This document shows positions 1 through 64,000 of a DNA stretch of 64,000 nucleotides, one piece after another. Below the pieces are notes generated by a model. That model searched no databases, was not told where the DNA came from, and saw only the letters and a list, made by a program, of their open reading frames with translations. How positions within the stretch are numbered: the stretch's first letter is position 1; the number at the start of each line of letters is the position of its first letter. Source of the stretch: Aminiphilus circumscriptus DSM 16581 (GTDB taxonomy: Bacteria; Synergistota; Synergistia; Synergistales; Aminiphilaceae). The stretch lies in assembly GCF_000526375.1 (NCBI RefSeq), contig NZ_JAFY01000002.1, forward strand, positions 682,001-746,000, given 5' to 3'. Made by a program: the position numbers and the translations under genes.

Positions 1-49
1 GACAACTGTCCCCGGCGTCGCAGAGACGTGCGTCTTCGATTTTTTCCAA
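1..49 (-). CDS. Start of a gene cut by the window edge (possibly PxpB/KipI-like)
   Basis: Sixteen codons are visible, from a TTG start. The start is preceded three bases away by GAGGTGATC, a near-perfect ribosome-binding site, and the frame upstream is closed by a TGA. The peptide begins MEKIEDARLCDAGDS. This is compatible with the first residues of PxpB/KipI subunits of 5-oxoprolinase, which carry a short strand followed by a GDS/GDR motif, but it is far too short to assign. The context supports the idea, because the upstream NRAMP-like gene belongs to a type commonly found in pxp operons. The gene reads off the left edge. Confidence 0.35.
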   Translation of the reverse strand, partial: MEKIEDARLCDAGDSC

Positions 50-187
50 GAGGATCACCTCGTTTCCGTTGAAGAGGAGCGGAGAACGTCAACTGCCGCT
101 CCTCCCCATTCTACGTCATTGTTCCGTTCAGGTCGGGGCCGTGCTCTCCGCTGTCCCGTCCCGTTTCCTTCCCGATTGTACGCCATT

Positions 188-1435
188 CTACCGGATCAGA
201 TCGACGATCTTGCTCAAGGACTGCCATCCCATCCAGGCCGTGAAGGCCACCATGACGTAGCCCGAGGCGGTGAGAAATCTGGGATGGCGGTACAGCTCGC
301 CCACGATGTCCTTGCGGTGGGCGGCGAGCAGCATGGAGAGGAGCGACAGGGGCAGAATGAGTCCGTTGATGGAACCGGCGAAGATCAACAGGTTCACCGG
401 TCTTCCCAACGTGGTGAAAATGGTGGTGGAGGCTACGATGAAGCCGATGATCCACCAGCGCTGATGCGTTTTCACGACCCGGAAGAGGGTCTGCAGGAAC
501 GAGATGGAGGTGTAGGAGGCACCTGCCACGGACGTGACGGCGGCGGCCCAGAGGACCACACCGAAAATCTTGTAGCCGATCATGCCCGCTCCGATCTGGA
601 AGGCCGAGGCGGGGGGATTGGACGGGTCGAGCGGTTTGCCCATGGCCACCACGCCGAGGATGGCGAGGAAGAGGAGAAAACGCATGATACCCGTGATGGC
701 GATGCCCTGGACGGAGCCGAAGCTGATCTGCCTTACCTTGTCCACGCCGGTGATGCCCGCGTCGATGATGCGGTGTGCTCCCGAGAAGGTGATGTAGCCG
801 CCCACGGTGCCGCCCACCAGGGTGAGCACGGTCATCCAATCGACGGTGCTTGGAAGGATGGATTCCTTGAGGGCCAAGGCGACGGGCGGCTGGGTCTTGA
901 AGACCATGAAACAGACCAGGGCGATCATGAGGAAGCCGAGGATTTTTGTGAAGGTGTCCATGGTCTTGCCCATTTCCTTGTTCAGGAAGATCAGAATCGC
1001 CACTCCGGCGCTGAAGATCGCCCCCAGAGCGAGGGGGGCGCCGAAGAGGACATTCATGCCCAGGGCAGCCCCGGCGATGTTGCCGATGTTGAAGACGAGC
1101 CCTCCCAGGGCGACCGCGAAGGCGAGAAAATACCCGAGGCCCGGAATGACCCGGTTCGCCACGTCCTGGGCGCGCATGCCCGAAACGCCGAGAATGCGCC
1201 AGATGTTGAGCTGTACCACCACGTCGATGAGAATGCTCGCGAGAATGGCGAAGGCGAAGGCGGCCTTGAGCTTGTCCGTGAAGACCGCCGTCTGGGTGAG
1301 AAAACCTGGGCCGATGGCCGAGGTGGCCATCAGGAAGGCCGCGCCCAGAAGGACGCTCAGCATTTCCTTGCGGGATGCCACGGCATCCCCGATGGAGCCG
1401 GGTTGGGATGGGGTAGTGCGGGTCGGATCGGACAT
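188..1435 (-). CDS. NRAMP-like membrane carrier without the metal-binding motif
   Basis: Encodes a polytopic inner-membrane protein of 415 residues with about 11 hydrophobic segments and the NRAMP/LeuT-type pattern. The first helix reads SAIGPGFLTQTAVF where true Mn/Fe NRAMP transporters have DPGN, and the sixth-helix region reads TFSGAHRIIDAG without the usual MPH. The metal ligands are therefore absent. Proteins of this subtype (for example B. subtilis YcsG) sit beside 5-oxoprolinase genes and are thought to carry an organic substrate such as 5-oxoproline; I infer the same here. The start at 1435 was preferred to an upstream one because GGAGGTG lies eight bases before it. The next gene downstream on this strand starts at 49. 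No convincing terminator was seen between them. Confidence 0.85.
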   Translation of the reverse strand: MSDPTRTTPSQPGSIGDAVASRKEMLSVLLGAAFLMATSAIGPGFLTQTAVFTDKLKAAFAFAILASILIDVVVQLNIWRILGVSGMRAQDVANRVIPGLGYFLAFAVALGGLVFNIGNIAGAALGMNVLFGAPLALGAIFSAGVAILIFLNKEMGKTMDTFTKILGFLMIALVCFMVFKTQPPVALALKESILPSTVDWMTVLTLVGGTVGGYITFSGAHRIIDAGITGVDKVRQISFGSVQGIAITGIMRFLLFLAILGVVAMGKPLDPSNPPASAFQIGAGMIGYKIFGVVLWAAAVTSVAGASYTSISFLQTLFRVVKTHQRWWIIGFIVASTTIFTTLGRPVNLLIFAGSINGLILPLSLLSMLLAAHRKDIVGELYRHPRFLTASGYVMVAFTAWMGWQSLSKIVDLIR

Positions 1436-1656
1436 GAGGAACACCTCCGGAAAAAGATGATAGAACTCCTGCCCGATATACAAGCAAAAAAGTTGCCGAT
1501 TTCGGAAAAAACAGTGCCGAACTCCGCTTCGGAGGAGAATATCCCTGCAACGACGGAGACGACACGAAATGCGCCCTTTCTTCGGAAGCGTCGGAATGCA
1601 AGGAGAACAGGACTTCCTTCGGGAAAAACGTGCGCGGAAGGGCCGAGGCTGTGCGC

Positions 1657-2895
1657 TCAGGCGCGCTTTCTTCGGGGCAAGCCCAGTTCCCGCCTATGCC
1701 AGGTCACTGTGCGGGGTGGAACGCCCAGTTCCCGTGCGAGAGCGGCGTCGCTCTTTCCCTCTTCCCATCCGCGTCGGATGGCGCCCCGAAGGGCCGCGAC
1801 GGTCAGGTCCGGACGGGCTGCCGTGCCTCGGGCGAGAAGCGCTGCAAGAAGGAGTGTTCCCCGGGGCGTGGAGGCCCATGTGGAGGAAGCGGTGCGCTGC
1901 ACCGTAGAGGGAGCCAGACCGGACAGGGACGCCGCCTCGGAGAGCGTCATCGGCTCCGGTGTATCGACCTCGCCCCGGAGAAACCGTTCCTGTCTTTCTC
2001 CGAGAAGAAATCCAAGGCGCAGTTTCGTGCGGTACCGTGCGGCGAGGGCGCCGAGGGCGGATCGGGTGCAGCGGGGAAGTGATGCCGTCTTCCCCGTCGC
2101 CGCTCTCGCCATGCCCATGTCCAGGGTCAGGCGGGGCAGGTTTTCCCGCAGAAGCCGCACGGAAAGCGTTCCCTTCCGATCGAAGCGGAGTTCCAGCTCG
2201 GGAAGGATGAAGTGGGGGCGGCAAAAGGAGCTGCCGGGATGCGGGTCAAGGCGCCGCAAGATTCCGAGGGCTTCCTCGATGCGTTTTTTCTCCCATCCCA
2301 GGCGCTTTTGCAGGGAATGCCAGTCCCGTCGCTCCAGCTCCTCCCGCCCGAAGCGCAGCAGAAGGGGCGGGTCCGAAGCGCCTGGAAACGTGCGACGGAG
2401 CTGCAGCAGAAGGCATTCCGCAAGGTCCGGGGCGAAGAGCCCCGGAGGTTCCACCGTCTCGCGAAGACGGAGGAGAAGTGCTTCAAAATCCTTTTGGTTC
2501 ACTCCGAGCGTTCTCGCCAGTTCCTCCGGCGGTGCGGCGAGATATCCCCGACCGTCCAGACAGAGGGAGAGCTTTTCCGCGGCATTTTCTCCGAGAATGT
2601 CCGCTTCGGGAATCAGCGGCAGTTGCAGGGCGAGATGCTCTTCGAGGGTTGTCGGTGCGGCGAGATGTTCCCAGAACTCCTCGTCGTGGAGGTGCTCGTC
2701 CTGGATGGACGCCGCGGAAGGAGGAAGGACCGAGAGGAGCGGATCCTCTCCGATCAGGTTTTCCAGCGCGGCGGCGAGATCGCCCGCCGGAGTGGTCAGG
2801 AGAGCGAGACGTCCCAGGAGCAGCGGCAGGGGAAGAAGGGTCAGTTTCGGTGCCGCGTCGAGCCGGAGTACTACTCCTCTGGAAGCGGGCACGGT
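1657..2895 (-). CDS. rpoN: Short, divergent sigma-54 factor (RpoN)
   Basis: Alternative sigma factor for -24/-12 promoters, which needs an AAA+ activator to open the promoter. The protein is about 412 residues, shorter than the usual 450-500. Region I is recognisable (leucine-rich, LENLIGEDPLLSV near residues 46-58). The C-terminal part has the helix-turn-helix LSEAASLSGLAPSTVQR, the hallmark STPRG segment and a degenerate RpoN box, PPRTVTWHRRELGLP, in place of ARRTVAKYRE. It starts with a GTG whose last two bases lie in the TGA stop of the response-regulator gene (a GTGA overlap), so the two are translationally coupled; the shared bases are 2895-2898. The altered RpoN box suggests modified -24 recognition, but this is inference. 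Confidence 0.88.
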   Translation of the reverse strand, partial: TVPASRGVVLRLDAAPKLTLLPLPLLLGRLALLTTPAGDLAAALENLIGEDPLLSVLPPSAASIQDEHLHDEEFWEHLAAPTTLEEHLALQLPLIPEADILGENAAEKLSLCLDGRGYLAAPPEELARTLGVNQKDFEALLLRLRETVEPPGLFAPDLAECLLLQLRRTFPGASDPPLLLRFGREELERRDWHSLQKRLGWEKKRIEEALGILRRLDPHPGSSFCRPHFILPELELRFDRKGTLSVRLLRENLPRLTLDMGMARAATGKTASLPRCTRSALGALAARYRTKLRLGFLLGERQERFLRGEVDTPEPMTLSEAASLSGLAPSTVQRTASSTWASTPRGTLLLAALLARGTAARPDLTVAALRGAIRRGWEEGKSDAALARELGVPPRTVTWHRRELGLPRRKRA

Positions 2896-4238
2896 CACAC
2901 CAGGTGGTGTTTCTGAAGCTTCCGCAACAAGGCGTAGCGGGAGATGCCGAGACTCGCCGCGGCTTTCGTGCGGTTGCCCTCGTGTTCCGCCAGAACGTTT
3001 TTCAGGATGGTCCGCTCCCCCGCCACAAGGCGGTCCTGAAGGGAGCCCGTTTCCTCGGCGCCGTAGGGCTCCCGGGAGAGGGCTTCCACCATCTCCGCCG
3101 GGAGGTCGCAGAGGCGGATGTCCGTCTCTGCGGGGTTTTTCAGGATGCAGATACGCTCCAGGAGATTGCGGAGTTCCCGCACGTTTCCGGGCCAGGAGTA
3201 GCGGAGGAAAACCTCCTGCACGTCGGGGGTGAGGCCGCGAAGCGTTCCGCCCCGTTTCCGGTTGAACTCCGCGAGAAAGGTCTCGGCCAGGAGAAGCACG
3301 TCCCGTCCCCGCTCCCGAAGAGGAGGGAGTGAAAGAGGAATGGTGGCGATGCGGTAGTAGAGATCCTGCCGGAAGGTCCCCTTTTCCACCCGTTCCCGGA
3401 GATCCGCCGCAGTGGCGCAGATCACACGAAGGGAGACCTTCCGCTCCCGGGTCGCTCCGAGGGGGCGCACCGTGCGGTCGTCCAGGAAACGCAGGAGTTT
3501 TCCCTGCAAAGCCTGGGGGAGGTCGGCGATCTCGTCCAGGAAGAGCGTGCCGCCGTCGGCGCTCTCGATGAGCCCGATTCGGTCCTGGGAGGCTCCCGTG
3601 TAGGCTCCCCTGCGAGAGCCGAAGAGTTCCACCTCCAGGAGAGACTCCGGAATGGCGGCGCAGTTCAGGGCGATGAAATCCCCGGAGTCGTCCGAGACGT
3701 GGGCAATCAGGCGGGCGAGCACCTCCTTTCCCGTGCCGCTCTCTCCCGAGAGAAGTACGTTCACGTCCCGGTGTTCCGCGATGCGTTCCACCGTGTCCCG
3801 GAGAGTTTCCAAGGCGGGGCAGTCCCCCACGAGGGGAACGGTCTTGTCCCGCTGCAGCCTCGAAATGCGGCGCTTCAGCAGAATCGACTCCGCCGCCCGG
3901 GCGACGAGATTCGTCACCGCTTCGAGGGGAAAGGGTTTGTCGAGGAAATCGTAGGCACCCTCCTGGATTGCCCGAACGATGGTGGGAGAGTCGCCGTAGG
4001 CGGTCATCACCACCACCTTCGCGTCGTTTTTAGTCCGGAGGATGGAGGGGAGCGCCCCGATGCCGTCCCCGTCGGGAAGGCGCACATCCAGAAGGACCAC
4101 ATCGGGGGACCGTTCCTGCAAAAGCCGCTCCAGATCGGCGAGGGAGTAGGCCGAGGCGACCTCGTATCCCTCCTTTTCGAGAGCCACCGCCAATCCTCTG
4201 TTCAGGTTCTTTTCGTCGTCCACGATCCAGACTTCCAT
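2895..4238 (-). CDS. NtrC-type sigma-54 activating response regulator
   Basis: Cytoplasmic transcription activator of 447 residues. Residues 1-118 form a receiver domain with acidic pocket D7/D8, phospho-acceptor D51 in DVVLLDVRLP, T79 and K101. The central AAA+ domain has Walker A GESGTGKE at about 155-162, the sigma-54 contact loop as GAYTGA (201-206, Tyr instead of the common Phe, a known variant) and Walker B GGTLFLDEI. The C-terminus is a Fis-type helix-turn-helix (NRTKAAASLGISRYALLRKL). The start at 4238 lies four bases after the kinase gene and is preceded by AAGGAG; longer upstream readings would overlap the kinase. Its natural partners are the adjacent kinase and sigma-54, suggesting a self-contained signalling unit controlling the symporter or other -24/-12 promoters. 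Confidence 0.93.
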   Translation of the reverse strand: MEVWIVDDEKNLNRGLAVALEKEGYEVASAYSLADLERLLQERSPDVVLLDVRLPDGDGIGALPSILRTKNDAKVVVMTAYGDSPTIVRAIQEGAYDFLDKPFPLEAVTNLVARAAESILLKRRISRLQRDKTVPLVGDCPALETLRDTVERIAEHRDVNVLLSGESGTGKEVLARLIAHVSDDSGDFIALNCAAIPESLLEVELFGSRRGAYTGASQDRIGLIESADGGTLFLDEIADLPQALQGKLLRFLDDRTVRPLGATRERKVSLRVICATAADLRERVEKGTFRQDLYYRIATIPLSLPPLRERGRDVLLLAETFLAEFNRKRGGTLRGLTPDVQEVFLRYSWPGNVRELRNLLERICILKNPAETDIRLCDLPAEMVEALSREPYGAEETGSLQDRLVAGERTILKNVLAEHEGNRTKAAASLGISRYALLRKLQKHHLV

Positions 4239-4242
4239 GACG

Positions 4243-5496
4243 TCATCGCTCCTTATCCTGTTCGGCGGTGGCGGGGAGGACCACCGTGAAGGTTGTCCCC
4301 TCCGGGGAGGTATCCACCGACACGGTTCCTCCGTGTCCTCCGACGATCCGGTGCACGATGGAAAGTCCCAGACCCGTTCCTTCCGGGCGGGTGGTGAAGA
4401 AGGGGTCGAAGATCCGCTCGAGCAGCTCCGCGGGAATTCCCGTTCCCTCGTCGGTGACGGAAAGGGCGATTCCGTTTTTGTGCCGGAATGCCCGGAGGAT
4501 GACCCGTCCACCTCCGGGCTGGGCGCTCACGGCGTTCAGCGTCAGGTTGAGCAACACCTGTTTCAGCTGTTGCGCGTCCCCCCAGAGGGAGGGGCAATCC
4601 GCTTCCACCTCCCGGAGCAGTCGGATGTTCGCGGCGCTGCAGGAGGAGGCGGTCATCTGCTCCGTCCAGACGAGGAGTTCCCCCGGATCCACCGGGCCGA
4701 AAAGCGGTGTTCCCGGTCGTGCGTAGGTCAGAAGCTGGGAGACGGTCTGATTCAGTCGGTCCACTTCGCTGCCGAGCACCGCCAGATGTTCGGCGTCCCG
4801 GGGGGAGATACTGTTCCGCAGCAGATCCAGGCGAATGCGCATGCTGGCCAGGGGGTTCTTCACCTCGTGGGCCACCGCGGCGGCGACGGAGCCCAGGGCC
4901 GCGAGGCGTTCCACCCGCGCCGCCTCTTTCTGGAAATTCTGCCATTGTTGCAGATTGTCCACCATCTCGTTGAACGCCTCGTGCAGCGCCTCCAGTTCGT
5001 AGGGACTTCGGGAAAGCGGGGGAAGGCGCACCCAGCGGCCGGAGCGCATCTGTTCGCACCCCCAGGCGAGAATCTTCATGGGGCGGGTCAGGCTATAGGC
5101 CAGAAACACCGCAAGCTCCACGGCGACGAGAAATCCGATGAGTCCCACCACGAGGACATAACGCTGATGATAGACAAGAGCGGTGAGAATCGCCGTCCGG
5201 TCCAGGGAAAAGCGGCGGACCATGCCGTCGGCGCTTTTGATCTCCTCCCCCGGCTGCTCCGGAGACACCTCTCGCCAGGAAGGGGCCAGGGTCTGAAGAA
5301 GAACCTCCGTCCGGTCGGCGCGGAGATTTTCCGCGGCGGAGCGGGTGTTGTCGAAAAGAATGCGGGCCTCCTGGACGCGCTCCAGAAATCCCTGGGTCAG
5401 GGCTGTTCCCACGGTGAGGCTCGTCAGTCCGATGGCCGCCGCCATGAGCAGCGCCTTGATGCGCGTTTCCGTGCTCCATGACCGAGGGCGCCTCAT
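4243..5496 (-). CDS. Membrane sensor histidine kinase
   Basis: Two-component sensor of 417 residues. Transmembrane segments lie at about 14-34 and 113-135, flanking a periplasmic sensor of only about 78 residues; a HAMP-like linker follows. The dimerisation/phosphotransfer helix carries the phospho-acceptor H210 in VAHEVKNPLASMR, the motif of NtrB/AtoS-type kinases that pair with sigma-54 activators. The ATPase domain has the N box (NLTLNAVSAQ), G1 (DEGTGIP), F box (FDPFFTT) and G2 (GTGLGLS). The ATG overlaps the TGA of the symporter gene (ATGA), and the regulator gene follows after four bases, so symporter, kinase, regulator and sigma-54 appear to be one transcript. The signal sensed is unknown; linkage to the symporter suggests its substrate. 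Confidence 0.93.
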   Translation of the reverse strand: MRRPRSWSTETRIKALLMAAAIGLTSLTVGTALTQGFLERVQEARILFDNTRSAAENLRADRTEVLLQTLAPSWREVSPEQPGEEIKSADGMVRRFSLDRTAILTALVYHQRYVLVVGLIGFLVAVELAVFLAYSLTRPMKILAWGCEQMRSGRWVRLPPLSRSPYELEALHEAFNEMVDNLQQWQNFQKEAARVERLAALGSVAAAVAHEVKNPLASMRIRLDLLRNSISPRDAEHLAVLGSEVDRLNQTVSQLLTYARPGTPLFGPVDPGELLVWTEQMTASSCSAANIRLLREVEADCPSLWGDAQQLKQVLLNLTLNAVSAQPGGGRVILRAFRHKNGIALSVTDEGTGIPAELLERIFDPFFTTRPEGTGLGLSIVHRIVGGHGGTVSVDTSPEGTTFTVVLPATAEQDKER

Positions 5497-6884
5497 CGCA
5501 GACTCCTCCAGGGGCTGAAATAGAGTAGTCCCTCCAGGGCCAGGGCGGGCAGCAGGGCCAGCTCCGGGAGAATTCCGAGGACGACCGTGAGGAACAGGTG
5601 GAGCAGAAGCGCCGCGGCGAGAGGAAAGAACAGCTCTTTCCTGCGGGGTCTCCGGATCACGTAGAGGGGGAGGAAAAAGCAGATGGCCACGACGGTCCAA
5701 CTGTAGCGTCCGATGAGCAGGATCCCCGGCAGGCGGAGTTGGCTCAGAAAGAGCGCCACCGTTGCGATGAACGCAATGGCCAGACGGTTTTTGAAGAGGA
5801 ACCGATCCTCCGCGACGAGATCCGCCCGTCCGCGTCCCTCCCGGGGAGAGAGATCGTAACAGAGGGAGCACGCGGCGAGGAGGAGCTGTGAGTTCGCGGT
5901 GCTCACCGCCGAGGCCAGCACCGCCAGAAAAAGCCCGAGGGCGGGAAGAGGCGGGAGCACGCTCTGGACGAGATCCGTGAAGGCCAGTTCGTCGCTGGGA
6001 GCCGAAACCCCCGGGAGAAGGACGAAGGAAGCAAGGCCGATGATCGTGAGTCCCACGTAGATGCTCCCGATGATGAGGGCCGAGAGCGCCAGGGTCGTGT
6101 AGGCGTCACGGGCGGTTCGGGCCGAGAGGAGACGGATGGCGTACTGGGGGTTCGCCGCCACGCCCAGCCCCCAGGAGAGCATCATGAGCAGCGTCACGAG
6201 GGGGCTCCATTCCTGATTCCAGGGATGCAGCATGGCCGGTGCGGTCTGTCGGAGCGCCTCGTGCACCGCCGAAAACGACCCCGCCCTGTTCAGGAGCGTC
6301 AGAGCCGCCAGTGCCACTCCTCCGGTGATGATGGCCAGATTCAGGACATCGCTCTTGGCCACCGAGGGAAGGCCGCCGAAGGTGGTGTAGAGGACGAAGA
6401 GGTAGACCAGCGACGAGGCCAGCAGGATCTTGATGTCCAGAAGCGCCCCCACGATTGTTCCGAAGGCCCGGAACTGGATGACGATGTAGAACGTATAGGC
6501 TCCCAGGAGGGACAGGGCGGAGAGAACGCGCAGACGCGGGTCTTCGAAGGTGTCGCCCAGCCATTGGGGAAGCGAGAGTGCCCGGCTCATCCGGAGTTTG
6601 CGGACGAGAAAGGGCATGAGGACCAGTCCGATGAGCCAGCCGTTGACGCTGCCGGTGAAGGCCACGTAGCCGTCCGTGTAGAGCCACATGGTGTATCCGA
6701 GGATGGACGCGGCGCTCATCCAGGTGGCGACGAAGGTTCCCACCATGGGGCCCGGACGGAGCCTGTTGCCCCCCACGTAGAAGAGCCGACGGTCCTCCTT
6801 CCAGGAAAAGGCCTGTCCCGCGAGAAAGACGAGGGCCAGGGTGTAGGCGCCGAAGGCGCACAGCTGCAGCAGCAGAACAGGCAT
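5493..6884 (-). CDS. Sodium:solute symporter (SSS family)
   Basis: Inner-membrane secondary transporter of 463 residues with about 13 hydrophobic segments. Features of the SSS fold include a first helix followed by YVGGNRLRPGPMVGTFVATW, the typical GG(N/R)xLxxxxxxxxxxATW region, and the segment LGAYTFYIVIQFRAFGTIVGA. The substrate cannot be read from sequence. The start at 6884 has GGAGGAGG eight bases upstream and overlaps the stop of a small membrane protein gene. It is followed by a kinase gene overlapping by four bases, so a transported metabolite is probably monitored by that kinase. Organic acids or amino acids are likely substrates for the family. Confidence 0.9.
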   Translation of the reverse strand: MPVLLLQLCAFGAYTLALVFLAGQAFSWKEDRRLFYVGGNRLRPGPMVGTFVATWMSAASILGYTMWLYTDGYVAFTGSVNGWLIGLVLMPFLVRKLRMSRALSLPQWLGDTFEDPRLRVLSALSLLGAYTFYIVIQFRAFGTIVGALLDIKILLASSLVYLFVLYTTFGGLPSVAKSDVLNLAIITGGVALAALTLLNRAGSFSAVHEALRQTAPAMLHPWNQEWSPLVTLLMMLSWGLGVAANPQYAIRLLSARTARDAYTTLALSALIIGSIYVGLTIIGLASFVLLPGVSAPSDELAFTDLVQSVLPPLPALGLFLAVLASAVSTANSQLLLAACSLCYDLSPREGRGRADLVAEDRFLFKNRLAIAFIATVALFLSQLRLPGILLIGRYSWTVVAICFFLPLYVIRRPRRKELFFPLAAALLLHLFLTVVLGILPELALLPALALEGLLYFSPWRSLR

Positions 6885-7003
6885 CACCGGCGCCTCCTCC
6901 GGAGAAAGAGGCAGAGGGCGACTGGTGCCAGGACGAGGAGGGCGAAGAGCCCCCAGTCCACGAACAGAAACGAAGAGAGTGAGAACGAATCCGGAATCGT
7001 CAA
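6884..7003 (-). CDS. Small single-pass membrane protein before the symporter
   Basis: A short frame whose TGA overlaps the symporter ATG. Its product ends with one hydrophobic helix (WGLFALLVLAPVALCLFL) and five arginines, which would hold the C-terminus in the cytoplasm. Small one-helix proteins encoded directly before symporters are known for other families (YhdT before PanF, MetS before MetP), so an accessory role is plausible. The frame is open up to an ATG at 7135, but a probable promoter -10 box covers that codon, so I chose the TTG at 7003 (39 residues). The ribosome-binding site for it is poor, and the exact start is uncertain. Confidence 0.45.
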   Translation of the reverse strand: MTIPDSFSLSSFLFVDWGLFALLVLAPVALCLFLRRRRR

Positions 7004-7133
7004 AGCGTCGTCGGGCTCCCTTGCGTTGAAATGGGTGACGGCGCGAGTTTTCGCCGGTCCCCTGAAGAGGCGGCCTGTCGGAACGGAGGCGTTTTTTCCC
7101 GGGGGTCGGTTTTTCCGCGCGGACACCGCCGTC

Positions 7134-7142
7134 ATTGTACCA
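7134..7142 (-). promoter_or_regulatory. Extended -10 promoter element for the symporter/sigma-54 operon
   Basis: Reading the minus strand, TGG then TACAAT forms an extended -10 box (TGnTACAAT) about 130 bases before the end of the small membrane protein gene. The -35 region is weak. It is the only good sigma-70-type element between this operon and the divergent ferritin-like gene. No -24/-12 element was found here. Confidence 0.35.
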
Positions 7143-7196
7143 TCCGGTGGATTGTGGCATCATGGCGGCAAAGTACGGAACGGGGAGGGATGCTTC

Positions 7197-7673
7197 GTGT
7201 TCACGCTCACCGCGGAGGAACTCCGTAACATGGCCATCGCGCTGGAGGAGACGGGGGCGAAGTTCTATCGCAACGCCGCCGGACTGCTTTCGCCAGGTCC
7301 GCTTGCGGACCTGTTCAACCGTCTCGCGGACTGGGAGGACCGGCACAGAGACTTTTTTTACGAACTCGGCTTCGACACGGAGGCAGGAGAGTTCGTCATC
7401 ACCGATCCCGACGAGGAGACCGCGGCGTATCTTCGGGTTCTTGCAGGATCGCGGGTTTTCTCGGCGGAACCGAAGTGCCTTTCCGGCGACGCTCCGACCC
7501 GCAGGGACATTCTTCAGGACGCCCTGGACCGGGAGAAGGAGAGCGTCGTCTTCTACTCGAGCCTCCGACAGGTCGTCACCTCCTATCGGGGAAAGGAGAT
7601 GCTGGAGCGCATCACCCGGGAGGAGCTCCATCATCTCCAGGTGCTCGCCCGGGAGCTTGAGGCGTCGTCCTGA
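7197..7673 (+). CDS. Ferritin-like di-iron protein (rubrerythrin family)
   Basis: A 158-residue four-helix-bundle protein. Iron-ligand motifs are visible as a first-helix Glu in ALEETGAKFY, a WEDRHRDFF motif (ExxH), a third-helix Glu in DREKESVVFY and a fourth-helix EELHHL (ExxH). There is no C-terminal rubredoxin domain, so it is a stand-alone rubrerythrin-like protein of the kind that detoxifies peroxide or stores iron in anaerobes. The GTG at 7197 was chosen because GGGGAGGG precedes it by seven bases; the much longer open frame upstream is antisense to the symporter. It is followed 48 bases later by a hydrolase gene, probably co-transcribed. Confidence 0.85.
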   Translation: MFTLTAEELRNMAIALEETGAKFYRNAAGLLSPGPLADLFNRLADWEDRHRDFFYELGFDTEAGEFVITDPDEETAAYLRVLAGSRVFSAEPKCLSGDAPTRRDILQDALDREKESVVFYSSLRQVVTSYRGKEMLERITREELHHLQVLARELEASS

Positions 7674-7721
7674 TCCTGTGCGGTGCCGAAGCGCGAAGAT
7701 GGAGAACGAGGAGGAACGTGC

Positions 7722-8489
7722 ATGACGGAAATCTTTCGACGTACCACCCTGAGCCGCACCGCCGATGCCGAGCCCGTGCGCATCGCCTATCTGGAGAAGG
7801 GGCGACCCGAGCCGGGAACGCCCTCCTTCGTTGTGGCGCCGGGAATCTGGGAGCCCGCGGAGCGTGCTCTGCCGCTTCTGGAGGCTGTGGATGGCCATGC
7901 CGTGGCGGTGAGTTTTCGCGGGCGGGGTGACAGCGACACCCCGCGCCGCGGTTACGACCTGGAACATCACCTGGGTGATCTCGAGGCGGTGGTGGACGCC
8001 TCCGGAGCGGAGTGCCTGTGTCTTCTCGGATTTTCCCGGGGTGTCGGCTATGCGCTCGGCTATGCGGCGCGTCACCGCTCCCGGGTGGCGGGGATGGTTC
8101 TGGTCGATTCCAAGGCCCGGCACAGTGCGCCTCAACCCGGCACTGCGGACATGTGGAAGGGACGAACCCATCTCGGGCGCCCCATTCCGGAGTTCATTCG
8201 GGGAATCGCGCTGGACGGCATGGAACGGGAATCCCGGGAGGTCCTTTTCTGGGACGAGCTGCCTCTCCTCGACGTCCCCGTTCTTGTTCTGCGGGGAACC
8301 TGGCGGGAGAGTCCCATTCCCTCGAACGTGAGCGAAGAGGATGCGTCCCGCTACGAGAGACTGCTTCGCTTCGGAGAGGTCATCGAGTTCGAGCGCTCGG
8401 GGCACATGATTCCCGACGAGGAACCCGAACGTTACGCGGCGACGGTGAAACGTTTCTTTCACGCCCTGAGGAAGAAATGCGTTTTCTGA
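7722..8489 (+). CDS. Alpha/beta-hydrolase
   Basis: Soluble 255-residue hydrolase. The nucleophile elbow is GFSRGVG (GxSxG), an oxyanion-side motif is in FRGRGDSDTP, and the catalytic His lies in RSGHMIPDE close to the C-terminus, the order of the alpha/beta-hydrolase fold. The likely acid is in the strand ending DVPVLVLRG or shortly after it. The substrate is unknown; the family includes esterases, lactonases and C-C bond hydrolases. The start has GAGGAGG nine bases upstream. It lies downstream of the ferritin-like gene and ends before a strong hairpin. Confidence 0.85.
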   Translation: MTEIFRRTTLSRTADAEPVRIAYLEKGRPEPGTPSFVVAPGIWEPAERALPLLEAVDGHAVAVSFRGRGDSDTPRRGYDLEHHLGDLEAVVDASGAECLCLLGFSRGVGYALGYAARHRSRVAGMVLVDSKARHSAPQPGTADMWKGRTHLGRPIPEFIRGIALDGMERESREVLFWDELPLLDVPVLVLRGTWRESPIPSNVSEEDASRYERLLRFGEVIEFERSGHMIPDEEPERYAATVKRFFHALRKKCVF

Positions 8490-8642
8490 AGAAGAGGACA
8501 TTGCTGAAGGCGGTTTTTCGTTCCCCGGAGCCGCTCTCCGGGACCGTTTTGATGCCGTTTTCCGATTTTTTCCGGCTCCGGGCTTCTCTCAGAAGTATGC
8601 GAGAAGGAGCTGTTTTCGCCCCACAGCGGGGATGTTCCGTAA

Positions 8643-8692
8643 AAGGAGTGACGAGGCCGCGGAGGGATTCCTCCGCGGCCTCGTCACTCCTT
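8643..8692. terminator. Long perfect hairpin between convergent genes
   Basis: A 23-base-pair perfect inverted repeat (8643-8665 with 8670-8692) around a four-base GATT loop. On the minus strand it is followed by TTTT, on the plus strand by only two Ts. It sits between the hydrolase (+) and the thioredoxin-fold gene (-), so it probably serves as a bidirectional terminator. Confidence 0.8.
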
Positions 8693-8715
8693 CGGGGCAT
8701 TGCCCCAGGGTCCGT

Positions 8716-9378
8716 TCACCTGGGGAGGAATTTCTCGACGATCCGCACCAGGTCCTCGATGGCGACGGCGCCTGCCGTCCAGGTGAGGCAGGTGTTGTCC
8801 GCATCGGCCAGGATCATGTAGGGGACGGTGCTCACGCGGAAATCGTAGACGGCGGAACCGTCCGCGTCGAGGCATTCCACGGTCGTCCCGAGTCCCGCGG
8901 CGACTTCCCTCCATGCGGCGCCCCCCAACTGGGCTTTCAGGTCCTTTTCCTCGTACCAGGGAGTGACGCTGACGATGGTGAGGAGATCCGTGCCGAAACG
9001 TTCCCGGAGCACGGGAAGGAGCCGGAGTTCCTTCAGACAGACAGGGCAGTCGGTTTTCCAGAAGACATAGAGCGTGAGCGGTGTCTCGCTCAGCGTGGAA
9101 ATCCGCTTCGTCGTTCCGTCGGCCTTGACGAAGACGCGGGTACGCGGAAGACGCTCCCCCACGTTGACCACCTTGCCCACAAGGCGGGGAAGCTGCTCCG
9201 CCTCGCAGATCCTTTCCGTCTCGGTTGCCGGAGATGTCGCTGCGAAAGAGAGCGTTTGCGCGCTCGGAAGGAGAAGGCCACAGAGCAGCACAAACACGAA
9301 CAGAAGCGAAGCCGTTCCATTGTGGTGGCGAGAGAGTATGGCCTCGCCGTGGGCGGTGGATTCGTGTCGAACGGGCAT
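8716..9378 (-). CDS. Exported thioredoxin-fold (TlpA/AhpC-TSA) protein
   Basis: A 220-residue protein with an N-terminal membrane segment (SLLFVFVLLCGLLLPSA), so it is anchored in or secreted across the inner membrane. The extracytoplasmic domain has the redox motif WKTDCPVCLKEL (CPVC) in the position of the TlpA/ResA active site and the cis-proline segment VSTVPYMIL. TlpA-like proteins reduce disulfides in periplasmic proteins or haem-binding motifs; the partner here is unknown. The ATG at 9378 has GAGGAGG 12 bases upstream, rather far. A second ATG nearer the ribosome-binding site is in the wrong frame. It is likely part of the 8.7-11.0 kb minus-strand group with the CPLC membrane protein. 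Confidence 0.82.
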   Translation of the reverse strand: MPVRHESTAHGEAILSRHHNGTASLLFVFVLLCGLLLPSAQTLSFAATSPATETERICEAEQLPRLVGKVVNVGERLPRTRVFVKADGTTKRISTLSETPLTLYVFWKTDCPVCLKELRLLPVLRERFGTDLLTIVSVTPWYEEKDLKAQLGGAAWREVAAGLGTTVECLDADGSAVYDFRVSTVPYMILADADNTCLTWTAGAVAIEDLVRIVEKFLPR

Positions 9379-9613
9379 AGTGGAAACATTCCTCCTCAAT
9401 ATCGAAGTGATGCCGAGTACTTTGTTCCAGAGGCAATCGCGTGCACTACACGCTGTCCACAAAGGGAACCCGGGCAAAACTTCCGGAGTACGTATGCTTC
9501 TCTCGGCGCATTCCCGGAAAGTGCCGGTGCCGCCGGTGCGACGTAGCGTTGCATCGGCGAAGTTTCCTTGTATGCCCTCCGTTCGGTCTTTTCCGGAAGT
9601 GTTCTGTTTTCGC

Positions 9614-10351
9614 CTATCCGTCGCGGCAGCAGTCGATAAAGGCTTTCACGAGCCGGGTGATGCCCGAGGTGGCTTTCCCGGTGGCATTTCCGGTCCGTCC
9701 CGACGAGATGCTCCCGGCGGAGGCGGTGCTGAAGGCGACTTTGTCGATGACGCCGGGAATGAATTCCTCGGCGCTTCTCGGGGAGGAACTCCGGGGTGTC
9801 TTCGTCTCCCTGGGCTGGGTGGAGGTTGCTCTTCCCGAACCGGTCACCTCCGCCTCTTCCGGGGCGTCTCCCGTGAAGGTCCAGAAGAGGGACCAGAGCG
9901 TGAAGGCCTTGTCGATGAGATCCCGCGATGCCGCTTCCTTGCCGTCGGCCTGTCGCTTGTTGGCCACTTCGAGCAATCTCATGGACGAGGCGAGGAGATG
10001 CTTCGAGATGCACCATCCCTCGCCGTTGCCCTCGCGAACGAGCTGTTTCATGAGGTCCCGCCGCATGTCCCGGATCTCCGGAAGCAGTTCCAGAAAGGCC
10101 TGGTCGTCCGTCCTGGCGTAGCTGCAGGCGAGATGTTCCTCGATGGAGATGAGGTTCATGAGAGCGAAGGAGAGATCCTCACCCGCGGAGAGATCGACGA
10201 ACCCCTGCCTGTGAAGGACCACGGCGAGCCGCTCCGCCCAGGCCGAAGAGGGAGATTCCTCCTCCGGGACATTTCCCCCGGGAAGATTTTCGGCGAGAGG
10301 AAGGGGGGTTTCCGTTTCGGAAAGATCCGAGAGACGCTGTTCCTGTGTCAT
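9614..10351 (-). CDS. Helical protein of unknown function
   Basis: A 245-residue soluble protein. Residues about 60-165 are predicted by eye to be helices rich in conserved-looking aromatic and acidic positions (SIEEHLACSYARTDD, EIRDMRRDL, WCISKHLLASSMRLLEVAN, FTLWSLFWTF). The last 80 residues are Ser/Thr/Gly-rich and low complexity. I do not recognise a named family. The start at 10351 is preceded by AAGGAG at nine bases. It lies 70 bases after the CPLC membrane protein gene and upstream of the thioredoxin-fold gene, so the three may act together in thiol or metal chemistry; this rests on position only. Confidence 0.75.
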   Translation of the reverse strand: MTQEQRLSDLSETETPLPLAENLPGGNVPEEESPSSAWAERLAVVLHRQGFVDLSAGEDLSFALMNLISIEEHLACSYARTDDQAFLELLPEIRDMRRDLMKQLVREGNGEGWCISKHLLASSMRLLEVANKRQADGKEAASRDLIDKAFTLWSLFWTFTGDAPEEAEVTGSGRATSTQPRETKTPRSSSPRSAEEFIPGVIDKVAFSTASAGSISSGRTGNATGKATSGITRLVKAFIDCCRDG

Positions 10352-10421
10352 GGACGACAACTCCTTCTTCGTTTTCCTGCGGACAAGGGCGGCGGAGGGG
10401 TCTGTTTCCGCAGGTCGGAGA

Positions 10422-10976
10422 TCAGAGATAGGTATCCGCCAGGGCTGCGACGATTCCCGCGCCCACGAGAGCTCCCACGGTGACGAGAACGGACTGGTAG
10501 GGGATGAGGGTGTGCCCTGTCACACGTTTCTGGGCCTTGCTCAACATGAGGGCGACGAAGAGCAGCACGCCGCCGAACCAGCCCCAGACGGAAACCGTGG
10601 CGAAGAAGCCGAGGCTGAGGAAGGCGTCAAACGAGGCGAGGCTGCCGGGGTAGGTGAGGAGAACATTGTTGAGGAGCACGAAGAGAAAGCTCAGCGCGAC
10701 GGGGCGGTAGGGAAAGCGGTACCGCTTGGTGGCGTAATGCATCCAGAGGGCGAAGACGACGGAAATGGCTCCGCTGGTGGCGCCCACCACAGACATGCCC
10801 AGTCCGAAGGTCCTTGCGAGGAAGAGGCCCGCTCCGGCGGTGATGAAACAGAGAGGGCACGTGGCCTCGGCGGGAGGAGCGGAGAAAAAAACGCCCAGCG
10901 AGAGAAGGAGCGGTGTGAGAACGACGGCACGTCGCACTGCCGGTGTTGCTGATCGGAGTCGTGGAGAACCTGCCAT
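10422..10976 (-). CDS. Membrane protein with a CPLC motif
   Basis: A 184-residue integral membrane protein with an N-terminal signal-like helix and about four more hydrophobic segments. Directly after the first helix it carries ATCPLCFITAGAG, a CxxC pair at the membrane surface, and later HYATKRYRFPYRP followed by a long helix. Similar small membrane proteins with CPxC after a signal-like helix occur beside redox proteins in other prokaryotes, but I cannot name a family. The start at 10976 follows GGGGAGGA; an alternative ATG at 11048, also with an AGGGAG site, would add 24 residues. The gene heads the minus-strand group containing the CPVC thioredoxin-fold protein. Confidence 0.75.
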   Translation of the reverse strand: MAGSPRLRSATPAVRRAVVLTPLLLSLGVFFSAPPAEATCPLCFITAGAGLFLARTFGLGMSVVGATSGAISVVFALWMHYATKRYRFPYRPVALSFLFVLLNNVLLTYPGSLASFDAFLSLGFFATVSVWGWFGGVLLFVALMLSKAQKRVTGHTLIPYQSVLVTVGALVGAGIVAALADTYL

Positions 10977-11390
10977 GGATCTGTTCCTCCCCGTGTCGGG
11001 TTTTCGTCTCGACCGGAAATCCGGCCAAGAAAGGACGACATCCTTCATATTGTCTCCCTGAATGCGTGAGGAGTAAAGACCGCAAAGCGTGAGGATATGC
11101 ACACTCTCACCTCTGGTCGATTTCGCCAAGCCTAATTCATGGTACCATGAGAGCGGAGAAACGGCTATCCGCGGTGTTGCGCCGAGGTGCAATCGTTGCG
11201 AGACGGCGTGAGGGTCGTCTTTTTTCGCTTTTTGGTGTGCCGAGGAAGGAGTTTCTCGTCAAAATGCGCGTGTTTTTTCTGGCGGAAAAGACATGGTGCG
11301 CGTATACTGCTCTGGAAAGAACGAAACGGGGCGACGACCGTATTGGTGGGCAGGCCCGATGGCGTCGTCGCGAGAAAGGGTGATAGGGTT
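10977..11390. other. Intergenic region between divergent genes
   Basis: About 410 bases separate the divergent starts at 10976 and 11391. The only promoter-like element I see for the plus strand is TATACT at 11303-11308, without a good -35 box, which would give a leader of about 75 bases. There is no convincing coding frame. Confidence 0.4.
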
Positions 11391-12098
11391 ATGGCACGGA
11401 AGTTTTTTCTGTTTTTGATGATCCTGAGTGTTTCCGTCGTTCTCGTCTCCGGAGCCTTCGCCGACTGCAATTGCGAGGGGAGCGACACGGAGGGCGGTGG
11501 GAATCGTGATGCTGCGGCGCTCGGGGGTTTCTCCGTCCTTCAGGACGGCATGAAGCTTCTCGGCGCGGGAAACTTCGTCGAGGCGGGAAAGGCTCTCGAG
11601 AAATCCCTGGCGGCGATGGACCCCAAGCTTCGGGGTGATGCGCTGCGCCTGCTCCTCTTCGCCGATCTCGGTGCCGGGGAGTACGACCGGGGAAAGGCGC
11701 GCCTGGAGGAACTGCTCTCCAGGTACGGCGATGCCCGTTCTCTTCTCGTCGGCGACGGCGAGCGGGTGCGCGGTGCGGCGGTACTCCGCTTCGTGGAGGT
11801 TGCGGCGGAGAGAGGGAACGTGGCGGACATCGACGCGGTGCGGGAAGCCCTCGGACCTGCCCTCAAGCTCGATTGGGTCACTGTGGTGGACGCAACGGGA
11901 CATGCGGGAGGGCGGACAAAGCTCTTCGTTCCCGTGGAGTTCGCCCGTGCCCAGGCATTGGCTGCGTCGGGGCGGAACGCCGAGGCGGCGGAGAGTCTCC
12001 AACGGCTTTCCTTCAGCTCCGGACGGGTCCTTTGGAAAGGACGGGTTCTCGATCTGGACGAGGCGGTGGAGGAACTGCGACGCACCATGGCCGGCTGA
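11391..12098 (+). CDS. Exported helical-repeat (TPR-like) protein
   Basis: A 235-residue protein with a clear signal peptide (MARKFFLFLMILSVSVVLVSGAFA is lysine/arginine then hydrophobic, with cleavage after AFA). The mature start is acidic and contains CNC. The remainder is made of alpha-helical pairs resembling tetratricopeptide units: LGAGNFVEAGKALEKSL, LGAGEYDRGKARLEELL and AASGRNAEAAESLQRL. It is probably a periplasmic scaffold or assembly factor; no catalytic motif is visible. The start has AAGGGTGAT seven bases upstream. It is monocistronic between a divergent gene and the convergent sugar operon. Confidence 0.8.
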   Translation: MARKFFLFLMILSVSVVLVSGAFADCNCEGSDTEGGGNRDAAALGGFSVLQDGMKLLGAGNFVEAGKALEKSLAAMDPKLRGDALRLLLFADLGAGEYDRGKARLEELLSRYGDARSLLVGDGERVRGAAVLRFVEVAAERGNVADIDAVREALGPALKLDWVTVVDATGHAGGRTKLFVPVEFARAQALAASGRNAEAAESLQRLSFSSGRVLWKGRVLDLDEAVEELRRTMAG

Positions 12099-12350
12099 GG
12101 CCCGGGCGGAAGGACGCAAGACGAAACGGCGACCGTCTTTGGGCAGCGGCCTGCCCTGAAGAAAACGCCGCGAGAGATGCGCGGAGGCCTTGCGGAGCAG
12201 GAAGGAAGCGGTGTCCGGCAACCCTCTCCGGAAGGCTTTCGGGACCGGGATGCGACGCAAGGCTTTTTCGGAGATGCCACGTGGCGTATGGATGGAAACA
12301 TCGGGATCGGACGAAGCGGAACGGATGAAAGAGGCAAAGGCCGGATCGTG

Positions 12351-12400
12351 AAAAAGCGCTTCGGTCGCCCGGGGTTCTCCCTCGGGTGGCCGAAGCGCTT
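12351..12400 (-). terminator. Rho-independent terminator of the sgc-like operon
   Basis: An imperfect 19-base-pair hairpin (12354-12372 with 12382-12400, with two G-U pairs). Reading the minus strand it is followed directly by TTTTT. It lies 17 bases past the stop of the kinase gene. It may also stop transcripts of the convergent plus-strand gene ending at 12098, although there is no T-run in that direction. Confidence 0.8.
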
Positions 12401-12416
12401 CGTTGTCTGCCCTTGG

Positions 12417-13946
12417 TCAGACCTCCTGCGTCAGGTCGTGCATGAGGTCCTTGGTACGCTCGTAGAGGTCCCGATAGATGCGGTGCGCCCTGTCGTAGAG
12501 CGGTTTCGGCGCAGGGTCCGGGGCGACCGTCTCGAGGCGCCGCACCCAGCGGGAAATGTCGCTGTAGGACGCGAAGAGCCCCGTGCCGAGTCCCGCGAGA
12601 AAGGCGTCGCCGTAGGAAGCTCCGAGCGTGACGGCGGGAACGAGCTGCGCCCTCCCGGCAATGTCGCTCACCATCTGGAGCCATGGGCGGTTCTTCGTTC
12701 CGCCTCCCACGGCGCGCACCTCGAGCGGCGCGGCGTCGATCTCGTCCAGCACGTCGAAGTGGTGGCGGATACCGTGCCCGACTCCTTCCAGCACTGCCCG
12801 ATAGAGGTGTTCCCGGGTGTGGGAAAGCGTGAGGCCGAAGAAGACGCCCCGTGCCTGGGGATCGTTGAGGGGCGTTCGTTCGCCGCTGAAGTAGGGGAGC
12901 ACCACCAGTCCCTCCGCACCGGGAGGGATCGCTGCGGCCAGGGCGGCAAGACGGCCGTAGGCGCTCTCGCCGCCTTTCGCCTCGGCCTCCACGAGTTCCC
13001 GGGCGAGCATGTCCCGGAACCAGCGGGTGAGAACCCCTGTGGTGGCCATGCCCGCCATGATCGCCGACGTGCCGGGGAAGAGATAGGGAGCTGACCAGAG
13101 GCGACGGTCCCGGACGGGACGGTCCACCACCTGGATGTAGAACATGGTGGAGCCGTACATGAGCATGGCCTGCCCCGGCGCGGTGACGCCAGCGCTCACC
13201 GCCTCCGCCGCCGCGTCGATGGTGCCGACGATCACGGGCGTTCCTGTCGCGAGCCCCGTGGCCGCCTCGGCCTCCGGGGTGATCCTTCCGGCGATCTCCG
13301 ACGTCCAGGCGATGTCGGGAAGGCGCTCCGGCTCGATGATGCCCTCGCAGAGATCCTTTCCCCAGGTGCCCGCGGCCATGTCGTAGAGGGGGACGAAGCA
13401 GGAGGCGCTGTAGTGGTCCAGCATACACCGTCCCGTGAGGCGTGCGCAGAGGAACGTGGTGGCCGCCACGATCTTCGCCGCCTTGGCGTAACATTCGGGC
13501 TCGTGTTTTCGAAGCCAGAGGATCTTGGGTCCCACGGACTGGGAGGAAAGGGCGTTTCCCGTCCGGGCGAAGATGGTCTCCGTGCCCATCCGGGCATCGA
13601 GTTCGCGGATCTCCTCCACGGCCCTGGTGTCGATGCCGTAGAGCACGGCATTGCGCAGGGGGCGGCACGCCTCGTCCACGGGAAGCATCACCGGGCCGAT
13701 GGCGCTGCACCCCACGGCGGCGATGCGCTCCGGGGCGATGCGGGAGGTCTCCAGAAGTTCCCGGGTGATGGCGCAGAAATCGCCCCACCAGGCCCGTTCC
13801 GCGTCGTGCTCTGCCCATCCCTGGCGGGGGAGGAGCAGTTCATGGGGGCGAACCGCCGTGGCCACCACGTCGCCCGCCAGGGTGACGAGCACTCCCTTCG
13901 ATTCGTAGGTGCCGATGTCCACGCCGAGAAGATAGCGCTCTTCCAT
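12417..13946 (-). CDS. FGGY-family carbohydrate kinase
   Basis: A cytoplasmic sugar kinase of 509 residues, the usual length for xylulokinase/gluconokinase/LsrK relatives. The N-terminal ATPase motif is LLGVDIGTYESKGVLV, a phosphate-2 motif is in MLMYGSTMFY, an FGGY signature-like region is YFSGERTPLNDPQARG, and the adenosine motif is RAVGGGTKNRPWLQM. It would phosphorylate the sugar imported by the ABC system encoded upstream. Substrate cannot be deduced: the closest-looking transporters handle AI-2, rhamnose or ribose. It is the last gene of the minus-strand operon, 15 bases after the M42 gene, and is followed by a terminator. Confidence 0.92.
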   Translation of the reverse strand: MEERYLLGVDIGTYESKGVLVTLAGDVVATAVRPHELLLPRQGWAEHDAERAWWGDFCAITRELLETSRIAPERIAAVGCSAIGPVMLPVDEACRPLRNAVLYGIDTRAVEEIRELDARMGTETIFARTGNALSSQSVGPKILWLRKHEPECYAKAAKIVAATTFLCARLTGRCMLDHYSASCFVPLYDMAAGTWGKDLCEGIIEPERLPDIAWTSEIAGRITPEAEAATGLATGTPVIVGTIDAAAEAVSAGVTAPGQAMLMYGSTMFYIQVVDRPVRDRRLWSAPYLFPGTSAIMAGMATTGVLTRWFRDMLARELVEAEAKGGESAYGRLAALAAAIPPGAEGLVVLPYFSGERTPLNDPQARGVFFGLTLSHTREHLYRAVLEGVGHGIRHHFDVLDEIDAAPLEVRAVGGGTKNRPWLQMVSDIAGRAQLVPAVTLGASYGDAFLAGLGTGLFASYSDISRWVRRLETVAPDPAPKPLYDRAHRIYRDLYERTKDLMHDLTQEV

Positions 13947-13961
13947 GGCAATCCCTCCCGC

Positions 13962-15062
13962 CTACCGGCGCAGGTCCGTTTCGGGGCCCCAGGAGAAAAG
14001 CAGCCCCTCCAGAAGATCCGAAAGTCCCTCCAGATCGCGAAGGTCGCAGAGTTCCACCGGGGAATGGGTGTACCGGGCGGGAAAGCTCAACTCCAGTGGA
14101 GCGACGCCCCGTCCCACGAGCTGCACGTAGGAAAGGTCCGTGAGCAGTCCCCCCGTGGCGTTACGCTGCAGGGGAATGCCCGCCGCAGCCGCCACGTCCC
14201 GGGTGGAGCGCACCAGGGCGGGGTGGGGAAGAACTCCGTTCAGCGTCCCCCGTCCGTGGAAGCTGTACATGCCGAGCACGGGGCCTCCGCCGAGTGCCGC
14301 CTCCGTGCGGTCTTTCAGGTCCGGCGTGTCTCCCGACACCACCACGTCGAGGGCGATGGCGATGTCCGGGCGGATCTGCTCCGCCGCCACCATGGCCCCT
14401 CGGAGGTTGAATTCCTCCTGGACCGTACCCACGATGAAGACCGTGCAGCGGTGAGGTTTCTTGCGCAGACGGCGGGCGGTCTCCACGAGGACGGCACAGC
14501 CCCCCCGGTTGTCCACGGTCGTGCCTGCCACCCGATGTTCTCCCAGAAGGTCGAAACGGGGGCGGTAGACCACGGGGCACCCCACCTGCACTCCCCGGGC
14601 GACGGCTTCCTCCCGGGAGGAAAACCCCAGATCGAGGAAGAGCGCGCCGTAGGGTGTGACCGAGTTCTTTTCCTCCTGGGGCGTGGCGTGGTGGGCCTTG
14701 GGGCCGATCACGCCGGGAAGAAGTTCGCCTGCCTCCGTCTCGAGGAGCATGGGAGTTCCGGGGAGCACCTTTTCCGGAACGCCCCCGAGGCGCTCCAACC
14801 GCACGAATCCTCCATCGTCGATCTTTCGCACCACCATGCCGAGCTGGTCCATGTGGGCGAAGAGCATCACCCGGGGCGCCTTTGCGTCCGTGCCGTCGAA
14901 ACGGGCGATCACGTTGCCCGGGCGGTCCGTCTCGACCTGGTCCGCAAGAGAGCCGAACGCGTTTTCCATGAGGCGCATCATGCGCTCTTCCCGGCCTGAC
15001 AGGGCAGGGGTGAGCATCATGGTGCGCAGCGAATCCCGCAAGGTCACCGTCGCGGATGTCAT
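13962..15062 (-). CDS. M42-family zinc metalloenzyme (SgcX/FrvX-like)
   Basis: A cytoplasmic protein of 366 residues with the two-metal peptidase fold of M42 aminopeptidases. All ligand and catalytic positions are present: H70 (LFAHMDQLG), D184 (TVDNRGG), catalytic E216 and ligand E217 (VQEEFNLRG), D239 (ALDVVVSGD) and H333 (ARYTHSP). Members of this family called SgcX and FrvX are encoded in sugar operons and were once named endoglucanases; their true substrate is unsettled. The ATG overlaps the permease stop by ATGA and has GGAGGAG five bases before it, so it is firmly part of the sugar operon. It may hydrolyse an amide or glycosyl-amine conjugate of the imported sugar; that is inference. 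Confidence 0.92.
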   Translation of the reverse strand: MTSATVTLRDSLRTMMLTPALSGREERMMRLMENAFGSLADQVETDRPGNVIARFDGTDAKAPRVMLFAHMDQLGMVVRKIDDGGFVRLERLGGVPEKVLPGTPMLLETEAGELLPGVIGPKAHHATPQEEKNSVTPYGALFLDLGFSSREEAVARGVQVGCPVVYRPRFDLLGEHRVAGTTVDNRGGCAVLVETARRLRKKPHRCTVFIVGTVQEEFNLRGAMVAAEQIRPDIAIALDVVVSGDTPDLKDRTEAALGGGPVLGMYSFHGRGTLNGVLPHPALVRSTRDVAAAAGIPLQRNATGGLLTDLSYVQLVGRGVAPLELSFPARYTHSPVELCDLRDLEGLSDLLEGLLFSWGPETDLRR

Positions 15063-16108
15063 CGACGCTCCTCCGTTTCTCCGCCCGCCTGCGGGGCGGT
15101 CCCATTCTTTCGTCCCTGCGTTTTCCGGGATGCGCGGTCTCCCAGAACGTTCAGGGCCATCACCACGAGGAGCAGCGCCCCCCAGACGAATTCCTTGGAA
15201 AAATTGCTGAACCGGAGCATGGCGAAACCGCTGGAGAGAAACTGCAGCGAGAGAATAGCCAGCACGAGTCCCGCCATGGAGCCGAAGCCTCCCGCCACGT
15301 TGGTGCCGCCCAGGACGGCCACGAGAATGGCCTGCAGGGTGTAGGAGACGCCGTAGTCCGCCTTGGCCGAATTGGTCCGGGCGAACATGACGAGTCCCGC
15401 GGAGGCACAGAGAACACCGCTGAGCATATAGGTTTTCACGAGGATCGCCGCGTTGTCCAGCCCGGCGAATCGTGCGGCCGTGGGATTCGTTCCCACCAGA
15501 TAGAGGGAGAAGCCGAAGGAGGTACGGCGCAGGAGCACTCCCACGAGAAGCACCGCCGCGGCGAAGAGCACCAGGGGGACGGGCACGGAGAAGAGATAGC
15601 CGTTGCCGAGGATGAGAAAGGCGTCGGGAAAGCCGTAGAGGGCGGTCCCTCGGGTGAGAACGATGGCGAGACCCGAGAAAAGCTGCATGGTACCCAGCGT
15701 TGCGAGGATGGGAGGAATGCCCACCCTGGTCACGAGGAGTCCGTTCAAGAGACCGCACCCCGCTCCGACGGCGAGGGAGATGCCCATGGAAACCGCCACG
15801 ACGAGCGCCGCCCAGGTTCCTCCGCTTCCCTCGGGAGCGTAATGCAGCAGGAACTGACTTGCAAGAATTCCCGAGAGGTTGGCGATTCCCACGGCGGAGA
15901 GGTCGATCCCTCCGGAGATCATGGCCGCCATCATGGCGATGGAGAGGAGCCCGATTTCGGGAATCTGGAAGGACATGGAGGCGAAGTTCCGAACGCTGAG
16001 AAAACGTCCGGGAACGAGGAAACTCAGTGCGGCGAAGATGACCGCCGTCACCAGGAGCAGGCGCCACAGGCCGTTTTCGTCCCGAAGAAAGCGCAGCGGT
16101 ATCTTCAT
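15059..16108 (-). CDS. Sugar ABC transporter permease (RbsC/LsrC/D type)
   Basis: Inner-membrane permease of 349 residues with about 10 hydrophobic segments. Family hallmarks are ISGGIDLSAVGIANLSG near the N-terminal third, LLVTRVGIPPILATLGTM, and the EAA-like loop region GTNPTAARFAGLDNA; ALLGGTNVAGGFGS-type glycine motifs lie near the end. It overlaps the preceding permease gene by ATGA and the M42 gene downstream in the same way. Two different permease genes imply a heterodimeric channel as in the Lsr AI-2 and rhamnose systems. Confidence 0.93.
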   Translation of the reverse strand: MKIPLRFLRDENGLWRLLLVTAVIFAALSFLVPGRFLSVRNFASMSFQIPEIGLLSIAMMAAMISGGIDLSAVGIANLSGILASQFLLHYAPEGSGGTWAALVVAVSMGISLAVGAGCGLLNGLLVTRVGIPPILATLGTMQLFSGLAIVLTRGTALYGFPDAFLILGNGYLFSVPVPLVLFAAAVLLVGVLLRRTSFGFSLYLVGTNPTAARFAGLDNAAILVKTYMLSGVLCASAGLVMFARTNSAKADYGVSYTLQAILVAVLGGTNVAGGFGSMAGLVLAILSLQFLSSGFAMLRFSNFSKEFVWGALLLVVMALNVLGDRASRKTQGRKNGTAPQAGGETEERR

Positions 16109-17127
16109 GGCCGTTCCTCCTCTCCGGCGTGGGGTCGCTTTCTCGTTCGGGCGAGAAGAATGGGTGCCGCGGTGCCCGCGAGGAGGAGAAGGCCCACGGC
16201 CACGCGCTGCCAGTAGGAGGGGACACCGAGGAGAATCAGACTGTTGTTCATGATGACCACCAGTCCCACCCCCAGAAGCGTTCCCGGCACCGAGCCGTGT
16301 CCTCCCGTGATGCGCGCTCCTCCGAGGACGACCGCGGCGAGGACGTTCATCTCCGTTCCCACCAGGTCGAAGGGGTTGGCCATGCGGGAGAGCGAAGTGT
16401 GGATGATGCCTCCCAGACCCGCCAGAACGCCCACGTAGCCGTAGATGAAGAACTGAATGCGGGAGAGGGAAAACCCTACCCGCTCCGCCGCCACCGCGTC
16501 GCCGCCGAGGGCGTAGATGCCCCGCCCCAGCATGGAGTACCGCAGCAGCGCCCAGGTGAACAGCGCGGCCCCGAAGAGAAAGAGCACCGCTCCGGGCAGG
16601 CTGTAGAGAACCCCGTCTGGCGTTCTTCCCCGCAGAAGATCCCACTGGGAGAAGGCCACCATGGCCTGGGGAAGAACGGAGATGTGGTTGCTCCCGATGA
16701 ACGCCAGCAGAAATCCCCGAAAGGCGCTCATGGTACCCAGGGTGACGATGAGCGTGGGGAGCCGGAAAGCGGAGATGAAGAGAGCGTTCACGAGACCCAG
16801 GCAGAGCCCGATGCCGCAGGAGAGAAGACAGATCCAGAGAAACGGTCCGGAGTATCCCTCGGCGAGGAGTAGCTTCGTCGTGATGTACATGGAGAGCACC
16901 GCCACGGCGGTGAAGGAGACGTCGATGCCTCCGGAGACGATGACCACGAGCGCGCCGAGGGCGAAGATGCCCATGACGACGCTGCTCCGGAGGAGGTCGA
17001 AGAGATTAGGCAGACTCCAGAAGGCGCTGTTCACGCTGCCCACGAAGAGGCAGAGCCCCAGGATGGTGAGTCCCACGAGGAACTCGTTCTTCCTCCACAG
17101 CGTGTTCCATCGGCTTGGCATGGTCAT
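16105..17127 (-). CDS. Sugar ABC transporter permease (second subunit)
   Basis: Inner-membrane permease of 340 residues, paralogous to the next gene. It has VSGGIDVSFTAVAVLSM, FRLPTLIVTLGTMSAFRG, ALGGDAVAAERVGFSLSR and VLGGARITGGHGSVPGT, the four signature regions of the RbsC family. Its ATG is nested in the TGA of the ATPase gene (ATGA) and it ends overlapping the next permease. It forms the translocation pore with its neighbour, energised by the double-domain ATPase. Confidence 0.93.
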   Translation of the reverse strand: MTMPSRWNTLWRKNEFLVGLTILGLCLFVGSVNSAFWSLPNLFDLLRSSVVMGIFALGALVVIVSGGIDVSFTAVAVLSMYITTKLLLAEGYSGPFLWICLLSCGIGLCLGLVNALFISAFRLPTLIVTLGTMSAFRGFLLAFIGSNHISVLPQAMVAFSQWDLLRGRTPDGVLYSLPGAVLFLFGAALFTWALLRYSMLGRGIYALGGDAVAAERVGFSLSRIQFFIYGYVGVLAGLGGIIHTSLSRMANPFDLVGTEMNVLAAVVLGGARITGGHGSVPGTLLGVGLVVIMNNSLILLGVPSYWQRVAVGLLLLAGTAAPILLARTRKRPHAGEEERP

Positions 17128-18617
17128 CCCGCCAGTTTCCGGGCCAGCTCGTTCTCGTCCGTGGCGGCCCCGTCGAACTCCTCCACGATCCTGCCCCGTT
17201 TCATGAGAAGGATGCGGTTGCAGTTATGCAGCACTTCCGGAATATCGTCGGACATGATGAGAATTCCCATTCCCTTCGCGGCGAGATCCTCGAGGATGGC
17301 GTGGATCTCCGATTTCGAACCGATGTCCACTCCCACCGTGGGGCCGTTGAGGACGAGCACCTTCGGCGAGAGGGCGATCCATCGGGCCAGGACGACCCGC
17401 TGTTGGTTTCCCCCCGACAGGTTTCGCACGGGGACGCTCGCCGAGGGCGCGGAGATGTGGAGCCTTCGAATCCAGTCCTCGCCGAAGCGGAGTATCGTCC
17501 GGGGAGGCAGCAGTCCGAAGCGCCCCGCGAGGCGGCGTGCCATGCCCGCGGCGGCGTTGTCGGCGAGTGATTTGCTCAGAAAGAGTCCCTCGGTGAGGCG
17601 GTCCTCCGGTACATAGCCGAGACCGTTTTGGAGGGCGTCGTGGATGTTCCGGATGGACACTTTCCGGCCTTCGATGCGGATCTCTCCCTCCGTGGCGGGT
17701 TCCATGCCGAAGAGTGCCAGGGCGAGTTCGGTCCGACCCGATCCGAGGAGTCCCGTGACGCCCAGAATCTCTCCCGGCCAGAGATCGAAGGAGACGTCCC
17801 GGAAACTTCCCCTGCGGGACAGGTGTCTCAGGGAGAGCAGGGGAATGTCCGTCCTCTCCGGAGCGGCTCTTCTGCGGGATTGGGCGATGCGCCGTCCGGT
17901 CATGCAAAAGACGAGCCGAGCCGCGTCGAAGGCGGCCCTGGGTTCGTCCGCCACGACCCGACCGTTTCGGAGGACCGTGATCTGTTCCGACACGTCCATC
18001 ACTTCGTCGAGCTTGTGGCTCACGAAGAGGGTGGCGATGTTCCGTTCCTTCAGAGCGCGGATGATCTCCAGGAGACGCCGCACCTCCGGCCGGGTGAGCG
18101 CCGCCGTGGGTTCGTCCATGATGATGAGCCGTGCGTTCTGGAGCAGCGCCCTGCCGATGGCGACGAGCTGTTTGGAGGCCACGGGAAGATCCTCCACAAG
18201 AGCTTCCGGGTCGAGTTCCACGCCGAGGCGCGAGAGCGCTTCTCCGGCGATGTCCCGGATACGCCGGCGAGTCACGAGGCGGCGTCTCTCCGCGAGAAGG
18301 GTGTTCATGGCCATGTTCTCCGCCACGGTTAGGTTCGGAAAGAGGGAGAAATCCTGAAAGATCACCTGGATCCCCTCGCGGATGGCGTCGATGGGGTGCA
18401 GCCGCGAAAAGGAGTGCCCGTTGATGCGGATTTCCCCGCTGTCGTGGTGAACCACGCCCGCGACGATCTTGATGAGCGTGGATTTTCCCGAGCCGTTCTC
18501 ACCCACGAGACAGCGGATCTCTCCGGGAGCCACGGAGAGATTCGCTCCATCCAGGGCGCGGACTCCCGAGAAGTCCTTGCAGATGTCCTTCAGTTCCAGG
18601 TAGGGGGTTGGCGCCAT
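17124..18617 (-). CDS. Sugar ABC transporter ATP-binding protein (RbsA/LsrA type)
   Basis: A 497-residue protein with two fused nucleotide-binding domains. The first has Walker A GENGSGKST and Walker B LIIMDEPTAAL. The second has the degenerate Walker A GLLGSGRTE typical of sugar importers of this family, signature LSGGNQQRVVLARW and KVLVLNGPTVGVD in place of the usual LILDEPTRGVD. The substituted Walker B region (LNGP, no DE) suggests only the N-terminal site hydrolyses ATP. An AAGGA-rich ribosome-binding site supports the ATG at 18617 over an in-frame one seven codons upstream. Confidence 0.93.
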   Translation of the reverse strand: MAPTPYLELKDICKDFSGVRALDGANLSVAPGEIRCLVGENGSGKSTLIKIVAGVVHHDSGEIRINGHSFSRLHPIDAIREGIQVIFQDFSLFPNLTVAENMAMNTLLAERRRLVTRRRIRDIAGEALSRLGVELDPEALVEDLPVASKQLVAIGRALLQNARLIIMDEPTAALTRPEVRRLLEIIRALKERNIATLFVSHKLDEVMDVSEQITVLRNGRVVADEPRAAFDAARLVFCMTGRRIAQSRRRAAPERTDIPLLSLRHLSRRGSFRDVSFDLWPGEILGVTGLLGSGRTELALALFGMEPATEGEIRIEGRKVSIRNIHDALQNGLGYVPEDRLTEGLFLSKSLADNAAAGMARRLAGRFGLLPPRTILRFGEDWIRRLHISAPSASVPVRNLSGGNQQRVVLARWIALSPKVLVLNGPTVGVDIGSKSEIHAILEDLAAKGMGILIMSDDIPEVLHNCNRILLMKRGRIVEEFDGAATDENELARKLAG

Positions 18618-18690
18618 GAAGACCGTCCTTTCCTTCACGGGGAGCCCCGCGAAGGAGGCTCCCCGAACGGAACGAGATGCCGTTTCGATG

Positions 18691-19680
18691 CTAGAAGCTG
18701 TATTTGTCCATGTTCTCCTTGGTCACGTCCACCCAGGCTTGGCCGTAGATGACCTTGCCCTTGAGCATGATCTTCTCGTAGCCGGGGACGCCCAGATCCA
18801 TGCCGTCGGTGATCTCTTTCCCCTCGAGAAGGGTGAGGGCCACCTGGTTCATGGCGTAGCCCGCATCGGCGGGATCCCAGAAGCTGATCATGTCCACTGC
18901 GCCGGTCTTGAGGTACTGTCCGGAGACGGAGACGAGGCTCGTGCCCACCACGGCGATCTTATCCTGAATGCCCATCTCCTCGATGGCGAGTCCTGCGCCC
19001 GCGACATCGACGGCGGAGCTGCCCTGGAGACCCTTGAGGTTCGGATAGGCCTTGAGCAGTTCCCGGGTCTTCGCGTAGGCGGTCTGCTGGTCGTCGTTGG
19101 TCTCGATCTTGTCCCCCACGAGCTTCATTTTGGGGTACTTCTCTTTCTGACGGGCGATGGCGGCATCGACCCATTCGTTGTGGGTCTTGGAGGTGAGGCT
19201 TCCCACCATGACGGCGTACTCGCCCTCTTCGTTCATGAGCTTCGCCAGGGCGTCCATGAAGTGCGCGCCGTAGGCGGCGTTGTCGAAGGCCTCCACGTCA
19301 TAGTTCACGTTCTTCTGGTTCGAAGCCTCGTGGGTGACGACGATGATTCCCTGATCCATGGCCTTCTTGAGCACCGGTTCGAGAGCTTCCGGCGAGAAGG
19401 GGACGACACAGAGCGCATCCACCTGCTGGGCGATGAGGTCCTCGATGACCTGGACCTGCAGCGCCGCGTCGGCCTTTGCCGGTCCCTGCTGGAACGTGGT
19501 GTGCCCCGTGGCCTTTCCGAAGGCGAGAACGCCTTCCTCCATGCGTTGGAACCAGTTGACGCCGCTCAACTTCACCACCGTGGCAAGGGTGTAGGTCTCC
19601 GCCGCGGACGCGCAGAGCGCCCCGCCGAGAATCGCGCCGAACACGAGCAGACCTGTCAGGAGCACTGCGATGCGTTTCAT
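18691..19680 (-). CDS. Periplasmic sugar-binding protein (LsrB/RhaS type)
   Basis: Secreted substrate-binding protein of 329 residues with a signal peptide cleaved after ALCASAA. The mature protein is a type I periplasmic binding protein: [20 protein letters not shown] at the start, [27 protein letters not shown], and [18 protein letters not shown]. The C-terminal [10 protein letters not shown] matches the ending of the AI-2 binding protein LsrB and of rhamnose-binding RhaS. It delivers the sugar to the two permeases. AAGGAGGG lies six bases before the ATG. The 209-base gap upstream of it, after the regulator gene, could hold a second promoter. Confidence 0.93.
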
Positions 19681-19889
19681 GAATCTCCCTCCTTGAATTT
19701 CCGTCGATGAACTTCCTTCGGTCCGGAAGACGCTTCCCCCACAGCTTCCGCCGCAGGAGCGTTCCGGAAAATCTCTGCTCCGTCCCGTTTTTGCCTCCTG
19801 CCCCTCCATTCTTTTTTCCGCGCTCTCACCCCTTTCCGCAAGCGTTTCGGATCTCTTTACCGCCGCAGCTTTTTCCCGCCGGGAGCGAC

Positions 19890-20675
19890 TCAGGCGAGTT
19901 CCACCGCCGTTCCGTGCCGTTTCAGCTCCGAAAGCACGGTCTCGTCGAGCCCCGTGTCGGTGACGATGCGGTGCACCGCATCGAGGGGACAGACGTTCAC
20001 GAGAGCGACTTTGCCGAACTTGGAATGGTCCGCCACGAGGATCACCTCCTGAGTCGCCTCGACGATGCGCTGTTTCACCGCGTGCTCGGAGAAGGTGGCA
20101 TTGAAAACCCCCTGCTCGGGGTGAATTGCATCGGCCCCTAGAAATGCCTTGTTCACGCGGATTTTGCGGAAGAAGTTCTCCGCCTCGGAGCCCACGAGGA
20201 CGTTGAAGCCGGGGCGGAGCGTGCCCCCCGAGACGAGGACGGAGGTAGTGTCGTCGTAGTCCACCGAGCCGGCGATGAAGAGGTCGTAGGTGATGATGGT
20301 GAGGTTTTTGTGATGCGTCAGGTGGCGCGCCACCTCGATGGTGGTGGAGCCGGAATCGAGGATGATGGTCTCTCCATCGCGGACGCGGGCCGCCGCTGCG
20401 GCGCCGATACGGCGCTTCTCTTCCTGGAGTTGGGTTCGCTTCTCCGCGTAGAGTTTTTCAAAGGCGGTGCTCGTCTCGGGAAGAACCGCCCCGCCGTGGG
20501 TACGATCGATGAGCCCCCGGGCGGTGAGAACCTTCAGATCCCGGCGCACCGTGGCCTCCGAGACGTTCAGCAGCCTGGAGAGGAGCTGGATTTTCGCGCT
20601 TCCCCGGGAATGGATGCTCTCCAGGATCTTTCGCTGGCGTTCCGCGGGAAGGCTCGAAGGGCGGCGGAGTTTCAT
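19890..20675 (-). CDS. DeoR-family transcriptional regulator (SgcR-like)
   Basis: A 261-residue repressor. Residues about 10-65 form the DeoR winged helix ([18 protein letters not shown], then the recognition helix [16 protein letters not shown] and the wing HGGAVL). The C-terminal sensor domain has the sugar-phosphate site [22 protein letters not shown] and [24 protein letters not shown] is the usual Lys/Ser-bearing end. It probably responds to the phosphorylated product of the FGGY kinase and controls this operon. AAAGGA lies eight bases before the start, and the BtpA-like gene ends 13 bases upstream. Confidence 0.92.
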
Positions 20676-20688
20676 TGCCGGAATCCTT

Positions 20689-21519
20689 TCAGGAGGCGCT
20701 GGAGGCTGTGCTCTTTGAGCGGAAAGCGCGCACCCGCTCCATGAACTGACGTACCCGCGAGGGGTCCACCGGGTTCTCGAACACGCCGTCCTTCTTAAAG
20801 GTAGTTCCTACCACGGCACCGTCCGCGATGGAGAGCTGCTTCTCCACGTTGTCCAGGCGCATGCCCGTGTTCGCCAGCACCACCGTCTGGGGGACCGCGT
20901 CCTTGACACGTTTGAGAATCGAGGAGTCCGTCTCGGCACCCGCCACGAGGCCGGACACGCAGAGGGCGTCGGGACGGTTGTTGAACACGGTGGACCGGGC
21001 GATGCTCTCGATGTCGCGGTCCGCCAGATAGCGTGCCGCTTCGGGAACGATGTTGAAGAGAAGCCGTACGTCTTCTGCGTTCACATGGCGCCGGTGCCGC
21101 ACCGTCGCGCCCACGTCGGTGTTCCAGAGGCCGAAATCACTGGCGTAGACGCCGGTGAAGATCTCCCGCACGAAGCATGCTCCCGTGGCCGCAGCCAGGT
21201 CGAGGGATTTCCGGGCGTCCCAGAGGACGTTCACCCCGAAGGGAATCCGGATGTCCCCCATCAGTTCGCCGATGACGCGCGCCATAGCCGCCACGGTCTC
21301 CGTTTCCACCCTGGTCAGGTAGGGAAGGCTGAATTCGTTGGAGAACATGACCGCGTCCACACCTCCTTCCTGGAGGGCGGAAAGGTCCCGGCGGCACATG
21401 TCCACCACGTATCCCATGCCTTTTTTCGCGTCGTAATGGGGATCCCCGGGAAGGGGAAGCATGTGGCACATGCCGATGATCGCCTTGTCCGTGCCGAACA
21501 GGTCCTGCAGCCAGCTCAT
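20689..21519 (-). CDS. BtpA/SgcQ-family TIM-barrel protein
   Basis: A cytoplasmic protein of 276 residues belonging to the BtpA family, which includes E. coli SgcQ and the photosystem-I biogenesis protein BtpA. Recognisable segments are IIGMCHMLPLPGDPHYD at the N-terminus, EGGVDAVMFSNEFSLPY, PFGVNVLWDARKSLDLA, and GLVAGAETDSSILKRVK with a terminal GTTFKKDGVFENPVD. The family has a TIM-barrel fold and an unknown reaction. It is the first gene of the operon, with AAGGAGG eight bases before its ATG and a good promoter just upstream. Confidence 0.9.
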   Translation of the reverse strand: MSWLQDLFGTDKAIIGMCHMLPLPGDPHYDAKKGMGYVVDMCRRDLSALQEGGVDAVMFSNEFSLPYLTRVETETVAAMARVIGELMGDIRIPFGVNVLWDARKSLDLAAATGACFVREIFTGVYASDFGLWNTDVGATVRHRRHVNAEDVRLLFNIVPEAARYLADRDIESIARSTVFNNRPDALCVSGLVAGAETDSSILKRVKDAVPQTVVLANTGMRLDNVEKQLSIADGAVVGTTFKKDGVFENPVDPSRVRQFMERVRAFRSKSTASSAS

Positions 21520-21551
21520 AGGCTTGTCCTCCTTGAAAACATGGTGCGTCC

Positions 21552-21580
21552 ATGATAGATCTTCCGAAAAAAACCGTCAA
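21552..21580 (-). promoter_or_regulatory. Sigma-70-type promoter of the sgc-like operon
   Basis: On the minus strand TTGACG (21580-21575) and TATCAT (21557-21552) are separated by 17 bases. Transcription would start about 25 bases before the BtpA-like gene ATG. This is one of the best promoter matches in the window. Confidence 0.65.
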
Positions 21581-21594
21581 TATCTTTCATAAAA

Positions 21595-21623
21595 AGTGAG
21601 CGTAAGTGATCATTTCTGAGTGA
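21595..21623. promoter_or_regulatory. Three AGTGA repeats next to the operon promoter
   Basis: On the plus strand AGTGA occurs at 21595-21599, 21605-21609 and 21619-21623, just upstream of the -35 box of the minus-strand operon promoter. Direct repeats at 10- and 14-base spacing are compatible with a multi-site operator for the DeoR-type regulator encoded in the operon, which typically binds short repeated elements. No experimental motif for this regulator is known to me. Confidence 0.35.
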
Positions 21624-21896
21624 TTTGATACGCGCCTCTCCTCTCCTGGCCTGGTCGTTTCCCTGTCCAACCGGTCTGGGATGGACAGAAAAAGACTCAA
21701 GGAAGAGGTGTTCCTGCGCCTCTCAGTCGCTCTTCCGTCAGGGCGTGTTGTTCGGTGCCATGGGGTGGAAACGGTGGTGTGTGCAGGTTACAGATTGTTC
21801 TGCAGAAGGCATGGAGTTCTGCTATGATGAGTTCCAGTGGTGCGGTGGTTTGTGGATGTGTGGTACATTTCCGGCGGAGAGGAGTGGAGAGCCGTG
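21624..21896. other. Intergenic region before the large exported protein
   Basis: About 270 bases without a recognisable gene. TATGAT at 21823-21828 is a possible -10 box for the plus strand, but no -35 box lies at the right distance. Nothing else was identified. Confidence 0.3.
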
Positions 21897-24800
21897 ATGT
21901 GGTTTCTGAAATGGGACCGGTGGTACGGAGAGATGGAGAGGCGAAAGAGGAACGGGAATTTTGGAGGTTCGCTTCTCGTTTCGCCGAGGAACCGCACGGT
22001 TTCACCCATCCTCGTCCTTCTCGTTCTGCTCGGCGTGGTTTTCTGGAGTGGAGAGGCTCCCGCCGACGGAGGAGTATCCGGATCGGGTGTAAAGGAGGGC
22101 ACGTCCCTGACGGAGCGCATCGCCCTGCTCGAAGAGGCACTGGCGGCGCGGAACGAGGGGGAGCGTCTCGAAGCGCTCGGCGCGTTCCGGAAGGCTCTCG
22201 TCTTGTATGAACGGAGTCTGGCGCTCTTCGCCGATCCGGTTCTCGCGGCCCGGGTCGCCTCCCTCCGGGAGCGGATCGGCGCGTCGGACGACGGGATGGC
22301 CGCGACCGGCGTTCCCGAATCCGTTCCGCCCGCCTCGCCCGAGGGACGTGCCCTCAAGGAGCGGATGGAACGGCTCGAGCGGGCGTTGACGCTTCGAAAA
22401 GAGGGCGAGAACGCGGAGAAGGCTGGAAGGCTTTCCGAGGCGCTCGCGGCGTACCGGGAAAGCCTGGCGCTCTTTGCGGACCCTTCCCTGGCGGAGCGGG
22501 TGGAACGCCTTGAAGCGCTTTCCGCCACAGCTCCTCCCGGAGCGCCTGTCCTTTCCTCCGAAACCGGGATCGTCGAGGCGCCACCTTCCGTGACGGCAAC
22601 GCCGGTTTCCTCCGGCGAGAGTGAAGACCCTCTGCCGACGCCGGTCTACGCGGAGGGGGCGGTTCTTTTGGAGACATCCGTCCCCAAGGGCGGAACCACG
22701 GTACACATTCCCGAAGGTCCTGTCGTGACCGTTCCCGCCGGTGCCCTTTCTTCCGGCGTGTCCCTGCGGGTCGCCAGGGCCGAGGCCGCGCCGGTGCCGC
22801 TTCTGGCAGGCGAGGCGCCGCTCCTCGGAGCGTGGAAGTTCGACGCCGGAGGAGGCCTCTTCGACAGGCCCGTGGAAATGTCCCTCGCGCTGCCTGCCGT
22901 GGAGGATCTTTCGGAACTCCGACTCGTGCTCCCCGTCACCTCCCGGGACGGCCGGGACTGGACGGTGCTTCCCTACCGCAGGGAGAACAACGTGCTCTAT
23001 TTTCAGGCGACGCACTTCAGCATCATCGGGGCCATTCTCATCGGCACCCTCATCGGCGGCGGTGTAGTGATTCCCCTCGTTCGCGCTCCCACGGAGCTGC
23101 CTCAGTACTTTCAGGAGGACGCGCCCTTCGTGAAGTTTCTCGCTCCCGATCCGGAGGGCATCGATCTCTCCTGGTCCCACAAACTGGGGGACGGAACGAC
23201 GGGGCTCAAGGACAAGGCGGCCTTCGAGAAGGCCCTGCAGCTCGCCTGGGAAGAGCACATGCAGCGGGTCAGAGACATCTCGGCGATGCGGGACCGGGAG
23301 CTTGCCCGGGCCCGGGAGGCAAACCTCGGCCTCGCCGCGCAGGAGAAGATCCGCGCCGAAACACTTCGTCTCGCGGAGGAATCCCTCAACGCCTATGAAA
23401 AGGCCCGGTTCGCCGCCTTCGAGCGGCATGCCGTGCCCGACGAGGTATTGGAGATCCGGCGCGCCCTCTCCCTCGCTCGGACGTATCTCCTGGGGACGAC
23501 CTCGGGAAATCGCGGCTTCGTCGATCCGGGACCCGTGGACGTGTACGTGACGAACACCGTTGCCCAGAACGACGGCGAGACGGTCATCCGCTGGGTGGGT
23601 GTTCCCTACCTCATCCTCTGGAAAGGTTCTCCGAGGGACGATCTCTATGTCGCGGCCCTGCACGAGTATTTTCACCACGTCCAGAGGAAGTATTTCGCCG
23701 ACGACAACCGGGCGATCTTTCTCTCCGAGGCGTCGGCGGTGCTGCTGGAGCGGGAGGCGAAGGCCGCCTACGCGGCCCGGGCCGGCGTGACCGTCAAGAA
23801 CTATCTGGCGGACATGAACCGCCTCAAGACCGGCCTGGACGGCCCACCTCTTCCGGGGCGTCTCGAACGTCTGGGAAAGACCATCACGCTCCAGTCCATC
23901 GACGCGAAACCCTTTCAACGCATGGGCTACGGTCTTTCCTGGTTTCTGGAGTGGCTGCTGGCGGAGGTGCGCGCCTCCGGAGGCGGCGCGTCGCCGGTGG
24001 AACAGTACCACAACTTCTTTCTCGCCTCCTGTCGCGACGCGGGAGGCGCCCAGCTCCCGGTGGACGCCTTCGCGAAGTTCGTCGGCGGCGACAGGAAAAA
24101 ACTCGGGGCGCTCTTCGCCAGATTCGTGAAGGAAGCGGTTCTGGAGGGATTTCCGAAGAACACCCTCTTCGAGAAGAAATACGGAACGTCGGCGACCCAG
24201 GAAATCACCGTCTTCGATCCGGCGGTGCCCTTGTTCGCGCCGCTTTCCTTCGACGCGACGCCTATCGCGGAGTTCGCCGACGCAGCGATCAAGCCCTGGT
24301 CGTTCCAGGCCTACGCGCTCCAGCCGCCGAAGCGTCCCGCGGGAACCCCCGAGCCGCGGCTCGTCCTCTCCTTTCCCGCGGAGTGGTTCGACAAAAGCGC
24401 CACGGACGGACGCCACGTCTTTCTCCGGGAGCGGGGGAGCACCTCTCCTCGGGAACTCGTTTCCACCGCTTCGGGGGGGAAGATCGCCGCGGCGGTCTCC
24501 TTCGATCTCCCCGTTGAACTCTGCCTGGTGGACACGGGACAGACCGGGTCGGGGTGGATCTACGACTATTCCCCCGGCAGAGCCTTTCTTCTCGAGCCGC
24601 CCCTGCGTCTGAAAGGGCTTTTCTCCTCCGGAACGACGCCCCAGGAGTCGGTGGTGCGTCTTTCCTGGGAGGCGCCGCCGAGCGTGAAGGCGAAGCAGGA
24701 ACTCTTCGCGGGCTACTTGGTCGAAGTTTTCCAGGACCCGAAGGAGACGACCCCACTCTTTTCGAAAAAGGTGCCCGAGGAGGAGACGTCCCTGGAGGTG

Positions 24801-25658
24801 CCCGGAGGCATTCCCGGGCTCGGGCCGAACAGAAACGCTCTGGTTCGGATGCGCACGCTCACCGCGGGAGACCCCTCCTTCGCGAGCGAGCCCGTGGAGA
24901 CGCTTCTTCTCGCGGACGCGTCGAAGAAGATCCCCTTCTTCGAGAACCGAACCTTCTGGATGACCGCCTCTCCGCTTGGCAACGACCCGTCGGTGGTCCT
25001 TCCCTCGGTGATTCTCTCCGTCACGCCCTCGGTGGCAGGACTTTCCGGAAGCATCGACCAGAAGAGCCCCGAGTGGAAGCGTTTCACCGAACTCACCGGG
25101 CAGGTCGCCAAGGCGGAAGATTTTCTTAAGGAACAGATGAAGAAGGAAATGGAGAAGATGGGGGTCACCCTGAACGAGGCGCAGATGGCGGAGGCGATGA
25201 AGATGATGCAGCTCGCCGGCGTTGGGCTGCCCGAGACGGCCCAGCAGAGCCGAGCCGTGCTGGGAAGCGGCTATCAGGAAGTCGGAAAACCCGTGACGGT
25301 CTCCGTTACGGTGTCCCTGCCGCCGATTCCGCGAATTCCCGTGGTCTTCGGAAGCGTTCAGGACAATTCCGCCCGAGCGCTTGACGCCCAGATCAGCGTG
25401 CGAAATTGGTTTTTCACCACCGGAACGGCGTTGAGCCCGAAGGTGGAAGGAAGCTCCGGCACGACCTCTGTGACGTGGACGCCCCAGGAGACGACGCCGG
25501 ACACCTTCGGTGTGGAAGTTGTCTTTACCTACGATCTGCTCTTCTTCGAGCGAGGAACGGGAAAACCCTTCGCAGACGAAGGTGTGCCGTTGCTGTACAA
25601 GGATTTTTCCGTCTCCTTCCCCGTGGGAATCTGGTTCGCGCCGTTGAAGAAACAGTGA
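21897..25658 (+). CDS. Large exported protein with repeats, ZU5-like domain and HExxH site
   Basis: A 1253-residue exported or membrane-tethered protein. A hydrophobic signal/anchor (SPILVLLVLLGVVFW) lies near residues 37-52. Two TPR-like helical repeats follow at about 75-125 and 150-210, each with the core EALxAYRESLALFADP. Residues about 258-345 resemble a ZU5-type beta domain (GGTTVHIPEGPVVTVPAGALS). A hydrophobic stretch near 373-395 is followed by a helical region and then a zincin-like site, H589-E590-Y-F-H593 with E611 in FLSEASAV 17 residues later, resembling gluzincin metallopeptidases. The last 450 residues look beta-rich, with a Met-rich helical insert near 1080-1120. ATG 21897 follows a GGAG-rich stretch. 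I know no named protein with this order of domains; peptidase activity is inference. Confidence 0.8.
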   Translation: MWFLKWDRWYGEMERRKRNGNFGGSLLVSPRNRTVSPILVLLVLLGVVFWSGEAPADGGVSGSGVKEGTSLTERIALLEEALAARNEGERLEALGAFRKALVLYERSLALFADPVLAARVASLRERIGASDDGMAATGVPESVPPASPEGRALKERMERLERALTLRKEGENAEKAGRLSEALAAYRESLALFADPSLAERVERLEALSATAPPGAPVLSSETGIVEAPPSVTATPVSSGESEDPLPTPVYAEGAVLLETSVPKGGTTVHIPEGPVVTVPAGALSSGVSLRVARAEAAPVPLLAGEAPLLGAWKFDAGGGLFDRPVEMSLALPAVEDLSELRLVLPVTSRDGRDWTVLPYRRENNVLYFQATHFSIIGAILIGTLIGGGVVIPLVRAPTELPQYFQEDAPFVKFLAPDPEGIDLSWSHKLGDGTTGLKDKAAFEKALQLAWEEHMQRVRDISAMRDRELARAREANLGLAAQEKIRAETLRLAEESLNAYEKARFAAFERHAVPDEVLEIRRALSLARTYLLGTTSGNRGFVDPGPVDVYVTNTVAQNDGETVIRWVGVPYLILWKGSPRDDLYVAALHEYFHHVQRKYFADDNRAIFLSEASAVLLEREAKAAYAARAGVTVKNYLADMNRLKTGLDGPPLPGRLERLGKTITLQSIDAKPFQRMGYGLSWFLEWLLAEVRASGGGASPVEQYHNFFLASCRDAGGAQLPVDAFAKFVGGDRKKLGALFARFVKEAVLEGFPKNTLFEKKYGTSATQEITVFDPAVPLFAPLSFDATPIAEFADAAIKPWSFQAYALQPPKRPAGTPEPRLVLSFPAEWFDKSATDGRHVFLRERGSTSPRELVSTASGGKIAAAVSFDLPVELCLVDTGQTGSGWIYDYSPGRAFLLEPPLRLKGLFSSGTTPQESVVRLSWEAPPSVKAKQELFAGYLVEVFQDPKETTPLFSKKVPEEETSLEVPGGIPGLGPNRNALVRMRTLTAGDPSFASEPVETLLLADASKKIPFFENRTFWMTASPLGNDPSVVLPSVILSVTPSVAGLSGSIDQKSPEWKRFTELTGQVAKAEDFLKEQMKKEMEKMGVTLNEAQMAEAMKMMQLAGVGLPETAQQSRAVLGSGYQEVGKPVTVSVTVSLPPIPRIPVVFGSVQDNSARALDAQISVRNWFFTTGTALSPKVEGSSGTTSVTWTPQETTPDTFGVEVVFTYDLLFFERGTGKPFADEGVPLLYKDFSVSFPVGIWFAPLKKQ

Positions 25659-25792
25659 CAGCAGGCCATGAAACTGTTTTTCCCTGAGGAAGACCTTGGC
25701 GAAGGATCTGTTCCTCCCGTATCGGTCGTGGAACGCCTGCGAGGAAAAGCGATAAAGAGACGGAAGAGATATTTCGCGGGGAGGGAAGAAAC

Positions 25793-28009
25793 ATGAAGGA
25801 ACCGAAAAAAGAGACCGTTTCGAGGAAGAGCGCATGCCGGCGACCGGGGCCGGGGGGGATTCTCCTGTTGCTCGTGGGGATGTGTTCCCTCGTCTTTTTC
25901 GCCGACGGAGTCGCCCGGAGAGCGTCTGCGGCGGAAGAGGGCGTTCCGGAGGGAATGGTGCTCCGGTGGGCGAACGCACTCTATCTCGCGGTTCCTCGGG
26001 AATGGAAGCCCGTTGTGGAGCGGGATGGGGTTGGTTTTTTCAAAGGAAGTCGCCCCGATGCCGGGGCGGACGGCCCGGTGACGATGGTCATGGTGGGGCT
26101 CATGGAAGCGCCTGGAGAGGGCGGCTATCGGGCCTTTCTGGAGGATATCGAGAAGGGCGCGAAAAAGGACAACGTCGCGAACTTCACGAAGCGGGAGGAG
26201 GACATCACCGTCGCGGGACTTCCCGCCCTGTTCTACTCCTTTTCCGGCGACGTGCGGAAGGGGGAGGTCTCCCGCTCCGTGGAGGGACACCTCGTGATCT
26301 GCAAGGAGCCTTGGAAGGATGACAAAATGGCCGATTCTCCCCCGGCGCTTCCCGGGGATCCTCCGGCGGAGCGCTTTCTCCTGGTGATGCTCGGCGGTGA
26401 CGCCGCTTCCATCGAAGCGGAGCGGGAGACCATCAAGCACATGCTCGGCTCTGCCCGCAGGGATGCGCCGCCGCTGCGGGAAGCGGCGCGCATGCCCTAC
26501 GGCACCGAGGGAGAGCGGTTCCGGTTCACCTTCGGCCCGGCCGTGGCCGCCGACGGGGTGCTCGCCCTGGGAGATTCTCGGGCCTACAGGGTGACCCTCT
26601 TCTCGCCCGATGGGGCCGTGCTCGCCGAATGGGGTTCCAAGGGAGAGGGGGACGGCGCCTTTTCCTATCCGAGGGCGCTCGCCTTCGGGCCGGATGGGTC
26701 CGTCTACGTGGCGGACGATCGTTCCGGCTATACGGGGGACGTGCAGCGCTTCTCCAGGGACGGAAGGCTTCTCGCCCGGGTGTCCGTGGGCACCAAACTG
26801 CTCGGAGAGCAGGGAATCAACTACGTCACCCATCTTGGGGTCAGTGAACGCGGAGAGATTTACCTTGCCGGACAAAACTCCCTCGGCGATGGAAATTCCG
26901 CGGGGGTTCTCCGTCTCTCCCCCGAGGGAAACGTTCTCTCACGGTTTCAGGTTCCCCAGGGTTTCCGGGCCATGACGCTCCTGCCGGAAGGAAAGATCGC
27001 CCTGGCCTACGCCCCGGAGGGGGACGTCAGGGCGGAACGCATCGCCGTCCATGCCCCGTCGGGGGAGCGTCTCGCGGAATGGAGCATCTACGGAACCGGA
27101 GCCGGCGGGGAGGACATTGACGAGGGTGTGTACTTCCGCCCAACCTTTCTCGCGGGAGACGCGGAAGGGCGTATCTACGCCTTTGACGACGCGGAGGAGG
27201 CACTCTGGATGTACGGGCCGGACGGGGTGTTTCTTCAGGTCGTTCCGCTGGGGAGGAGCTTCGGGATTCTGGAGGGGCTCGCCGCCACGCCCCGGGGAGA
27301 CCTGATCCTTCAGGAGAGGCCCGGTTCCATGTCCGCCTCGCCCGCGGCGCTGGTGCGCTTCGAGAACGCCTTCCCCGCGAAGGTGCCCGAGGGTGCCCCC
27401 TCCGTGTCAGTATCGCCGCCGGTCGAGACCGCTCCTCCCGTCGCCGCCGGCGAGGATGCTCCGGGCGATCCCCTGCTGGAGGAACTGGAGCGGCTTCGCA
27501 TGGCCCTGACCTTGCGGGAGGAGGGCGCGGCGAAGGAAAAGGCCGGTGACCTCTCCGGCGCGGCGGACCTTTTCCGCAGAAGCCTGGCTCTCGCCCCCGA
27601 CGCGGAGCTGGAGGCGCATCTCGCTGCGCTCGAAAAAAGCCGGGAAACGTCACCCGGGAGCGACGCCTCGCCCGCGCCTCCCTCCGTGCCGACGGACGCT
27701 CTCGCGAGATACGAAGAGGGAGTGTCCCTGCAGCGGCAGGGGCGCTACTACGAGGCCCTCCTCAAGTATCGGGAGAGCCTGGCGGTCAACGAGGATGCCG
27801 CTCTTGCGGACTACGCGGACTCTCTGGAACGCCTTCTCCGGGAGCGTGCGCAGACGCTCGTGGCGCGGGCCATCGCGTACCAGAAGGAAGGACGTCTGGA
27901 AGAGGCCCTCGCGGCATACCGAAAGAGCCTGGAAAGTTATCCCGATCCGCGCATTGCCGCATATGCGGACAAGCTGGAGGCGATCCTGAAGGCCCGCAAA
28001 AATCCCTGA
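25793..28009 (+). CDS. Exported beta-propeller protein with C-terminal TPR-like repeats
   Basis: A 738-residue secreted protein with a long, basic signal peptide (hydrophobic core ILLLLVGMCSLVFFAD, likely cleavage after ASA). Residues about 55-215 are a domain of unknown type. About 235-520 consist of NHL/YVTN-like blades (GDSRAYRVTLFSPDGAVLAEW, YPRALAFGPDGSVYVAD, FSRDGRLLARV), suggesting a six-bladed propeller. The C-terminal 190 residues hold three helical repeats, with EALLKYRESLAVNEDA and EALAAYRKSLESYPDP closely matching the repeats of the preceding gene. The two proteins are encoded 134 bases apart on the same strand and probably work together at the cell surface. The ribosome-binding site is GGGGAGGGA. 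Confidence 0.82.
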   Translation: MKEPKKETVSRKSACRRPGPGGILLLLVGMCSLVFFADGVARRASAAEEGVPEGMVLRWANALYLAVPREWKPVVERDGVGFFKGSRPDAGADGPVTMVMVGLMEAPGEGGYRAFLEDIEKGAKKDNVANFTKREEDITVAGLPALFYSFSGDVRKGEVSRSVEGHLVICKEPWKDDKMADSPPALPGDPPAERFLLVMLGGDAASIEAERETIKHMLGSARRDAPPLREAARMPYGTEGERFRFTFGPAVAADGVLALGDSRAYRVTLFSPDGAVLAEWGSKGEGDGAFSYPRALAFGPDGSVYVADDRSGYTGDVQRFSRDGRLLARVSVGTKLLGEQGINYVTHLGVSERGEIYLAGQNSLGDGNSAGVLRLSPEGNVLSRFQVPQGFRAMTLLPEGKIALAYAPEGDVRAERIAVHAPSGERLAEWSIYGTGAGGEDIDEGVYFRPTFLAGDAEGRIYAFDDAEEALWMYGPDGVFLQVVPLGRSFGILEGLAATPRGDLILQERPGSMSASPAALVRFENAFPAKVPEGAPSVSVSPPVETAPPVAAGEDAPGDPLLEELERLRMALTLREEGAAKEKAGDLSGAADLFRRSLALAPDAELEAHLAALEKSRETSPGSDASPAPPSVPTDALARYEEGVSLQRQGRYYEALLKYRESLAVNEDAALADYADSLERLLRERAQTLVARAIAYQKEGRLEEALAAYRKSLESYPDPRIAAYADKLEAILKARKNP

Positions 28010-28220
28010 GCGCTTCGGGGCGCGTTTCTTCCGAGACGATTTCCCCGATGCCTTTCGGCGTTTTCCTGTTCCGGGGTGCGCTCCATCGCTTTCCGGACGC
28101 AAGGATGGAGCATCGCTTGAAAAAGCGGAGGATATTTTCCTCACGGAATGAACTTTTGGGGTAGAATGTGGCCGTGGAAGCGCACAGAGAAATTCCACAC
28201 TTTGAAAGGAGATGGAAGTC

Positions 28221-29072
28221 GTGGCAAAGAAGGGACGTCTGGAATTCGTCAAGATGAAGCAGGCGGGAGAACAGGTCGCGTGGGTCACCGCCTATGATTT
28301 CCCCACGGCGCAGTTCGTCGAGGCGGCTGGCATGGACATGATCCTCGTGGGCGACTCTCTCGGCATGATCGTGCTGGGCTACCAGGGAACCATTCCCGTC
28401 ACCATGGAGGACTGCATCCGTCATTGCCAGGCCGTGCGCCGGGGTGCACCGAACACGTTCTGCGTGGGGGACATGCCCTTCCTTTCCTATCAGATCTCCG
28501 ACGAGGACGCCGTTCGGAACGCGGGACGCTTCCTCAAGGAAGCGGACATGGACTGCGTGAAGCTCGAAGGAGGCCGCCGGGTCATCACCCGCATCAAGGC
28601 CATCGTGGATGCGGGCATCCTCGTCATCGGCCACATCGGCCTCACCCCCCAGAGTTCGGGTCCTCTCGGCGGCTTCAAGGCCCAGGGGCGCGACGCCGCG
28701 AGCGCCCGGGATCTCATCGAGGATGCGCTGGAGATCGAAAAGGCCGGGGCTTTCGCGCTTCTGCTCGAGGCGGTTCCACCGGAACTCACCCAGTTCCTCG
28801 CGAAGAAGCTCACGATTCCCGTCTATTCCATCGGCGCGGGTGGTCCCTGCGACGGGCAGCTTCTCATCTGCGGCGACATGCTGGGCTACTTCCAGGCCTT
28901 CACGCCCAAGTTCGTCAAGAAGTACGCCAACGTGGCGGAGATCGAGATCAACGCCTTCAAGGAATACGTGTCCGACGTGAAGACCGGCAAGTTCCCCACG
29001 GACGATCACGTGTACCACATCCTGAAGGGCAAGGAAGACGAATTCTACGCCATGCTCAAGGAGTACGAGTAG
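28221..29072 (+). CDS. panB: Ketopantoate hydroxymethyltransferase
   Basis: Transfers a hydroxymethyl group from methylene-tetrahydrofolate to 2-oxoisovalerate, giving ketopantoate for pantothenate and coenzyme A. The 283-residue length is normal. Key positions are present: AYDFPTAQF, the metal ligands in GDSLGM, VGDMPFLSY and KLEGGRR, GHIGLTPQS, and the catalytic Glu in LLLEAVP. The GTG at 28221 (AAGGAG nine bases upstream) is preferred to an ATG at 28212 that touches the ribosome-binding site. No panC or panD is adjacent; instead an aminotransferase follows after 45 bases. Confidence 0.96.
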   Translation: MAKKGRLEFVKMKQAGEQVAWVTAYDFPTAQFVEAAGMDMILVGDSLGMIVLGYQGTIPVTMEDCIRHCQAVRRGAPNTFCVGDMPFLSYQISDEDAVRNAGRFLKEADMDCVKLEGGRRVITRIKAIVDAGILVIGHIGLTPQSSGPLGGFKAQGRDAASARDLIEDALEIEKAGAFALLLEAVPPELTQFLAKKLTIPVYSIGAGGPCDGQLLICGDMLGYFQAFTPKFVKKYANVAEIEINAFKEYVSDVKTGKFPTDDHVYHILKGKEDEFYAMLKEYE

Positions 29073-29117
29073 ACGGAAGCGGGAACGACAGAACGCGAAG
29101 GAGACGGGAGGCACCTC

Positions 29118-30305
29118 ATGCGATTTGCCGAACGCGTGTTTGCCCTTCAGGGAGAGAGCGCCTTCGACGTTCTCTCGAAAGTGCAGCGCATGGAGCGGGA
29201 CGGACGGGACGTGGTGAGCTTCGCCATCGGAGAGCCCGATTTCGACACGCCCGAACACATCAAGGCCGCGGGCATCCGCGCCATCGAGGAGAATCACACC
29301 CATTACACCCCCTCCGCGGGAATCCTTCCCTTTCGGGAGGCCATTGCCCGCTACGTGGAACGTACCCGAGGCATCGATGTCTCTCCCGACGAGGTGGTGG
29401 TCACGCCGGGGGCCAAGCCGATCCTCTTCTGCGGCATTCTGTGCTGCGTCAACCCCGGCGACGAGGTGCTCACGCCGAGCCCGGGATTTCCTACCTACGA
29501 GTCGGTGATCCGCTATGCCGGAGGCGTTCCCGTTCCGCTGCCCTTCGTGGAGGAAAAGAACTTCAGCTTCGATACCGAGACCTTCCGGCGTCTGGTGACG
29601 CCGAAAACGCGCATGGTGCTCCTCAACTTCCCTCACAATCCCACGGGAGGCGTCGCAAGCCGGGAAGACCTCGAAGCCGTCGCGGCCATCGCCCGCGAAA
29701 AGGATCTCTGGGTTCTCTCCGACGAGATCTACCGTGAGATGGCCTACGAGGGAGATGTGCCGAGCATCGCCTCCCTGCCGGGAATGAAGGAGCGTACTAT
29801 CATTCTCGACGGGTTCTCCAAGACCTACGCCATGACGGGGTGGCGTCTCGGCTTCGCTGTTCTTCCCCGGGAACTTGCCGCACACGTTACCAAACTCGTC
29901 ACCAACTCCGTCTCCTGTACGGCCGCCTTTGTGCAGATGGCGGGAATCGCCGCCCTCGAAGGCCCCCAGGACGCGGTCCGCAGCATGGTCGCCGAATACC
30001 GTGCCCGGCGGGATCTCCTCTGCGACGCCCTCGCCACGTTCCCCGGCGTCGTCTGCCAGAAGCCACGGGGTGCCTTCTACGCCTACGCCAACGTTACCGA
30101 GGCCTGCCGCCGTCTTGGCGTGAGCGACAGCAGGGCTTTCCAGGAAAAACTGCTGGAGGAAGCGGGTGTGGCGGTGCTTTCCCGGAACTGTTTCGGTTCG
30201 CGCAATGTCGGAGAAGACCAGGAATACGTGCGTTTCTGCTACGCCACCTCCCGGGAGCGCATCGCCGAGGGGCTTCGCCGTATCCGGGAATTTCTCGAAA
30301 AGTGA
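29118..30305 (+). CDS. PLP-dependent class I/II aminotransferase
   Basis: A cytoplasmic aminotransferase of 395 residues, aspartate-aminotransferase fold. The cofactor lysine is in FSKTYAMTGWRLGF, with NFPHNPTGG (Asn), VLSDEIYREM (Asp and Tyr) and the substrate-carboxylate Arg in VRFCYATS. The N-terminal GEPDFDTPEHIKAA is typical of the family. The substrate is unresolved: aspartate, aromatic or branched-chain amino acids are possible. Its place beside panB hints at supplying or draining 2-oxoisovalerate/valine, but this is inference. GGGAGG precedes the ATG, and a hairpin follows the gene. Confidence 0.93.
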   Translation: MRFAERVFALQGESAFDVLSKVQRMERDGRDVVSFAIGEPDFDTPEHIKAAGIRAIEENHTHYTPSAGILPFREAIARYVERTRGIDVSPDEVVVTPGAKPILFCGILCCVNPGDEVLTPSPGFPTYESVIRYAGGVPVPLPFVEEKNFSFDTETFRRLVTPKTRMVLLNFPHNPTGGVASREDLEAVAAIAREKDLWVLSDEIYREMAYEGDVPSIASLPGMKERTIILDGFSKTYAMTGWRLGFAVLPRELAAHVTKLVTNSVSCTAAFVQMAGIAALEGPQDAVRSMVAEYRARRDLLCDALATFPGVVCQKPRGAFYAYANVTEACRRLGVSDSRAFQEKLLEEAGVAVLSRNCFGSRNVGEDQEYVRFCYATSRERIAEGLRRIREFLEK

Positions 30306-30378
30306 CCCCCCGTGTCCGCCCTTTCCATGAAAGAGTGCGGGTGGGAACCGGAGGGGCTGACAACGGGGAGAAAATGAG

Positions 30379-30409
30379 AGGAGGGGAGCGCCATCGGCGC
30401 TCTCCTCCT
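30379..30409 (+). terminator. Hairpin after the panB-aminotransferase pair
   Basis: A 14-base-pair stem (30379-30392 with 30396-30409, one G-U pair) with a three-base ATC loop, about 75 bases after the aminotransferase stop. The following sequence GCTTTGT is only mildly T-rich. Confidence 0.6.
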
Positions 30410-30942
30410 GCTTTGTGAGGTGGCGCACTATGGATAGCAAGGGGAGTATAGCCTCCTGCCGCATTCCGAAATGCTAGGGAATCCCTGAAAAACTCGCGGA
30501 TGTCGCCGTTTTTCCCTTGAGACCGTACAATGAATTCCAAAGCCGCCGTATTTCTGCGGCGCGACATTTCTTTAAAAAGCCGCGGCGTCTTTCACAAAGA
30601 GTCTGAGATGAGAAACGCCTTCGTCGATGCACACGCAGATCGATTCCGGATACGGACCATGTGCCGCGTATTCCACTGATTCGCCCGGAGCGGCTAGTAT
30701 GCCTGGAAAACCAGAGGGAAACCTCCCTAGGAGCGGGGAGGGGCGACGCTGTCACCTCCAATTGTGTACAATTATTATCTTGCCCGTCACAGTGCCATCG
30801 GGAACGCGAATCCCGAAACCTTTGCGGTGATGTGTGCCGTTTAGCCGTGTGTCCCCGATTGGTGAGCAAGATCATTTTGCGAAAGATATTGCATGTTACC
30901 CTTTTCTTGCGGTGTCCGGTTACACTGATGGCGCTCCCGCAC
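30410..30942. other. Non-coding stretch with a possible insertion-element end
   Basis: About 530 bases without a credible gene. At 30474 CTAG is followed by GGAATCCCTGAAAAA (30478-30492), which matches 13 of 15 positions of the terminal repeat of the miniature elements found at 35229 and 61915 and shares their YTAR-type target. No matching second end was found, so this may be a solo or decayed end. Short GC-rich inverted patches follow it near 30540-30590. Confidence 0.35.
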
Positions 30943-30971
30943 TTGAAGGTGGTTCCCCCTTATGTTAGCAT
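30943..30971 (+). promoter_or_regulatory. Promoter for the NYN-domain gene
   Basis: TTGAAG (30943-30948) and TAGCAT (30966-30971) are 17 bases apart. Transcription would begin near 30978, leaving an untranslated leader of about 215 bases before the gene at 31193. I saw no riboswitch fold in that leader. Confidence 0.5.
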
Positions 30972-31192
30972 GCGGTGTATGCGTTCTTCACGCAGGCAGC
31001 GTTGTCCTTTTCGGAGGTGGAGGTCATGTCGGCTGGTCCGGCCGCTTTCCGTGCCCTCTTTACCGGGGCTTTGCGGAAGAGTTTTTCGTGGTGCCGTGGA
31101 AGCGCATCTTCTGCAGGCGCCCGCCGCGATGACATCGGTTTCCGGTTCTCTTTGTGCGATGTGCCATGAGCGTACCCCGGGGGAGGGGAAAG

Positions 31193-31957
31193 ATGATGAA
31201 GACGCGCTATTTTCGGGCAATCTACATCGACCTGGAGAACATTTCTCCCGAGACGGACCTCCGGCTCCTGTTGGAGGAGATCGCCCTCAAGTCCGACGAC
31301 GAAGAGCTGACCAACGTTTACGCCATCAAGCTGGCCTGCGGGGACAGCAACTCCATCAAAAATTTCCGGGAACAACTTCTGCAGCTCAATTTCGACATCA
31401 GGGAAACGCCCCATCTCTCCAAATCGAGCAAAAAGAACCGCGCAGACCTGATCATTTCCATTGAAGCCTTCGAGAGCCTTTACCAGAAAAACCCCGAGAT
31501 CGACCAGTACATCTTCATCACTTCCGATGCGGATTTCACCGTGGTGATGGACAAGCTCCGGAAATACGGCAGGGAGGTCTGGCTCGTCACGAAGAAGAGC
31601 GACGCGGAGCGTCCCATCTTCAACAGTGCCTGTGATGCGGTGCTCGTGCTGGAGGACTACCGGAAGGGACGCGAGCGGGAGAGCAACGATTCCGGGGGGA
31701 AGAAGTGGGAGTTCCTCTCCGACCTGGGTTTCACCCGGGAAGAGGCGAGCCAGATCAAGCTCGTCCTCGAATCCTTTCCCAAGGATGAATGGCATCACTT
31801 TTCCTCCTTCGGCAACAAGATCAGGAACACCTACAAGGCCTTCACGTACCGGGGAAAGAAACTCAACAGCCAGACCAAACTTTTCAAGGAACTCCGGGAC
31901 CGGAAGATCGTGGAGATCCGCAAGAGCGACGGGGCGGATCAGTTCCGGGTGGAATAG
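31193..31957 (+). CDS. NYN-domain nuclease-like protein with C-terminal winged-helix domain
   Basis: A 254-residue cytoplasmic protein. Residues about 5-160 form a NYN (PIN-like) domain of the LabA/limkain-b1 group, with the acidic metal-site residues in YIDLENIS, NRADLIISIEA and ITSDADFTVVM. Residues about 175-250 form a small helical domain with the outline of an OST-HTH/LOTUS module (LSDLGFTREEASQIKL, WHHFSSFGNKI, FKELRDRKIVEI). Such proteins are thought to act on RNA, but the substrate is unknown. The start at 31193 has GGAGG six bases upstream. A GNAT acetyltransferase gene follows about 90 bases later. Confidence 0.9.
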   Translation: MMKTRYFRAIYIDLENISPETDLRLLLEEIALKSDDEELTNVYAIKLACGDSNSIKNFREQLLQLNFDIRETPHLSKSSKKNRADLIISIEAFESLYQKNPEIDQYIFITSDADFTVVMDKLRKYGREVWLVTKKSDAERPIFNSACDAVLVLEDYRKGRERESNDSGGKKWEFLSDLGFTREEASQIKLVLESFPKDEWHHFSSFGNKIRNTYKAFTYRGKKLNSQTKLFKELRDRKIVEIRKSDGADQFRVE

Positions 31958-32049
31958 GGTCGTTCGTGCCGCACGGGCCGTCCCCGGGTTTTTCGGGAGA
32001 CGGCCCGTTTGCTGTTTCGTGGTCGTGTCGGTTTTCGAAAAGGGAAGTG

Positions 32050-32586
32050 ATGTCCATGGATAGGTTGCGGAAGGGTGCTCACGTTTTTCTTCGGAGGCCC
32101 GTCGCGGCGGACGAGGATGAATTCCTCGCGCTGATGCGGCGGAGCCTGGAGTTTCTCGCTCCCTGGATTTATCCTCCATCGGACGGGGAGGCTTTCCGGG
32201 ACTACCTCCGCGGCCGGGACGGCGAGCGGGACGACGGGTTTTTCCTGTGCCTGAACGACACGGGGGAGATCGCCGGAGTGATCAACCTCAATGCCATCGT
32301 GCGGAGGTGGTTCCAGAGCGCCTATCTCGGCTACTACATGGGTGCGCCCTTCGCGGGGCGGGGGTTCATGACCGAAGGGATCGGGCTCGTCATGTCCTTT
32401 GCCTTCGGCGACCTGGGGCTCCACAGGCTGGAGGCGAACATCCAGCCGGGAAACGCGGCCTCCATCGCCCTGGTGCGCCGCTGCGGTTTCCGCAAGGAAG
32501 GGTATTCTCCCCGCTATCTCAACGTGAACGGCGAGGGGTGGAAGGATCACGAGCGCTGGGCCCGGCTCGCCGACGACGAAGCCTGA
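32050..32586 (+). CDS. GNAT acetyltransferase (RimJ/RimL type)
   Basis: A 178-residue N-acetyltransferase. The order of elements is typical: LRRPVAADEDEFLAL at the start, GEIAGVINLNAI, the acetyl-CoA loop GAPFAGRGFMTEGI, LGLHRLEANIQPGNAAS and LVRRCGFRKEGY. The RimJ/RimL group acetylates protein N-termini or small amines; the substrate here is unknown. The start could be the ATG at 32050 or the one two codons later at 32056; both lie near a modest AGGGA site. It is probably transcribed with the NYN-domain gene. Confidence 0.9.
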   Translation: MSMDRLRKGAHVFLRRPVAADEDEFLALMRRSLEFLAPWIYPPSDGEAFRDYLRGRDGERDDGFFLCLNDTGEIAGVINLNAIVRRWFQSAYLGYYMGAPFAGRGFMTEGIGLVMSFAFGDLGLHRLEANIQPGNAASIALVRRCGFRKEGYSPRYLNVNGEGWKDHERWARLADDEA

Positions 32587-32738
32587 GGTGCCCGGCACCA
32601 CTCTTTCCACCGGTGCGGATGCTCTCCGCAGGCCGTTGACGCACGGAAGCCGTTGCTGTGCGGAAGCCGCAGAGGCTTTCCACCTCTTCGGGGTGGTACG
32701 CCGAAAACAATGGTGAAACGCAAGAGTCCCCTCCGCGC

Positions 32739-34526
32739 CTACTTCTCCGCCCAGCTTTCCGCCACAACCGCCTCGGCCACGACGGGAACGGATGCAAGAA
32801 AGCGGGCTCCCGCGTCCTCCATGGTGCGCGACAGGATTTCCGCGGCGACGGTGGCGTGCTCTTCGGGCACTTCGAGGAGAATTTCGTCGTGCACGGAGGC
32901 GACGATGCGCGCTTCCGTTCCGGAGAGGGCGGCGGGCAGCCTGCCCAGGGCCTCCTTGAGAATGTCCGCTGCGGTTCCCTGGACGGGAGTGTTGAGGCGC
33001 CCGGGAAGCCCCTCGCCGGGAGGAATGCGGCGCAGCCTGCCCGAGAGGGTCCGAACCTCCGCGGAGGGATTTTCCGCTTCCTTCCGGTGCCAGGCGGCGA
33101 TACCGGAATAGGCGTCGAAGAAGCGGGAGCGGAAGTGCTCCGCCTCGCCTCCGGTCATGGCCGCGCCGAAGGTGCTCTGGGCGTAGCGCTGCAGCCCCCG
33201 TGCTCCCATGGCGTAGATGAGGCCGAAGTTGATGGCCTTGGCGAGCTGGCGTTCGCCTTTTGTCACGTCCTCCGGGGCTTTTCCCGTCACAAGCGAGGCG
33301 GTGACGCGATGCAGGTCCTCGCCCGAGCGGTAGGCCTCTCTCATCCGGGCGTCCCCGCTGATTTCCGCGGCCACGCGCAGCTCGATCTGGGAATAGTCCG
33401 CAAGGACGAGGCGCTTGCCCGGCGGCGCGGCGAAGCAGCGTCTGAACCGGGCTTCCCGGGGAATCTGCTGGATGTTGGGCGCCGCGCAGGCAAGGCGACC
33501 CGTGGGGGTGCGCACCTGTGCGTAATGGGAGTGCAGGCGCCCCGTGACGGGATGAATGTGCGCGGCAATGGCATCCCCGAAGGCAGAAGCGGCCTTGGCG
33601 ATCTTTCGGTACTCCAGAAGGGCCTTCACGGCGGGATGATCCGCGAAGGGCTCCAGGTCGCTTCGGGATGTTCCCGTCAGCGGAAGGCCGCCCCGAAGCC
33701 GGAGCGCTTCGAGGAGCTGCTTCGTGCTGTCGGGGTTCACCAGAGCGCCGTCGTCGAAGAGGGAGAGCTGCCCTTGCTGCGGAAGCGCTCCGAGGGCAGC
33801 CCGGAGCGCCTTGAGGGCGGTGGCCTTCTCCTCCCCCAAAGTCGTTCGAAGGGCGTCGAAGCGCTCCCGGGAGAGGGGCATTCCTGTGGCGTGCATTTCC
33901 GCAATCGCGAAAACGCAGTCGAATTCGAGCTTCGCCGTCCCAACGAGTCCCTTGCTTCGCAGGAGGGCCACGAGGGCCTCCCGGAGGGGAAGCAGGATCG
34001 CCGCATCCCGTGCGGCGTAGCAGAGCTGTTCCGGCGACAGGAAGGCGGTGCGCCAGTCGCTGCGTCCCAGCTCTTTGGGGAGGTCCACGCCGAGATGGCG
34101 CGCCGCCAGGGCGCCCAGGCCATGACTGCCGTCGTCCTCGCCGCAGGCCGCAAGCTGGGCCGCCAGCATGGTGTCGAAAAGGGGAGGGGCCACGGGGAGT
34201 TCCTCTCCGGCGAGGAAGGCCAGATCGAAGGCGGCGTTCTGGAAGATCTTCACGGCTTTACCCGTCAGAAGGCGCCGCAGGGGCTCCCGCGCCTCCGCGC
34301 TCCGGATGCGGAACAGGTCCGCCAAAAGCACCGGGCGCTCCGGCGCGGCGATCTGCACCAGGCGGACCCGGCATCGGATCGGGTCGAGTCCCGTGGTTTC
34401 CGTGTCGATGCCGAGGAAAGGGCTCTCGTCGAGGTGGAGTTCTCTGACCGCCTCGGCCAGATCGTCCGCGGAGGAGGCCACGAGAAAGGAGACGGGCAAT
34501 CCGTTGTCGTCCTGGTATCTTTTCAC
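32739..34526 (-). CDS. polA: DNA polymerase I lacking the 5' nuclease domain
   Basis: Family A DNA polymerase of 595 residues made of a 3'-5' exonuclease and a polymerase domain only. Exonuclease motifs are GIDTETTGLD, FQNAAFDLAFL and YAARDAAIL, so proofreading residues are intact. Polymerase motif A is VLADYSQIELR, motif B is KAINFGLIYAMGARGL (Ala replaces the usual Gly after Tyr) and motif C is VASVHDEILLEV. Full-length Pol I would have about 290 more residues at the N-terminus; no 5' nuclease gene is adjacent. The GTG at 34526 follows GGAGG seven bases upstream. It would act in gap filling and repair; a separate nuclease gene elsewhere in the genome is likely. Confidence 0.93.
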   Translation of the reverse strand: MKRYQDDNGLPVSFLVASSADDLAEAVRELHLDESPFLGIDTETTGLDPIRCRVRLVQIAAPERPVLLADLFRIRSAEAREPLRRLLTGKAVKIFQNAAFDLAFLAGEELPVAPPLFDTMLAAQLAACGEDDGSHGLGALAARHLGVDLPKELGRSDWRTAFLSPEQLCYAARDAAILLPLREALVALLRSKGLVGTAKLEFDCVFAIAEMHATGMPLSRERFDALRTTLGEEKATALKALRAALGALPQQGQLSLFDDGALVNPDSTKQLLEALRLRGGLPLTGTSRSDLEPFADHPAVKALLEYRKIAKAASAFGDAIAAHIHPVTGRLHSHYAQVRTPTGRLACAAPNIQQIPREARFRRCFAAPPGKRLVLADYSQIELRVAAEISGDARMREAYRSGEDLHRVTASLVTGKAPEDVTKGERQLAKAINFGLIYAMGARGLQRYAQSTFGAAMTGGEAEHFRSRFFDAYSGIAAWHRKEAENPSAEVRTLSGRLRRIPPGEGLPGRLNTPVQGTAADILKEALGRLPAALSGTEARIVASVHDEILLEVPEEHATVAAEILSRTMEDAGARFLASVPVVAEAVVAESWAEK

Positions 34527-34680
34527 GGCATCGCCTCCGTCGCGGATGTTTCCGGCGGGGAAAACGCACCCTCCTGCATGGTTTCGCTGCACCTGTCATT
34601 GGAGCGCGAGGGGCGGGAGCGGCGTTGCCCCTCCGAAAGGAGTGCTCCGCATTCTGCGATGGTAACACGTGCCGAGAAGA

Positions 34681-34711
34681 GATACCAGCCACCCGAAGGG
34701 TGACTGGTATC
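34681..34711 (-). terminator. Hairpin after the GyrI-like remnant
   Basis: A 14-base-pair stem with one mismatch (34681-34694 with 34698-34711) and a short loop. On the minus strand it is followed by TCTTCTC. It is placed 42 bases after the stop of the GyrI-like frame. Confidence 0.5.
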
Positions 34712-34752
34712 GTGGTGGGGCTCCTCCGCGCACACGCTTCTTTGAAGAGTTG

Positions 34753-35181
34753 CTACCGAAGTGGAACCCGGATTTCCGTGAGGAGTTCCTCCGGAGGGGT
34801 GGTGGTGCAGTCGTTGAGATAGATTTCGAAGGAGGGCGTTTCCTTGGGCTCTCTGCCGCTCGCGGGAATCCATTCTCCGTAGAGCGCCCGGTAGACGCCG
34901 TGCAGGCCGTCGTAGCTTCCCTTGTGGATCACCCGGGCGTACTCGCCGCCCTCGATGGTCTGCACCTCGATGCCGTCTTCGGGGACAAAGGAGGCGTCCA
35001 CGCTCACGCAGACGTCCATGCGGATCTTGTCCGCCTCGGTCACGTCGGGATCGTCGTAGCAGATGCCGATGAAAAGAGATTCCGGAGTCAGGCGTGACTG
35101 CACTGCCGGATTGCCGCAAAGGCGTCCCCAGGCCGCACCGCTTGCGGCGTAGGGATCGACCTCCCTGCGTGGTTCTACCTT
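34753..35181 (-). pseudogene. 5'-truncated GyrI-like (AraC effector-binding) gene
   Basis: The frame encodes most of a GyrI-like small-molecule-binding domain: DPYAASGAAWGRLC, LFIGICYDDPDVTEADKIR, VDASFVPEDGIEVQTI, GLHGVYRALYGEWIPASG and PSFEIYLNDCTTTPPEELL. Homology to the family starts upstream of the first usable start codon (GTG at 35103), in codons 35160-35104 of the same open frame, so the natural N-terminus and any AraC-type DNA-binding domain are missing. A miniature transposable element lies at 35229-35324, about 50 bases before the recognisable part. I interpret this as a gene cut down by insertion or deletion, possibly still translated as a 116-residue fragment from the GTG. Confidence 0.6.
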
Positions 35182-35228
35182 ACCGAATAGATCCCCGTTG
35201 TGCCTGACAGCTCTTGCGCAAAATCTAT

Positions 35229-35324
35229 GGAAGCCCTGAATAAAGATCTTTCGCTTTCCCCTGACTCGGCATCACGCTCCGCGAGGCACCCTGCGGGGCT
35301 GACGTAGCCTTATTCAGAGATTTC
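35229..35324. mobile_element. Miniature inverted-repeat element, copy A
   Basis: A 96-base element with imperfect 15-base terminal inverted repeats (left GGAAGCCCTGAATAA; right end, inverted, GAAATCTCTGAATAA). It is flanked by CTAT and CTAC, a near-duplicated YTAR-type target. It is clearly homologous along its length to the element at 61915-62014 in opposite orientation, sharing the internal segment CCCTGCGGGGCTGACGTAGC. It encodes nothing. It lies just upstream of the truncated GyrI-like gene. Confidence 0.8.
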
Positions 35325-35656
35325 CTACATCTGCTAGGTTCTTCCTTAATTTTCCGAAAGGTCATGTCGAACATCTCTTCCGAAGAGCGGTGTCGTCCGC
35401 GTTGTTCCCGGGTCAGGCACTCCGCCGTAGAGCGCCCTCGTCGTCCCTGCGCGCTCTTCTCCAGGATCCGTTTTTTCCAAGAAGACGTAGTGCCTTGTTC
35501 CGTGCTCTGTGCATCCCGATGCGAGGAGTGCTTTGCTCCGCAGTTCGGTACGGGCCGGCGCGAGGTGCACCCGTGGTGGCGACATGTCCGTTTTCGGCGT
35601 TTTGGAAAGATGTCGTTCGGTGCACATTGCGAAAAAGAGAACGTGCCGGAAAAGTC
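35325..35656. other. Intergenic region before the mtt cluster
   Basis: About 330 bases between the miniature element and the promoter of the methyltransferase cluster. Neither strand carries a convincing gene, and I see no cobalamin riboswitch motif, although corrinoid-dependent genes follow. Confidence 0.4.
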
Positions 35657-35685
35657 TTGACATGGTGCATTTTAATGGCTATTGT
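35657..35685 (+). promoter_or_regulatory. Promoter of the mttB/dehydrogenase cluster
   Basis: A perfect -35 box TTGACA (35657-35662) is followed after 17 bases by TATTGT (35680-35685). The start of transcription would be near 35692, about 42 bases before the GTG of the first methyltransferase gene. Confidence 0.7.
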
Positions 35686-35695
35686 GGCTTTGAAG

Positions 35696-35714
35696 GTATA
35701 CATAATTCGTATAC
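35696..35714. promoter_or_regulatory. GTATAC repeat pair, possible GntR/FCD operator
   Basis: The palindrome GTATAC occurs at 35696-35701 and 35709-35714, 13 bases apart, immediately after the predicted transcription start. Operators of FCD-subfamily GntR regulators often have a GTATAC or GGTATA core (NanR is one example). The cluster encodes such a regulator at 43135, so autoregulated repression by roadblock or start-site occlusion is a reasonable inference. Confidence 0.5.
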
Positions 35715-35733
35715 ATATTCGGAGGTGTTCGGC

Positions 35734-37200
35734 GTGATTCATGCGGCGCGATGGGGAGTGCGGAGCACCGTTCTGTCCGAGGAGGAGTTGCGTCGTATCT
35801 CGGACGCGAGTCTTCAAATTCTTGAAAAAACAGGGATGAGAATGCCTCTCTCCGCCGAGAGGCGGGATGCTCTTGCGGGAAAAGGCCTCTTTTTCGAGGA
35901 GGAGGAGTGGAACGGCTCGCCCAGTCTTCGTGTCCGATTTTCTCCCGAATCCGTGGCGACAGCCCTGCAAAGCGCCCCAAAAACGTATACGCTTTGTGCC
36001 CGCAATCCCGAGAACGATCTCTTTTTGGACGGAAGACAAGGATACCTGACCCTTGACGGAAGTGGTCTTTACGTCCTCGATGCCGAAACGGGAGCGGTGC
36101 GTCCCTCCCGAAAGGCGGATCTGGAGACGGCGGTCCGCCTCGCCGATGCACTTCCCGAGATCGCTTTTCTCTGGCCCGTGGTGAGCGCCCAGGACGTTCC
36201 GCCTCCGGTACAGCCCCTCCACGAACTAGAGGCGCTCCTTCGCTTCTCCTCCAAACATGTGCAGGCCATGACGGCGGTAACACCCACGGCAGCCCGGGGA
36301 AGCATCGAGCTCGCCGCGGCTGTCGTCGGAGGCCGCGAGGCGCTCCGCAAGCGTCCGATCCTCTCGAATTTCCAGTGCAGTTTCAGTCCCCTCTCCTATG
36401 ACAGAGACAGTCTCGAAGCGGCGTTCTGTTTCTCCGAGGCGGGCATTCCCACGGGGTTTCTCAACATGACCATCGGATGCGCCACCGCTGGAGCTACTCT
36501 CGCGGCGAATCTCGCCCAGGGAAATGCGGAGGTCCTTGCAGGAATCACGCTCCAGCAGCTTCTCTTTCCCGGCACGCCCACGTTCTACGGCTCCTGCGCC
36601 ACCGTGCTGGAACTTCGTCGGGGTGGTGTCACCTGCGGCGGCCCGGAGGATTGTCTTCTCCAGATGGCGAGCTGCGCCCTGGCCCATTACTACGGTCTTC
36701 CCGCCAACGTGGGAACCTTCGCTTCCGGCGCGCGGATGCCGGACTGGCAGGCGGGATTCGAGAACGCCCTCTCGGGCATGGCGAGTTTTCTCGCCGGGGC
36801 GGACATGATGTGTGGTGCGGGGCTGCTTCAGGGCGCGACGATCTTTTCCGCGGCGCAGACGGTGTTGGATTGTGAGATCTTCGGATTCCTCCGCAGGGCC
36901 GTAGAGGGCCTCTCCGTGGACGACGAGAACCTTGCCCTCTCCGTGATCGAACGTGTCGGGCCGGGGGGTAACTATCTCACCGAGGAGCACACTCTGGCGC
37001 ACATGCGCAAGATCTGGCAGCCCCGCGTTTTGGATCGAAGCTCCACCCGGGATGAGTGGGAGGCTGCGGGGCGTCCCTCTCCGGCGGACCTGGCGGAGAG
37101 GCGGGCACGAAAACTGTTGGAGAAACACGAGCCGGAACCCCTTCCCGGAGAGGCGGAGGTGCGGGAAATTCTCCGGGAGTACGAGGCGCGTCTCGTCTGA
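35734..37200 (+). CDS. MttB-family corrinoid methyltransferase, non-pyrrolysine (first copy)
   Basis: A 488-residue member of the trimethylamine methyltransferase superfamily, which moves a methyl group from a quaternary or tertiary amine to Co(I) of a corrinoid protein. Recognisable segments include EELRRISDASLQILEKTG at the N-terminus, GYLTLDGSGLYVLDAETG, TPTFYGSCATVLELRRGG and SFLAGADMMCGAGLLQGA. The frame is uninterrupted and ends in TGA, so there is no in-frame amber for pyrrolysine; this places it with MtgB, MtpB and MtcB-like enzymes that use glycine betaine, proline betaine, carnitine or others. GGAGG precedes the GTG. It heads a cluster with its own promoter. The substrate is unknown. 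Confidence 0.92.
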   Translation: MIHAARWGVRSTVLSEEELRRISDASLQILEKTGMRMPLSAERRDALAGKGLFFEEEEWNGSPSLRVRFSPESVATALQSAPKTYTLCARNPENDLFLDGRQGYLTLDGSGLYVLDAETGAVRPSRKADLETAVRLADALPEIAFLWPVVSAQDVPPPVQPLHELEALLRFSSKHVQAMTAVTPTAARGSIELAAAVVGGREALRKRPILSNFQCSFSPLSYDRDSLEAAFCFSEAGIPTGFLNMTIGCATAGATLAANLAQGNAEVLAGITLQQLLFPGTPTFYGSCATVLELRRGGVTCGGPEDCLLQMASCALAHYYGLPANVGTFASGARMPDWQAGFENALSGMASFLAGADMMCGAGLLQGATIFSAAQTVLDCEIFGFLRRAVEGLSVDDENLALSVIERVGPGGNYLTEEHTLAHMRKIWQPRVLDRSSTRDEWEAAGRPSPADLAERRARKLLEKHEPEPLPGEAEVREILREYEARLV

Positions 37201-37383
37201 ATTCGGAGCGCGGAGGTTGTTCCCGGGCGAAATGGGGAGGGAATGCGTCTTTCGTGTACGAAGCGGAGGATTCTGCTCCGGGAAATGTTGGCATGCGTTC
37301 GGAGGAGCGTTGATCGTCGCGGTCTTCGGAAGGCGCACCTGCCGGAACGGCGGGAGTGCGGAAAAATGAAGGAGGGTTTGTCC

Positions 37384-38568
37384 ATGGGTTTCGTGTATGC
37401 GGTGCTCGGTGGCGGAAGGCAGGGAACGGCGGCGGCGTATGACATGGCGAAGAACGGGGATGCCGATCGGGTCCTTGTGGGGGATGCGGATCTGGAGGCG
37501 GCGGTGCGGTCCGCGGCGAGGGTGAACACCCTCTTGGGGCGTTCCGTCGCGGAAGCCCACCAGGTGGATGCACGGGATAGCGCGGCACTCCGTCGTTTTC
37601 TGGAGCCGGTGGATTCCTTCCTCTCCGCCGTGCCCTACTGGCTGAACCCTTCGGTTCTGGAGGCTGCCATCGACGCGAAGGCCTGTATGTGCGACCTGGG
37701 GGGCAACACGGACCTGGTTCGGGAACAGATGAAGCGCAGCGACGCCGCGGAGGCGGCGGGAATCGCCGTGGTGCCCGACTGCGGGCAGGTGCCGGGAATG
37801 GGAACGGCCCTCATGAGCTACGCCATGACCTTCCTCGACCGCACGGAGGAACTGCTCATGTGGGACGGTGGCAATGACCAGCATCCGAAGCCTCCGTTCA
37901 ACTACATTCTCACCTTCAACATCGCGGGCCTCACCAACGAGTACTACGGGGTGGCCCATTTCCTCCGGAACGGGAAAAGGGTGGAGGTTCCCACCTTCCT
38001 GGAGGAGGATTACGAGACGGTGGATTTCGGCGGAAAGATCGGCGTCATGGAGGCCTTCGTCGCCGGAGGCGGCACGTCAACAATGCCCTGGACCTACGAG
38101 GGAAAGGTCAGGACGCTCTGGAACAAGACGCTGCGCTGGCCGGGGCACTTCGCCCAGTGGAAGGCCTACATGGACGCGGGACTCCTCGAAGAGGAGCCTG
38201 TCGATGTGGACGGAGTGCAGGTCTCTCCCCGGGCACTGCTGCATCGGGTGCTCGATCCCAAACTGCGGGCACGTCCCGAGGACCGGGATTTCGTCATTGT
38301 CCGGGTGAAGGGTATCGGCGAAAAGGACGGGCTCCGGGCGGAGGTGCTGCTCGACCTGATCGACTACTACGACGAGGCAACGGGTTTCACCGCCATGGAG
38401 CGCACCACCGGATGGGATGGCTCCATCACGGCGATTCTGAACGCCCAGGGGGTGACGCCCCGGGGCGTGCATCCCGTGGAACTCGCCGTTCCGGGAAAGC
38501 GCTTCGCCGAGGAGTTGCGGAAGCGGGGATTTTCCCTGAAGGAGTCCTTCACTATCCATAGAGATTGA
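37384..38568 (+). CDS. Saccharopine dehydrogenase-like oxidoreductase (first copy)
   Basis: A 394-residue NAD(P)-dependent dehydrogenase. The N-terminal Rossmann motif is YAVLGGGRQGTAAAYDM, followed by VLVGDADLEAA. The middle has the family pattern CMCDLGGNTDLVREQ, VPDCGQVPGMGTALM and the catalytic-domain region GGNDQHPKPPFNYILTF. It belongs to the saccharopine dehydrogenase/lysine 6-dehydrogenase group that oxidises or condenses amino groups of diamino acids. Its position between two methyltransferase genes suggests it oxidises the demethylated amine. AAGGAGGG lies seven bases before the ATG. The substrate is not assigned. Confidence 0.9.
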   Translation: MGFVYAVLGGGRQGTAAAYDMAKNGDADRVLVGDADLEAAVRSAARVNTLLGRSVAEAHQVDARDSAALRRFLEPVDSFLSAVPYWLNPSVLEAAIDAKACMCDLGGNTDLVREQMKRSDAAEAAGIAVVPDCGQVPGMGTALMSYAMTFLDRTEELLMWDGGNDQHPKPPFNYILTFNIAGLTNEYYGVAHFLRNGKRVEVPTFLEEDYETVDFGGKIGVMEAFVAGGGTSTMPWTYEGKVRTLWNKTLRWPGHFAQWKAYMDAGLLEEEPVDVDGVQVSPRALLHRVLDPKLRARPEDRDFVIVRVKGIGEKDGLRAEVLLDLIDYYDEATGFTAMERTTGWDGSITAILNAQGVTPRGVHPVELAVPGKRFAEELRKRGFSLKESFTIHRD

Positions 38569-38650
38569 GACAGGAAAGCACTAAAGAGCGGGAGCGGGAG
38601 CGAAGGTGTTCCACCTGGAGCCCTTCGACACACGAACAGGAGGGGTTGTC

Positions 38651-39814
38651 GTGAAGAAAAAGGTGATTGTGTTGGGATGTGGGCTCGTGGGGTCTGTCAT
38701 GGCGCTTGATCTGGCGGCGGACGATGCCTACGAGGTGACCGTGGCGGACGCCAACGAAGAAGCGCTGAAAAAGGCCGCCGCAAAGGCGAAAAATCCCGTG
38801 AAGACCACGACGGGGATCGATTTCGCCTCTCCCGCGTCCATCACCGAAGGTGTACAGGGGCATGATCTCGTCATCGGTGCCGTGCCGGGATCCATGGGGT
38901 ATGCCGCCATCGGTGCGGTGATCAGGGCGGGAGTGAACATGTCGGACATTTCCTTCATGGGCGAGGAATATCGCGACTGGGACAAGGCCGCCAAGGAAGC
39001 GGGGGTCACGCTCTTCGAGGACGTGGGGGTCACCCCCGGCGCGTCGAGCATCCTCATCGGAGACGCCTGCCGACGGCTCGACCGCGTCGATGACGTGACG
39101 ATCTACGTCACGGGGCTTCCCAAGAATCCCGAGCCCCCCTTCAACTATCGCCTCGTCTTCTCCCCGGACGACCTGGTGGAGGAATTCGTTCGCCCAGCCC
39201 GCATCAAGAGAAACGGGAAGATCGTGGAGGAGCCCGCCCTTTCGGGACGGCAGCTCCTCACCTTCGACATTCCCGGCATCTCCGTGCCGCAGATGGAGGG
39301 ATTCTACACCGATGGTGCCCGGTCGCTCCTCGATTCCATTCCCTGTCCCAACGTGAAGGAGATTACCCTCCGCTATCCCGGGACGGCTCGGGACATGGAG
39401 TTTCTCCGGGAGATCGGCCTGTTCGACACGGATCCGGTGGACGTGAAGGGGCAGAAGGTGGCGCCTCGGGATCTCTTCGCCGCTCTTGCCTATCCCAAGA
39501 TGAAGCTCCGGGACGACGAGATCGAGTTCACCTTTTTCCATGTGCTGGTCACGGGAGAGAAGGACGGAAAGAAGGTTCGGGAGGAATACGCTCTTTACGA
39601 CGAGCGGGACCCCGGAACGGGCTACCATTCCATGGCCCGGACCACGGGCTTTCCCTGCGTGATCGTGGGGCGTCTGATCGCCGAAGGAGTCCTGCGCATG
39701 CCCGGCGTGAACCCTCCCGAGGCGGTGGGTACCTGCGCCCCCGCAGTGGAGCGGTTCCTCCAGGAGATGACGAAGCGGGGTGTGAAGATCATCCATCGGG
39801 TGACGGAACTTTAG
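38651..39814 (+). CDS. Saccharopine dehydrogenase-like oxidoreductase (second copy)
   Basis: A 387-residue paralogue of the preceding dehydrogenase. The Rossmann motif is VIVLGCGLVGSVMALDL, with VTVADANEEALKKA. VGVTPGASSILIGDACRRL, TGLPKNPEPPFNYRLVFS and RTTGFPCVIVGRLIAEG align with the corresponding segments of its neighbour. Two different copies could form a heteromer or act in successive oxidation steps. The GTG at 38651 follows GGAGGGG. The second methyltransferase gene starts 17 bases after its stop, so they are co-transcribed. Confidence 0.9.
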   Translation: MKKKVIVLGCGLVGSVMALDLAADDAYEVTVADANEEALKKAAAKAKNPVKTTTGIDFASPASITEGVQGHDLVIGAVPGSMGYAAIGAVIRAGVNMSDISFMGEEYRDWDKAAKEAGVTLFEDVGVTPGASSILIGDACRRLDRVDDVTIYVTGLPKNPEPPFNYRLVFSPDDLVEEFVRPARIKRNGKIVEEPALSGRQLLTFDIPGISVPQMEGFYTDGARSLLDSIPCPNVKEITLRYPGTARDMEFLREIGLFDTDPVDVKGQKVAPRDLFAALAYPKMKLRDDEIEFTFFHVLVTGEKDGKKVREEYALYDERDPGTGYHSMARTTGFPCVIVGRLIAEGVLRMPGVNPPEAVGTCAPAVERFLQEMTKRGVKIIHRVTEL

Positions 39815-39831
39815 GGGGGCTGGGCGAAGCC

Positions 39832-41328
39832 ATGGCACGGGAACGGAAGAAAGGCTACGGCCCCAAAAAGCCCATCGCTCCCATACCGCGCTACTGGAAT
39901 CCTCCCATCGTGCTGGTTCAGGAGGAGCAGCGCCGGGCCATTCACGGCGCCTCCCTCACGGTGCTGGAACATGCGGGCATGCGCATCGCCTCGGAGGAGG
40001 CCCGGGAGATCCTCGCCCGGGCGGGTGCCCGCGTCGAGGAGGATCGGGTCTTCTTCCCTTGGACGCTCGTGGAGGGTGCCCTGCGAAAGATTCCTTCGGT
40101 GATTCGCCTTTGTGGGCGCACTCCGGAGGAGGATCTTCTCCTGGACGGGCGTCACACCTACATGAATCTCGACGGAAACGGGATGGAAATTCTGGATTTC
40201 GAGACCGGAGTCCGCCGTCCCACTACCCTCGCCGACCTCGAAACGGCCACGCGGATGGCGGACTACCTGGAGCAGATCGGTTACGTGTGGCCCATCGCCA
40301 CCGCCCGGGACTGTCCCGTGCCTGTGCAGCCCCTTTACGAAACGCGATGCCAACTCCGCAACACCACCAAACACGTCATGACCATGACCGTGGCGGACGG
40401 TTTCTGCGCCCGGGGCGTCATCGACATGGCCGCGGCGGTGGCGGGAGGACGCGAGGCGTTGCGCCGCCGCCCGCTCATCTCTCTTTTCGAGAGCGTCACC
40501 AGCCCTCTCGCGCTGGAACGGGGTGCCTGCGAGGCGCTTCTCGCCTTTGCGAGGGAAGGTCTGCCCACGGGAATCATGACCATGCCTCTCTCGGGGGCCA
40601 CCGCGCCGGTCACCGTGGCGGGGAATCTCGTGCTCGCCAACGCGGAGGTTCTCGCAGGGCTTACGCTGGTGCAGTGTGTCACGCCGGGGTGTCCCTCCTG
40701 GTACGCCTCGTGTTCCACCGTGATGGATCTCAAGTCCGGCGGCGTCACCTCCAACGGTCCCGAGGACTACCTGATCCAGGCGGGAACCATCGCCATGGCG
40801 CGGATCCACTACAATATTCCCGTCATGACCGGCGTCATGGGGACCGAGGCACGTGCTCCGGGATGGCAGTCCGCCGTGGAGGATTCCCTCTCCGTGTACA
40901 CCTCCGCGCTTTGCGGCGCGGACCTCATGCCCGGCGCGGGGCTTTTGAAGAACGCCACGGTGCTCTCCTACGAGGAACTTGTCCTGGGGTGCGAGATCTA
41001 CGAGATGGTCCGCCGCGTCAAGGAAGGATTTCCCACCGACGCGGAGGCCCTCGCCGTGGAGGCCATCCTGCGGGTGGGGCCTCGGGGGGATTTCATGACC
41101 GATCCCCACACGCTGGAACACATGCGGGAGTTGTGGCAACCCGATGTGCTGCGTCGGTGCAGCTTCGACGCCTGGGAGAGTTCGGGACGTGCCGATGCCC
41201 TGGAGCGTGCCCGGGAGAAGGCGGCGTGGATCATGGAACACCACGAGCCGGAACCGCTTTCCGCCTCGGTGGATGCGGAACTCGACCGCATTCTCGAGAC
41301 CTACGCCGAAGAAAAGGGAGGGATCTGA
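39832..41328 (+). CDS. MttB-family corrinoid methyltransferase, non-pyrrolysine (second copy)
   Basis: A 498-residue paralogue of the methyltransferase at 35734. Shared segments include RRAIHGASLTVLEHAGMRI, TYMNLDGNGMEILDFETG, PVQPLYETRCQLRNTTKHV, SWYASCSTVMDLKSGG and ALCGADLMPGAGLLKNA. The frame has no amber codon and stops at TGA. It starts with a lysine/arginine-rich stretch (MARERKKGYGPKKP) absent from the first copy. With the corrinoid protein encoded at 43884 it would demethylate an amine; having two copies suggests stepwise removal of methyl groups or two substrates. The ribosome-binding site is a G-run and not strong, perhaps relying on coupling to the gene 17 bases upstream. Confidence 0.92.
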   Translation: MARERKKGYGPKKPIAPIPRYWNPPIVLVQEEQRRAIHGASLTVLEHAGMRIASEEAREILARAGARVEEDRVFFPWTLVEGALRKIPSVIRLCGRTPEEDLLLDGRHTYMNLDGNGMEILDFETGVRRPTTLADLETATRMADYLEQIGYVWPIATARDCPVPVQPLYETRCQLRNTTKHVMTMTVADGFCARGVIDMAAAVAGGREALRRRPLISLFESVTSPLALERGACEALLAFAREGLPTGIMTMPLSGATAPVTVAGNLVLANAEVLAGLTLVQCVTPGCPSWYASCSTVMDLKSGGVTSNGPEDYLIQAGTIAMARIHYNIPVMTGVMGTEARAPGWQSAVEDSLSVYTSALCGADLMPGAGLLKNATVLSYEELVLGCEIYEMVRRVKEGFPTDAEALAVEAILRVGPRGDFMTDPHTLEHMRELWQPDVLRRCSFDAWESSGRADALERAREKAAWIMEHHEPEPLSASVDAELDRILETYAEEKGGI

Positions 41329-41431
41329 CCCCGGCTGTATGCGAGTACGTTTCCATCCCGTTCTTTCCGGAGCGTTTCCCGGGTGCGCCGCCGCAGTTCG
41401 CCGTACCAGCTTCGGTGGCGCCGGAGCGGAT

Positions 41432-41468
41432 GCTTTCCCGGCGGAGCGTGTTGCTCCGCCGGGAAAGC
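41432..41468 (+). terminator. Perfect hairpin inside the mtt cluster
   Basis: A 16-base-pair perfect inverted repeat (41432-41447 with 41453-41468) with a five-base GTGTT loop, between the second methyltransferase gene and nhaC. No T-run follows, so it may be a weak or attenuating terminator or an mRNA-processing/stability element that lowers expression of the downstream genes. Confidence 0.5.
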
Positions 41469-41507
41469 GTCCCGAGCCGAAGAGAAGAAGAGGGAGGCTG
41501 AAGAGAC

Positions 41508-43028
41508 ATGTCCAGAGAGTTGCCGCCGGAAGTGCAGGAATACCAGGAGGAAAAGGAGCTCGGAGAAAAGCGGGGAGGCCAGGGGAAGACCCCGACGCTC
41601 ACCGAGTCCGTCGGCGTGGTGGTTGCCATCGCGGGGGTCATCACCGTGTGCATTCTTATGCTGGGCCTCGACGCGCACATTCCCATCTTTCTCTGCGTTC
41701 TTTTCGTCACCGTTCTCGGACTGCGTCTCAAGAATACCTGGGAGCACCTGGAGGCAGGATTCGTCTCCGCCATCAACGCCAGCATGTCCGCCTTCTTCAT
41801 TCTCATGCTCGTGGGCATTCTCGTGGGCGTGTGGATGATCTCCGGCGTCATCAGCACCATGATCGACTATGGTTTGGCCATTCTCTCGCCGAAGATCTTC
41901 CTCATCGCCACCTACGTCATCTGCAGCATCGTCGCCCTCGCCACGGGAACCTCCTGGGGCACGGCGGCCTCCATCGGCGTCGCTCTCGTCGGTGTGGGAG
42001 CCGGTCTCGGCATTCCCGCGGGCATGACGGGAGGCGCCATCGTCGCCGGTGCCTACTTCGGCGACAAGATGAGCCCTTTGTCCGACACCACGAACCTTGC
42101 TCCCGCCGTGTCCGGGGCCAAGCTCTACGACCACATCGGCGCCATGATCTACACCACGGGACCCACCTGGATTCTCGCTGGGGCGGCCTTTATCGTTCTG
42201 AGCCTGCTCTACGGCGGCGGCGACTTCGATCCCACCCGGGTGAACCAGATCCGGGAGGCTCTGGCGAGCGTGCAGAAGATCCATCCGCTGCTGCTCCTGC
42301 CGCCTCTGTGCGTCATCGGCATGGCGCTCCTGAAGATTCCCGCCGTGCCGGGCATGTTCGTGGGGATCGTCATGGGCGCCCTCTGCGGCATGGTCATCCA
42401 GGGAGTTGGATTCGTCGACATGATGACCGCGGCGAACTACGGCTACGAGGGGGCCGTCTCCGCGGAGGTCTTCGGCGAAGAAATCGCGGAGCTCGTGAAC
42501 GGTCTGCTCACCCGTGGAGGCCTGCAGAACATGATGTGGACCATCTCCCTTTCCTGGATGGCCATCGGGTTCGGCGGCATGCTCGAAGCGGTGGGATATC
42601 TCCACGTCATTCTCCACGCGGTGGTGAACTACATGAACCGCGTGGGAAACCTCGTGACGGCCACGCTGGCCTCTTGCTTCGCCGTGAACCTCCTCATCGG
42701 CGACCAGTATCTGGCCATCATCCTGCCGGGGCGCCTCTTCAAACCCGCCTACGAGGAACTCGGCCTGGAGCCGCGCATGCTCTCCAGGACACTCGAGGAT
42801 GCGGGAACGCTCACGTCACCTCTCGTCCCCTGGAACGCCTGCGGGGCCTATATGGCGGGGACGCTCGGCATTCCCACCCTCACCTACGCGCCCTACGCGA
42901 TCCTCAACTGGCTGAATCCCTTCGTCTCCGCCTTCATCGCCTACGCGGGGTTCAAGATCTTCTGGCGCGAGGGATATGGGCCGGCGGCGAAAAGCGACGC
43001 GGTTCCCGCGGCGGGCACGGGGAAATAG
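41508..43028 (+). CDS. nhaC: NhaC-family Na+/H+ antiporter
   Basis: An inner-membrane protein of 506 residues with about 11-12 hydrophobic segments. Family-typical regions are ALATGTSWGTAASIGVAL, YFGDKMSPLSDTTNLAP, NLLIGDQYLAIILPG and LTSPLVPWNACGAYMAG. Proteins annotated NhaC in catabolic clusters may exchange organic substrates as well as cations (compare malate/lactate antiporter MleN), so it could import the methylated amine or export a product. The N-terminal 30 residues are charged and cytoplasmic. GGGAGG lies upstream of the ATG. Confidence 0.93.
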   Translation: MSRELPPEVQEYQEEKELGEKRGGQGKTPTLTESVGVVVAIAGVITVCILMLGLDAHIPIFLCVLFVTVLGLRLKNTWEHLEAGFVSAINASMSAFFILMLVGILVGVWMISGVISTMIDYGLAILSPKIFLIATYVICSIVALATGTSWGTAASIGVALVGVGAGLGIPAGMTGGAIVAGAYFGDKMSPLSDTTNLAPAVSGAKLYDHIGAMIYTTGPTWILAGAAFIVLSLLYGGGDFDPTRVNQIREALASVQKIHPLLLLPPLCVIGMALLKIPAVPGMFVGIVMGALCGMVIQGVGFVDMMTAANYGYEGAVSAEVFGEEIAELVNGLLTRGGLQNMMWTISLSWMAIGFGGMLEAVGYLHVILHAVVNYMNRVGNLVTATLASCFAVNLLIGDQYLAIILPGRLFKPAYEELGLEPRMLSRTLEDAGTLTSPLVPWNACGAYMAGTLGIPTLTYAPYAILNWLNPFVSAFIAYAGFKIFWREGYGPAAKSDAVPAAGTGK

Positions 43029-43134
43029 TGTGAGGAAGCCGTCGGCATTTTCTTTTGCCGTTCCACCGTCGGAAGATCGGTCACCGGGTGGTTCCGGCAT
43101 TCGGACCTGAACATCCATGGAAGAGAGGACCGTC

Positions 43135-43842
43135 ATGCGGAACGGAGACGAGGGAACGGACTCGCCGGAGAAGACGACACTGGAGGATCTGGCCTACGGG
43201 CGGATCCGTGCGGCCATTCTTGCCCGTAAACTCCCGCCGGGAACCCGGCTTGCGGAACCGACGCTGGCGAAGAAGATCAACATCAGCCGCACGCCCGTTC
43301 GCGGGGCACTGCGGCGCCTCGCCTCGGAGGGGTTGGTGACGATCTCCGCAAACCATGGGGCCACGGTGACCGTTCCCTCCCTCCGGGATATCGAGAACGC
43401 CTACCAGGTTCGAGAAGCCCTCGAATGTCTCGCCGCCTCCGTTGCGGCGGAGAGGGTGTCGCGGGAGGACACGGTACGGCTTCGCGAGGCCGAGCGGGAG
43501 GAGCGACGCTGTCTCGCCCAGGGAGATCTGGAGGGGTACATCCGGATCAACGAGAGGATTCATCTCCTTGTGGCCTCCCTCTCGGGCAACCGTCTTCTGG
43601 AGCAGGCGGTCGAGTCCGCCATGAACCGTACCAACGTGTACCTGTCCCTCCTGGATCCGTTTTACGAACTGGCGGATTCGGGAGACCGCCAGACCTGGGA
43701 ACACGCCATCATCATCGATGCCCTGGAGGCCGGAGACAGCCTCTGGGCGGAGGCGGCCATGCGGGTGCACATCCGCTCCTCCCGGGCGGTGATGGACCTG
43801 GACCTCGCACAAAAGAAGCCTTTCCCGGTCGATGACATTTGA
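43135..43842 (+). CDS. GntR-family regulator (FCD subfamily)
   Basis: A 235-residue transcription factor. Residues about 20-85 are the GntR winged helix (AYGRIRAAILARKLPPGTRL, recognition helix SRTPVRGALRRLASEG, wing NHGATVTVPS). The rest is an all-helical FCD ligand-binding domain with three candidate metal-binding histidines in NERIHLL, TWEHAII and AAMRVHI. It probably senses the substrate or an intermediate of the surrounding methyltransferase cluster and may bind the GTATAC pair near 35700. ATG 43135 (AGAGGA five bases upstream) is preferred to an ATG at 43117, which has no ribosome-binding site. Confidence 0.92.
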   Translation: MRNGDEGTDSPEKTTLEDLAYGRIRAAILARKLPPGTRLAEPTLAKKINISRTPVRGALRRLASEGLVTISANHGATVTVPSLRDIENAYQVREALECLAASVAAERVSREDTVRLREAEREERRCLAQGDLEGYIRINERIHLLVASLSGNRLLEQAVESAMNRTNVYLSLLDPFYELADSGDRQTWEHAIIIDALEAGDSLWAEAAMRVHIRSSRAVMDLDLAQKKPFPVDDI

Positions 43843-43883
43843 GAAGACGAACGAGACGGAGACAAAAAAGGAGTGACCCGGAC

Positions 43884-44549
43884 GTGGAGAAACACTACGA
43901 GGCGGTTCGAGAGCATGTCGTGGAAGGACAGGTAACACAGACGGAAAACGCCGTCCGCAAGGCCCTCGACGCGGGATGTCCTCCCGAGGAAATTCTCCGG
44001 AAGGGGCTTCTCGCCGGCATGGACGAAGTGGGAGCCCTTTTCAAGGATGGGGAGATGTTCGTCCCCGAGGTGTTGGTCTCTGCCAAGGCCATGAAGGGCG
44101 GAATGGAGATCCTCCGTCCCTTCCTGGCGACAGGTGCGGCGGGGCAGGGCGGGCGCATTCTCACCGCCACCGTGGAGGGCGATCTTCACGACATCGGTGT
44201 GAAGCTCGTGGGCATGATGCTCGAAGGCGCGGGATTCGAGGTGCGTAATCTCGGCGTGGACCTTCCGGCGGCGCGCATCGTGGAGGAGGTGCGGAGTTGG
44301 CGTCCCCACGTGCTGGGTCTCTCCGCCATGCTCACCACGACAATGACCAACATGAAGGGTGTGGTGGAGTCGCTCCGGGAGGAAGGGCTCGCGGAGGGAC
44401 TCGCGATCATGGTGGGGGGTGCTCCCGTATCGAAGGAGTACGCCGAACGTCTCGGCGTACATTATTCCGCCGATGCCGCCGAGGCGGTGGGTGTGGCGAA
44501 GGCGCTTCTTCAGAAGTTTCGGGAAGGGGCGCTTTCCGAAGCGCGCTAG
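43884..44549 (+). CDS. Corrinoid (B12-binding) methyl carrier protein
   Basis: A 221-residue MttC/MtbC-type protein that carries the methyl group on cobalt between a substrate methyltransferase and a second methyltransferase. Residues about 1-88 form the helical cap (EEILRKGLLAGMDEVGALF). The B12 domain has the base-off signature DLHDIG with cobalt ligand H102, a serine in LGLSAMLTTTM and the GG motif VGGAPVSKEYA. It is the last gene of the cluster, 41 bases after gntR, and partners with the two MttB-like enzymes. No corrinoid:tetrahydrofolate methyltransferase or reactivating RamA gene is in the window, so these must be elsewhere. Confidence 0.95.
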   Translation: MEKHYEAVREHVVEGQVTQTENAVRKALDAGCPPEEILRKGLLAGMDEVGALFKDGEMFVPEVLVSAKAMKGGMEILRPFLATGAAGQGGRILTATVEGDLHDIGVKLVGMMLEGAGFEVRNLGVDLPAARIVEEVRSWRPHVLGLSAMLTTTMTNMKGVVESLREEGLAEGLAIMVGGAPVSKEYAERLGVHYSADAAEAVGVAKALLQKFREGALSEAR

Positions 44550-44587
44550 AAACTCCTGGTGCCGCAGTCCGAATCGAAAAGCGCGAG

Positions 44588-44627
44588 AGAGAGCCGTCTC
44601 CGATCCGCCGGAGACGGCTCTCTTCTT
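44588..44627 (+). terminator. Terminator of the mtt cluster
   Basis: A perfect 14-base-pair stem (44588-44601 with 44610-44623) and an eight-base loop, followed by TCTTGTC. It sits 38 bases after the corrinoid protein gene and before the convergent HD-GYP gene, so it may work in both directions. Confidence 0.75.
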
Positions 44628-44677
44628 GTCGCTTCGTGCTGTCGGGGCGTACGATTCCTGTGCCGGCGAGCCTTGCT

Positions 44678-46957
44678 TCAGGGAAGGATGCGGAGCGCCA
44701 CGTCCACCACGGCAGGGTCGAACTGAGTCCCCCGGTGACGCTTCAGTTCCCGGAGGGCCTCGCTCTTTGCCATGGCGGGGCGGTAGGAGCGGCAGCTCGT
44801 CATGGCGTCGAAGGCGTCCGCCACGGAGAGGATGCGTGCGCCGAGCGGGATCGCCTCTCCCGAGATGCCCTCAGGGTAGCCAGTGCCGTCCCAGCGTTCA
44901 TGGTGGTGCAGCACGTCCCGGGCGATTTCCCCGAGGTGTGCCGAGGAGGAGAGCACCGCGTATCCCCAGCGGGGATGCATCTTGATGATCTCGTACTCTT
45001 CGTCTTCGAGCGGGCCCGGCTTGTTCAGCACCGTCACGGGCACGAGGAGTTTCCCCAGGTCGTGGAGGAGTCCCGTCCAGTAGATGCGGGAGATGTCGTT
45101 TTCATCCATCTTCAGCGCTGCGGCGAGACGGCATGCCAGTTGGGCCACGTTCTCGGAATGTCCCTTGGTGTAGTGGTCGTAGATCTCCAGAATGCCGATC
45201 ATCACGGAAACGAGCTGTTTCTGGAAGGATGACGAAGTGGCGACGTAGCGACGAATGCCGAGATAGGCCGAGGCTATGTTGCCGAAGGCGGCGAGAACCC
45301 GCTCCGACCGGAGGGAGAAGGCGCTCGCTTCGCTGCGCCCCTGGGAGATGTCCAGACAAATTTGTCCCACCATTTCCTCGTCGAGGAAGAACGAGTGCAG
45401 AAGAGACTGGCGGATGGGGAGCACGGCGGTGCGGAATTTCTCCGCCAGCGAAGGCGGCATGCGCTGATCGAGATCGTCGTAGACGAAGGGAACGACACTT
45501 GTTCCCTTCGTTACACGAAGGTGCGTCCGTTTCAGGGGGAGCGTGCGAAGGCATTCCGCGTCGTGTCCCACTGCGTCGACGATGCGCCATTCCTCGCCGT
45601 TCACCTCGGAGATGCTGCCGCAGTCTGCCTCGGGGATGAACTGGAGCGCCATGTGGAGCAGCTCCGGAAGAAACGTCTCCTCTCCGGAGGTGGCTTCGGA
45701 GGTGAGGCGTCCTGTCGCGCCGAGGATATGCTCCAGTTCGTCGTTCAGGATCCGGGTTTCTCCGTAGAGGGCGCGGGCCTGCTGCAGCGCCGCCTCTCGC
45801 TCCTCCATGGTCGCGCTGAGTTTGACCGCCATGCCGCGGAAGGTGTCGAGCAGCGCCTGAACCTCTGTCACGGAGGAGGACTTCAGGTTTTGGTCGGGTT
45901 CGAACTCCCCCGGATTCGCCGCAAGAGCCGCCATATTTCGCGCAAGCTGTTCGAAGGGTGTCGTGAGAGTGTCCACGATCCTGCCGAAGGCGATGGAGAG
46001 TCCTCCTGCCCCTAAAAGAAGAAGAAAGAGAATTCCCAGAAGAAACGCCCCGAAGAGGTTGCCCAGAAGAGTGAAATCGAGGGAGAGGAGCAGCAGTTTC
46101 GGCTCCTCCACGACAACGTTGTCCTCTTCGGGAGGGCGGACATAGAGGAGCAGGCGCCTCTTCAGGAGTCCGTCCCGGAGAAGGAGGCGCTCTTTTCCTC
46201 CCCGCACGGCCTCCCGGACGAGAGCCCAATCCTCCGAGGTCGTCAGGGTGGGGTCTCCCGTTTCGAGCCTTCTCGTGGCGAGGCTGGCGAAGGCGAGGGA
46301 GTTCACGAAAGGAAAGTTCAGCATGCCTCGGATCTTCTCCAGATATTTGTCCATGTGTTTCCGCGGCACGGAGACGCTCACCTCGAGAATCGTATCGTCC
46401 TGCAGTTTCCAGTAGGCGTACTTGTTGTAGTCGTCGGTCATGGTGGCCGATGTGGCCCGTTGGAGTCGCACCTCTCCGGGAACCATGGTGCGGAGCGTTC
46501 TCCAGAGCCGTGTGAATTGAGAAAGATCGAGCCCGAGGTCGGGAGGATGGTTGGTGCGCGTCACTCGTCCTTTGGAATCGATGAGGTAATAGCGAAAAGT
46601 TCCGGGGTCGAAGGGGGATGTGCCGGAGGCGCGGACGAAGCGTCGCATCAGAGAGGCGAGTTCCTCGTCGGGAGCTTCCGAAGGAAGCCGCCCCTCCTCT
46701 GCGTAATGCATCTTGAGATCCTCCAGAAAGCGGAGGAGAAGCGCATCGCCGTTCTCCTCGAGGAGATCGAACATGTCCTTGTACTCCGCAACCTGGCGGG
46801 ACGCCAGGGTGGCGAGGTGATCCTCGAAGAAGGCCATGCCTTTCGTGGTTGCCATCCACCCTCCCCAGAGGAGTATGCTCAGGAAGAAAACCAACATGAG
46901 CGTTCCCACTGCGGAAAGAGTACGGAAAAAATGTTGTCCCAGCGATTTTGGCGTCAT
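44678..46957 (-). CDS. Membrane receptor with HD-GYP output
   Basis: A 759-residue signalling protein. An N-terminal transmembrane helix (SAVGTLMLVFFLSILLWGGW) and a second one (LGNLFGAFLLGILFLLLLGAG, near residue 300) enclose a periplasmic sensor of about 260 residues; a HAMP linker and short coiled coil follow, then a GAF-like domain. The C-terminus is an HD-GYP phosphodiesterase with HSENVAQLA, LLHDLGKLL, HPRWGYAVL, HHHERWDGTGYPEG and ILSVADAFDAMTS. All metal-binding positions appear present, so it should hydrolyse cyclic di-GMP. The start at 46957 (AGGTG site) was preferred to 46972, which lacks one. Confidence 0.92.
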   Translation of the reverse strand: MTPKSLGQHFFRTLSAVGTLMLVFFLSILLWGGWMATTKGMAFFEDHLATLASRQVAEYKDMFDLLEENGDALLLRFLEDLKMHYAEEGRLPSEAPDEELASLMRRFVRASGTSPFDPGTFRYYLIDSKGRVTRTNHPPDLGLDLSQFTRLWRTLRTMVPGEVRLQRATSATMTDDYNKYAYWKLQDDTILEVSVSVPRKHMDKYLEKIRGMLNFPFVNSLAFASLATRRLETGDPTLTTSEDWALVREAVRGGKERLLLRDGLLKRRLLLYVRPPEEDNVVVEEPKLLLLSLDFTLLGNLFGAFLLGILFLLLLGAGGLSIAFGRIVDTLTTPFEQLARNMAALAANPGEFEPDQNLKSSSVTEVQALLDTFRGMAVKLSATMEEREAALQQARALYGETRILNDELEHILGATGRLTSEATSGEETFLPELLHMALQFIPEADCGSISEVNGEEWRIVDAVGHDAECLRTLPLKRTHLRVTKGTSVVPFVYDDLDQRMPPSLAEKFRTAVLPIRQSLLHSFFLDEEMVGQICLDISQGRSEASAFSLRSERVLAAFGNIASAYLGIRRYVATSSSFQKQLVSVMIGILEIYDHYTKGHSENVAQLACRLAAALKMDENDISRIYWTGLLHDLGKLLVPVTVLNKPGPLEDEEYEIIKMHPRWGYAVLSSSAHLGEIARDVLHHHERWDGTGYPEGISGEAIPLGARILSVADAFDAMTSCRSYRPAMAKSEALRELKRHRGTQFDPAVVDVALRILP

Positions 46958-47321
46958 CGGCGCACCTGCCATGAAAGAGCGGAATTCGGACCTTTTATAA
47001 AGCATACCATAAAGGCGACATAGGGAAAGCGTTTTGAAAAGGTCGGGCATGGTCGAGCAACGAAAAGGGAAAAAGACCGCAGAGTTCCCCTTTCCAGTCA
47101 GGAGGCTTTGCGCTAGAGTTGCTTCATGCTTCTGGCCGGAGTTCCCTTTTTCCGGAGACGGACTATCGGCAGCGGAAAAAGGACGGTTCCCTTCTCTGCC
47201 GCATCCTTTTGAGGCGAAAGGGCGCGAAAGTGTTTTTCGGAAACCCCGGGAGGAGCGTGTGCATCGGAGAACTCGTCGAAGTGGGTGGGATCTGTCGGAA
47301 AAAGAAAGTGAGGGAGTTCTG
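46958..47321. other. Divergent intergenic region
   Basis: About 360 bases between the divergent HD-GYP and oligoendopeptidase genes. An AT-rich island near 46990-47015 (containing TTTATAA) is the likeliest promoter region for the minus-strand gene. No clear -35/-10 pair was found for the plus strand. Confidence 0.3.
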
Positions 47322-49214
47322 ATGAAATCGAAAGGAGTGCTGATTCCATTGACCTTGTGCCTTATGCTGTTGCCCGCCGCCGCCTCGGGTGCTCCGGGGA
47401 CGGGCGCGCTTCCCTCCAGGGACGAGATGGATTCCCGCTGGACCTGGGACCTCTCGGTGCTCTACGCCGACGATGCCGCCTGGGAGCGGGATTTCGAAAC
47501 CCTGGAGAAACGACTTCCCGAGATGGAGGCCCTCCAGGGGAAGGTGGGAGCGAGCGCGGCGGATCTTTTGACGGCATTGCGTCTCCAGGACGAACTGGGG
47601 CAGACCATGAGTCGTCTCTACGTGTACGCCCACATGAAGAGCCACGAGGACACGACGAACCCGACCTACCAGGGGTTTGCCGAGCGGGCGGTCTCCCTCG
47701 CGGTCAAGGCGGGAAGCGCCGGATCGTTCGTGGAGCCCGAGATCCTGGCGATTCCCGAGGAGACGCTCGCAAGCTTCCTTTCGGAGGAGAAGGGGCTTGA
47801 GGAGTACCGTTTCGCCCTTGCCCGGATCACCCGCATGCGGGAACACGTGCTTCCCGCGGAGCAGGAACTTCTCCTTGCCCGCTCTGGGGGCATGGCGCAG
47901 ACGGCGGAGACGGTCTTCTCCATGCTCACCAACGCGGATCTCACCTTCCCCACCATCCGCGACGAGGATGGCAACGAGGTGGAACTCTCGGAGGAGCGGT
48001 ACGGCAAGTACATCTATTCCCAAAACCGTCAGGTCCGCAGGGATGCCTTTCTGGGGCTCTTCACCACCTATGGGAAGGTGAGGAACACGCTCGCGGCGAC
48101 CCTCTCGGGGAGCGTCCGGAAAAACCTCTTCTACACCCAGGTCCGCAAGTATCCCTCCTGCCTGGACGCCACGCTCTTTCCCAATGCCATTCCTGTCGAG
48201 GTCTACGAGAACGCGGTGAAGACCGTGAACGCGCACCTCGAGCCGCTGCACCGCTACATGCGGCTCAAGAAACGCGCCCTCGGCCTGGAGGAGCTGCACA
48301 TGTACGACCTTTACGTTCCTCTCGTGGAGGAAACGCAGAAGGACATTCCCTACGAGGAGGCCCTGGAGACTGTTCGGAAGGCCCTGGCTCCCCTGGGGGA
48401 GGAATATCTGGCGGAGCTGAACACGGCCTTCGCGAACCGCTGGATCGACGTCTACGAAAACCGGGGAAAACGGAGCGGCGCCTACTCCTGGGGAACCTAT
48501 GGAGTGCATCCCTTCGTGCTCCTGAACTACAAGGGAACGTTGCGGGACACCTTCACCATCGCCCACGAGATGGGGCATGCCCTTCATTCCACCTTTACGG
48601 ACCGAAGCCAACCCTTCGCCTATTCAGGGCACGCCATCTTCACCGCCGAGGTGGCCTCCACGACGAACGAGGCGCTTCTCCTGGACCATCTCATCCGTAC
48701 CTCCGCGGATCCCCAGGAGAAGCTCTTCCTTTTGAACTATGCGTTGGAGCAGGTGCGCACCACCGTATACCGCCAGCTCCTCTTCGCCGAGTTCGAACTG
48801 GAGATCCACCGGCGGGCCGAACGAGGAGAGCCCCTTACGCCGGATGTGCTCGCCTCGGTCTGGCGGGAGCTGAACCTGCGGTACTACGGACCGGACGTGG
48901 TGGTGGACCCCGAACTGGACGTGGAGTGGGCGCGAATTCCCCATTTCTACAGCGCTTTCTATGTGTACCAGTATGCCACGGGGTTCGCCGCCTCCACGGC
49001 GCTGTCGCGGCAGATCCTCTCCGAGGGTGCTCCTGCGGTAACCCGCTACCTGGAGTTCCTCAAGTCCGGGAGTTCCGACTATCCCATCGAGCTGCTCCGC
49101 AAAGCCGGAGTGGACATGTCCGCCCCGGCTCCTCTGGAAGCGACCTTCGCGCTCTTCGCGGCACGGCTGGACGAACTGGAGCATCTTCTGGACGAGCTGG
49201 AACCCCCGAAATAG
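47322..49214 (+). CDS. pepF: Exported oligoendopeptidase F (M3 family)
   Basis: A zinc oligopeptidase of 630 residues. The N-terminus is a signal peptide (MKSKGVLIPLTLCLMLLPAAASG), so the enzyme is predicted to act in the periplasm or outside, whereas PepF is usually cytoplasmic. The zinc site is H415-E416-M-G-H419 in TIAHEMGHALHS, with the third ligand Glu in FTAEVASTTNEALL. The rest is the helical M3B fold (WDLSVLYADDAAWERDF at the start, YQYATGFAASTALS near the end). It would degrade short peptides for an amino-acid-fermenting lifestyle. The start has GAGGGAG five bases upstream; the open frame before it is not coding-like. Confidence 0.94.
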   Translation: MKSKGVLIPLTLCLMLLPAAASGAPGTGALPSRDEMDSRWTWDLSVLYADDAAWERDFETLEKRLPEMEALQGKVGASAADLLTALRLQDELGQTMSRLYVYAHMKSHEDTTNPTYQGFAERAVSLAVKAGSAGSFVEPEILAIPEETLASFLSEEKGLEEYRFALARITRMREHVLPAEQELLLARSGGMAQTAETVFSMLTNADLTFPTIRDEDGNEVELSEERYGKYIYSQNRQVRRDAFLGLFTTYGKVRNTLAATLSGSVRKNLFYTQVRKYPSCLDATLFPNAIPVEVYENAVKTVNAHLEPLHRYMRLKKRALGLEELHMYDLYVPLVEETQKDIPYEEALETVRKALAPLGEEYLAELNTAFANRWIDVYENRGKRSGAYSWGTYGVHPFVLLNYKGTLRDTFTIAHEMGHALHSTFTDRSQPFAYSGHAIFTAEVASTTNEALLLDHLIRTSADPQEKLFLLNYALEQVRTTVYRQLLFAEFELEIHRRAERGEPLTPDVLASVWRELNLRYYGPDVVVDPELDVEWARIPHFYSAFYVYQYATGFAASTALSRQILSEGAPAVTRYLEFLKSGSSDYPIELLRKAGVDMSAPAPLEATFALFAARLDELEHLLDELEPPK

Positions 49215-49351
49215 CATCCACCCCGAAGGGCGGCGGTTCCCCGGAACATCTTCGGATTCCGGAGACCGGCCGTCCTGCGGGAGAATGCGAGGACGACCCT
49301 GTTGACTGAAACAGGAGACGGAGACAGGGAAAAAGGAGAGAGGTGGGTCGC

Positions 49352-50251
49352 GTGAAATTCCTGCGGTTCGGTTCTCCAAAACGGGTTTTTCTGGAACTTC
49401 TCGCGCTGCTTCGGCGGGAATGGGCAACGTTGCTCCTCATTTCCCTCGGGTCCGGTGTCGTGGCCTTCGGCATCATGGCGCTCACGCTCCCCTATCGTTT
49501 CCCCGATTCGGGGGTGACGGGGCTGGCCGTGCTGGGAACCTATGTCTGGAACATCTCTCCCGCATGGATTGTCGCGGTGGTCAACGTGGGACTTCTGATC
49601 TGGGGATGGCGGGAGCTGTCCCCCCGCTTCGTGGGATGGACTGCCTACGGCGTGCTGCTCCTCACGGTCCTCCTCAAGGTCTTCGACGGTTTTCCCGTTC
49701 CCCATTTCGAGGATCGTCTCCTCGTGGCGATCCTGGCCGGAGTGGTGAAGGGGCTGGGAGGCGGTATCGTCTTCCGCGCCGGGGGCTCCCTGGGGGGCAC
49801 GGACGTGATCGTCACGGCCCTGCGAAAGCGCTACGGCGTAGAGGTGGGCATGTTCACCTTCTACATCAACATCGGTATTCTCGCCCTCTCGTCCTTCATC
49901 GTGGGCATCGAGGGGGCCGTGTTCGGCCTGGTGAGCGTCTACACCAACGGTCTCGTGATGGACAACGTGCTTCGCTCCTTTGACCGGAGGCGACAGGTTT
50001 TCGTCATCACCAACATCCCCGACGAGGTGTCGCGCTTCGTGCTGCACGAGCTGCACCGGGGTGTCACCCGCCTGGAAGGACGGGGTGGATTTTCGGGCCA
50101 GCCACGCCCGGTGCTCCTCTGCGTTCTCTCGCCGAGACAGACCATGGAGCTGAAACGCTTTCTCGCGGAGCACGACCATCGTTCCTTCACCATCGTCTCC
50201 GACGCGTCGGAGGTGGTGGGGCGGGGATTCAAGTCCTGGAAGGGACTCTAG
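49352..50251 (+). CDS. YitT-family membrane protein (DUF161/DUF2179)
   Basis: A 299-residue inner-membrane protein. The first about 200 residues contain five to six hydrophobic segments with the family repeats PDSGVTGLAVLGTY and GIVFRAGGSLGGTDVIV. The last about 80 residues form the cytoplasmic DUF2179 domain (QVFVITNIPDEVSRFVL, LLCVLSPRQTMELKRFL, SFTIVSDASEVVGRGF). The function of the family is unknown. A GTG at 49352 after GAGGTGG is taken as start; a GTG three codons upstream, four bases from AAGGAG, is also possible. It is probably co-transcribed with pepF, which ends 137 bases before. Confidence 0.9.
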   Translation: MKFLRFGSPKRVFLELLALLRREWATLLLISLGSGVVAFGIMALTLPYRFPDSGVTGLAVLGTYVWNISPAWIVAVVNVGLLIWGWRELSPRFVGWTAYGVLLLTVLLKVFDGFPVPHFEDRLLVAILAGVVKGLGGGIVFRAGGSLGGTDVIVTALRKRYGVEVGMFTFYINIGILALSSFIVGIEGAVFGLVSVYTNGLVMDNVLRSFDRRRQVFVITNIPDEVSRFVLHELHRGVTRLEGRGGFSGQPRPVLLCVLSPRQTMELKRFLAEHDHRSFTIVSDASEVVGRGFKSWKGL

Positions 50252-50277
50252 CGGCGGATCCTGATTTTTTGCTGGAG

Positions 50278-50314
50278 ACGTGAGACGGAGCGGAGGAGCA
50301 TTCCCGTCTCACGT
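50278..50314 (+). terminator. Hairpin after the YitT-like gene
   Basis: An 11-base-pair perfect stem (50278-50288 with 50304-50314) with a 15-base loop, 27 bases past the stop. There is no T-run after it, so it may only be a partial terminator or an mRNA 3' structure. Confidence 0.4.
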
Positions 50315-50467
50315 GCGACGTTGATACGTTGAGGAGCCGTGTCGCACCGGTTTCCTCCGACGCACGGAAGCGTCATTTTCGAAGGGGTACGCGTTCGAGG
50401 CGCGGGGAACTCTTTGTTCCCGGCAATGCGGCGCCTGCTCCGGACTGTTTGAAGAAGGGGAGACGAC

Positions 50468-51358
50468 ATGGCCGGCGAACCGATTCGACTTGGAAAACAG
50501 ACCTGGGTGCTTCCGGGTTCGGTGAACATCGGGCTTTTCGAGGACGAAGGAAAGGCGGTGTTGCTCGACAGCGGCGGTGACGATTCGGCGGGGAGGAAGC
50601 TCCTCCGGGTTGTGGAGGAGCGGGGGTTGTCTCTTTCGCTTGTGGCCAATTCTCACTCTCATGCGGATCACATCGGCGGGAACGCTCTGTTGCAGAAGCG
50701 CACGGGGTGCGGCGTGGCCGCGAGTCCCCTGGAGGGAGCGCTCATCGAACAGCCGGCGCTGGAGCCGTTCTATCTCTGGTCCGGCGCGCCCCCCCGGGCG
50801 CTGCAGACCAAGTTTCTCCAGGCACAGCCGTCCCGGGTGACCCTGGAGGCCCTGCCAGGAACCCGCCTGGGGGAAACCTCCCTCGACGTGCTTGACTTGC
50901 GGGGACACGCCCTGGGAATGGTGGGGTTCCGCACTCCCGACGATGTGCTTTTCGTGGCGGACACGCTTTTTTCCGAGGATATCCTGGGCAAGTACAAGGT
51001 TTCCTACTGTGCGGACGTAGGGGCGGCGCTCGAAACCCTCGAACGCCTGGAGACCCTGGAGGCCGCCTGGTTCGTTCCCTGTCACGCCGCTCCGAGCGAG
51101 GACATCCGCGGGCTCGTGGCGGCGAACCGGAGGGCTTTTGAAACCGTGTCGGCGCTTCTGGCCGAGGCGGCCAGGGAACCGGCAATTCGGGAGGAACTCT
51201 TCGCCCGAGTTTTGGAGCGGTTGGATGTGGCGCTGGACTTCGTTCAGTACGGCCTGCTGTTCGCTACCCTGTCGGCTCACCTCACTTTCCTTCACGAGAA
51301 GGGAGTTCTCCGTCCGGAGTTCTCCGGAGGACGGCTTTTCTGGGAACGCTGCACCTAG
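50468..51358 (+). CDS. Metallo-beta-lactamase-fold hydrolase
   Basis: A 296-residue cytoplasmic enzyme. The binuclear metal site is visible as SHSHADHIGG (HxHxDH), a further His in DLRGHALGMVGF, an Asp in LFVADTLFSED and a last His in FVPCHAAPSED. The C-terminal 70 residues are helical and end with LSAHLTFLHEKGVL, as in the broad group of MBL proteins annotated as hydroxyacylglutathione-hydrolase relatives. The substrate is unknown. A GGGGAG site precedes the ATG. Confidence 0.92.
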   Translation: MAGEPIRLGKQTWVLPGSVNIGLFEDEGKAVLLDSGGDDSAGRKLLRVVEERGLSLSLVANSHSHADHIGGNALLQKRTGCGVAASPLEGALIEQPALEPFYLWSGAPPRALQTKFLQAQPSRVTLEALPGTRLGETSLDVLDLRGHALGMVGFRTPDDVLFVADTLFSEDILGKYKVSYCADVGAALETLERLETLEAAWFVPCHAAPSEDIRGLVAANRRAFETVSALLAEAAREPAIREELFARVLERLDVALDFVQYGLLFATLSAHLTFLHEKGVLRPEFSGGRLFWERCT

Positions 51359-51390
51359 GCAAGGATTTCCGACGGGTCAACGACAGAACA

Positions 51391-51434
51391 CCGTCTCTCT
51401 CGCATGTGCAAAGGAGACGGCACCTTTTCTTTTC
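51391..51434 (+). terminator. Terminator between convergent genes
   Basis: A stem of eight base pairs (51391-51398 with 51413-51420, one G-U) with a 14-base loop, followed by a T-rich stretch TTTTCTTTT at 51424-51432. It ends transcripts of the MBL-fold gene. Confidence 0.55.
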
Positions 51435-51497
51435 AAAAAGCGGCGGCATTCCTCTCCGGAGCGGACAAACGAGTGCTCCTCCGGACGTGGAGGCGAC

Positions 51498-53651
51498 TCA
51501 GGGAAACATCGAGAGGATTGTCTCCACTTCTTCGGCGATGTCCCACCCCTCGTCGGAAGGGAAGATATCCCTCATCTCCTCGGTCCAGCCGAAGGGAAGA
51601 AGTGCCAGCACCTTGCCCGGGAGATACACCACCAGTGCCGCCGCGTCTTCCTGGGCTCTTGACAGCGCCTCTTCTCCGCGGCGGGCGGCGAGAACGCCAC
51701 CAATCCCATCCTCCCGGAGTTTCTCCATCCCTTCCCGGATCGCCTGTCCCGCGAGGGCACGCAGGTCCAGCACGTTTCGCCTTCGCCAGACGGCACGTTC
51801 CGTCAGTTCGGCCAAATGGGGTGCCACGAGCGATGCCAGCAGGGCGAAGAGTTCCGACGTTTCCACCGAACGAAGGGGAAAATCTGTAAGGGGAGGAATT
51901 CCAAGCGCTCCCACCAGAAGGGTCCCTCTTCGGAGAGGAACGACGAGGATCTCTCCTGCTTCTGCATCCTTCCAGACCCTGGGCTCTTCGGACTCTTCGG
52001 CGAGGGAGAGGAGCTTCGCCGACGCGGGGACCGGGTTTCCCGCGAGGGCGAGGCGGATGTCCTCCGTCCGGAGGACGTTTCGCAGGATCCGGAGAAGGCT
52101 CTCCAGAAAAAGATCCGCGTCGCGGATGCGATGGATTATGTTTGCCAGCTCTCTGAGCAGTCTGGAAAGATGCATCCACCGTTCGGCGGCTTCCTTTTGG
52201 GCGAGGGTTCGCTCGAGAAGAAAGAGACGCTCCAGCCCCACGGCGATGGTGGAGGCGAGAATCTCCACCGTATCCGGGTCGCCGTAGTGCTCTCCCGTCA
52301 CACTGGGGGCAAGCCCCGCCATGCCGAGAAGTCCCTCCTTGCCCTTGAAGAAAAGGGTTCGCGCCACTCTGCGCTCTTTCCAGAAGGGTGAGGCGGCGGC
52401 GAAAAGCCGTTCCGCCGCGGGTGCTTCCGGAAAGGACAGTCCTTCCGTACAGAAGGGAATCGTCTCCGCAGCGACAGGCGCCACGTTCTGGACGAGGAGA
52501 CGACCGTCCCGCCGCACACCTCCCTGGGCGTTTCGGAGCGAATGGAGCACGTACCCGGAGGATTCGGGCTGCCACGTCACGAGGGTCAGGGAGGATGTCT
52601 GGGTCATCTCCCCCAGTACGTCCGTGGCGGCGGTGAGGAACTGTTCCCGGTCCTGGAGGGCGAGCAGGTAAAGGCTTGCCTCGTGGAGCCCCCGGACGGC
52701 AAAGATCTTTTCGGAGATCGCTTCGAGGCGTTCCGCGTTTTCCACCTGAAGGGCGTTCATCTCCATCGCCTTGGAGGCCACGTGGGCGAAGAGGGAGAGA
52801 AAGTGGAGCACCTCCTGTTCGGGCGGAGATGCCCAGGAGAGAAAACAGAAAAGAGTGGTCTTCCCACCCGAGAGGGGGAGGACCACGTGGATCCGTTTCT
52901 GCCGGAGCAGAAGAAGGTTGGAGGCGCCGAGGGTCTTCGCGTGTTCCTCGTCCACGGGAATCGGAGCGGGGGCGGTGCGTCGGCTTTTGAAAACGCCCTC
53001 TCTGCGGGGGAGAATGTCGCGAGCGCCGAGAAGAGGTCTCCAGGAGTGCCCTTCGTCGAGGATCACCTGCACGGAGACGGCGAAGACCCCCTCGGAGAGC
53101 ACGTCCCCGAGGAAAGTCGCGAAATACTCCACGGGAAGGGGTTCGAAGATGGAGGAGAATGCCGCTTCCGTGACGAGCAGGTGGTAGGAGAGGCGGGAGA
53201 GGCGCATTTCCAGGTCGGACACGGCCAGGTGGTCCTGCCACATGGCGAAGAGCCGCACCAGGTAGGGCAACTCGGCCTCCAGGCCCGGAGGGATCTCGGA
53301 ACTCCCGAGCAGCAGGTAGAAAACCCATCTCGCGCTCCGGAGGCAGATTGCCCTGGACCATGGAACGTCACCGAAGAACTCTGCCGTCTCTTCCGGCAGG
53401 AGGGTCGCAAGCGTGTGTGCCGCGGGAAAGGTCTCGCAGGGAGGGAAAAGTTTTTCCAGAAGTGCCGCGCTGTCGGAGAAGAGCAGTGATGGAGGAGAAA
53501 AACGGGTAGCCCACGTAACCACGAGATCCCGTCCTTCTCTGCGGAGGAGCAGGGCCGGTGTTTCCGTCGCATCCAACACTTCTCCGAGAAGAGAGGGAAC
53601 TCCTCCGTTGAGCAGGAAATGCGTGCGTTCACATGCGTCCCGAAGAGACAT
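51498..53651 (-). CDS. Large cytoplasmic multi-GAF-like protein without output domain
   Basis: A 717-residue soluble protein with no transmembrane helix. By eye it contains three GAF-like sensor blocks: about 155-310 (ending LLLLRQKRIHVVLPLSGGKTT), 345-490 (FLTAATDVLGEMTQTSSL, then LFFKGKEGLLGMAGL) and 500-640 (LFLESLLRILRNVLRTEDI, then ILVVPLRRGTLLVGALGI), joined by helical linkers. No kinase, GGDEF, HD or DNA-binding motif is visible. The C-terminal 70 residues (YLPGKVLALLPFGWTEEMRD) could interact with a partner. GAGGAGG lies seven bases before the ATG, and the DUF342 gene ends 12 bases upstream, so the two form an operon. The function is unknown. Confidence 0.8.
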   Translation of the reverse strand: MSLRDACERTHFLLNGGVPSLLGEVLDATETPALLLRREGRDLVVTWATRFSPPSLLFSDSAALLEKLFPPCETFPAAHTLATLLPEETAEFFGDVPWSRAICLRSARWVFYLLLGSSEIPPGLEAELPYLVRLFAMWQDHLAVSDLEMRLSRLSYHLLVTEAAFSSIFEPLPVEYFATFLGDVLSEGVFAVSVQVILDEGHSWRPLLGARDILPRREGVFKSRRTAPAPIPVDEEHAKTLGASNLLLLRQKRIHVVLPLSGGKTTLFCFLSWASPPEQEVLHFLSLFAHVASKAMEMNALQVENAERLEAISEKIFAVRGLHEASLYLLALQDREQFLTAATDVLGEMTQTSSLTLVTWQPESSGYVLHSLRNAQGGVRRDGRLLVQNVAPVAAETIPFCTEGLSFPEAPAAERLFAAASPFWKERRVARTLFFKGKEGLLGMAGLAPSVTGEHYGDPDTVEILASTIAVGLERLFLLERTLAQKEAAERWMHLSRLLRELANIIHRIRDADLFLESLLRILRNVLRTEDIRLALAGNPVPASAKLLSLAEESEEPRVWKDAEAGEILVVPLRRGTLLVGALGIPPLTDFPLRSVETSELFALLASLVAPHLAELTERAVWRRRNVLDLRALAGQAIREGMEKLREDGIGGVLAARRGEEALSRAQEDAAALVVYLPGKVLALLPFGWTEEMRDIFPSDEGWDIAEEVETILSMFP

Positions 53652-53663
53652 GAGCGCGCCTCC

Positions 53664-55259
53664 TCAGCCTCGAAGGGCGACGATGCGCCGTTCGTCGGGG
53701 TCGAAGAAGAGGGTGAGAGCGGAAGCTCCGTCCCGGATGAGATCTCCGTACCCCTTGAGGCGAAGATTCACTCCCGGGGATGCCTCGCCCCTCACTCCGA
53801 AGGTGGCGTCTCCCTTCAGCTTTTGGAAAAGAAGCCGGTAGGATTCCACTCTCTCCCTGAGATCGTCGTATTCTCTGCTCATGTCCACGTAGCGGAGGAT
53901 ACGCTCCTTGGTGGCCTGGTCCAGCTCCTTGCCCAAGGCGAAACCGCTCCGGATCTGTGCCGTGAGGGAGACGAGAATCTCCTCCACCGTCTCCAGGCGC
54001 GCCTGGAATTCCTTGTATTCCCGGTAGAGGGCGTTCCGGGACACCCCGGAGACCTCGATCTTCGTGTCCCCGTGCCGCAAGGAGCGGATGTTGCGGGCGT
54101 GCACATGGGCTGCGGAGTGGATTTCCGACGAAGCGATGACACCCTTGCGTCCCTCCACGAGGACACCCCGTTCGGTTCGGACGATGCATCGGAGCAGGTA
54201 TTCGTTCACTTCGAGCGTTTCGCACTCAATGATGGCATCCTGAGCGAAGCGAAGTCGAATCTCCTTATGCGCCTTGAGATGCGCTTCTCCCTTGCCCTGC
54301 ACACCGTAGAGGACGGCAATGCGTCCCTCTCTGCTCTCCACGAAGGCTTTTTCCACGGAGCCGCGAATGTCCACGTCGCCTGTGGCGGAGACGGAGAAGC
54401 CGTCCCGAATGGTTCCACGGACGAGAACGGGACCGTTGAAGGTGATGTTTCCCGTGGAGTAGTCTACATCGCCGGAAATGATGAGGAGCGGGATGACGGA
54501 GACCACATCGCCCTTCCACTCCAGCCGTCCATCGAGCTTTGCCCGGAGGTCGTCGCCTTCCCAGGCGAGTCCCTTTCCGAAGCGGAGTCGGGCCGGTTTT
54601 CCCTTTCGCTGGGGGACGATCTCCCCCTGAACGTTCCGTCCCGGCGTTCCCGGTGTGGGGGGGATGCGGCGGGCCACCACGTCGCCCCGGCGTATTTCCT
54701 GGACGAGGTCGAGATTGTAGAAATCCACCCGACCGTCGGGGTTGTCATCGGGGCGCCCTGATGGCGGTGCGAAGAACATCTGTATGGTTCCGTCCAGGCC
54801 GTTTCGAGGAGGAATTCCTCGGGCCAGCGGCTTCCGGAGAACCTCTTTTCCCGAGCGGGAGAGCTCCAGAGCCTCCGTCAGTGCGTCCTCGTCCACGCCG
54901 AAGACGATATGGTCCTTCGCGAGAAGTTCCCGTAATCGTTCCTCGTCGCTCCATCCCGGCGGCAGAGAGAGGAGGCAAGTCATGCCCCCGTCCTCGACGA
55001 GGAGTTCGGGAAGCCGCTCCGATTTGGAAGAGGACGGTTCCAGGACGGCGCCGAGAACGAATTCCCCCCGTTGTGCGATGTACCGGATGAGTTCCTTCAG
55101 CGTGATCCGCAACGTCACGTCGAGTTCCTGGATTCTGGAGAGCACCTCCACGGCGGAAAGGGATGTGTCCCGCACGTCGAGGACGAAGGCGCCTCCTCTT
55201 TCGAGAAGACGAAAGCGCGGTTCTTCGTGGAGAATCCGTTCCCCATCACTTTCGGTCAT
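53664..55259 (-). CDS. DUF342/FapA-family polymer-like protein
   Basis: A 531-residue protein. About residues 150-400 form the FapA core: VARRIPPTPGTPGRNVQGE, then a beta-helix of repeated strands (IISGDVDYSTGNITFNGPVL, GDVDIRGSVEKAFVESREG, GVLVEGRKGVIASSEIHS). A coiled coil of about 80 residues follows (YREYKEFQARLETVEEIL, then LRERVESYRLLFQKLKG). The N-terminal 130 residues are a variable domain. FapA-like proteins are linked to cell-surface, motility or signalling functions, but the biochemical role is unsettled. The start at 55259 is supported by AGGGGG six bases upstream. It is co-transcribed with the multi-GAF-like gene. Confidence 0.88.
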   Translation of the reverse strand: MTESDGERILHEEPRFRLLERGGAFVLDVRDTSLSAVEVLSRIQELDVTLRITLKELIRYIAQRGEFVLGAVLEPSSSKSERLPELLVEDGGMTCLLSLPPGWSDEERLRELLAKDHIVFGVDEDALTEALELSRSGKEVLRKPLARGIPPRNGLDGTIQMFFAPPSGRPDDNPDGRVDFYNLDLVQEIRRGDVVARRIPPTPGTPGRNVQGEIVPQRKGKPARLRFGKGLAWEGDDLRAKLDGRLEWKGDVVSVIPLLIISGDVDYSTGNITFNGPVLVRGTIRDGFSVSATGDVDIRGSVEKAFVESREGRIAVLYGVQGKGEAHLKAHKEIRLRFAQDAIIECETLEVNEYLLRCIVRTERGVLVEGRKGVIASSEIHSAAHVHARNIRSLRHGDTKIEVSGVSRNALYREYKEFQARLETVEEILVSLTAQIRSGFALGKELDQATKERILRYVDMSREYDDLRERVESYRLLFQKLKGDATFGVRGEASPGVNLRLKGYGDLIRDGASALTLFFDPDERRIVALRG

Positions 55260-55728
55260 GAGCATCCCCCTCGCTTGATTCCCGCCTGGGCGAATCATGG
55301 GGACAATTCGGACGGCGTCTTGTGAGACTAACGTAGTATTCGCTCAGTATAGTTCAAAGGCGACAAAAATGAAAAAGGGTCTCGGGATGCGTCTTTGTAG
55401 TTATTCCATCATCATGAAAGATCTTCTGTGTGGGTCTTCGGTCACGGGCCTGAGGGGATGGGGTAGTTTTACATGTCGTTACCGGGTTCGTTTATCCTGT
55501 CGCGTAACGGTGTGGCTTGTCTCTGGATGTCTCATCGTTGGTGTTTTTCTCTTCTCTATGATGCTTCTTTCCCGAAGAGTGAGTTTTCAGGTGCGCCACG
55601 TGCCCGAATATCGAAGAATGATAAAATGATCCTGAAAAAAACGAGTGACCGAGTGATCTCCGGGCGGAAGTCTGTCCGATGCCCGGGAAAACGACGTTGG
55701 AAAAAACGTTCCGGAGGAGGAATGTTCC
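55260..55728. other. Divergent intergenic region between DUF342 and RND genes
   Basis: About 470 bases. A candidate minus-strand promoter lies at 55346-55375 (TTTTCA, 18 bases, TATACT) for the DUF342 operon. In front of the RND operon TAAAAT (55622-55627) may be a -10 box, and the tandem words GAGTGACC/GAGTGATC near 55646-55662 could be a regulator site. A 110-codon open frame at 55297-55629 is judged non-coding because it lacks a ribosome-binding site and a coding-like composition. Confidence 0.4.
55346..55375 (-). promoter_or_regulatory. Candidate promoter of the DUF342/multi-GAF operon
   Basis: On the minus strand TTTTCA (55375-55370) and TATACT (55351-55346) are 18 bases apart, about 85 bases before the DUF342 gene. 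The -35 box matches four of six consensus positions. Confidence 0.4.
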
Positions 55729-57045
55729 ATGGAGAAACGAGAATTGTTCCGGAAGTACACGGGCATCTTCGGCATTCTGGTGCTCTTTGCGGTTGGACTC
55801 TTTCTGTTCGGACGCCATGAACGGAAGGAGGAGACCGTCTCCAGGGCGCCGGTGGCGCGCCCCGTGAAGACGCTGGTGCTTTCCGCACCGGCGGCGCGGG
55901 ATGTCCGGACCTATCCCGGCAAGATCCTCGCGTCCCAGAGGGTCGATCTCGCCTTTCGTGTCTCCGGTCCTCTTGTGGAGCTGCCCGTCCGGAAAGCCCA
56001 GAACGTTGCGAAGGGTGATCTCCTCGCCCGGCTGGACCCGAGGGATTTCGAGATTCAGCTCCAGAATGTCAAAAGTACTCTCGCGAACGCCCAGGCACAG
56101 CTTGCAGCCATGCGAGCTGGGGCCCGCAAGGAAGAGGTTTCCGCCCTGTCGTCCCAGCTTGCATCGTCCCGGGCGCGCATGGAGGAGGCGGAAGCCCAGT
56201 ACCGTCGTTTCGAGCGGCTTTACAAGGAGGGTGCCATTGCGGCGGCGGAGTTCGACCGCTACAAGACCGCCTACGAGGTCTCCAAGGCCACGGTGAACGA
56301 GGCAAGCCAGGAATTGCAGAAGGCGAAAACAGGAGCCCGCCCGGAGGACATTCAGGCCATGGAGGCGACTATCCGCGGTCTCGAATCCTCGGTGAAGGCT
56401 GCGGAGAGCGCGCTTTCGGACACAGAACTTCGGGCGCCCTTCGACGGAATCGTGGCGGATCGCTACGTGGAGAACTTTCAGAGCATCCAGCGGGATCAAC
56501 CCATCCTCGCCCTCCAGGATCTGAAAGACCTCGAGGTGGTCATCTCCGTTCCGGAACAGGACCTTACCCGGGCGAGGAGCGCCGACGCCGTGACAGTCCA
56601 GGTACGCTTCGAAAACATCCCCGGGAAGACTTTTTCCGCCACGTTCAAGGAGGTCGCCACCCAGGCGGATCCCCAGACTCAGACCTATCCCGTGACCTTC
56701 CGCATGCCCTACCCGGAGGAACTCATGGTGCTTCCCGGCATGACTGTGGAAGTTCTTCTGGGATTCCAGAGCAACGCCACCGGAGACGGGGGATTCGTGG
56801 TTCCCACCGAAGCGGTTGCCGCGGGTGAGGGTACGTCGCATTTTCTCCTGGTCGTGGACGAACCGGCCCTGACGGTACGGCGCGTCCCTGTGGACGTGCT
56901 CTCCTTCCGGAAAGAAGATGCGGTGGTGAGCGGCGATCTCGCTCCGGGAACCCGGGTGGTTGTTGCGGGGGTGAGCCTGCTTGCCGAGGGAGAGGCTGTG
57001 ACGCTCTACGCCCCGGAGGAGACACCGCTCCCCGCCGCGGAATAG
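55729..57045 (+). CDS. RND efflux periplasmic adaptor (membrane fusion protein)
   Basis: A 438-residue adaptor of the AcrA/HlyD family. An N-terminal membrane anchor (FGILVLFAVGLFLFG) is followed by a barrel-sandwich half (VDLAFRVSGPLVELPV), a long alpha-hairpin (LASSRARMEEAEAQYRRFE) and the second half (LRAPFDGIVADRYVENFQ), then beta-barrel and membrane-proximal domains (LPGMTVEVLLGF). It links the inner-membrane pump to an outer-membrane channel; no TolC-like gene is present here. GGAGGAGG lies eight bases before the ATG. The pump gene follows without a gap. Confidence 0.94.
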   Translation: MEKRELFRKYTGIFGILVLFAVGLFLFGRHERKEETVSRAPVARPVKTLVLSAPAARDVRTYPGKILASQRVDLAFRVSGPLVELPVRKAQNVAKGDLLARLDPRDFEIQLQNVKSTLANAQAQLAAMRAGARKEEVSALSSQLASSRARMEEAEAQYRRFERLYKEGAIAAAEFDRYKTAYEVSKATVNEASQELQKAKTGARPEDIQAMEATIRGLESSVKAAESALSDTELRAPFDGIVADRYVENFQSIQRDQPILALQDLKDLEVVISVPEQDLTRARSADAVTVQVRFENIPGKTFSATFKEVATQADPQTQTYPVTFRMPYPEELMVLPGMTVEVLLGFQSNATGDGGFVVPTEAVAAGEGTSHFLLVVDEPALTVRRVPVDVLSFRKEDAVVSGDLAPGTRVVVAGVSLLAEGEAVTLYAPEETPLPAAE

Positions 57046-57054
57046 GTGGACGCC

Positions 57055-60000
57055 ATGAATATCGCCACAGCGAGCATTCGAAAGAGCACCGTCACATGGT
57101 TCATCACCGGTCTCCTTCTCGTGGGGGGGATGCTGTCCTACACAGGTCTCGGAAAGCTGGAGGATCCCGCCTTCACGATCAAAACCGCCGTGGTGACCAC
57201 TCGCTATCCCGGCGCGTCTCCCGAGGAAGTTGAGAACGAGGTGACGGAGGTGGTGGAGAGCGCCATCCAGCAGCTCGGGCAGGTGGACATCGTGCGCTCC
57301 CTCTCCCAGGCCGGAGGCTCCGTGATCTACGTGGACATCAAGGATACCTTCACCGCGAAGGATCTTCCCCAGATCTGGGACGAGCTGCGCCGGAAGGTGA
57401 ACGACGTGCAGGGCAATCTTCCTCCCGGGGCGGGGCCCTCCCTGGTGAACGACGATTACGGCGATGTCTTCGGCGTGTACTTCGCCCTCACCGGAAAGGG
57501 ATACACGTTACGCGAGCTCGAGAACTTCGCGGATTTTCTCCGCAAGGAACTGCTTCTCGTCCCCGGCGTGGCGAACGTCCGCATCGCGGGAGCGCAGCGG
57601 GAGACGGTCTATGTGGAGCTTTCCCGGTCTCGCATGACCCAGCTCGGCATTCCTCTCCAGACGATCTTCGACACGCTCAAGGCCCAGAACCTCGTGGTGG
57701 ACGCGGGAAGTGTGCAGGTGGGGAAAGAATATCTCCGCATCGAGCCCACGGGACTCTTCGCCACGGTAGAGGACATCGGAGATTTGTTCCTCCGGAGCGG
57801 CTCCGGAACACTGCTGCGACTCCGCGACGTGGCGACCGTCAAGAGAGGGTATCTGGATCCGCCGCGGGCGCTCATGCGCTTCAACGGCGAGCCTGCACTC
57901 GGCATCGGCATCTCCAACGTGGAAGGGGGCAATGTCATCACCATGGGCGAGGCGGTGAAGAAACGCCTCGCGGAGCTGCTTCCCCAGACGCCTCTCGGCA
58001 TGGAACTCGGGCTCATCTACTACCAGTCCGACACGGTCAAAGAGGCCATCGCGAACTTTCTGGTCAACCTCCTCGAAGCGCTGGTCATCGTCATCGGTCT
58101 GCTGCTCCTCTTCATGGGCATGCGCTGCGGTCTTCTCATCGGCGCCGTGCTGCTCCTGACGATTCTCGCCACCTTTATCGCCATGAAGGGTTTTCGCATC
58201 GACCTGCACAGCATTTCCCTGGGAGCGCTCATCGTCGCCCTGGGGATGCTTGTGGACAATGCCATCGTTATTGCCGACGGCGTTCTCGTGGGAATCCAGA
58301 AAGGGCGGGACCCTTTCCGTTCCTCCGAGGACATCGTGGGGCAGACCCAGTGGCCCCTGCTCGGTGCGACGATCATCGCCGTTCTCGCCTTCGCTCCGAT
58401 CGGTCTTTCTCCCGACAGTACGGGAGAGTATTGCCGCAGCCTTTTTCAGGTGGTGGGAATCTCCCTTCTGCTGAGCTGGATCCTCGCCGTGACGATCACC
58501 CCCCTTGCGGGAGCGCACTTTCTCAAGGTGGCCCCGATGCGGGAGGGGGAAGAACTCTACGGATCGCTTCTCTATCGTCTCTACCGGAAGTTCCTTGAAG
58601 CGTGCCTTGCGAAGCGGCTGCTCACGCTGGCCGTTCTGGCGGGACTTCTTGTGACGGGCGTTCTCGGCTTCAACATGGTGGACAAGTCCTTTTTCCCCAG
58701 CGCGTCGAGCCCCATGTTCACCATCGAGTTCCGGCGCCCCAAGGGGGCGTTTATCAACGAGACTCTTGAGGACGTGCGGAAGTTCGAAGCGTTTCTTCGG
58801 GAGCAGCCCGAGACCAAATCCGTGACCTCCTTTGTGGGCGAAGGGGCGTTGCGCTTCCTCCTCACCTTCACCGCGGGCGATCCCGGAGACGAGTACGGAA
58901 GTTTCGTGGTCGGGACCGAAAACGCGGAGGAGACGGATTCGCTCATGAAAAAAGTGGAGGAGTTCGCTGCCCGGGAGCTGCCGTATCTGGATCCACGGGT
59001 ACGCCCTTTCGGGAAGGGGACGGGAAGCGGCGCGAAGATTCAGGTGCGCTTCTCCGGGGAGGATCCGCTCGTGCTCCGCGGCCTCGCCGACCAGGCCACG
59101 GCGCTCTATCGTGCCGCGGGTGCGGTGAACATCCGCAGCGACTGGGGGGAACGGGTCAAGGTCATCCGTCCGGTCCTCGATGAGGTTCGGGCGAGGCAGG
59201 TGGGGCTCACGCGAAAGGACATCGCGGAGGCCCTGGAACTCTCCTTTTCCGGTGCGACCGCAGGCCTCTATCGCGAGAAGGACAAACTTCTTCCCATCGT
59301 GGCCCGCTTTCCCGAGGCGGAACGGGCCGATGCGGGAACCCTTCCGGAGGTGCAGACCTGGAGTCCTTCGCTGCAGCGTTATCTCCCTCTCTCTCAGGTG
59401 GTCCGGCGTTTCGACACCGTTGCGGAGGATTCCGTGATCTACCGGCGGAACCGCATGCGCACCGTCACCACGGAATGCGATGCCGCCGACGGTCTTGCGG
59501 GGCCGCTGTTCACCAGAGTGCGCTCCTCGGTGGAAAATCTTCCTCTTCCCTTGGGGTACAGCATGGAGTGGGGCGGTGAGTACGAGAGTTCCGGCAAGGC
59601 TCAGGGCGGGCTTTTGCGCATGATTCCCCTGGCCTTTGCCGCTATAGTGCTGATCCTGGTGGTTCTTTTCAACGCCCTGCGGCAGCCCGCGATCATTCTG
59701 CTCTGCCTGCCTCTTTCGGTGATAGGCATGACTGCGGGGCTCCTGCTGTTGCGGAAACCTTTCGATTTCCTCGCGCTGCTCGGTTTCCTGAGTCTCGCGG
59801 GGATGCTCATCAAGAACGCCATCGTGCTTATCGACCAGATTGATCTCGAGATCCGGGAAGGGCGCGATCCCTATGAGGCCATCGTTGATTCCGCATTGAG
59901 CCGGGCCCGTCCGGTGCTCATGGCGGCACTCACCACCGTGCTCGGCATGGTTCCCCTCTACTTCGACGTGCTCTTTTCCTCCATGGCGGTGACCATCATG

Positions 60001-60108
60001 TTCGGTCTCACTTTTGCCACAGGACTCACCCTCGTGGTGGTCCCCGTTCTCTACGCGCTCTTCTTCCGGATTCATCCTGCGCCGGAGGGTGAGGGCGTGC
60101 CCGGGTAA
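57055..60108 (+). CDS. RND-superfamily efflux pump
   Basis: A 1017-residue inner-membrane proton-driven transporter with 12 transmembrane segments and two large periplasmic loops. The N-terminal helix starts in TWFITGLLLVGGML, and the proton-relay Asp is in GMLVDNAIVIADG in TM4. GFLSLAGMLIKNAIVLID marks the TM10 region and RPVLMAALTTVLGM the end of the fourth signature. The pattern is of the HAE1/CzcA-like group, without the metal-specific motifs of CzcA, so drugs or organic compounds are more likely substrates. ATG 57055 (AGGTGG five bases upstream) is preferred to a GTG three codons earlier that abuts the adaptor stop. Confidence 0.94.
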   Translation: MNIATASIRKSTVTWFITGLLLVGGMLSYTGLGKLEDPAFTIKTAVVTTRYPGASPEEVENEVTEVVESAIQQLGQVDIVRSLSQAGGSVIYVDIKDTFTAKDLPQIWDELRRKVNDVQGNLPPGAGPSLVNDDYGDVFGVYFALTGKGYTLRELENFADFLRKELLLVPGVANVRIAGAQRETVYVELSRSRMTQLGIPLQTIFDTLKAQNLVVDAGSVQVGKEYLRIEPTGLFATVEDIGDLFLRSGSGTLLRLRDVATVKRGYLDPPRALMRFNGEPALGIGISNVEGGNVITMGEAVKKRLAELLPQTPLGMELGLIYYQSDTVKEAIANFLVNLLEALVIVIGLLLLFMGMRCGLLIGAVLLLTILATFIAMKGFRIDLHSISLGALIVALGMLVDNAIVIADGVLVGIQKGRDPFRSSEDIVGQTQWPLLGATIIAVLAFAPIGLSPDSTGEYCRSLFQVVGISLLLSWILAVTITPLAGAHFLKVAPMREGEELYGSLLYRLYRKFLEACLAKRLLTLAVLAGLLVTGVLGFNMVDKSFFPSASSPMFTIEFRRPKGAFINETLEDVRKFEAFLREQPETKSVTSFVGEGALRFLLTFTAGDPGDEYGSFVVGTENAEETDSLMKKVEEFAARELPYLDPRVRPFGKGTGSGAKIQVRFSGEDPLVLRGLADQATALYRAAGAVNIRSDWGERVKVIRPVLDEVRARQVGLTRKDIAEALELSFSGATAGLYREKDKLLPIVARFPEAERADAGTLPEVQTWSPSLQRYLPLSQVVRRFDTVAEDSVIYRRNRMRTVTTECDAADGLAGPLFTRVRSSVENLPLPLGYSMEWGGEYESSGKAQGGLLRMIPLAFAAIVLILVVLFNALRQPAIILLCLPLSVIGMTAGLLLLRKPFDFLALLGFLSLAGMLIKNAIVLIDQIDLEIREGRDPYEAIVDSALSRARPVLMAALTTVLGMVPLYFDVLFSSMAVTIMFGLTFATGLTLVVVPVLYALFFRIHPAPEGEGVPG

Positions 60109-60209
60109 GCGTAAGGGACGGGGCATGCCGGAAGGGAGAAGGGGAGGAGGATGCTTCCATATTCCGCGAGAAGGAACGCTGCCCCAAAGCAAAGGAGTTC
60201 GTCGGAGAA

Positions 60210-60249
60210 AAAGCGGGAAAGGGCCTCGTCACAGGCCCTTTCCCGCTTT
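60210..60249. terminator. Bidirectional terminator
   Basis: A perfect 17-base-pair stem (60210-60226 with 60233-60249) and a CGTCAC loop. Minus-strand transcripts are followed by TTTTTCTC, plus-strand ones by TTTCTTC. It serves the convergent RND operon and the gene at 60328-61869. Confidence 0.85.
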
Positions 60250-60327
60250 CTTCGCTCTCGTTCCGGTTCATTGCGGTTTTTCTCTCTAGCTTGCGGCCGT
60301 GCCCGTCCGCTCAGGGAACGTTGTGTC

Positions 60328-61869
60328 TCATTCCTCCTCGGAGCCGGCGATCTTCCATTTGAACCACTTGTACTGATCCTTCTCCAGCACGCGGTACCCT
60401 CGAATTTCCTTGGTGACCCACAGAAGGTATTCCTTGGAGAAGGATTCCTGAAGGGCCATGATGGATTTCCCCTTGTTGCCCTTGAGTCCGGCGTAGGTGT
60501 CCTTGAGATCCCGGTCGTCGTCGGCATCCCAGCGGAAGAGGGCCATGGCCTGGGCCACGGATTTCTCCGGCGTGTCCGCAGGGATAAGAGGAAACTGGAG
60601 CACGTGTTCCTCCCAGTTGTAGACGCCATTCCCCTTGCCGGGCACGACCACCACCCGGGGACAGCCGTGGATCCGGATCCGGCTCAGGCCGAGAATTCCC
60701 GGATCGGCCTGGAGAAGATGCTCGATCCCCTTGGAGATAGCGCTGAACGTGAGAAGATCTTTCCCTCCCGAAGGGGAAAAGAGGGGCGAAACGTCCAGAT
60801 GACTCCTTTTTGCGGACATCTCCATGAACATCTTCCGGGTCTTTATGGATTCCTTCATGACAAGGCGAAGTTCACCCTCGCCCTTGCCCTTCCATTTCTC
60901 CGCGAAGCGTCCGACCTTCTGAGTTTGGCGGCGGAGTTCCTCCTGGGTCCGGACGAAGAAGATCGCCATGTCCTCGATCTCCTGGTCCAGGGCGAGAAGC
61001 TGTTCGAACTGGTTGAGGAGTCCCATCTGTTCGAGCCCGCTTCGGAGAGGATCGAGGAGGCTTTTTCGTTTTTCCAGCGCTCCTCGGTAGGCCGAGGCGG
61101 CGTCGATGATCTTCTGCCGTTCCTGGTTGTCCGCCATGCGGACCCGGAGCGTGCGCAGTGTGTTCTCCACGAAGTTCATGAGATTTCCATCGATGGTGGC
61201 GAGGAGCGTATCCGCCTCTTTCGTCTGGGGAAAGTTGATGTGTTTCAGGAGAATTCCCTGAATTCCCTTCCGCTTGCGGATGTTCACGTTCAGGACTTCT
61301 TCGAGGTGATCCGTCTTCGCCCGGAGGCTCATGCCCGCACGCGGACTCTGGAGAGGGCGGGCGTAGAGCAGGGTGAACTCCTCGGCGATGAGATCGGACA
61401 GGCGGTAGTACTGAAAACGGTCCAGCGGGGGCGCCTTCTCCGTGGAGGCGAGGAGCGCGACGGAATCTCCCGGAGTGATCCGGGAATCCAGAAAGCCGAA
61501 GTCGAGGAAGAGGCGTTCCTCGGGAGTGAAGTCGATCCGCTGTGGAGCTCCCGTGCTGGTGCGGATATGTCGTTCCACCACACTCCAGAGAAGGTTCCAA
61601 TAGGCGGTGGCAAGCTTTTCCCAGAGTTCCCGCGTGCGCTTGCGGACTTCGATGTCATCGCTCGGCTGGGGCAGGAGCACATACTCCTCCACGTCGGCGC
61701 GGAGCTGCTTGAGAGTGGTACGGTCCTCCTCGTTCGAGAGGTTCTGTTCGAGGAAGATGAGCGGTTCCAAAAGCCCACCTTCGGCGTTGGTGCCGCCCGA
61801 GGTTTCCCTTTCCGAAAGCGGAGGCGCATTTTGGGCGGATTGGAGTGTTGCGGATAGTTCCTCTGCCAT
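60328..61869 (-). CDS. Conserved-looking helical protein of unknown function
   Basis: A 513-residue soluble, mostly helical, charged protein. No signal peptide, membrane segment or catalytic motif is obvious. The central part (about 190-340) is rich in heptad-like helices (EEVLNVNIRKRKGIQGIL, NFVENTLRTLRVRMADN, LEQMGLLNQFEQLLALDQEI). The C-terminal third is more globular (RIRIHGCPRVVVVPGKGNG, YNWEEHVLQFPLIPAD, FSKEYLLWVTKEIRGYRVLE). The ribosome-binding site AAGGAGGT is nearly perfect at six bases from the ATG, suggesting high expression. It is monocistronic, between a miniature element and a terminator. I do not recognise the family. Confidence 0.78.
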   Translation of the reverse strand: MAEELSATLQSAQNAPPLSERETSGGTNAEGGLLEPLIFLEQNLSNEEDRTTLKQLRADVEEYVLLPQPSDDIEVRKRTRELWEKLATAYWNLLWSVVERHIRTSTGAPQRIDFTPEERLFLDFGFLDSRITPGDSVALLASTEKAPPLDRFQYYRLSDLIAEEFTLLYARPLQSPRAGMSLRAKTDHLEEVLNVNIRKRKGIQGILLKHINFPQTKEADTLLATIDGNLMNFVENTLRTLRVRMADNQERQKIIDAASAYRGALEKRKSLLDPLRSGLEQMGLLNQFEQLLALDQEIEDMAIFFVRTQEELRRQTQKVGRFAEKWKGKGEGELRLVMKESIKTRKMFMEMSAKRSHLDVSPLFSPSGGKDLLTFSAISKGIEHLLQADPGILGLSRIRIHGCPRVVVVPGKGNGVYNWEEHVLQFPLIPADTPEKSVAQAMALFRWDADDDRDLKDTYAGLKGNKGKSIMALQESFSKEYLLWVTKEIRGYRVLEKDQYKWFKWKIAGSEEE

Positions 61870-61914
61870 GGTCGGACCTCCTTGTTTCCTCGAAAAAAGA
61901 GGAGGAAACCCTAA

Positions 61915-62014
61915 GGAATCTCTGAATAAGGCTACGTCAGCCCCGCAGGGCGCCTCGCAGAGCCTGATGCGACCCGAGTCAAGAAAAATCGAAAGGTCTT
62001 TATTCAGGGTTTTC
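61915..62014. mobile_element. Miniature inverted-repeat element, copy B
   Basis: A 100-base element with 15-base imperfect terminal inverted repeats (left GGAATCTCTGAATAA; right end, inverted, GAAAACCCTGAATAA), flanked by an exact four-base direct repeat CTAA (61911-61914 and 62015-62018). It is the inverted counterpart of the copy at 35229. It lies about 45 bases upstream of the start of the unknown 513-residue gene, so it may affect its promoter. The YTAR target and short GGAA-type ends are reminiscent of IS5-group elements; the parent transposase is not in the window. Confidence 0.85.
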
Positions 62015-62203
62015 CTAAAATTGAGTCTCAGGACCCATTCTACTCGCTCAAGGGCGATTGTGCCAGATCAAGAACACATCGCGACGGATCTTTTTCCGCA
62101 AGGGCGTCATGAGTTCTCTCGAACGAGAGAGGCGCCGCAAACAACATTTCTCCTGTACGGATGCCCGCTCTGGTTTCTGCCGCGGCGGTCCGTTGCGGTG
62201 CCG

Positions 62204-64000
62204 TCAAGGAAGATCGAACTTCCGAGAGGCGAAGCGGAGAAACCGTTCCGCCCATTCGGGATCGAACTGAGTGCCCGCGCAGCGCCGGATCTCCTCCCGT
62301 GCCTCCCCGGGAGAAAGACGCGGTTTATAGAGTCGGTTCGTCATGGATTCGAAGGCGTCAACAAGGGTCATGATGCGGCTTTCCAGAGGAATCGACGTTT
62401 CTCTTCCTCCAGCGGGGTACCCCTCACCATTCCACCACTGGTGGTGGCAGCGGATGCCCTCGGCGATGTCGAAAAGCGCGGGAACGGCGAGGGCGATGCG
62501 ATGTCCGATCTCGGGATGCCGTCGGATCTCCACGAACTCCTCCTCGGAGAGCGGTTCCGTTTTGGCGAGCAGGCCCGGCTGAATGCCCACCATGCCGATG
62601 TCGTGCCAGGCGGCGAGGCGGATCAGACGCTCTCGAAAAACAGGTTCAAACTCGGGTATGGTACTGATGAAATCCTCCATGATGACTGCGCAGTTCTTCA
62701 TGTGGTCCTTTCGGTTTTTCTCCTCCTCGTGGATTCGGTAAAGAAAGAACTTCAGGATCGCCTCCCGAGCCTTTTTTCGGTGCTCATCCTTTTGAGCGTA
62801 CATGATCTCGTCGGCATCCTTGAAAAGTTCCAGGATGCTTCGTTCCGCCGTTTTGCCCGTGCGCATTCCCCAGGAAAAGAGGACGGGCAGATGTCCCTCC
62901 GGGGCGTTGTGGAGGGAGAGTGCTTCCTCAAGCCGGAGCATCATCCGCTTTTCCGTCTCGGGTGAACTGAAGGGAACGAGAACGGCGAATTCGTCGCCGC
63001 CGATGCGGGCGACCACGTCGGCGGCGCGAAACGTGTTCTGAAGTAGCGATGCAGCCTTGCGGATCAATTCGTCTCCCCAAGCATGTCCCAGGGTATCGTT
63101 CACGAGTTTGAGTCCATCCAGATCGCAGATCACCACCGTGACGGGGTCGAATCGTCCTGTGCCGTGGCGGTGCATCTCTTCTTCGAAGAGCGTACGGTTT
63201 GCAAGGCCGGTGAGAGAATCCTGGAGCGAGCGTTCTCGGAGTTGCTGCATGGCGACCTGAACCCGTTCTTTCAGGTCGTCCACGGCGAGGGCGACGGTGC
63301 CGAGTTCCTGGGGAAGCCGTTCGACGGTTTCGGAAGGATATTTGGTGTAGTTGCCCTCTCCCACGGCGGAGACTCCCGCGAGGAGTGTGGAAAGGGCGCG
63401 GGACATGCGGGAGAAAAGAAGCAGGAAGAAGAGAACTCCCAGTGCGGCGAAGAGCGTGACGGACAGAATACTGAAGCGGACCATACGAGTTGTGGACTGC
63501 TGGTACTCCCCCAGGGTCATTTCCGCGCCGAGAATCAGGTCCCGCCCCTCAAGAAAGGTGAGGAGTCTGTAATAGTGTTCTCCTCTTTCGTCTTTCCCCT
63601 GGAGGAGGAGGGAACCTTTTCGTCCTGTCAGGAGCGGGTGGGCTCGAGGATCCTCCGCGAGGTTTGTTCCGAATATCCGCTCGCTTGCCTTCGGGCCGGA
63701 CAGAAGATGACCCATTCCGTCATAGAGGAGAAAACGCCCTGTTTCACCGAAGTGCATTTTTCCGATAAGGTGGGCCAGATTTTCCAGGAGGGCCGAGCCC
63801 AAGACCAGCCCATCGAAAGTTCCCTGTCGGAAGACAGGAACGGAGAAGAGGATGAGCGTGTTACCGGAAACTCTTCCCACGAGAGGTGGTGTGATGAATT
63901 CCTCTCCCCTGTGGGCGGCCTGGAAATACTCCCGGTCCCGAAGATCCGGCGAATTTTCGGGACGTATGCCGAGACTGCTGTCGACCAGGAAACGCCCTTC
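62204..64000 (-). CDS. Membrane receptor with GGDEF and HD-GYP domains (N-terminus beyond edge)
   Basis: Partial gene; the frame stays open to the right edge, giving 598 visible residues. The visible N-terminal part continues a dCache-type periplasmic sensor (the edge codons read EGRFLVDSSLGIRPENS, then LRDREYFQAAHRGE), followed by a transmembrane helix (FSILSVTLFAALGVLFFLLLF), a HAMP linker, a GGDEF domain with an intact IGGDEFAVLV active site and an HD-GYP domain (AAWHDIGMVGI, HPEIGHRIAL, CHHQWWNGEGYPAGG, MTLVDAFESMT). The GGDEF core suggests cyclic di-GMP synthesis and the HD-GYP part hydrolysis. A stand-alone reading from the GTG at 63880 is unlikely because the sensor domain continues upstream of it. 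Confidence 0.92.
   Translation of the reverse strand, partial: EGRFLVDSSLGIRPENSPDLRDREYFQAAHRGEEFITPPLVGRVSGNTLILFSVPVFRQGTFDGLVLGSALLENLAHLIGKMHFGETGRFLLYDGMGHLLSGPKASERIFGTNLAEDPRAHPLLTGRKGSLLLQGKDERGEHYYRLLTFLEGRDLILGAEMTLGEYQQSTTRMVRFSILSVTLFAALGVLFFLLLFSRMSRALSTLLAGVSAVGEGNYTKYPSETVERLPQELGTVALAVDDLKERVQVAMQQLRERSLQDSLTGLANRTLFEEEMHRHGTGRFDPVTVVICDLDGLKLVNDTLGHAWGDELIRKAASLLQNTFRAADVVARIGGDEFAVLVPFSSPETEKRMMLRLEEALSLHNAPEGHLPVLFSWGMRTGKTAERSILELFKDADEIMYAQKDEHRKKAREAILKFFLYRIHEEEKNRKDHMKNCAVIMEDFISTIPEFEPVFRERLIRLAAWHDIGMVGIQPGLLAKTEPLSEEEFVEIRRHPEIGHRIALAVPALFDIAEGIRCHHQWWNGEGYPAGGRETSIPLESRIMTLVDAFESMTNRLYKPRLSPGEAREEIRRCAGTQFDPEWAERFLRFASRKFDLP

Follow-up and report, generated by a model that had tools for sequence, protein, structure and literature searches.

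Seven genes pairing two non-pyrrolysine MttB proteins with two saccharopine dehydrogenase-family proteins in Aminiphilus circumscriptus

In the window analyzed here, the whole stretch of 64,000 nucleotides of Aminiphilus circumscriptus DSM 16581 (contig NZ_JAFY01000002.1, positions 682,001 to 746,000), genes for two methyltransferases of the MttB superfamily flank genes for two oxidoreductases of the saccharopine dehydrogenase (SDH) family. The arrangement raises the question of whether corrinoid-dependent demethylation is coupled here to oxidation of the product, and on which compound. Of the thousands of proteins in the MttB superfamily, only six have an identified physiological substrate (PMC12155760).

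Gene content and boundaries of the cluster

An earlier note on this DNA had described a same-strand cluster of seven genes, preceded by a promoter and followed by a terminator. All seven genes were found in the order given there, on the forward strand between 35734 and 44549, with Pfam matches far above cut-off. The features are:

35657..35685, + strand: sigma-70-like promoter match, TTGACA-17-TATTGT; weak (1 found, 1.2 expected by chance)
35734..37200, + strand: mttB1, non-pyrrolysine MttB-superfamily protein, 488 aa, probable quaternary-amine:corrinoid methyltransferase (PF06253, 288 bits)
37384..38568, + strand: SDH1, saccharopine-dehydrogenase-family NAD(P) oxidoreductase, 394 aa (PF16653 and PF03435)
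38651..39814, + strand: SDH2, saccharopine/L-lysine-6-dehydrogenase-like oxidoreductase, 387 aa (PF16653, 151 bits)
39832..41328, + strand: mttB2, second non-pyrrolysine MttB, 498 aa (PF06253, 315 bits)
41508..43028, + strand: nhaC-family secondary carrier, 506 aa (TIGR00931, 444 bits, cut-off 370)
43117..43842, + strand: GntR/FCD-family transcriptional regulator (PF00392 and PF07729)
43839..44549, + strand: corrinoid protein of MtgC/MtbC/MttC type, start codon uncertain (PF02310 and PF02607, B12-binding and B12-binding_2)
44592..44632, + strand: strong hairpin followed by a T-rich tail, likely a terminator (folding energy -43.6 kcal/mol, z-score -6.4)

The likeliest start of mttB1 is the GTG at 35734, preceded by a GGAGG site. 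SDH1 and SDH2 start at an ATG (37384) and a GTG (38651), each located after a ribosome-binding-like site and matching the starts of relatives. The cluster is conserved in a sister genome, where dN/dS values of 0.04-0.18 were obtained for the six cluster genes measured, which indicates that they are under selection and are not chance open reading frames.

The described terminator is well matched by the very stable hairpin at 44592, a perfect 14-bp stem whose energy and z-score were computed on the surrounding 66 nt; the consensus terminator scanner made no call at this position. The promoter did not hold up: the match at 35657, the start coordinate given in the earlier note, is the only one within 10 kb, while shuffled sequence yields 1.2, so that taken alone it is no evidence for a promoter. 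Between mttB2 and nhaC there is a 15-bp hairpin that the sister genome does not preserve. Riboswitch control was rejected, as an Rfam search of the whole window gave no match, the lysine riboswitch included; a defence reading was also rejected, as PADLOC gave no hits. No tRNA was found in the window.

Methyltransferases and their corrinoid partners

Both MttB proteins match PF06253 (MTTB, curated cut-off 25 bits) over their full length, and they are 47% identical to each other. They share fold family and type of corrinoid partner with the pyrrolysine-dependent trimethylamine MttB (7xcl) but, unlike it, are encoded without an amber codon: mttB1 contains no in-frame TAG, mttB2 is an open frame, and the positions of Pyl334 and Tyr364 are occupied by Ala and Cys in MttB1 and by Gly and Pro in MttB2. 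They reach 435 and 412 bits with TIGR02369, below its cut-off of 525. An invariant Asp183 (P0001 numbering) lies next to the glycine of the active site. No MttB genes beyond these two were found in the genome.

In a phylogenetic tree that covers MtgB and pyrrolysine-MttB but not the Eubacterium limosum enzymes MtpB, MtcB, MtyB and MthB, both proteins fall within a clade of 40 rows, supported at 100/100, with MtgB (glycine betaine) and pyrrolysine-MttB outside. They thus belong neither to the MtgB subfamily nor to the pyrrolysine-dependent MttBs, and the earlier note's concern that both might sit inside a clade of known substrate was not borne out for these two groups. Several members of the MttB1 clade (L089, L091-L096, Chloroflexota) are not accompanied by any SDH1, and some of these adjoin pyrrolysine-type TMA/DMA methyltransferase genes, which suggests that the clade may have several substrates. 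MttB-rich genomes were also sought among 398; the five examined all carry amber-interrupted MttBs.

The corrinoid protein scores 191 bits with TIGR02370 and 182 bits with the MtgC model NF047996, below cut-off in both cases. Outside the cluster, elsewhere in the same genome (G000:C7), a RACo-type activase gene (RACo_C_ter, 192 bits) adjoins a URO-D methyltransferase gene (187 bits), and these two may serve the cluster. An activase and a second methyltransferase are likewise encoded at another locus in E. limosum (PMC8604678), and URO-D orthologues (60-63%) occur near MttB and corrinoid genes in another genome, G082. A search of the genome for CdhC/ACS gave no match. The PF06253 matches, the lack of an amber codon at position 334, the two-domain corrinoid protein and the activase and second methyltransferase genes assign the system to the non-pyrrolysine MttB superfamily. 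MttB1 and MttB2 are predicted to methylate Co(I), with a quaternary amine as the methyl donor.

The dehydrogenases and their conserved neighbourhood

The domains Sacchrp_dh_C and Sacchrp_dh_NADP are above cut-off on both SDH proteins, which places them in the saccharopine dehydrogenase family with a predicted NAD(P)-dependent oxidation as their activity. The best PDB match of SDH2, over its whole length and with 203 bits, is 3abi (PH1688 of Pyrococcus horikoshii), named L-lysine 6-dehydrogenase (PMC10413350). SDH2 groups with PH1688 in the SDH tree (99/96 support), but long branches were flagged and the grouping is unsure. SDH1 is more distantly LysDH-like (99 bits with 3abi) and falls outside the LysDH/SDH2/SDH3 group, in a clade of its own on a long stem; a structure predicted for it from five sequences had a mean pLDDT of 42. 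Relatives of the SDHs found by a plasmid search are only about 30% identical, and one of them (Rhizobium) is surrounded by genes for Lrp, an aldehyde dehydrogenase and an aminotransferase, as is typical of lysine metabolism.

The long stem of SDH1, together with the fact that family members such as the saccharopine and carboxyspermidine dehydrogenases handle secondary amines (PMC10413350), would fit an SDH1 that works in the condensing direction or on an opine-like secondary amine. The substrate would then be an opine or polyamine with an N-methyl group instead of a simple amino acid. This reading is improbable: the His-Glu-Glu sequence reported for carboxyspermidine dehydrogenases (PMC10413350) is absent from both SDH1 and SDH2, and a role as carboxy(nor)spermidine dehydrogenase, or in carboxyspermidine synthesis, was rejected on this absence and on the 26-28 bits obtained with the NCBIfam carboxynorspermidine model, against a cut-off of 800.

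An SDH1 orthologue is located directly downstream of an mttB1 orthologue in six Bacillota genomes (L087, L088, L090, L097, L186 and L232), and all six SDH1 orthologues found outside the genus with intact upstream DNA lie directly behind mttB1; those adjacent to mttB1 are at 62-70%. Two of the loci, L186 and L232, were found by searches with SDH1 only (398 and 98 genomes), in which mttB was not consulted. In G185, a synergistote of another family, the genes are split over two contigs, one ending in mttB2-mttB1 and the other in SDH1-nhaC-SDH2-corrinoid. The order to which G477 belongs contains that genome only. The six Bacillota genomes, G185 and the sister genome together reject a chance adjacency, and the coupling of MttB to SDH is well supported; no published description of the mttB1-SDH core pair was found. 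The core of the earlier note's proposal, removal of a methyl group through a corrinoid protein followed by oxidation by an SDH-type enzyme, draws its support from this synteny outside the genus. The note had named absence of the dehydrogenases from syntenic clusters as evidence against it; they do recur in such clusters.

The other dehydrogenase has associations of its own. Synergistote SDH2 orthologues are found in nhaC-SDH2-SDH3 operons that lack an adjacent mttB and have a regulator of Lrp/AsnC type encoded divergently. Since nhaC-SDH2 and nhaC-SDH2-SDH3 occur without mttB at several synergistote loci, and mttB1-SDH1 occurs without SDH2 in Bacillota, the operon might be composed of two stacked modules brought together for the sake of regulation: a lysine or ornithine catabolic unit (SDH2 and NhaC) and a separate methylamine unit (mttB1-SDH1-mttB2-corrinoid). 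We consider this unlikely, though worth weighing, as both units co-occur in two Synergistota families with differing gene orders, and an NhaC-family gene, here of a different, Tet35-like subfamily, also accompanies mttB1-SDH1 in Bacillota, adjoining the pair in L186 and lying two genes further in L087.

Candidate substrate and proposed pathway

The compound demethylated by the MttBs might be one of the common betaines, for instance glycine betaine, proline betaine or carnitine, and the SDHs would then oxidize the resulting tertiary amine instead of a lysine-like compound. The characterized non-pyrrolysine MttBs, MthB excepted, take quaternary amines bearing a carboxylic acid (PMC12155760), orthologues of the corrinoid protein (57-61% identity) adjoin MttBs of other subfamilies, and the tree lacks the four E. 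limosum enzymes. Against it, the MttBs do not group with MtgB, the SDH-family enzymes whose function is known use lysine, saccharopine or polyamines (PMC10413350), and synergistote SDH2 is tied to NhaC carriers with no mttB nearby. On balance a betaine is a serious but rather unlikely candidate.

The reading that we tentatively prefer, at somewhat less than an even chance, is that the cluster serves uptake and anaerobic catabolism of basic amino acids carrying a quaternary, N-methylated side chain, such as N6-trimethyllysine, N5-trimethylornithine or close relatives. The carrier belongs to the NhaC family (PF03553; Na_H_antiporter, 191 bits) and reaches 378 bits with the ArcD arginine/ornithine antiporter model, below its cut-off of 650. 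The NhaC superfamily includes LysW, a predicted lysine transporter (PMC5584792); no lysine riboswitch is present in the window. A separate cluster, L189, encodes NhaC, a corrinoid protein, an MttB, an ornithine-racemase-like protein (347 bits, below the 480 cut-off) and an SDH, the last and the MttB being distant from those of the window. A PLP racemase requires a free alpha-amine, so the racemase-like gene points to methylation of the side chain. The N-methylated lysine or ornithine put forward in the earlier note remains a good candidate, in view of the LysDH-like SDH2, the carrier and the L189 gene.

The following scheme is inferred throughout, from the import of the compound and its identity to the individual reactions and their sequence. 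The NhaC-family carrier would import the methylated compound. MttB1 and MttB2, related but with different pockets, would each pass one methyl group from a quaternary nitrogen to the Co(I) of the corrinoid protein. The next acceptor of the methyl, probably tetrahydrofolate, would receive it from the URO-D-type methyltransferase, and the neighbouring activase would re-reduce the corrinoid protein. SDH1, as the partner of MttB1, would then abstract a hydride from the carbon to which the demethylated amine is attached, releasing a methylated amine and leaving a semialdehyde; SDH2 would act likewise on a lysine-like product or a neighbouring intermediate. The GntR/FCD protein would regulate the gene set.

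A more specific version, which we regard as doubtful, is a complete pathway for the anaerobic use of trimethyllysine (or trimethylornithine) originating from proteins, in which MttB1 would remove one side-chain methyl and SDH1 would be a new kind of dehydrogenase, cleaving the dimethylated product to dimethylamine and an amino-acid semialdehyde.

The MtgB, MtpB, MtcB, MtyB and MthB systems combine a non-pyrrolysine MttB with a corrinoid protein, a corrinoid:THF methyltransferase and an activase. The cluster resembles them in its pyrrolysine-free MttB-superfamily enzymes and MtgC-type corrinoid protein. It differs in that its MttBs form part of a clade separate from MtgB and in that its operon also encodes an NhaC carrier and two dehydrogenases of the SDH family. 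What becomes of the demethylated product has been called unknown for carnitine and gamma-butyrobetaine (PMC8604678); were the trimethyllysine or trimethylornithine route true, an MttB system would gain a known downstream fate for its demethylated amine. Across two phyla, an uncharacterized MttB clade is genetically linked to a dehydrogenase, and this narrows the class of substrates. If the substrate is trimethyllysine, an anaerobic sink would be added for a common protein-derived compound.

Organization and conservation of the cluster

The gene set and same-strand order proposed for the cluster in the earlier note were confirmed, with seven genes on the + strand and clear Pfam matches for all of them. 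The region is organized as follows, in window coordinates:

32739-34592, - strand: 617-aa family A DNA polymerase, 3'-5' exonuclease domain present, 5' nuclease domain unmatched
35734–44549, + strand: mttB1, SDH1, SDH2, mttB2, nhaC, gntR-FCD and corrinoid protein genes
41434-41467: 15-bp perfect hairpin in the mttB2–nhaC gap, absent from the sister genome
44678-47050, - strand: 790-aa HD-GYP-type (HD_5) protein, convergent with the cluster end

Of the borders suggested earlier, the terminator coincides with a strong hairpin at the cluster end, and the promoter at 35657 is a promoter-like match of a kind also expected by chance. No MttB genes beyond mttB1 and mttB2 were found in the 3.2-Mb genome. 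The genus-mate genome (G001) shows identical gene order, with protein identities of 94–99%; in the six genes for which dN/dS was measured, it lies between 0.04 and 0.18.

A RACo-type activase, a CobW protein and a URO-D methyltransferase are grouped on another contig (C7) of the same genome, apart from the MttB genes, as in E. limosum, where activase and second methyltransferase genes are also separate from them (PMC8604678). The URO-D methyltransferase (positions 6728-8122 of locus G000:C7:25000-44000, L165), adjoining the RACo and CobW genes, has a thioredoxin-like stretch at its C terminus, a weak match of HUIPC type; its orthologues in G082 (60–63% identity) are located near MttB and corrinoid genes. 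Since no CdhC match was found in the genome, acetogenesis is probably not the fate of the methyl group.

MttB phylogeny and association with SDH1

In a tree of 91 rows, both MttBs fall within a 40-member clade on a long stem (support 100/100). Within it, mttB1 sequences from Synergistota and Bacillota form one branch, mttB2 sequences a second, confined in this sample to Synergistota, and Chloroflexota sequences a third. Neither MttB groups with MtgB (2qne), which is distant, or with pyrrolysine-MttB (7xcl), found in a separate group; these two were the only proteins of known substrate compared. The pyrrolysine position is occupied by Ala in mttB1 and Gly in mttB2, and that of Tyr364 by Cys and Pro, respectively; these smaller residues suggest a roomier pocket. 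All nine SDH1-linked and Synergistota sequences compared share an Asp next to the Gly110 loop. In Anaerolineae and other Chloroflexota (L098-L164), corrinoid, mttB1-like and second mttB genes are commonly consecutive, often preceded by a GntR gene.

A profile-guided scan of named genomes provided 80 MttB loci. Four Bacillota loci among the closest (L087, L088, L090, L097) have an SDH1 orthologue (63–65% identity) immediately after mttB1. Since these loci had been located through mttB, the search was reversed, with SDH1 profiles applied to 398 genomes of Bacillota and to 98 of a single class. SDH1 proved rare; two additional orthologues were identified (G277 and G623), both directly behind mttB1. 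In a synergistote of another family (G185), mttB2 and mttB1 lie at the end of one contig, and SDH1, nhaC, SDH2 and the corrinoid gene follow, in this order, from the end of a second; the two contigs likely join, uniting both gene groups. Outside the genus, the gene set recurs in part, as the mttB1–SDH1 pair in Bacillota and, in a different order, as both mttBs, the SDHs, nhaC and the corrinoid gene in G185.

SDH1 is accompanied by mttB1 in all readable cases. The converse is not strict, as some mttB1-clade genes occur without SDH1: in L091, L095 and L096, whose genomes yielded no SDH1, such a gene immediately precedes pyrrolysine-type methyltransferase genes for dimethylamine (PF09505) and trimethylamine; the latter, an MttB gene, has an in-frame stop taken to mark the pyrrolysine position.

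Saccharopine dehydrogenase-like proteins and candidate substrate

SDH1 and SDH2 each contain two saccharopine-dehydrogenase domains. SDH2 matches Pyrococcus horikoshii PH1688 (3abi), named L-lysine 6-dehydrogenase (PMC10413350), over its whole length with 203 bits, against 99 bits for SDH1, which forms a clade of its own on a long stem. Carboxyspermidine dehydrogenase was rejected as an identity for either protein, there being no likeness and the His-Glu-Glu sequence being absent from both.

SDH2 orthologues (57–73% identity) occur in about 20 synergistote genomes. Several loci (L168, L175 and L176, in G071, G187 and G167) contain nhaC-SDH2-SDH3 operons, SDH3 being a further family member, accompanied by a divergent regulator of Lrp/AsnC type but by no mttB; they look like basic amino-acid catabolism loci. 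The predicted lysine transporter LysW belongs to the NhaC superfamily (PMC5584792). In L078 and L170 (G012 and G021, where no MttB was detected), SDH2, GntR, RACo-type activase and TRAP transporter genes are consecutive.

A further cluster, L189 (G477:C1:42000-56000), encodes on one strand, at 6371-13212, NhaC, a corrinoid protein, MttB, an ornithine-racemase-like protein (ornithine racemase closest, 347 bits, under the cut-off of 480) and SDH. Because its MttB and SDH are distant from those of the window, it is a parallel, not an orthologous, case. PLP racemases require a primary alpha-amine in their substrate; the methylated nitrogen of this system would therefore be on the side chain.

A literature search of incomplete coverage returned no paper that connects either saccharopine dehydrogenase or trimethyllysine with the MttB superfamily; given that coverage, this is weak evidence that the link is new. 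As to the demethylation and amine oxidation pathway proposed earlier, synteny gives good support to the MttB–SDH coupling, while an N-methylated basic amino acid, methylated on its side chain, stays a reasoned guess as substrate. The best-supported reading of the cluster is that such an amino acid would be imported, demethylated in a corrinoid-dependent manner by MttB1, MttB2 or both, and then oxidized by the NAD(P)-dependent SDHs.
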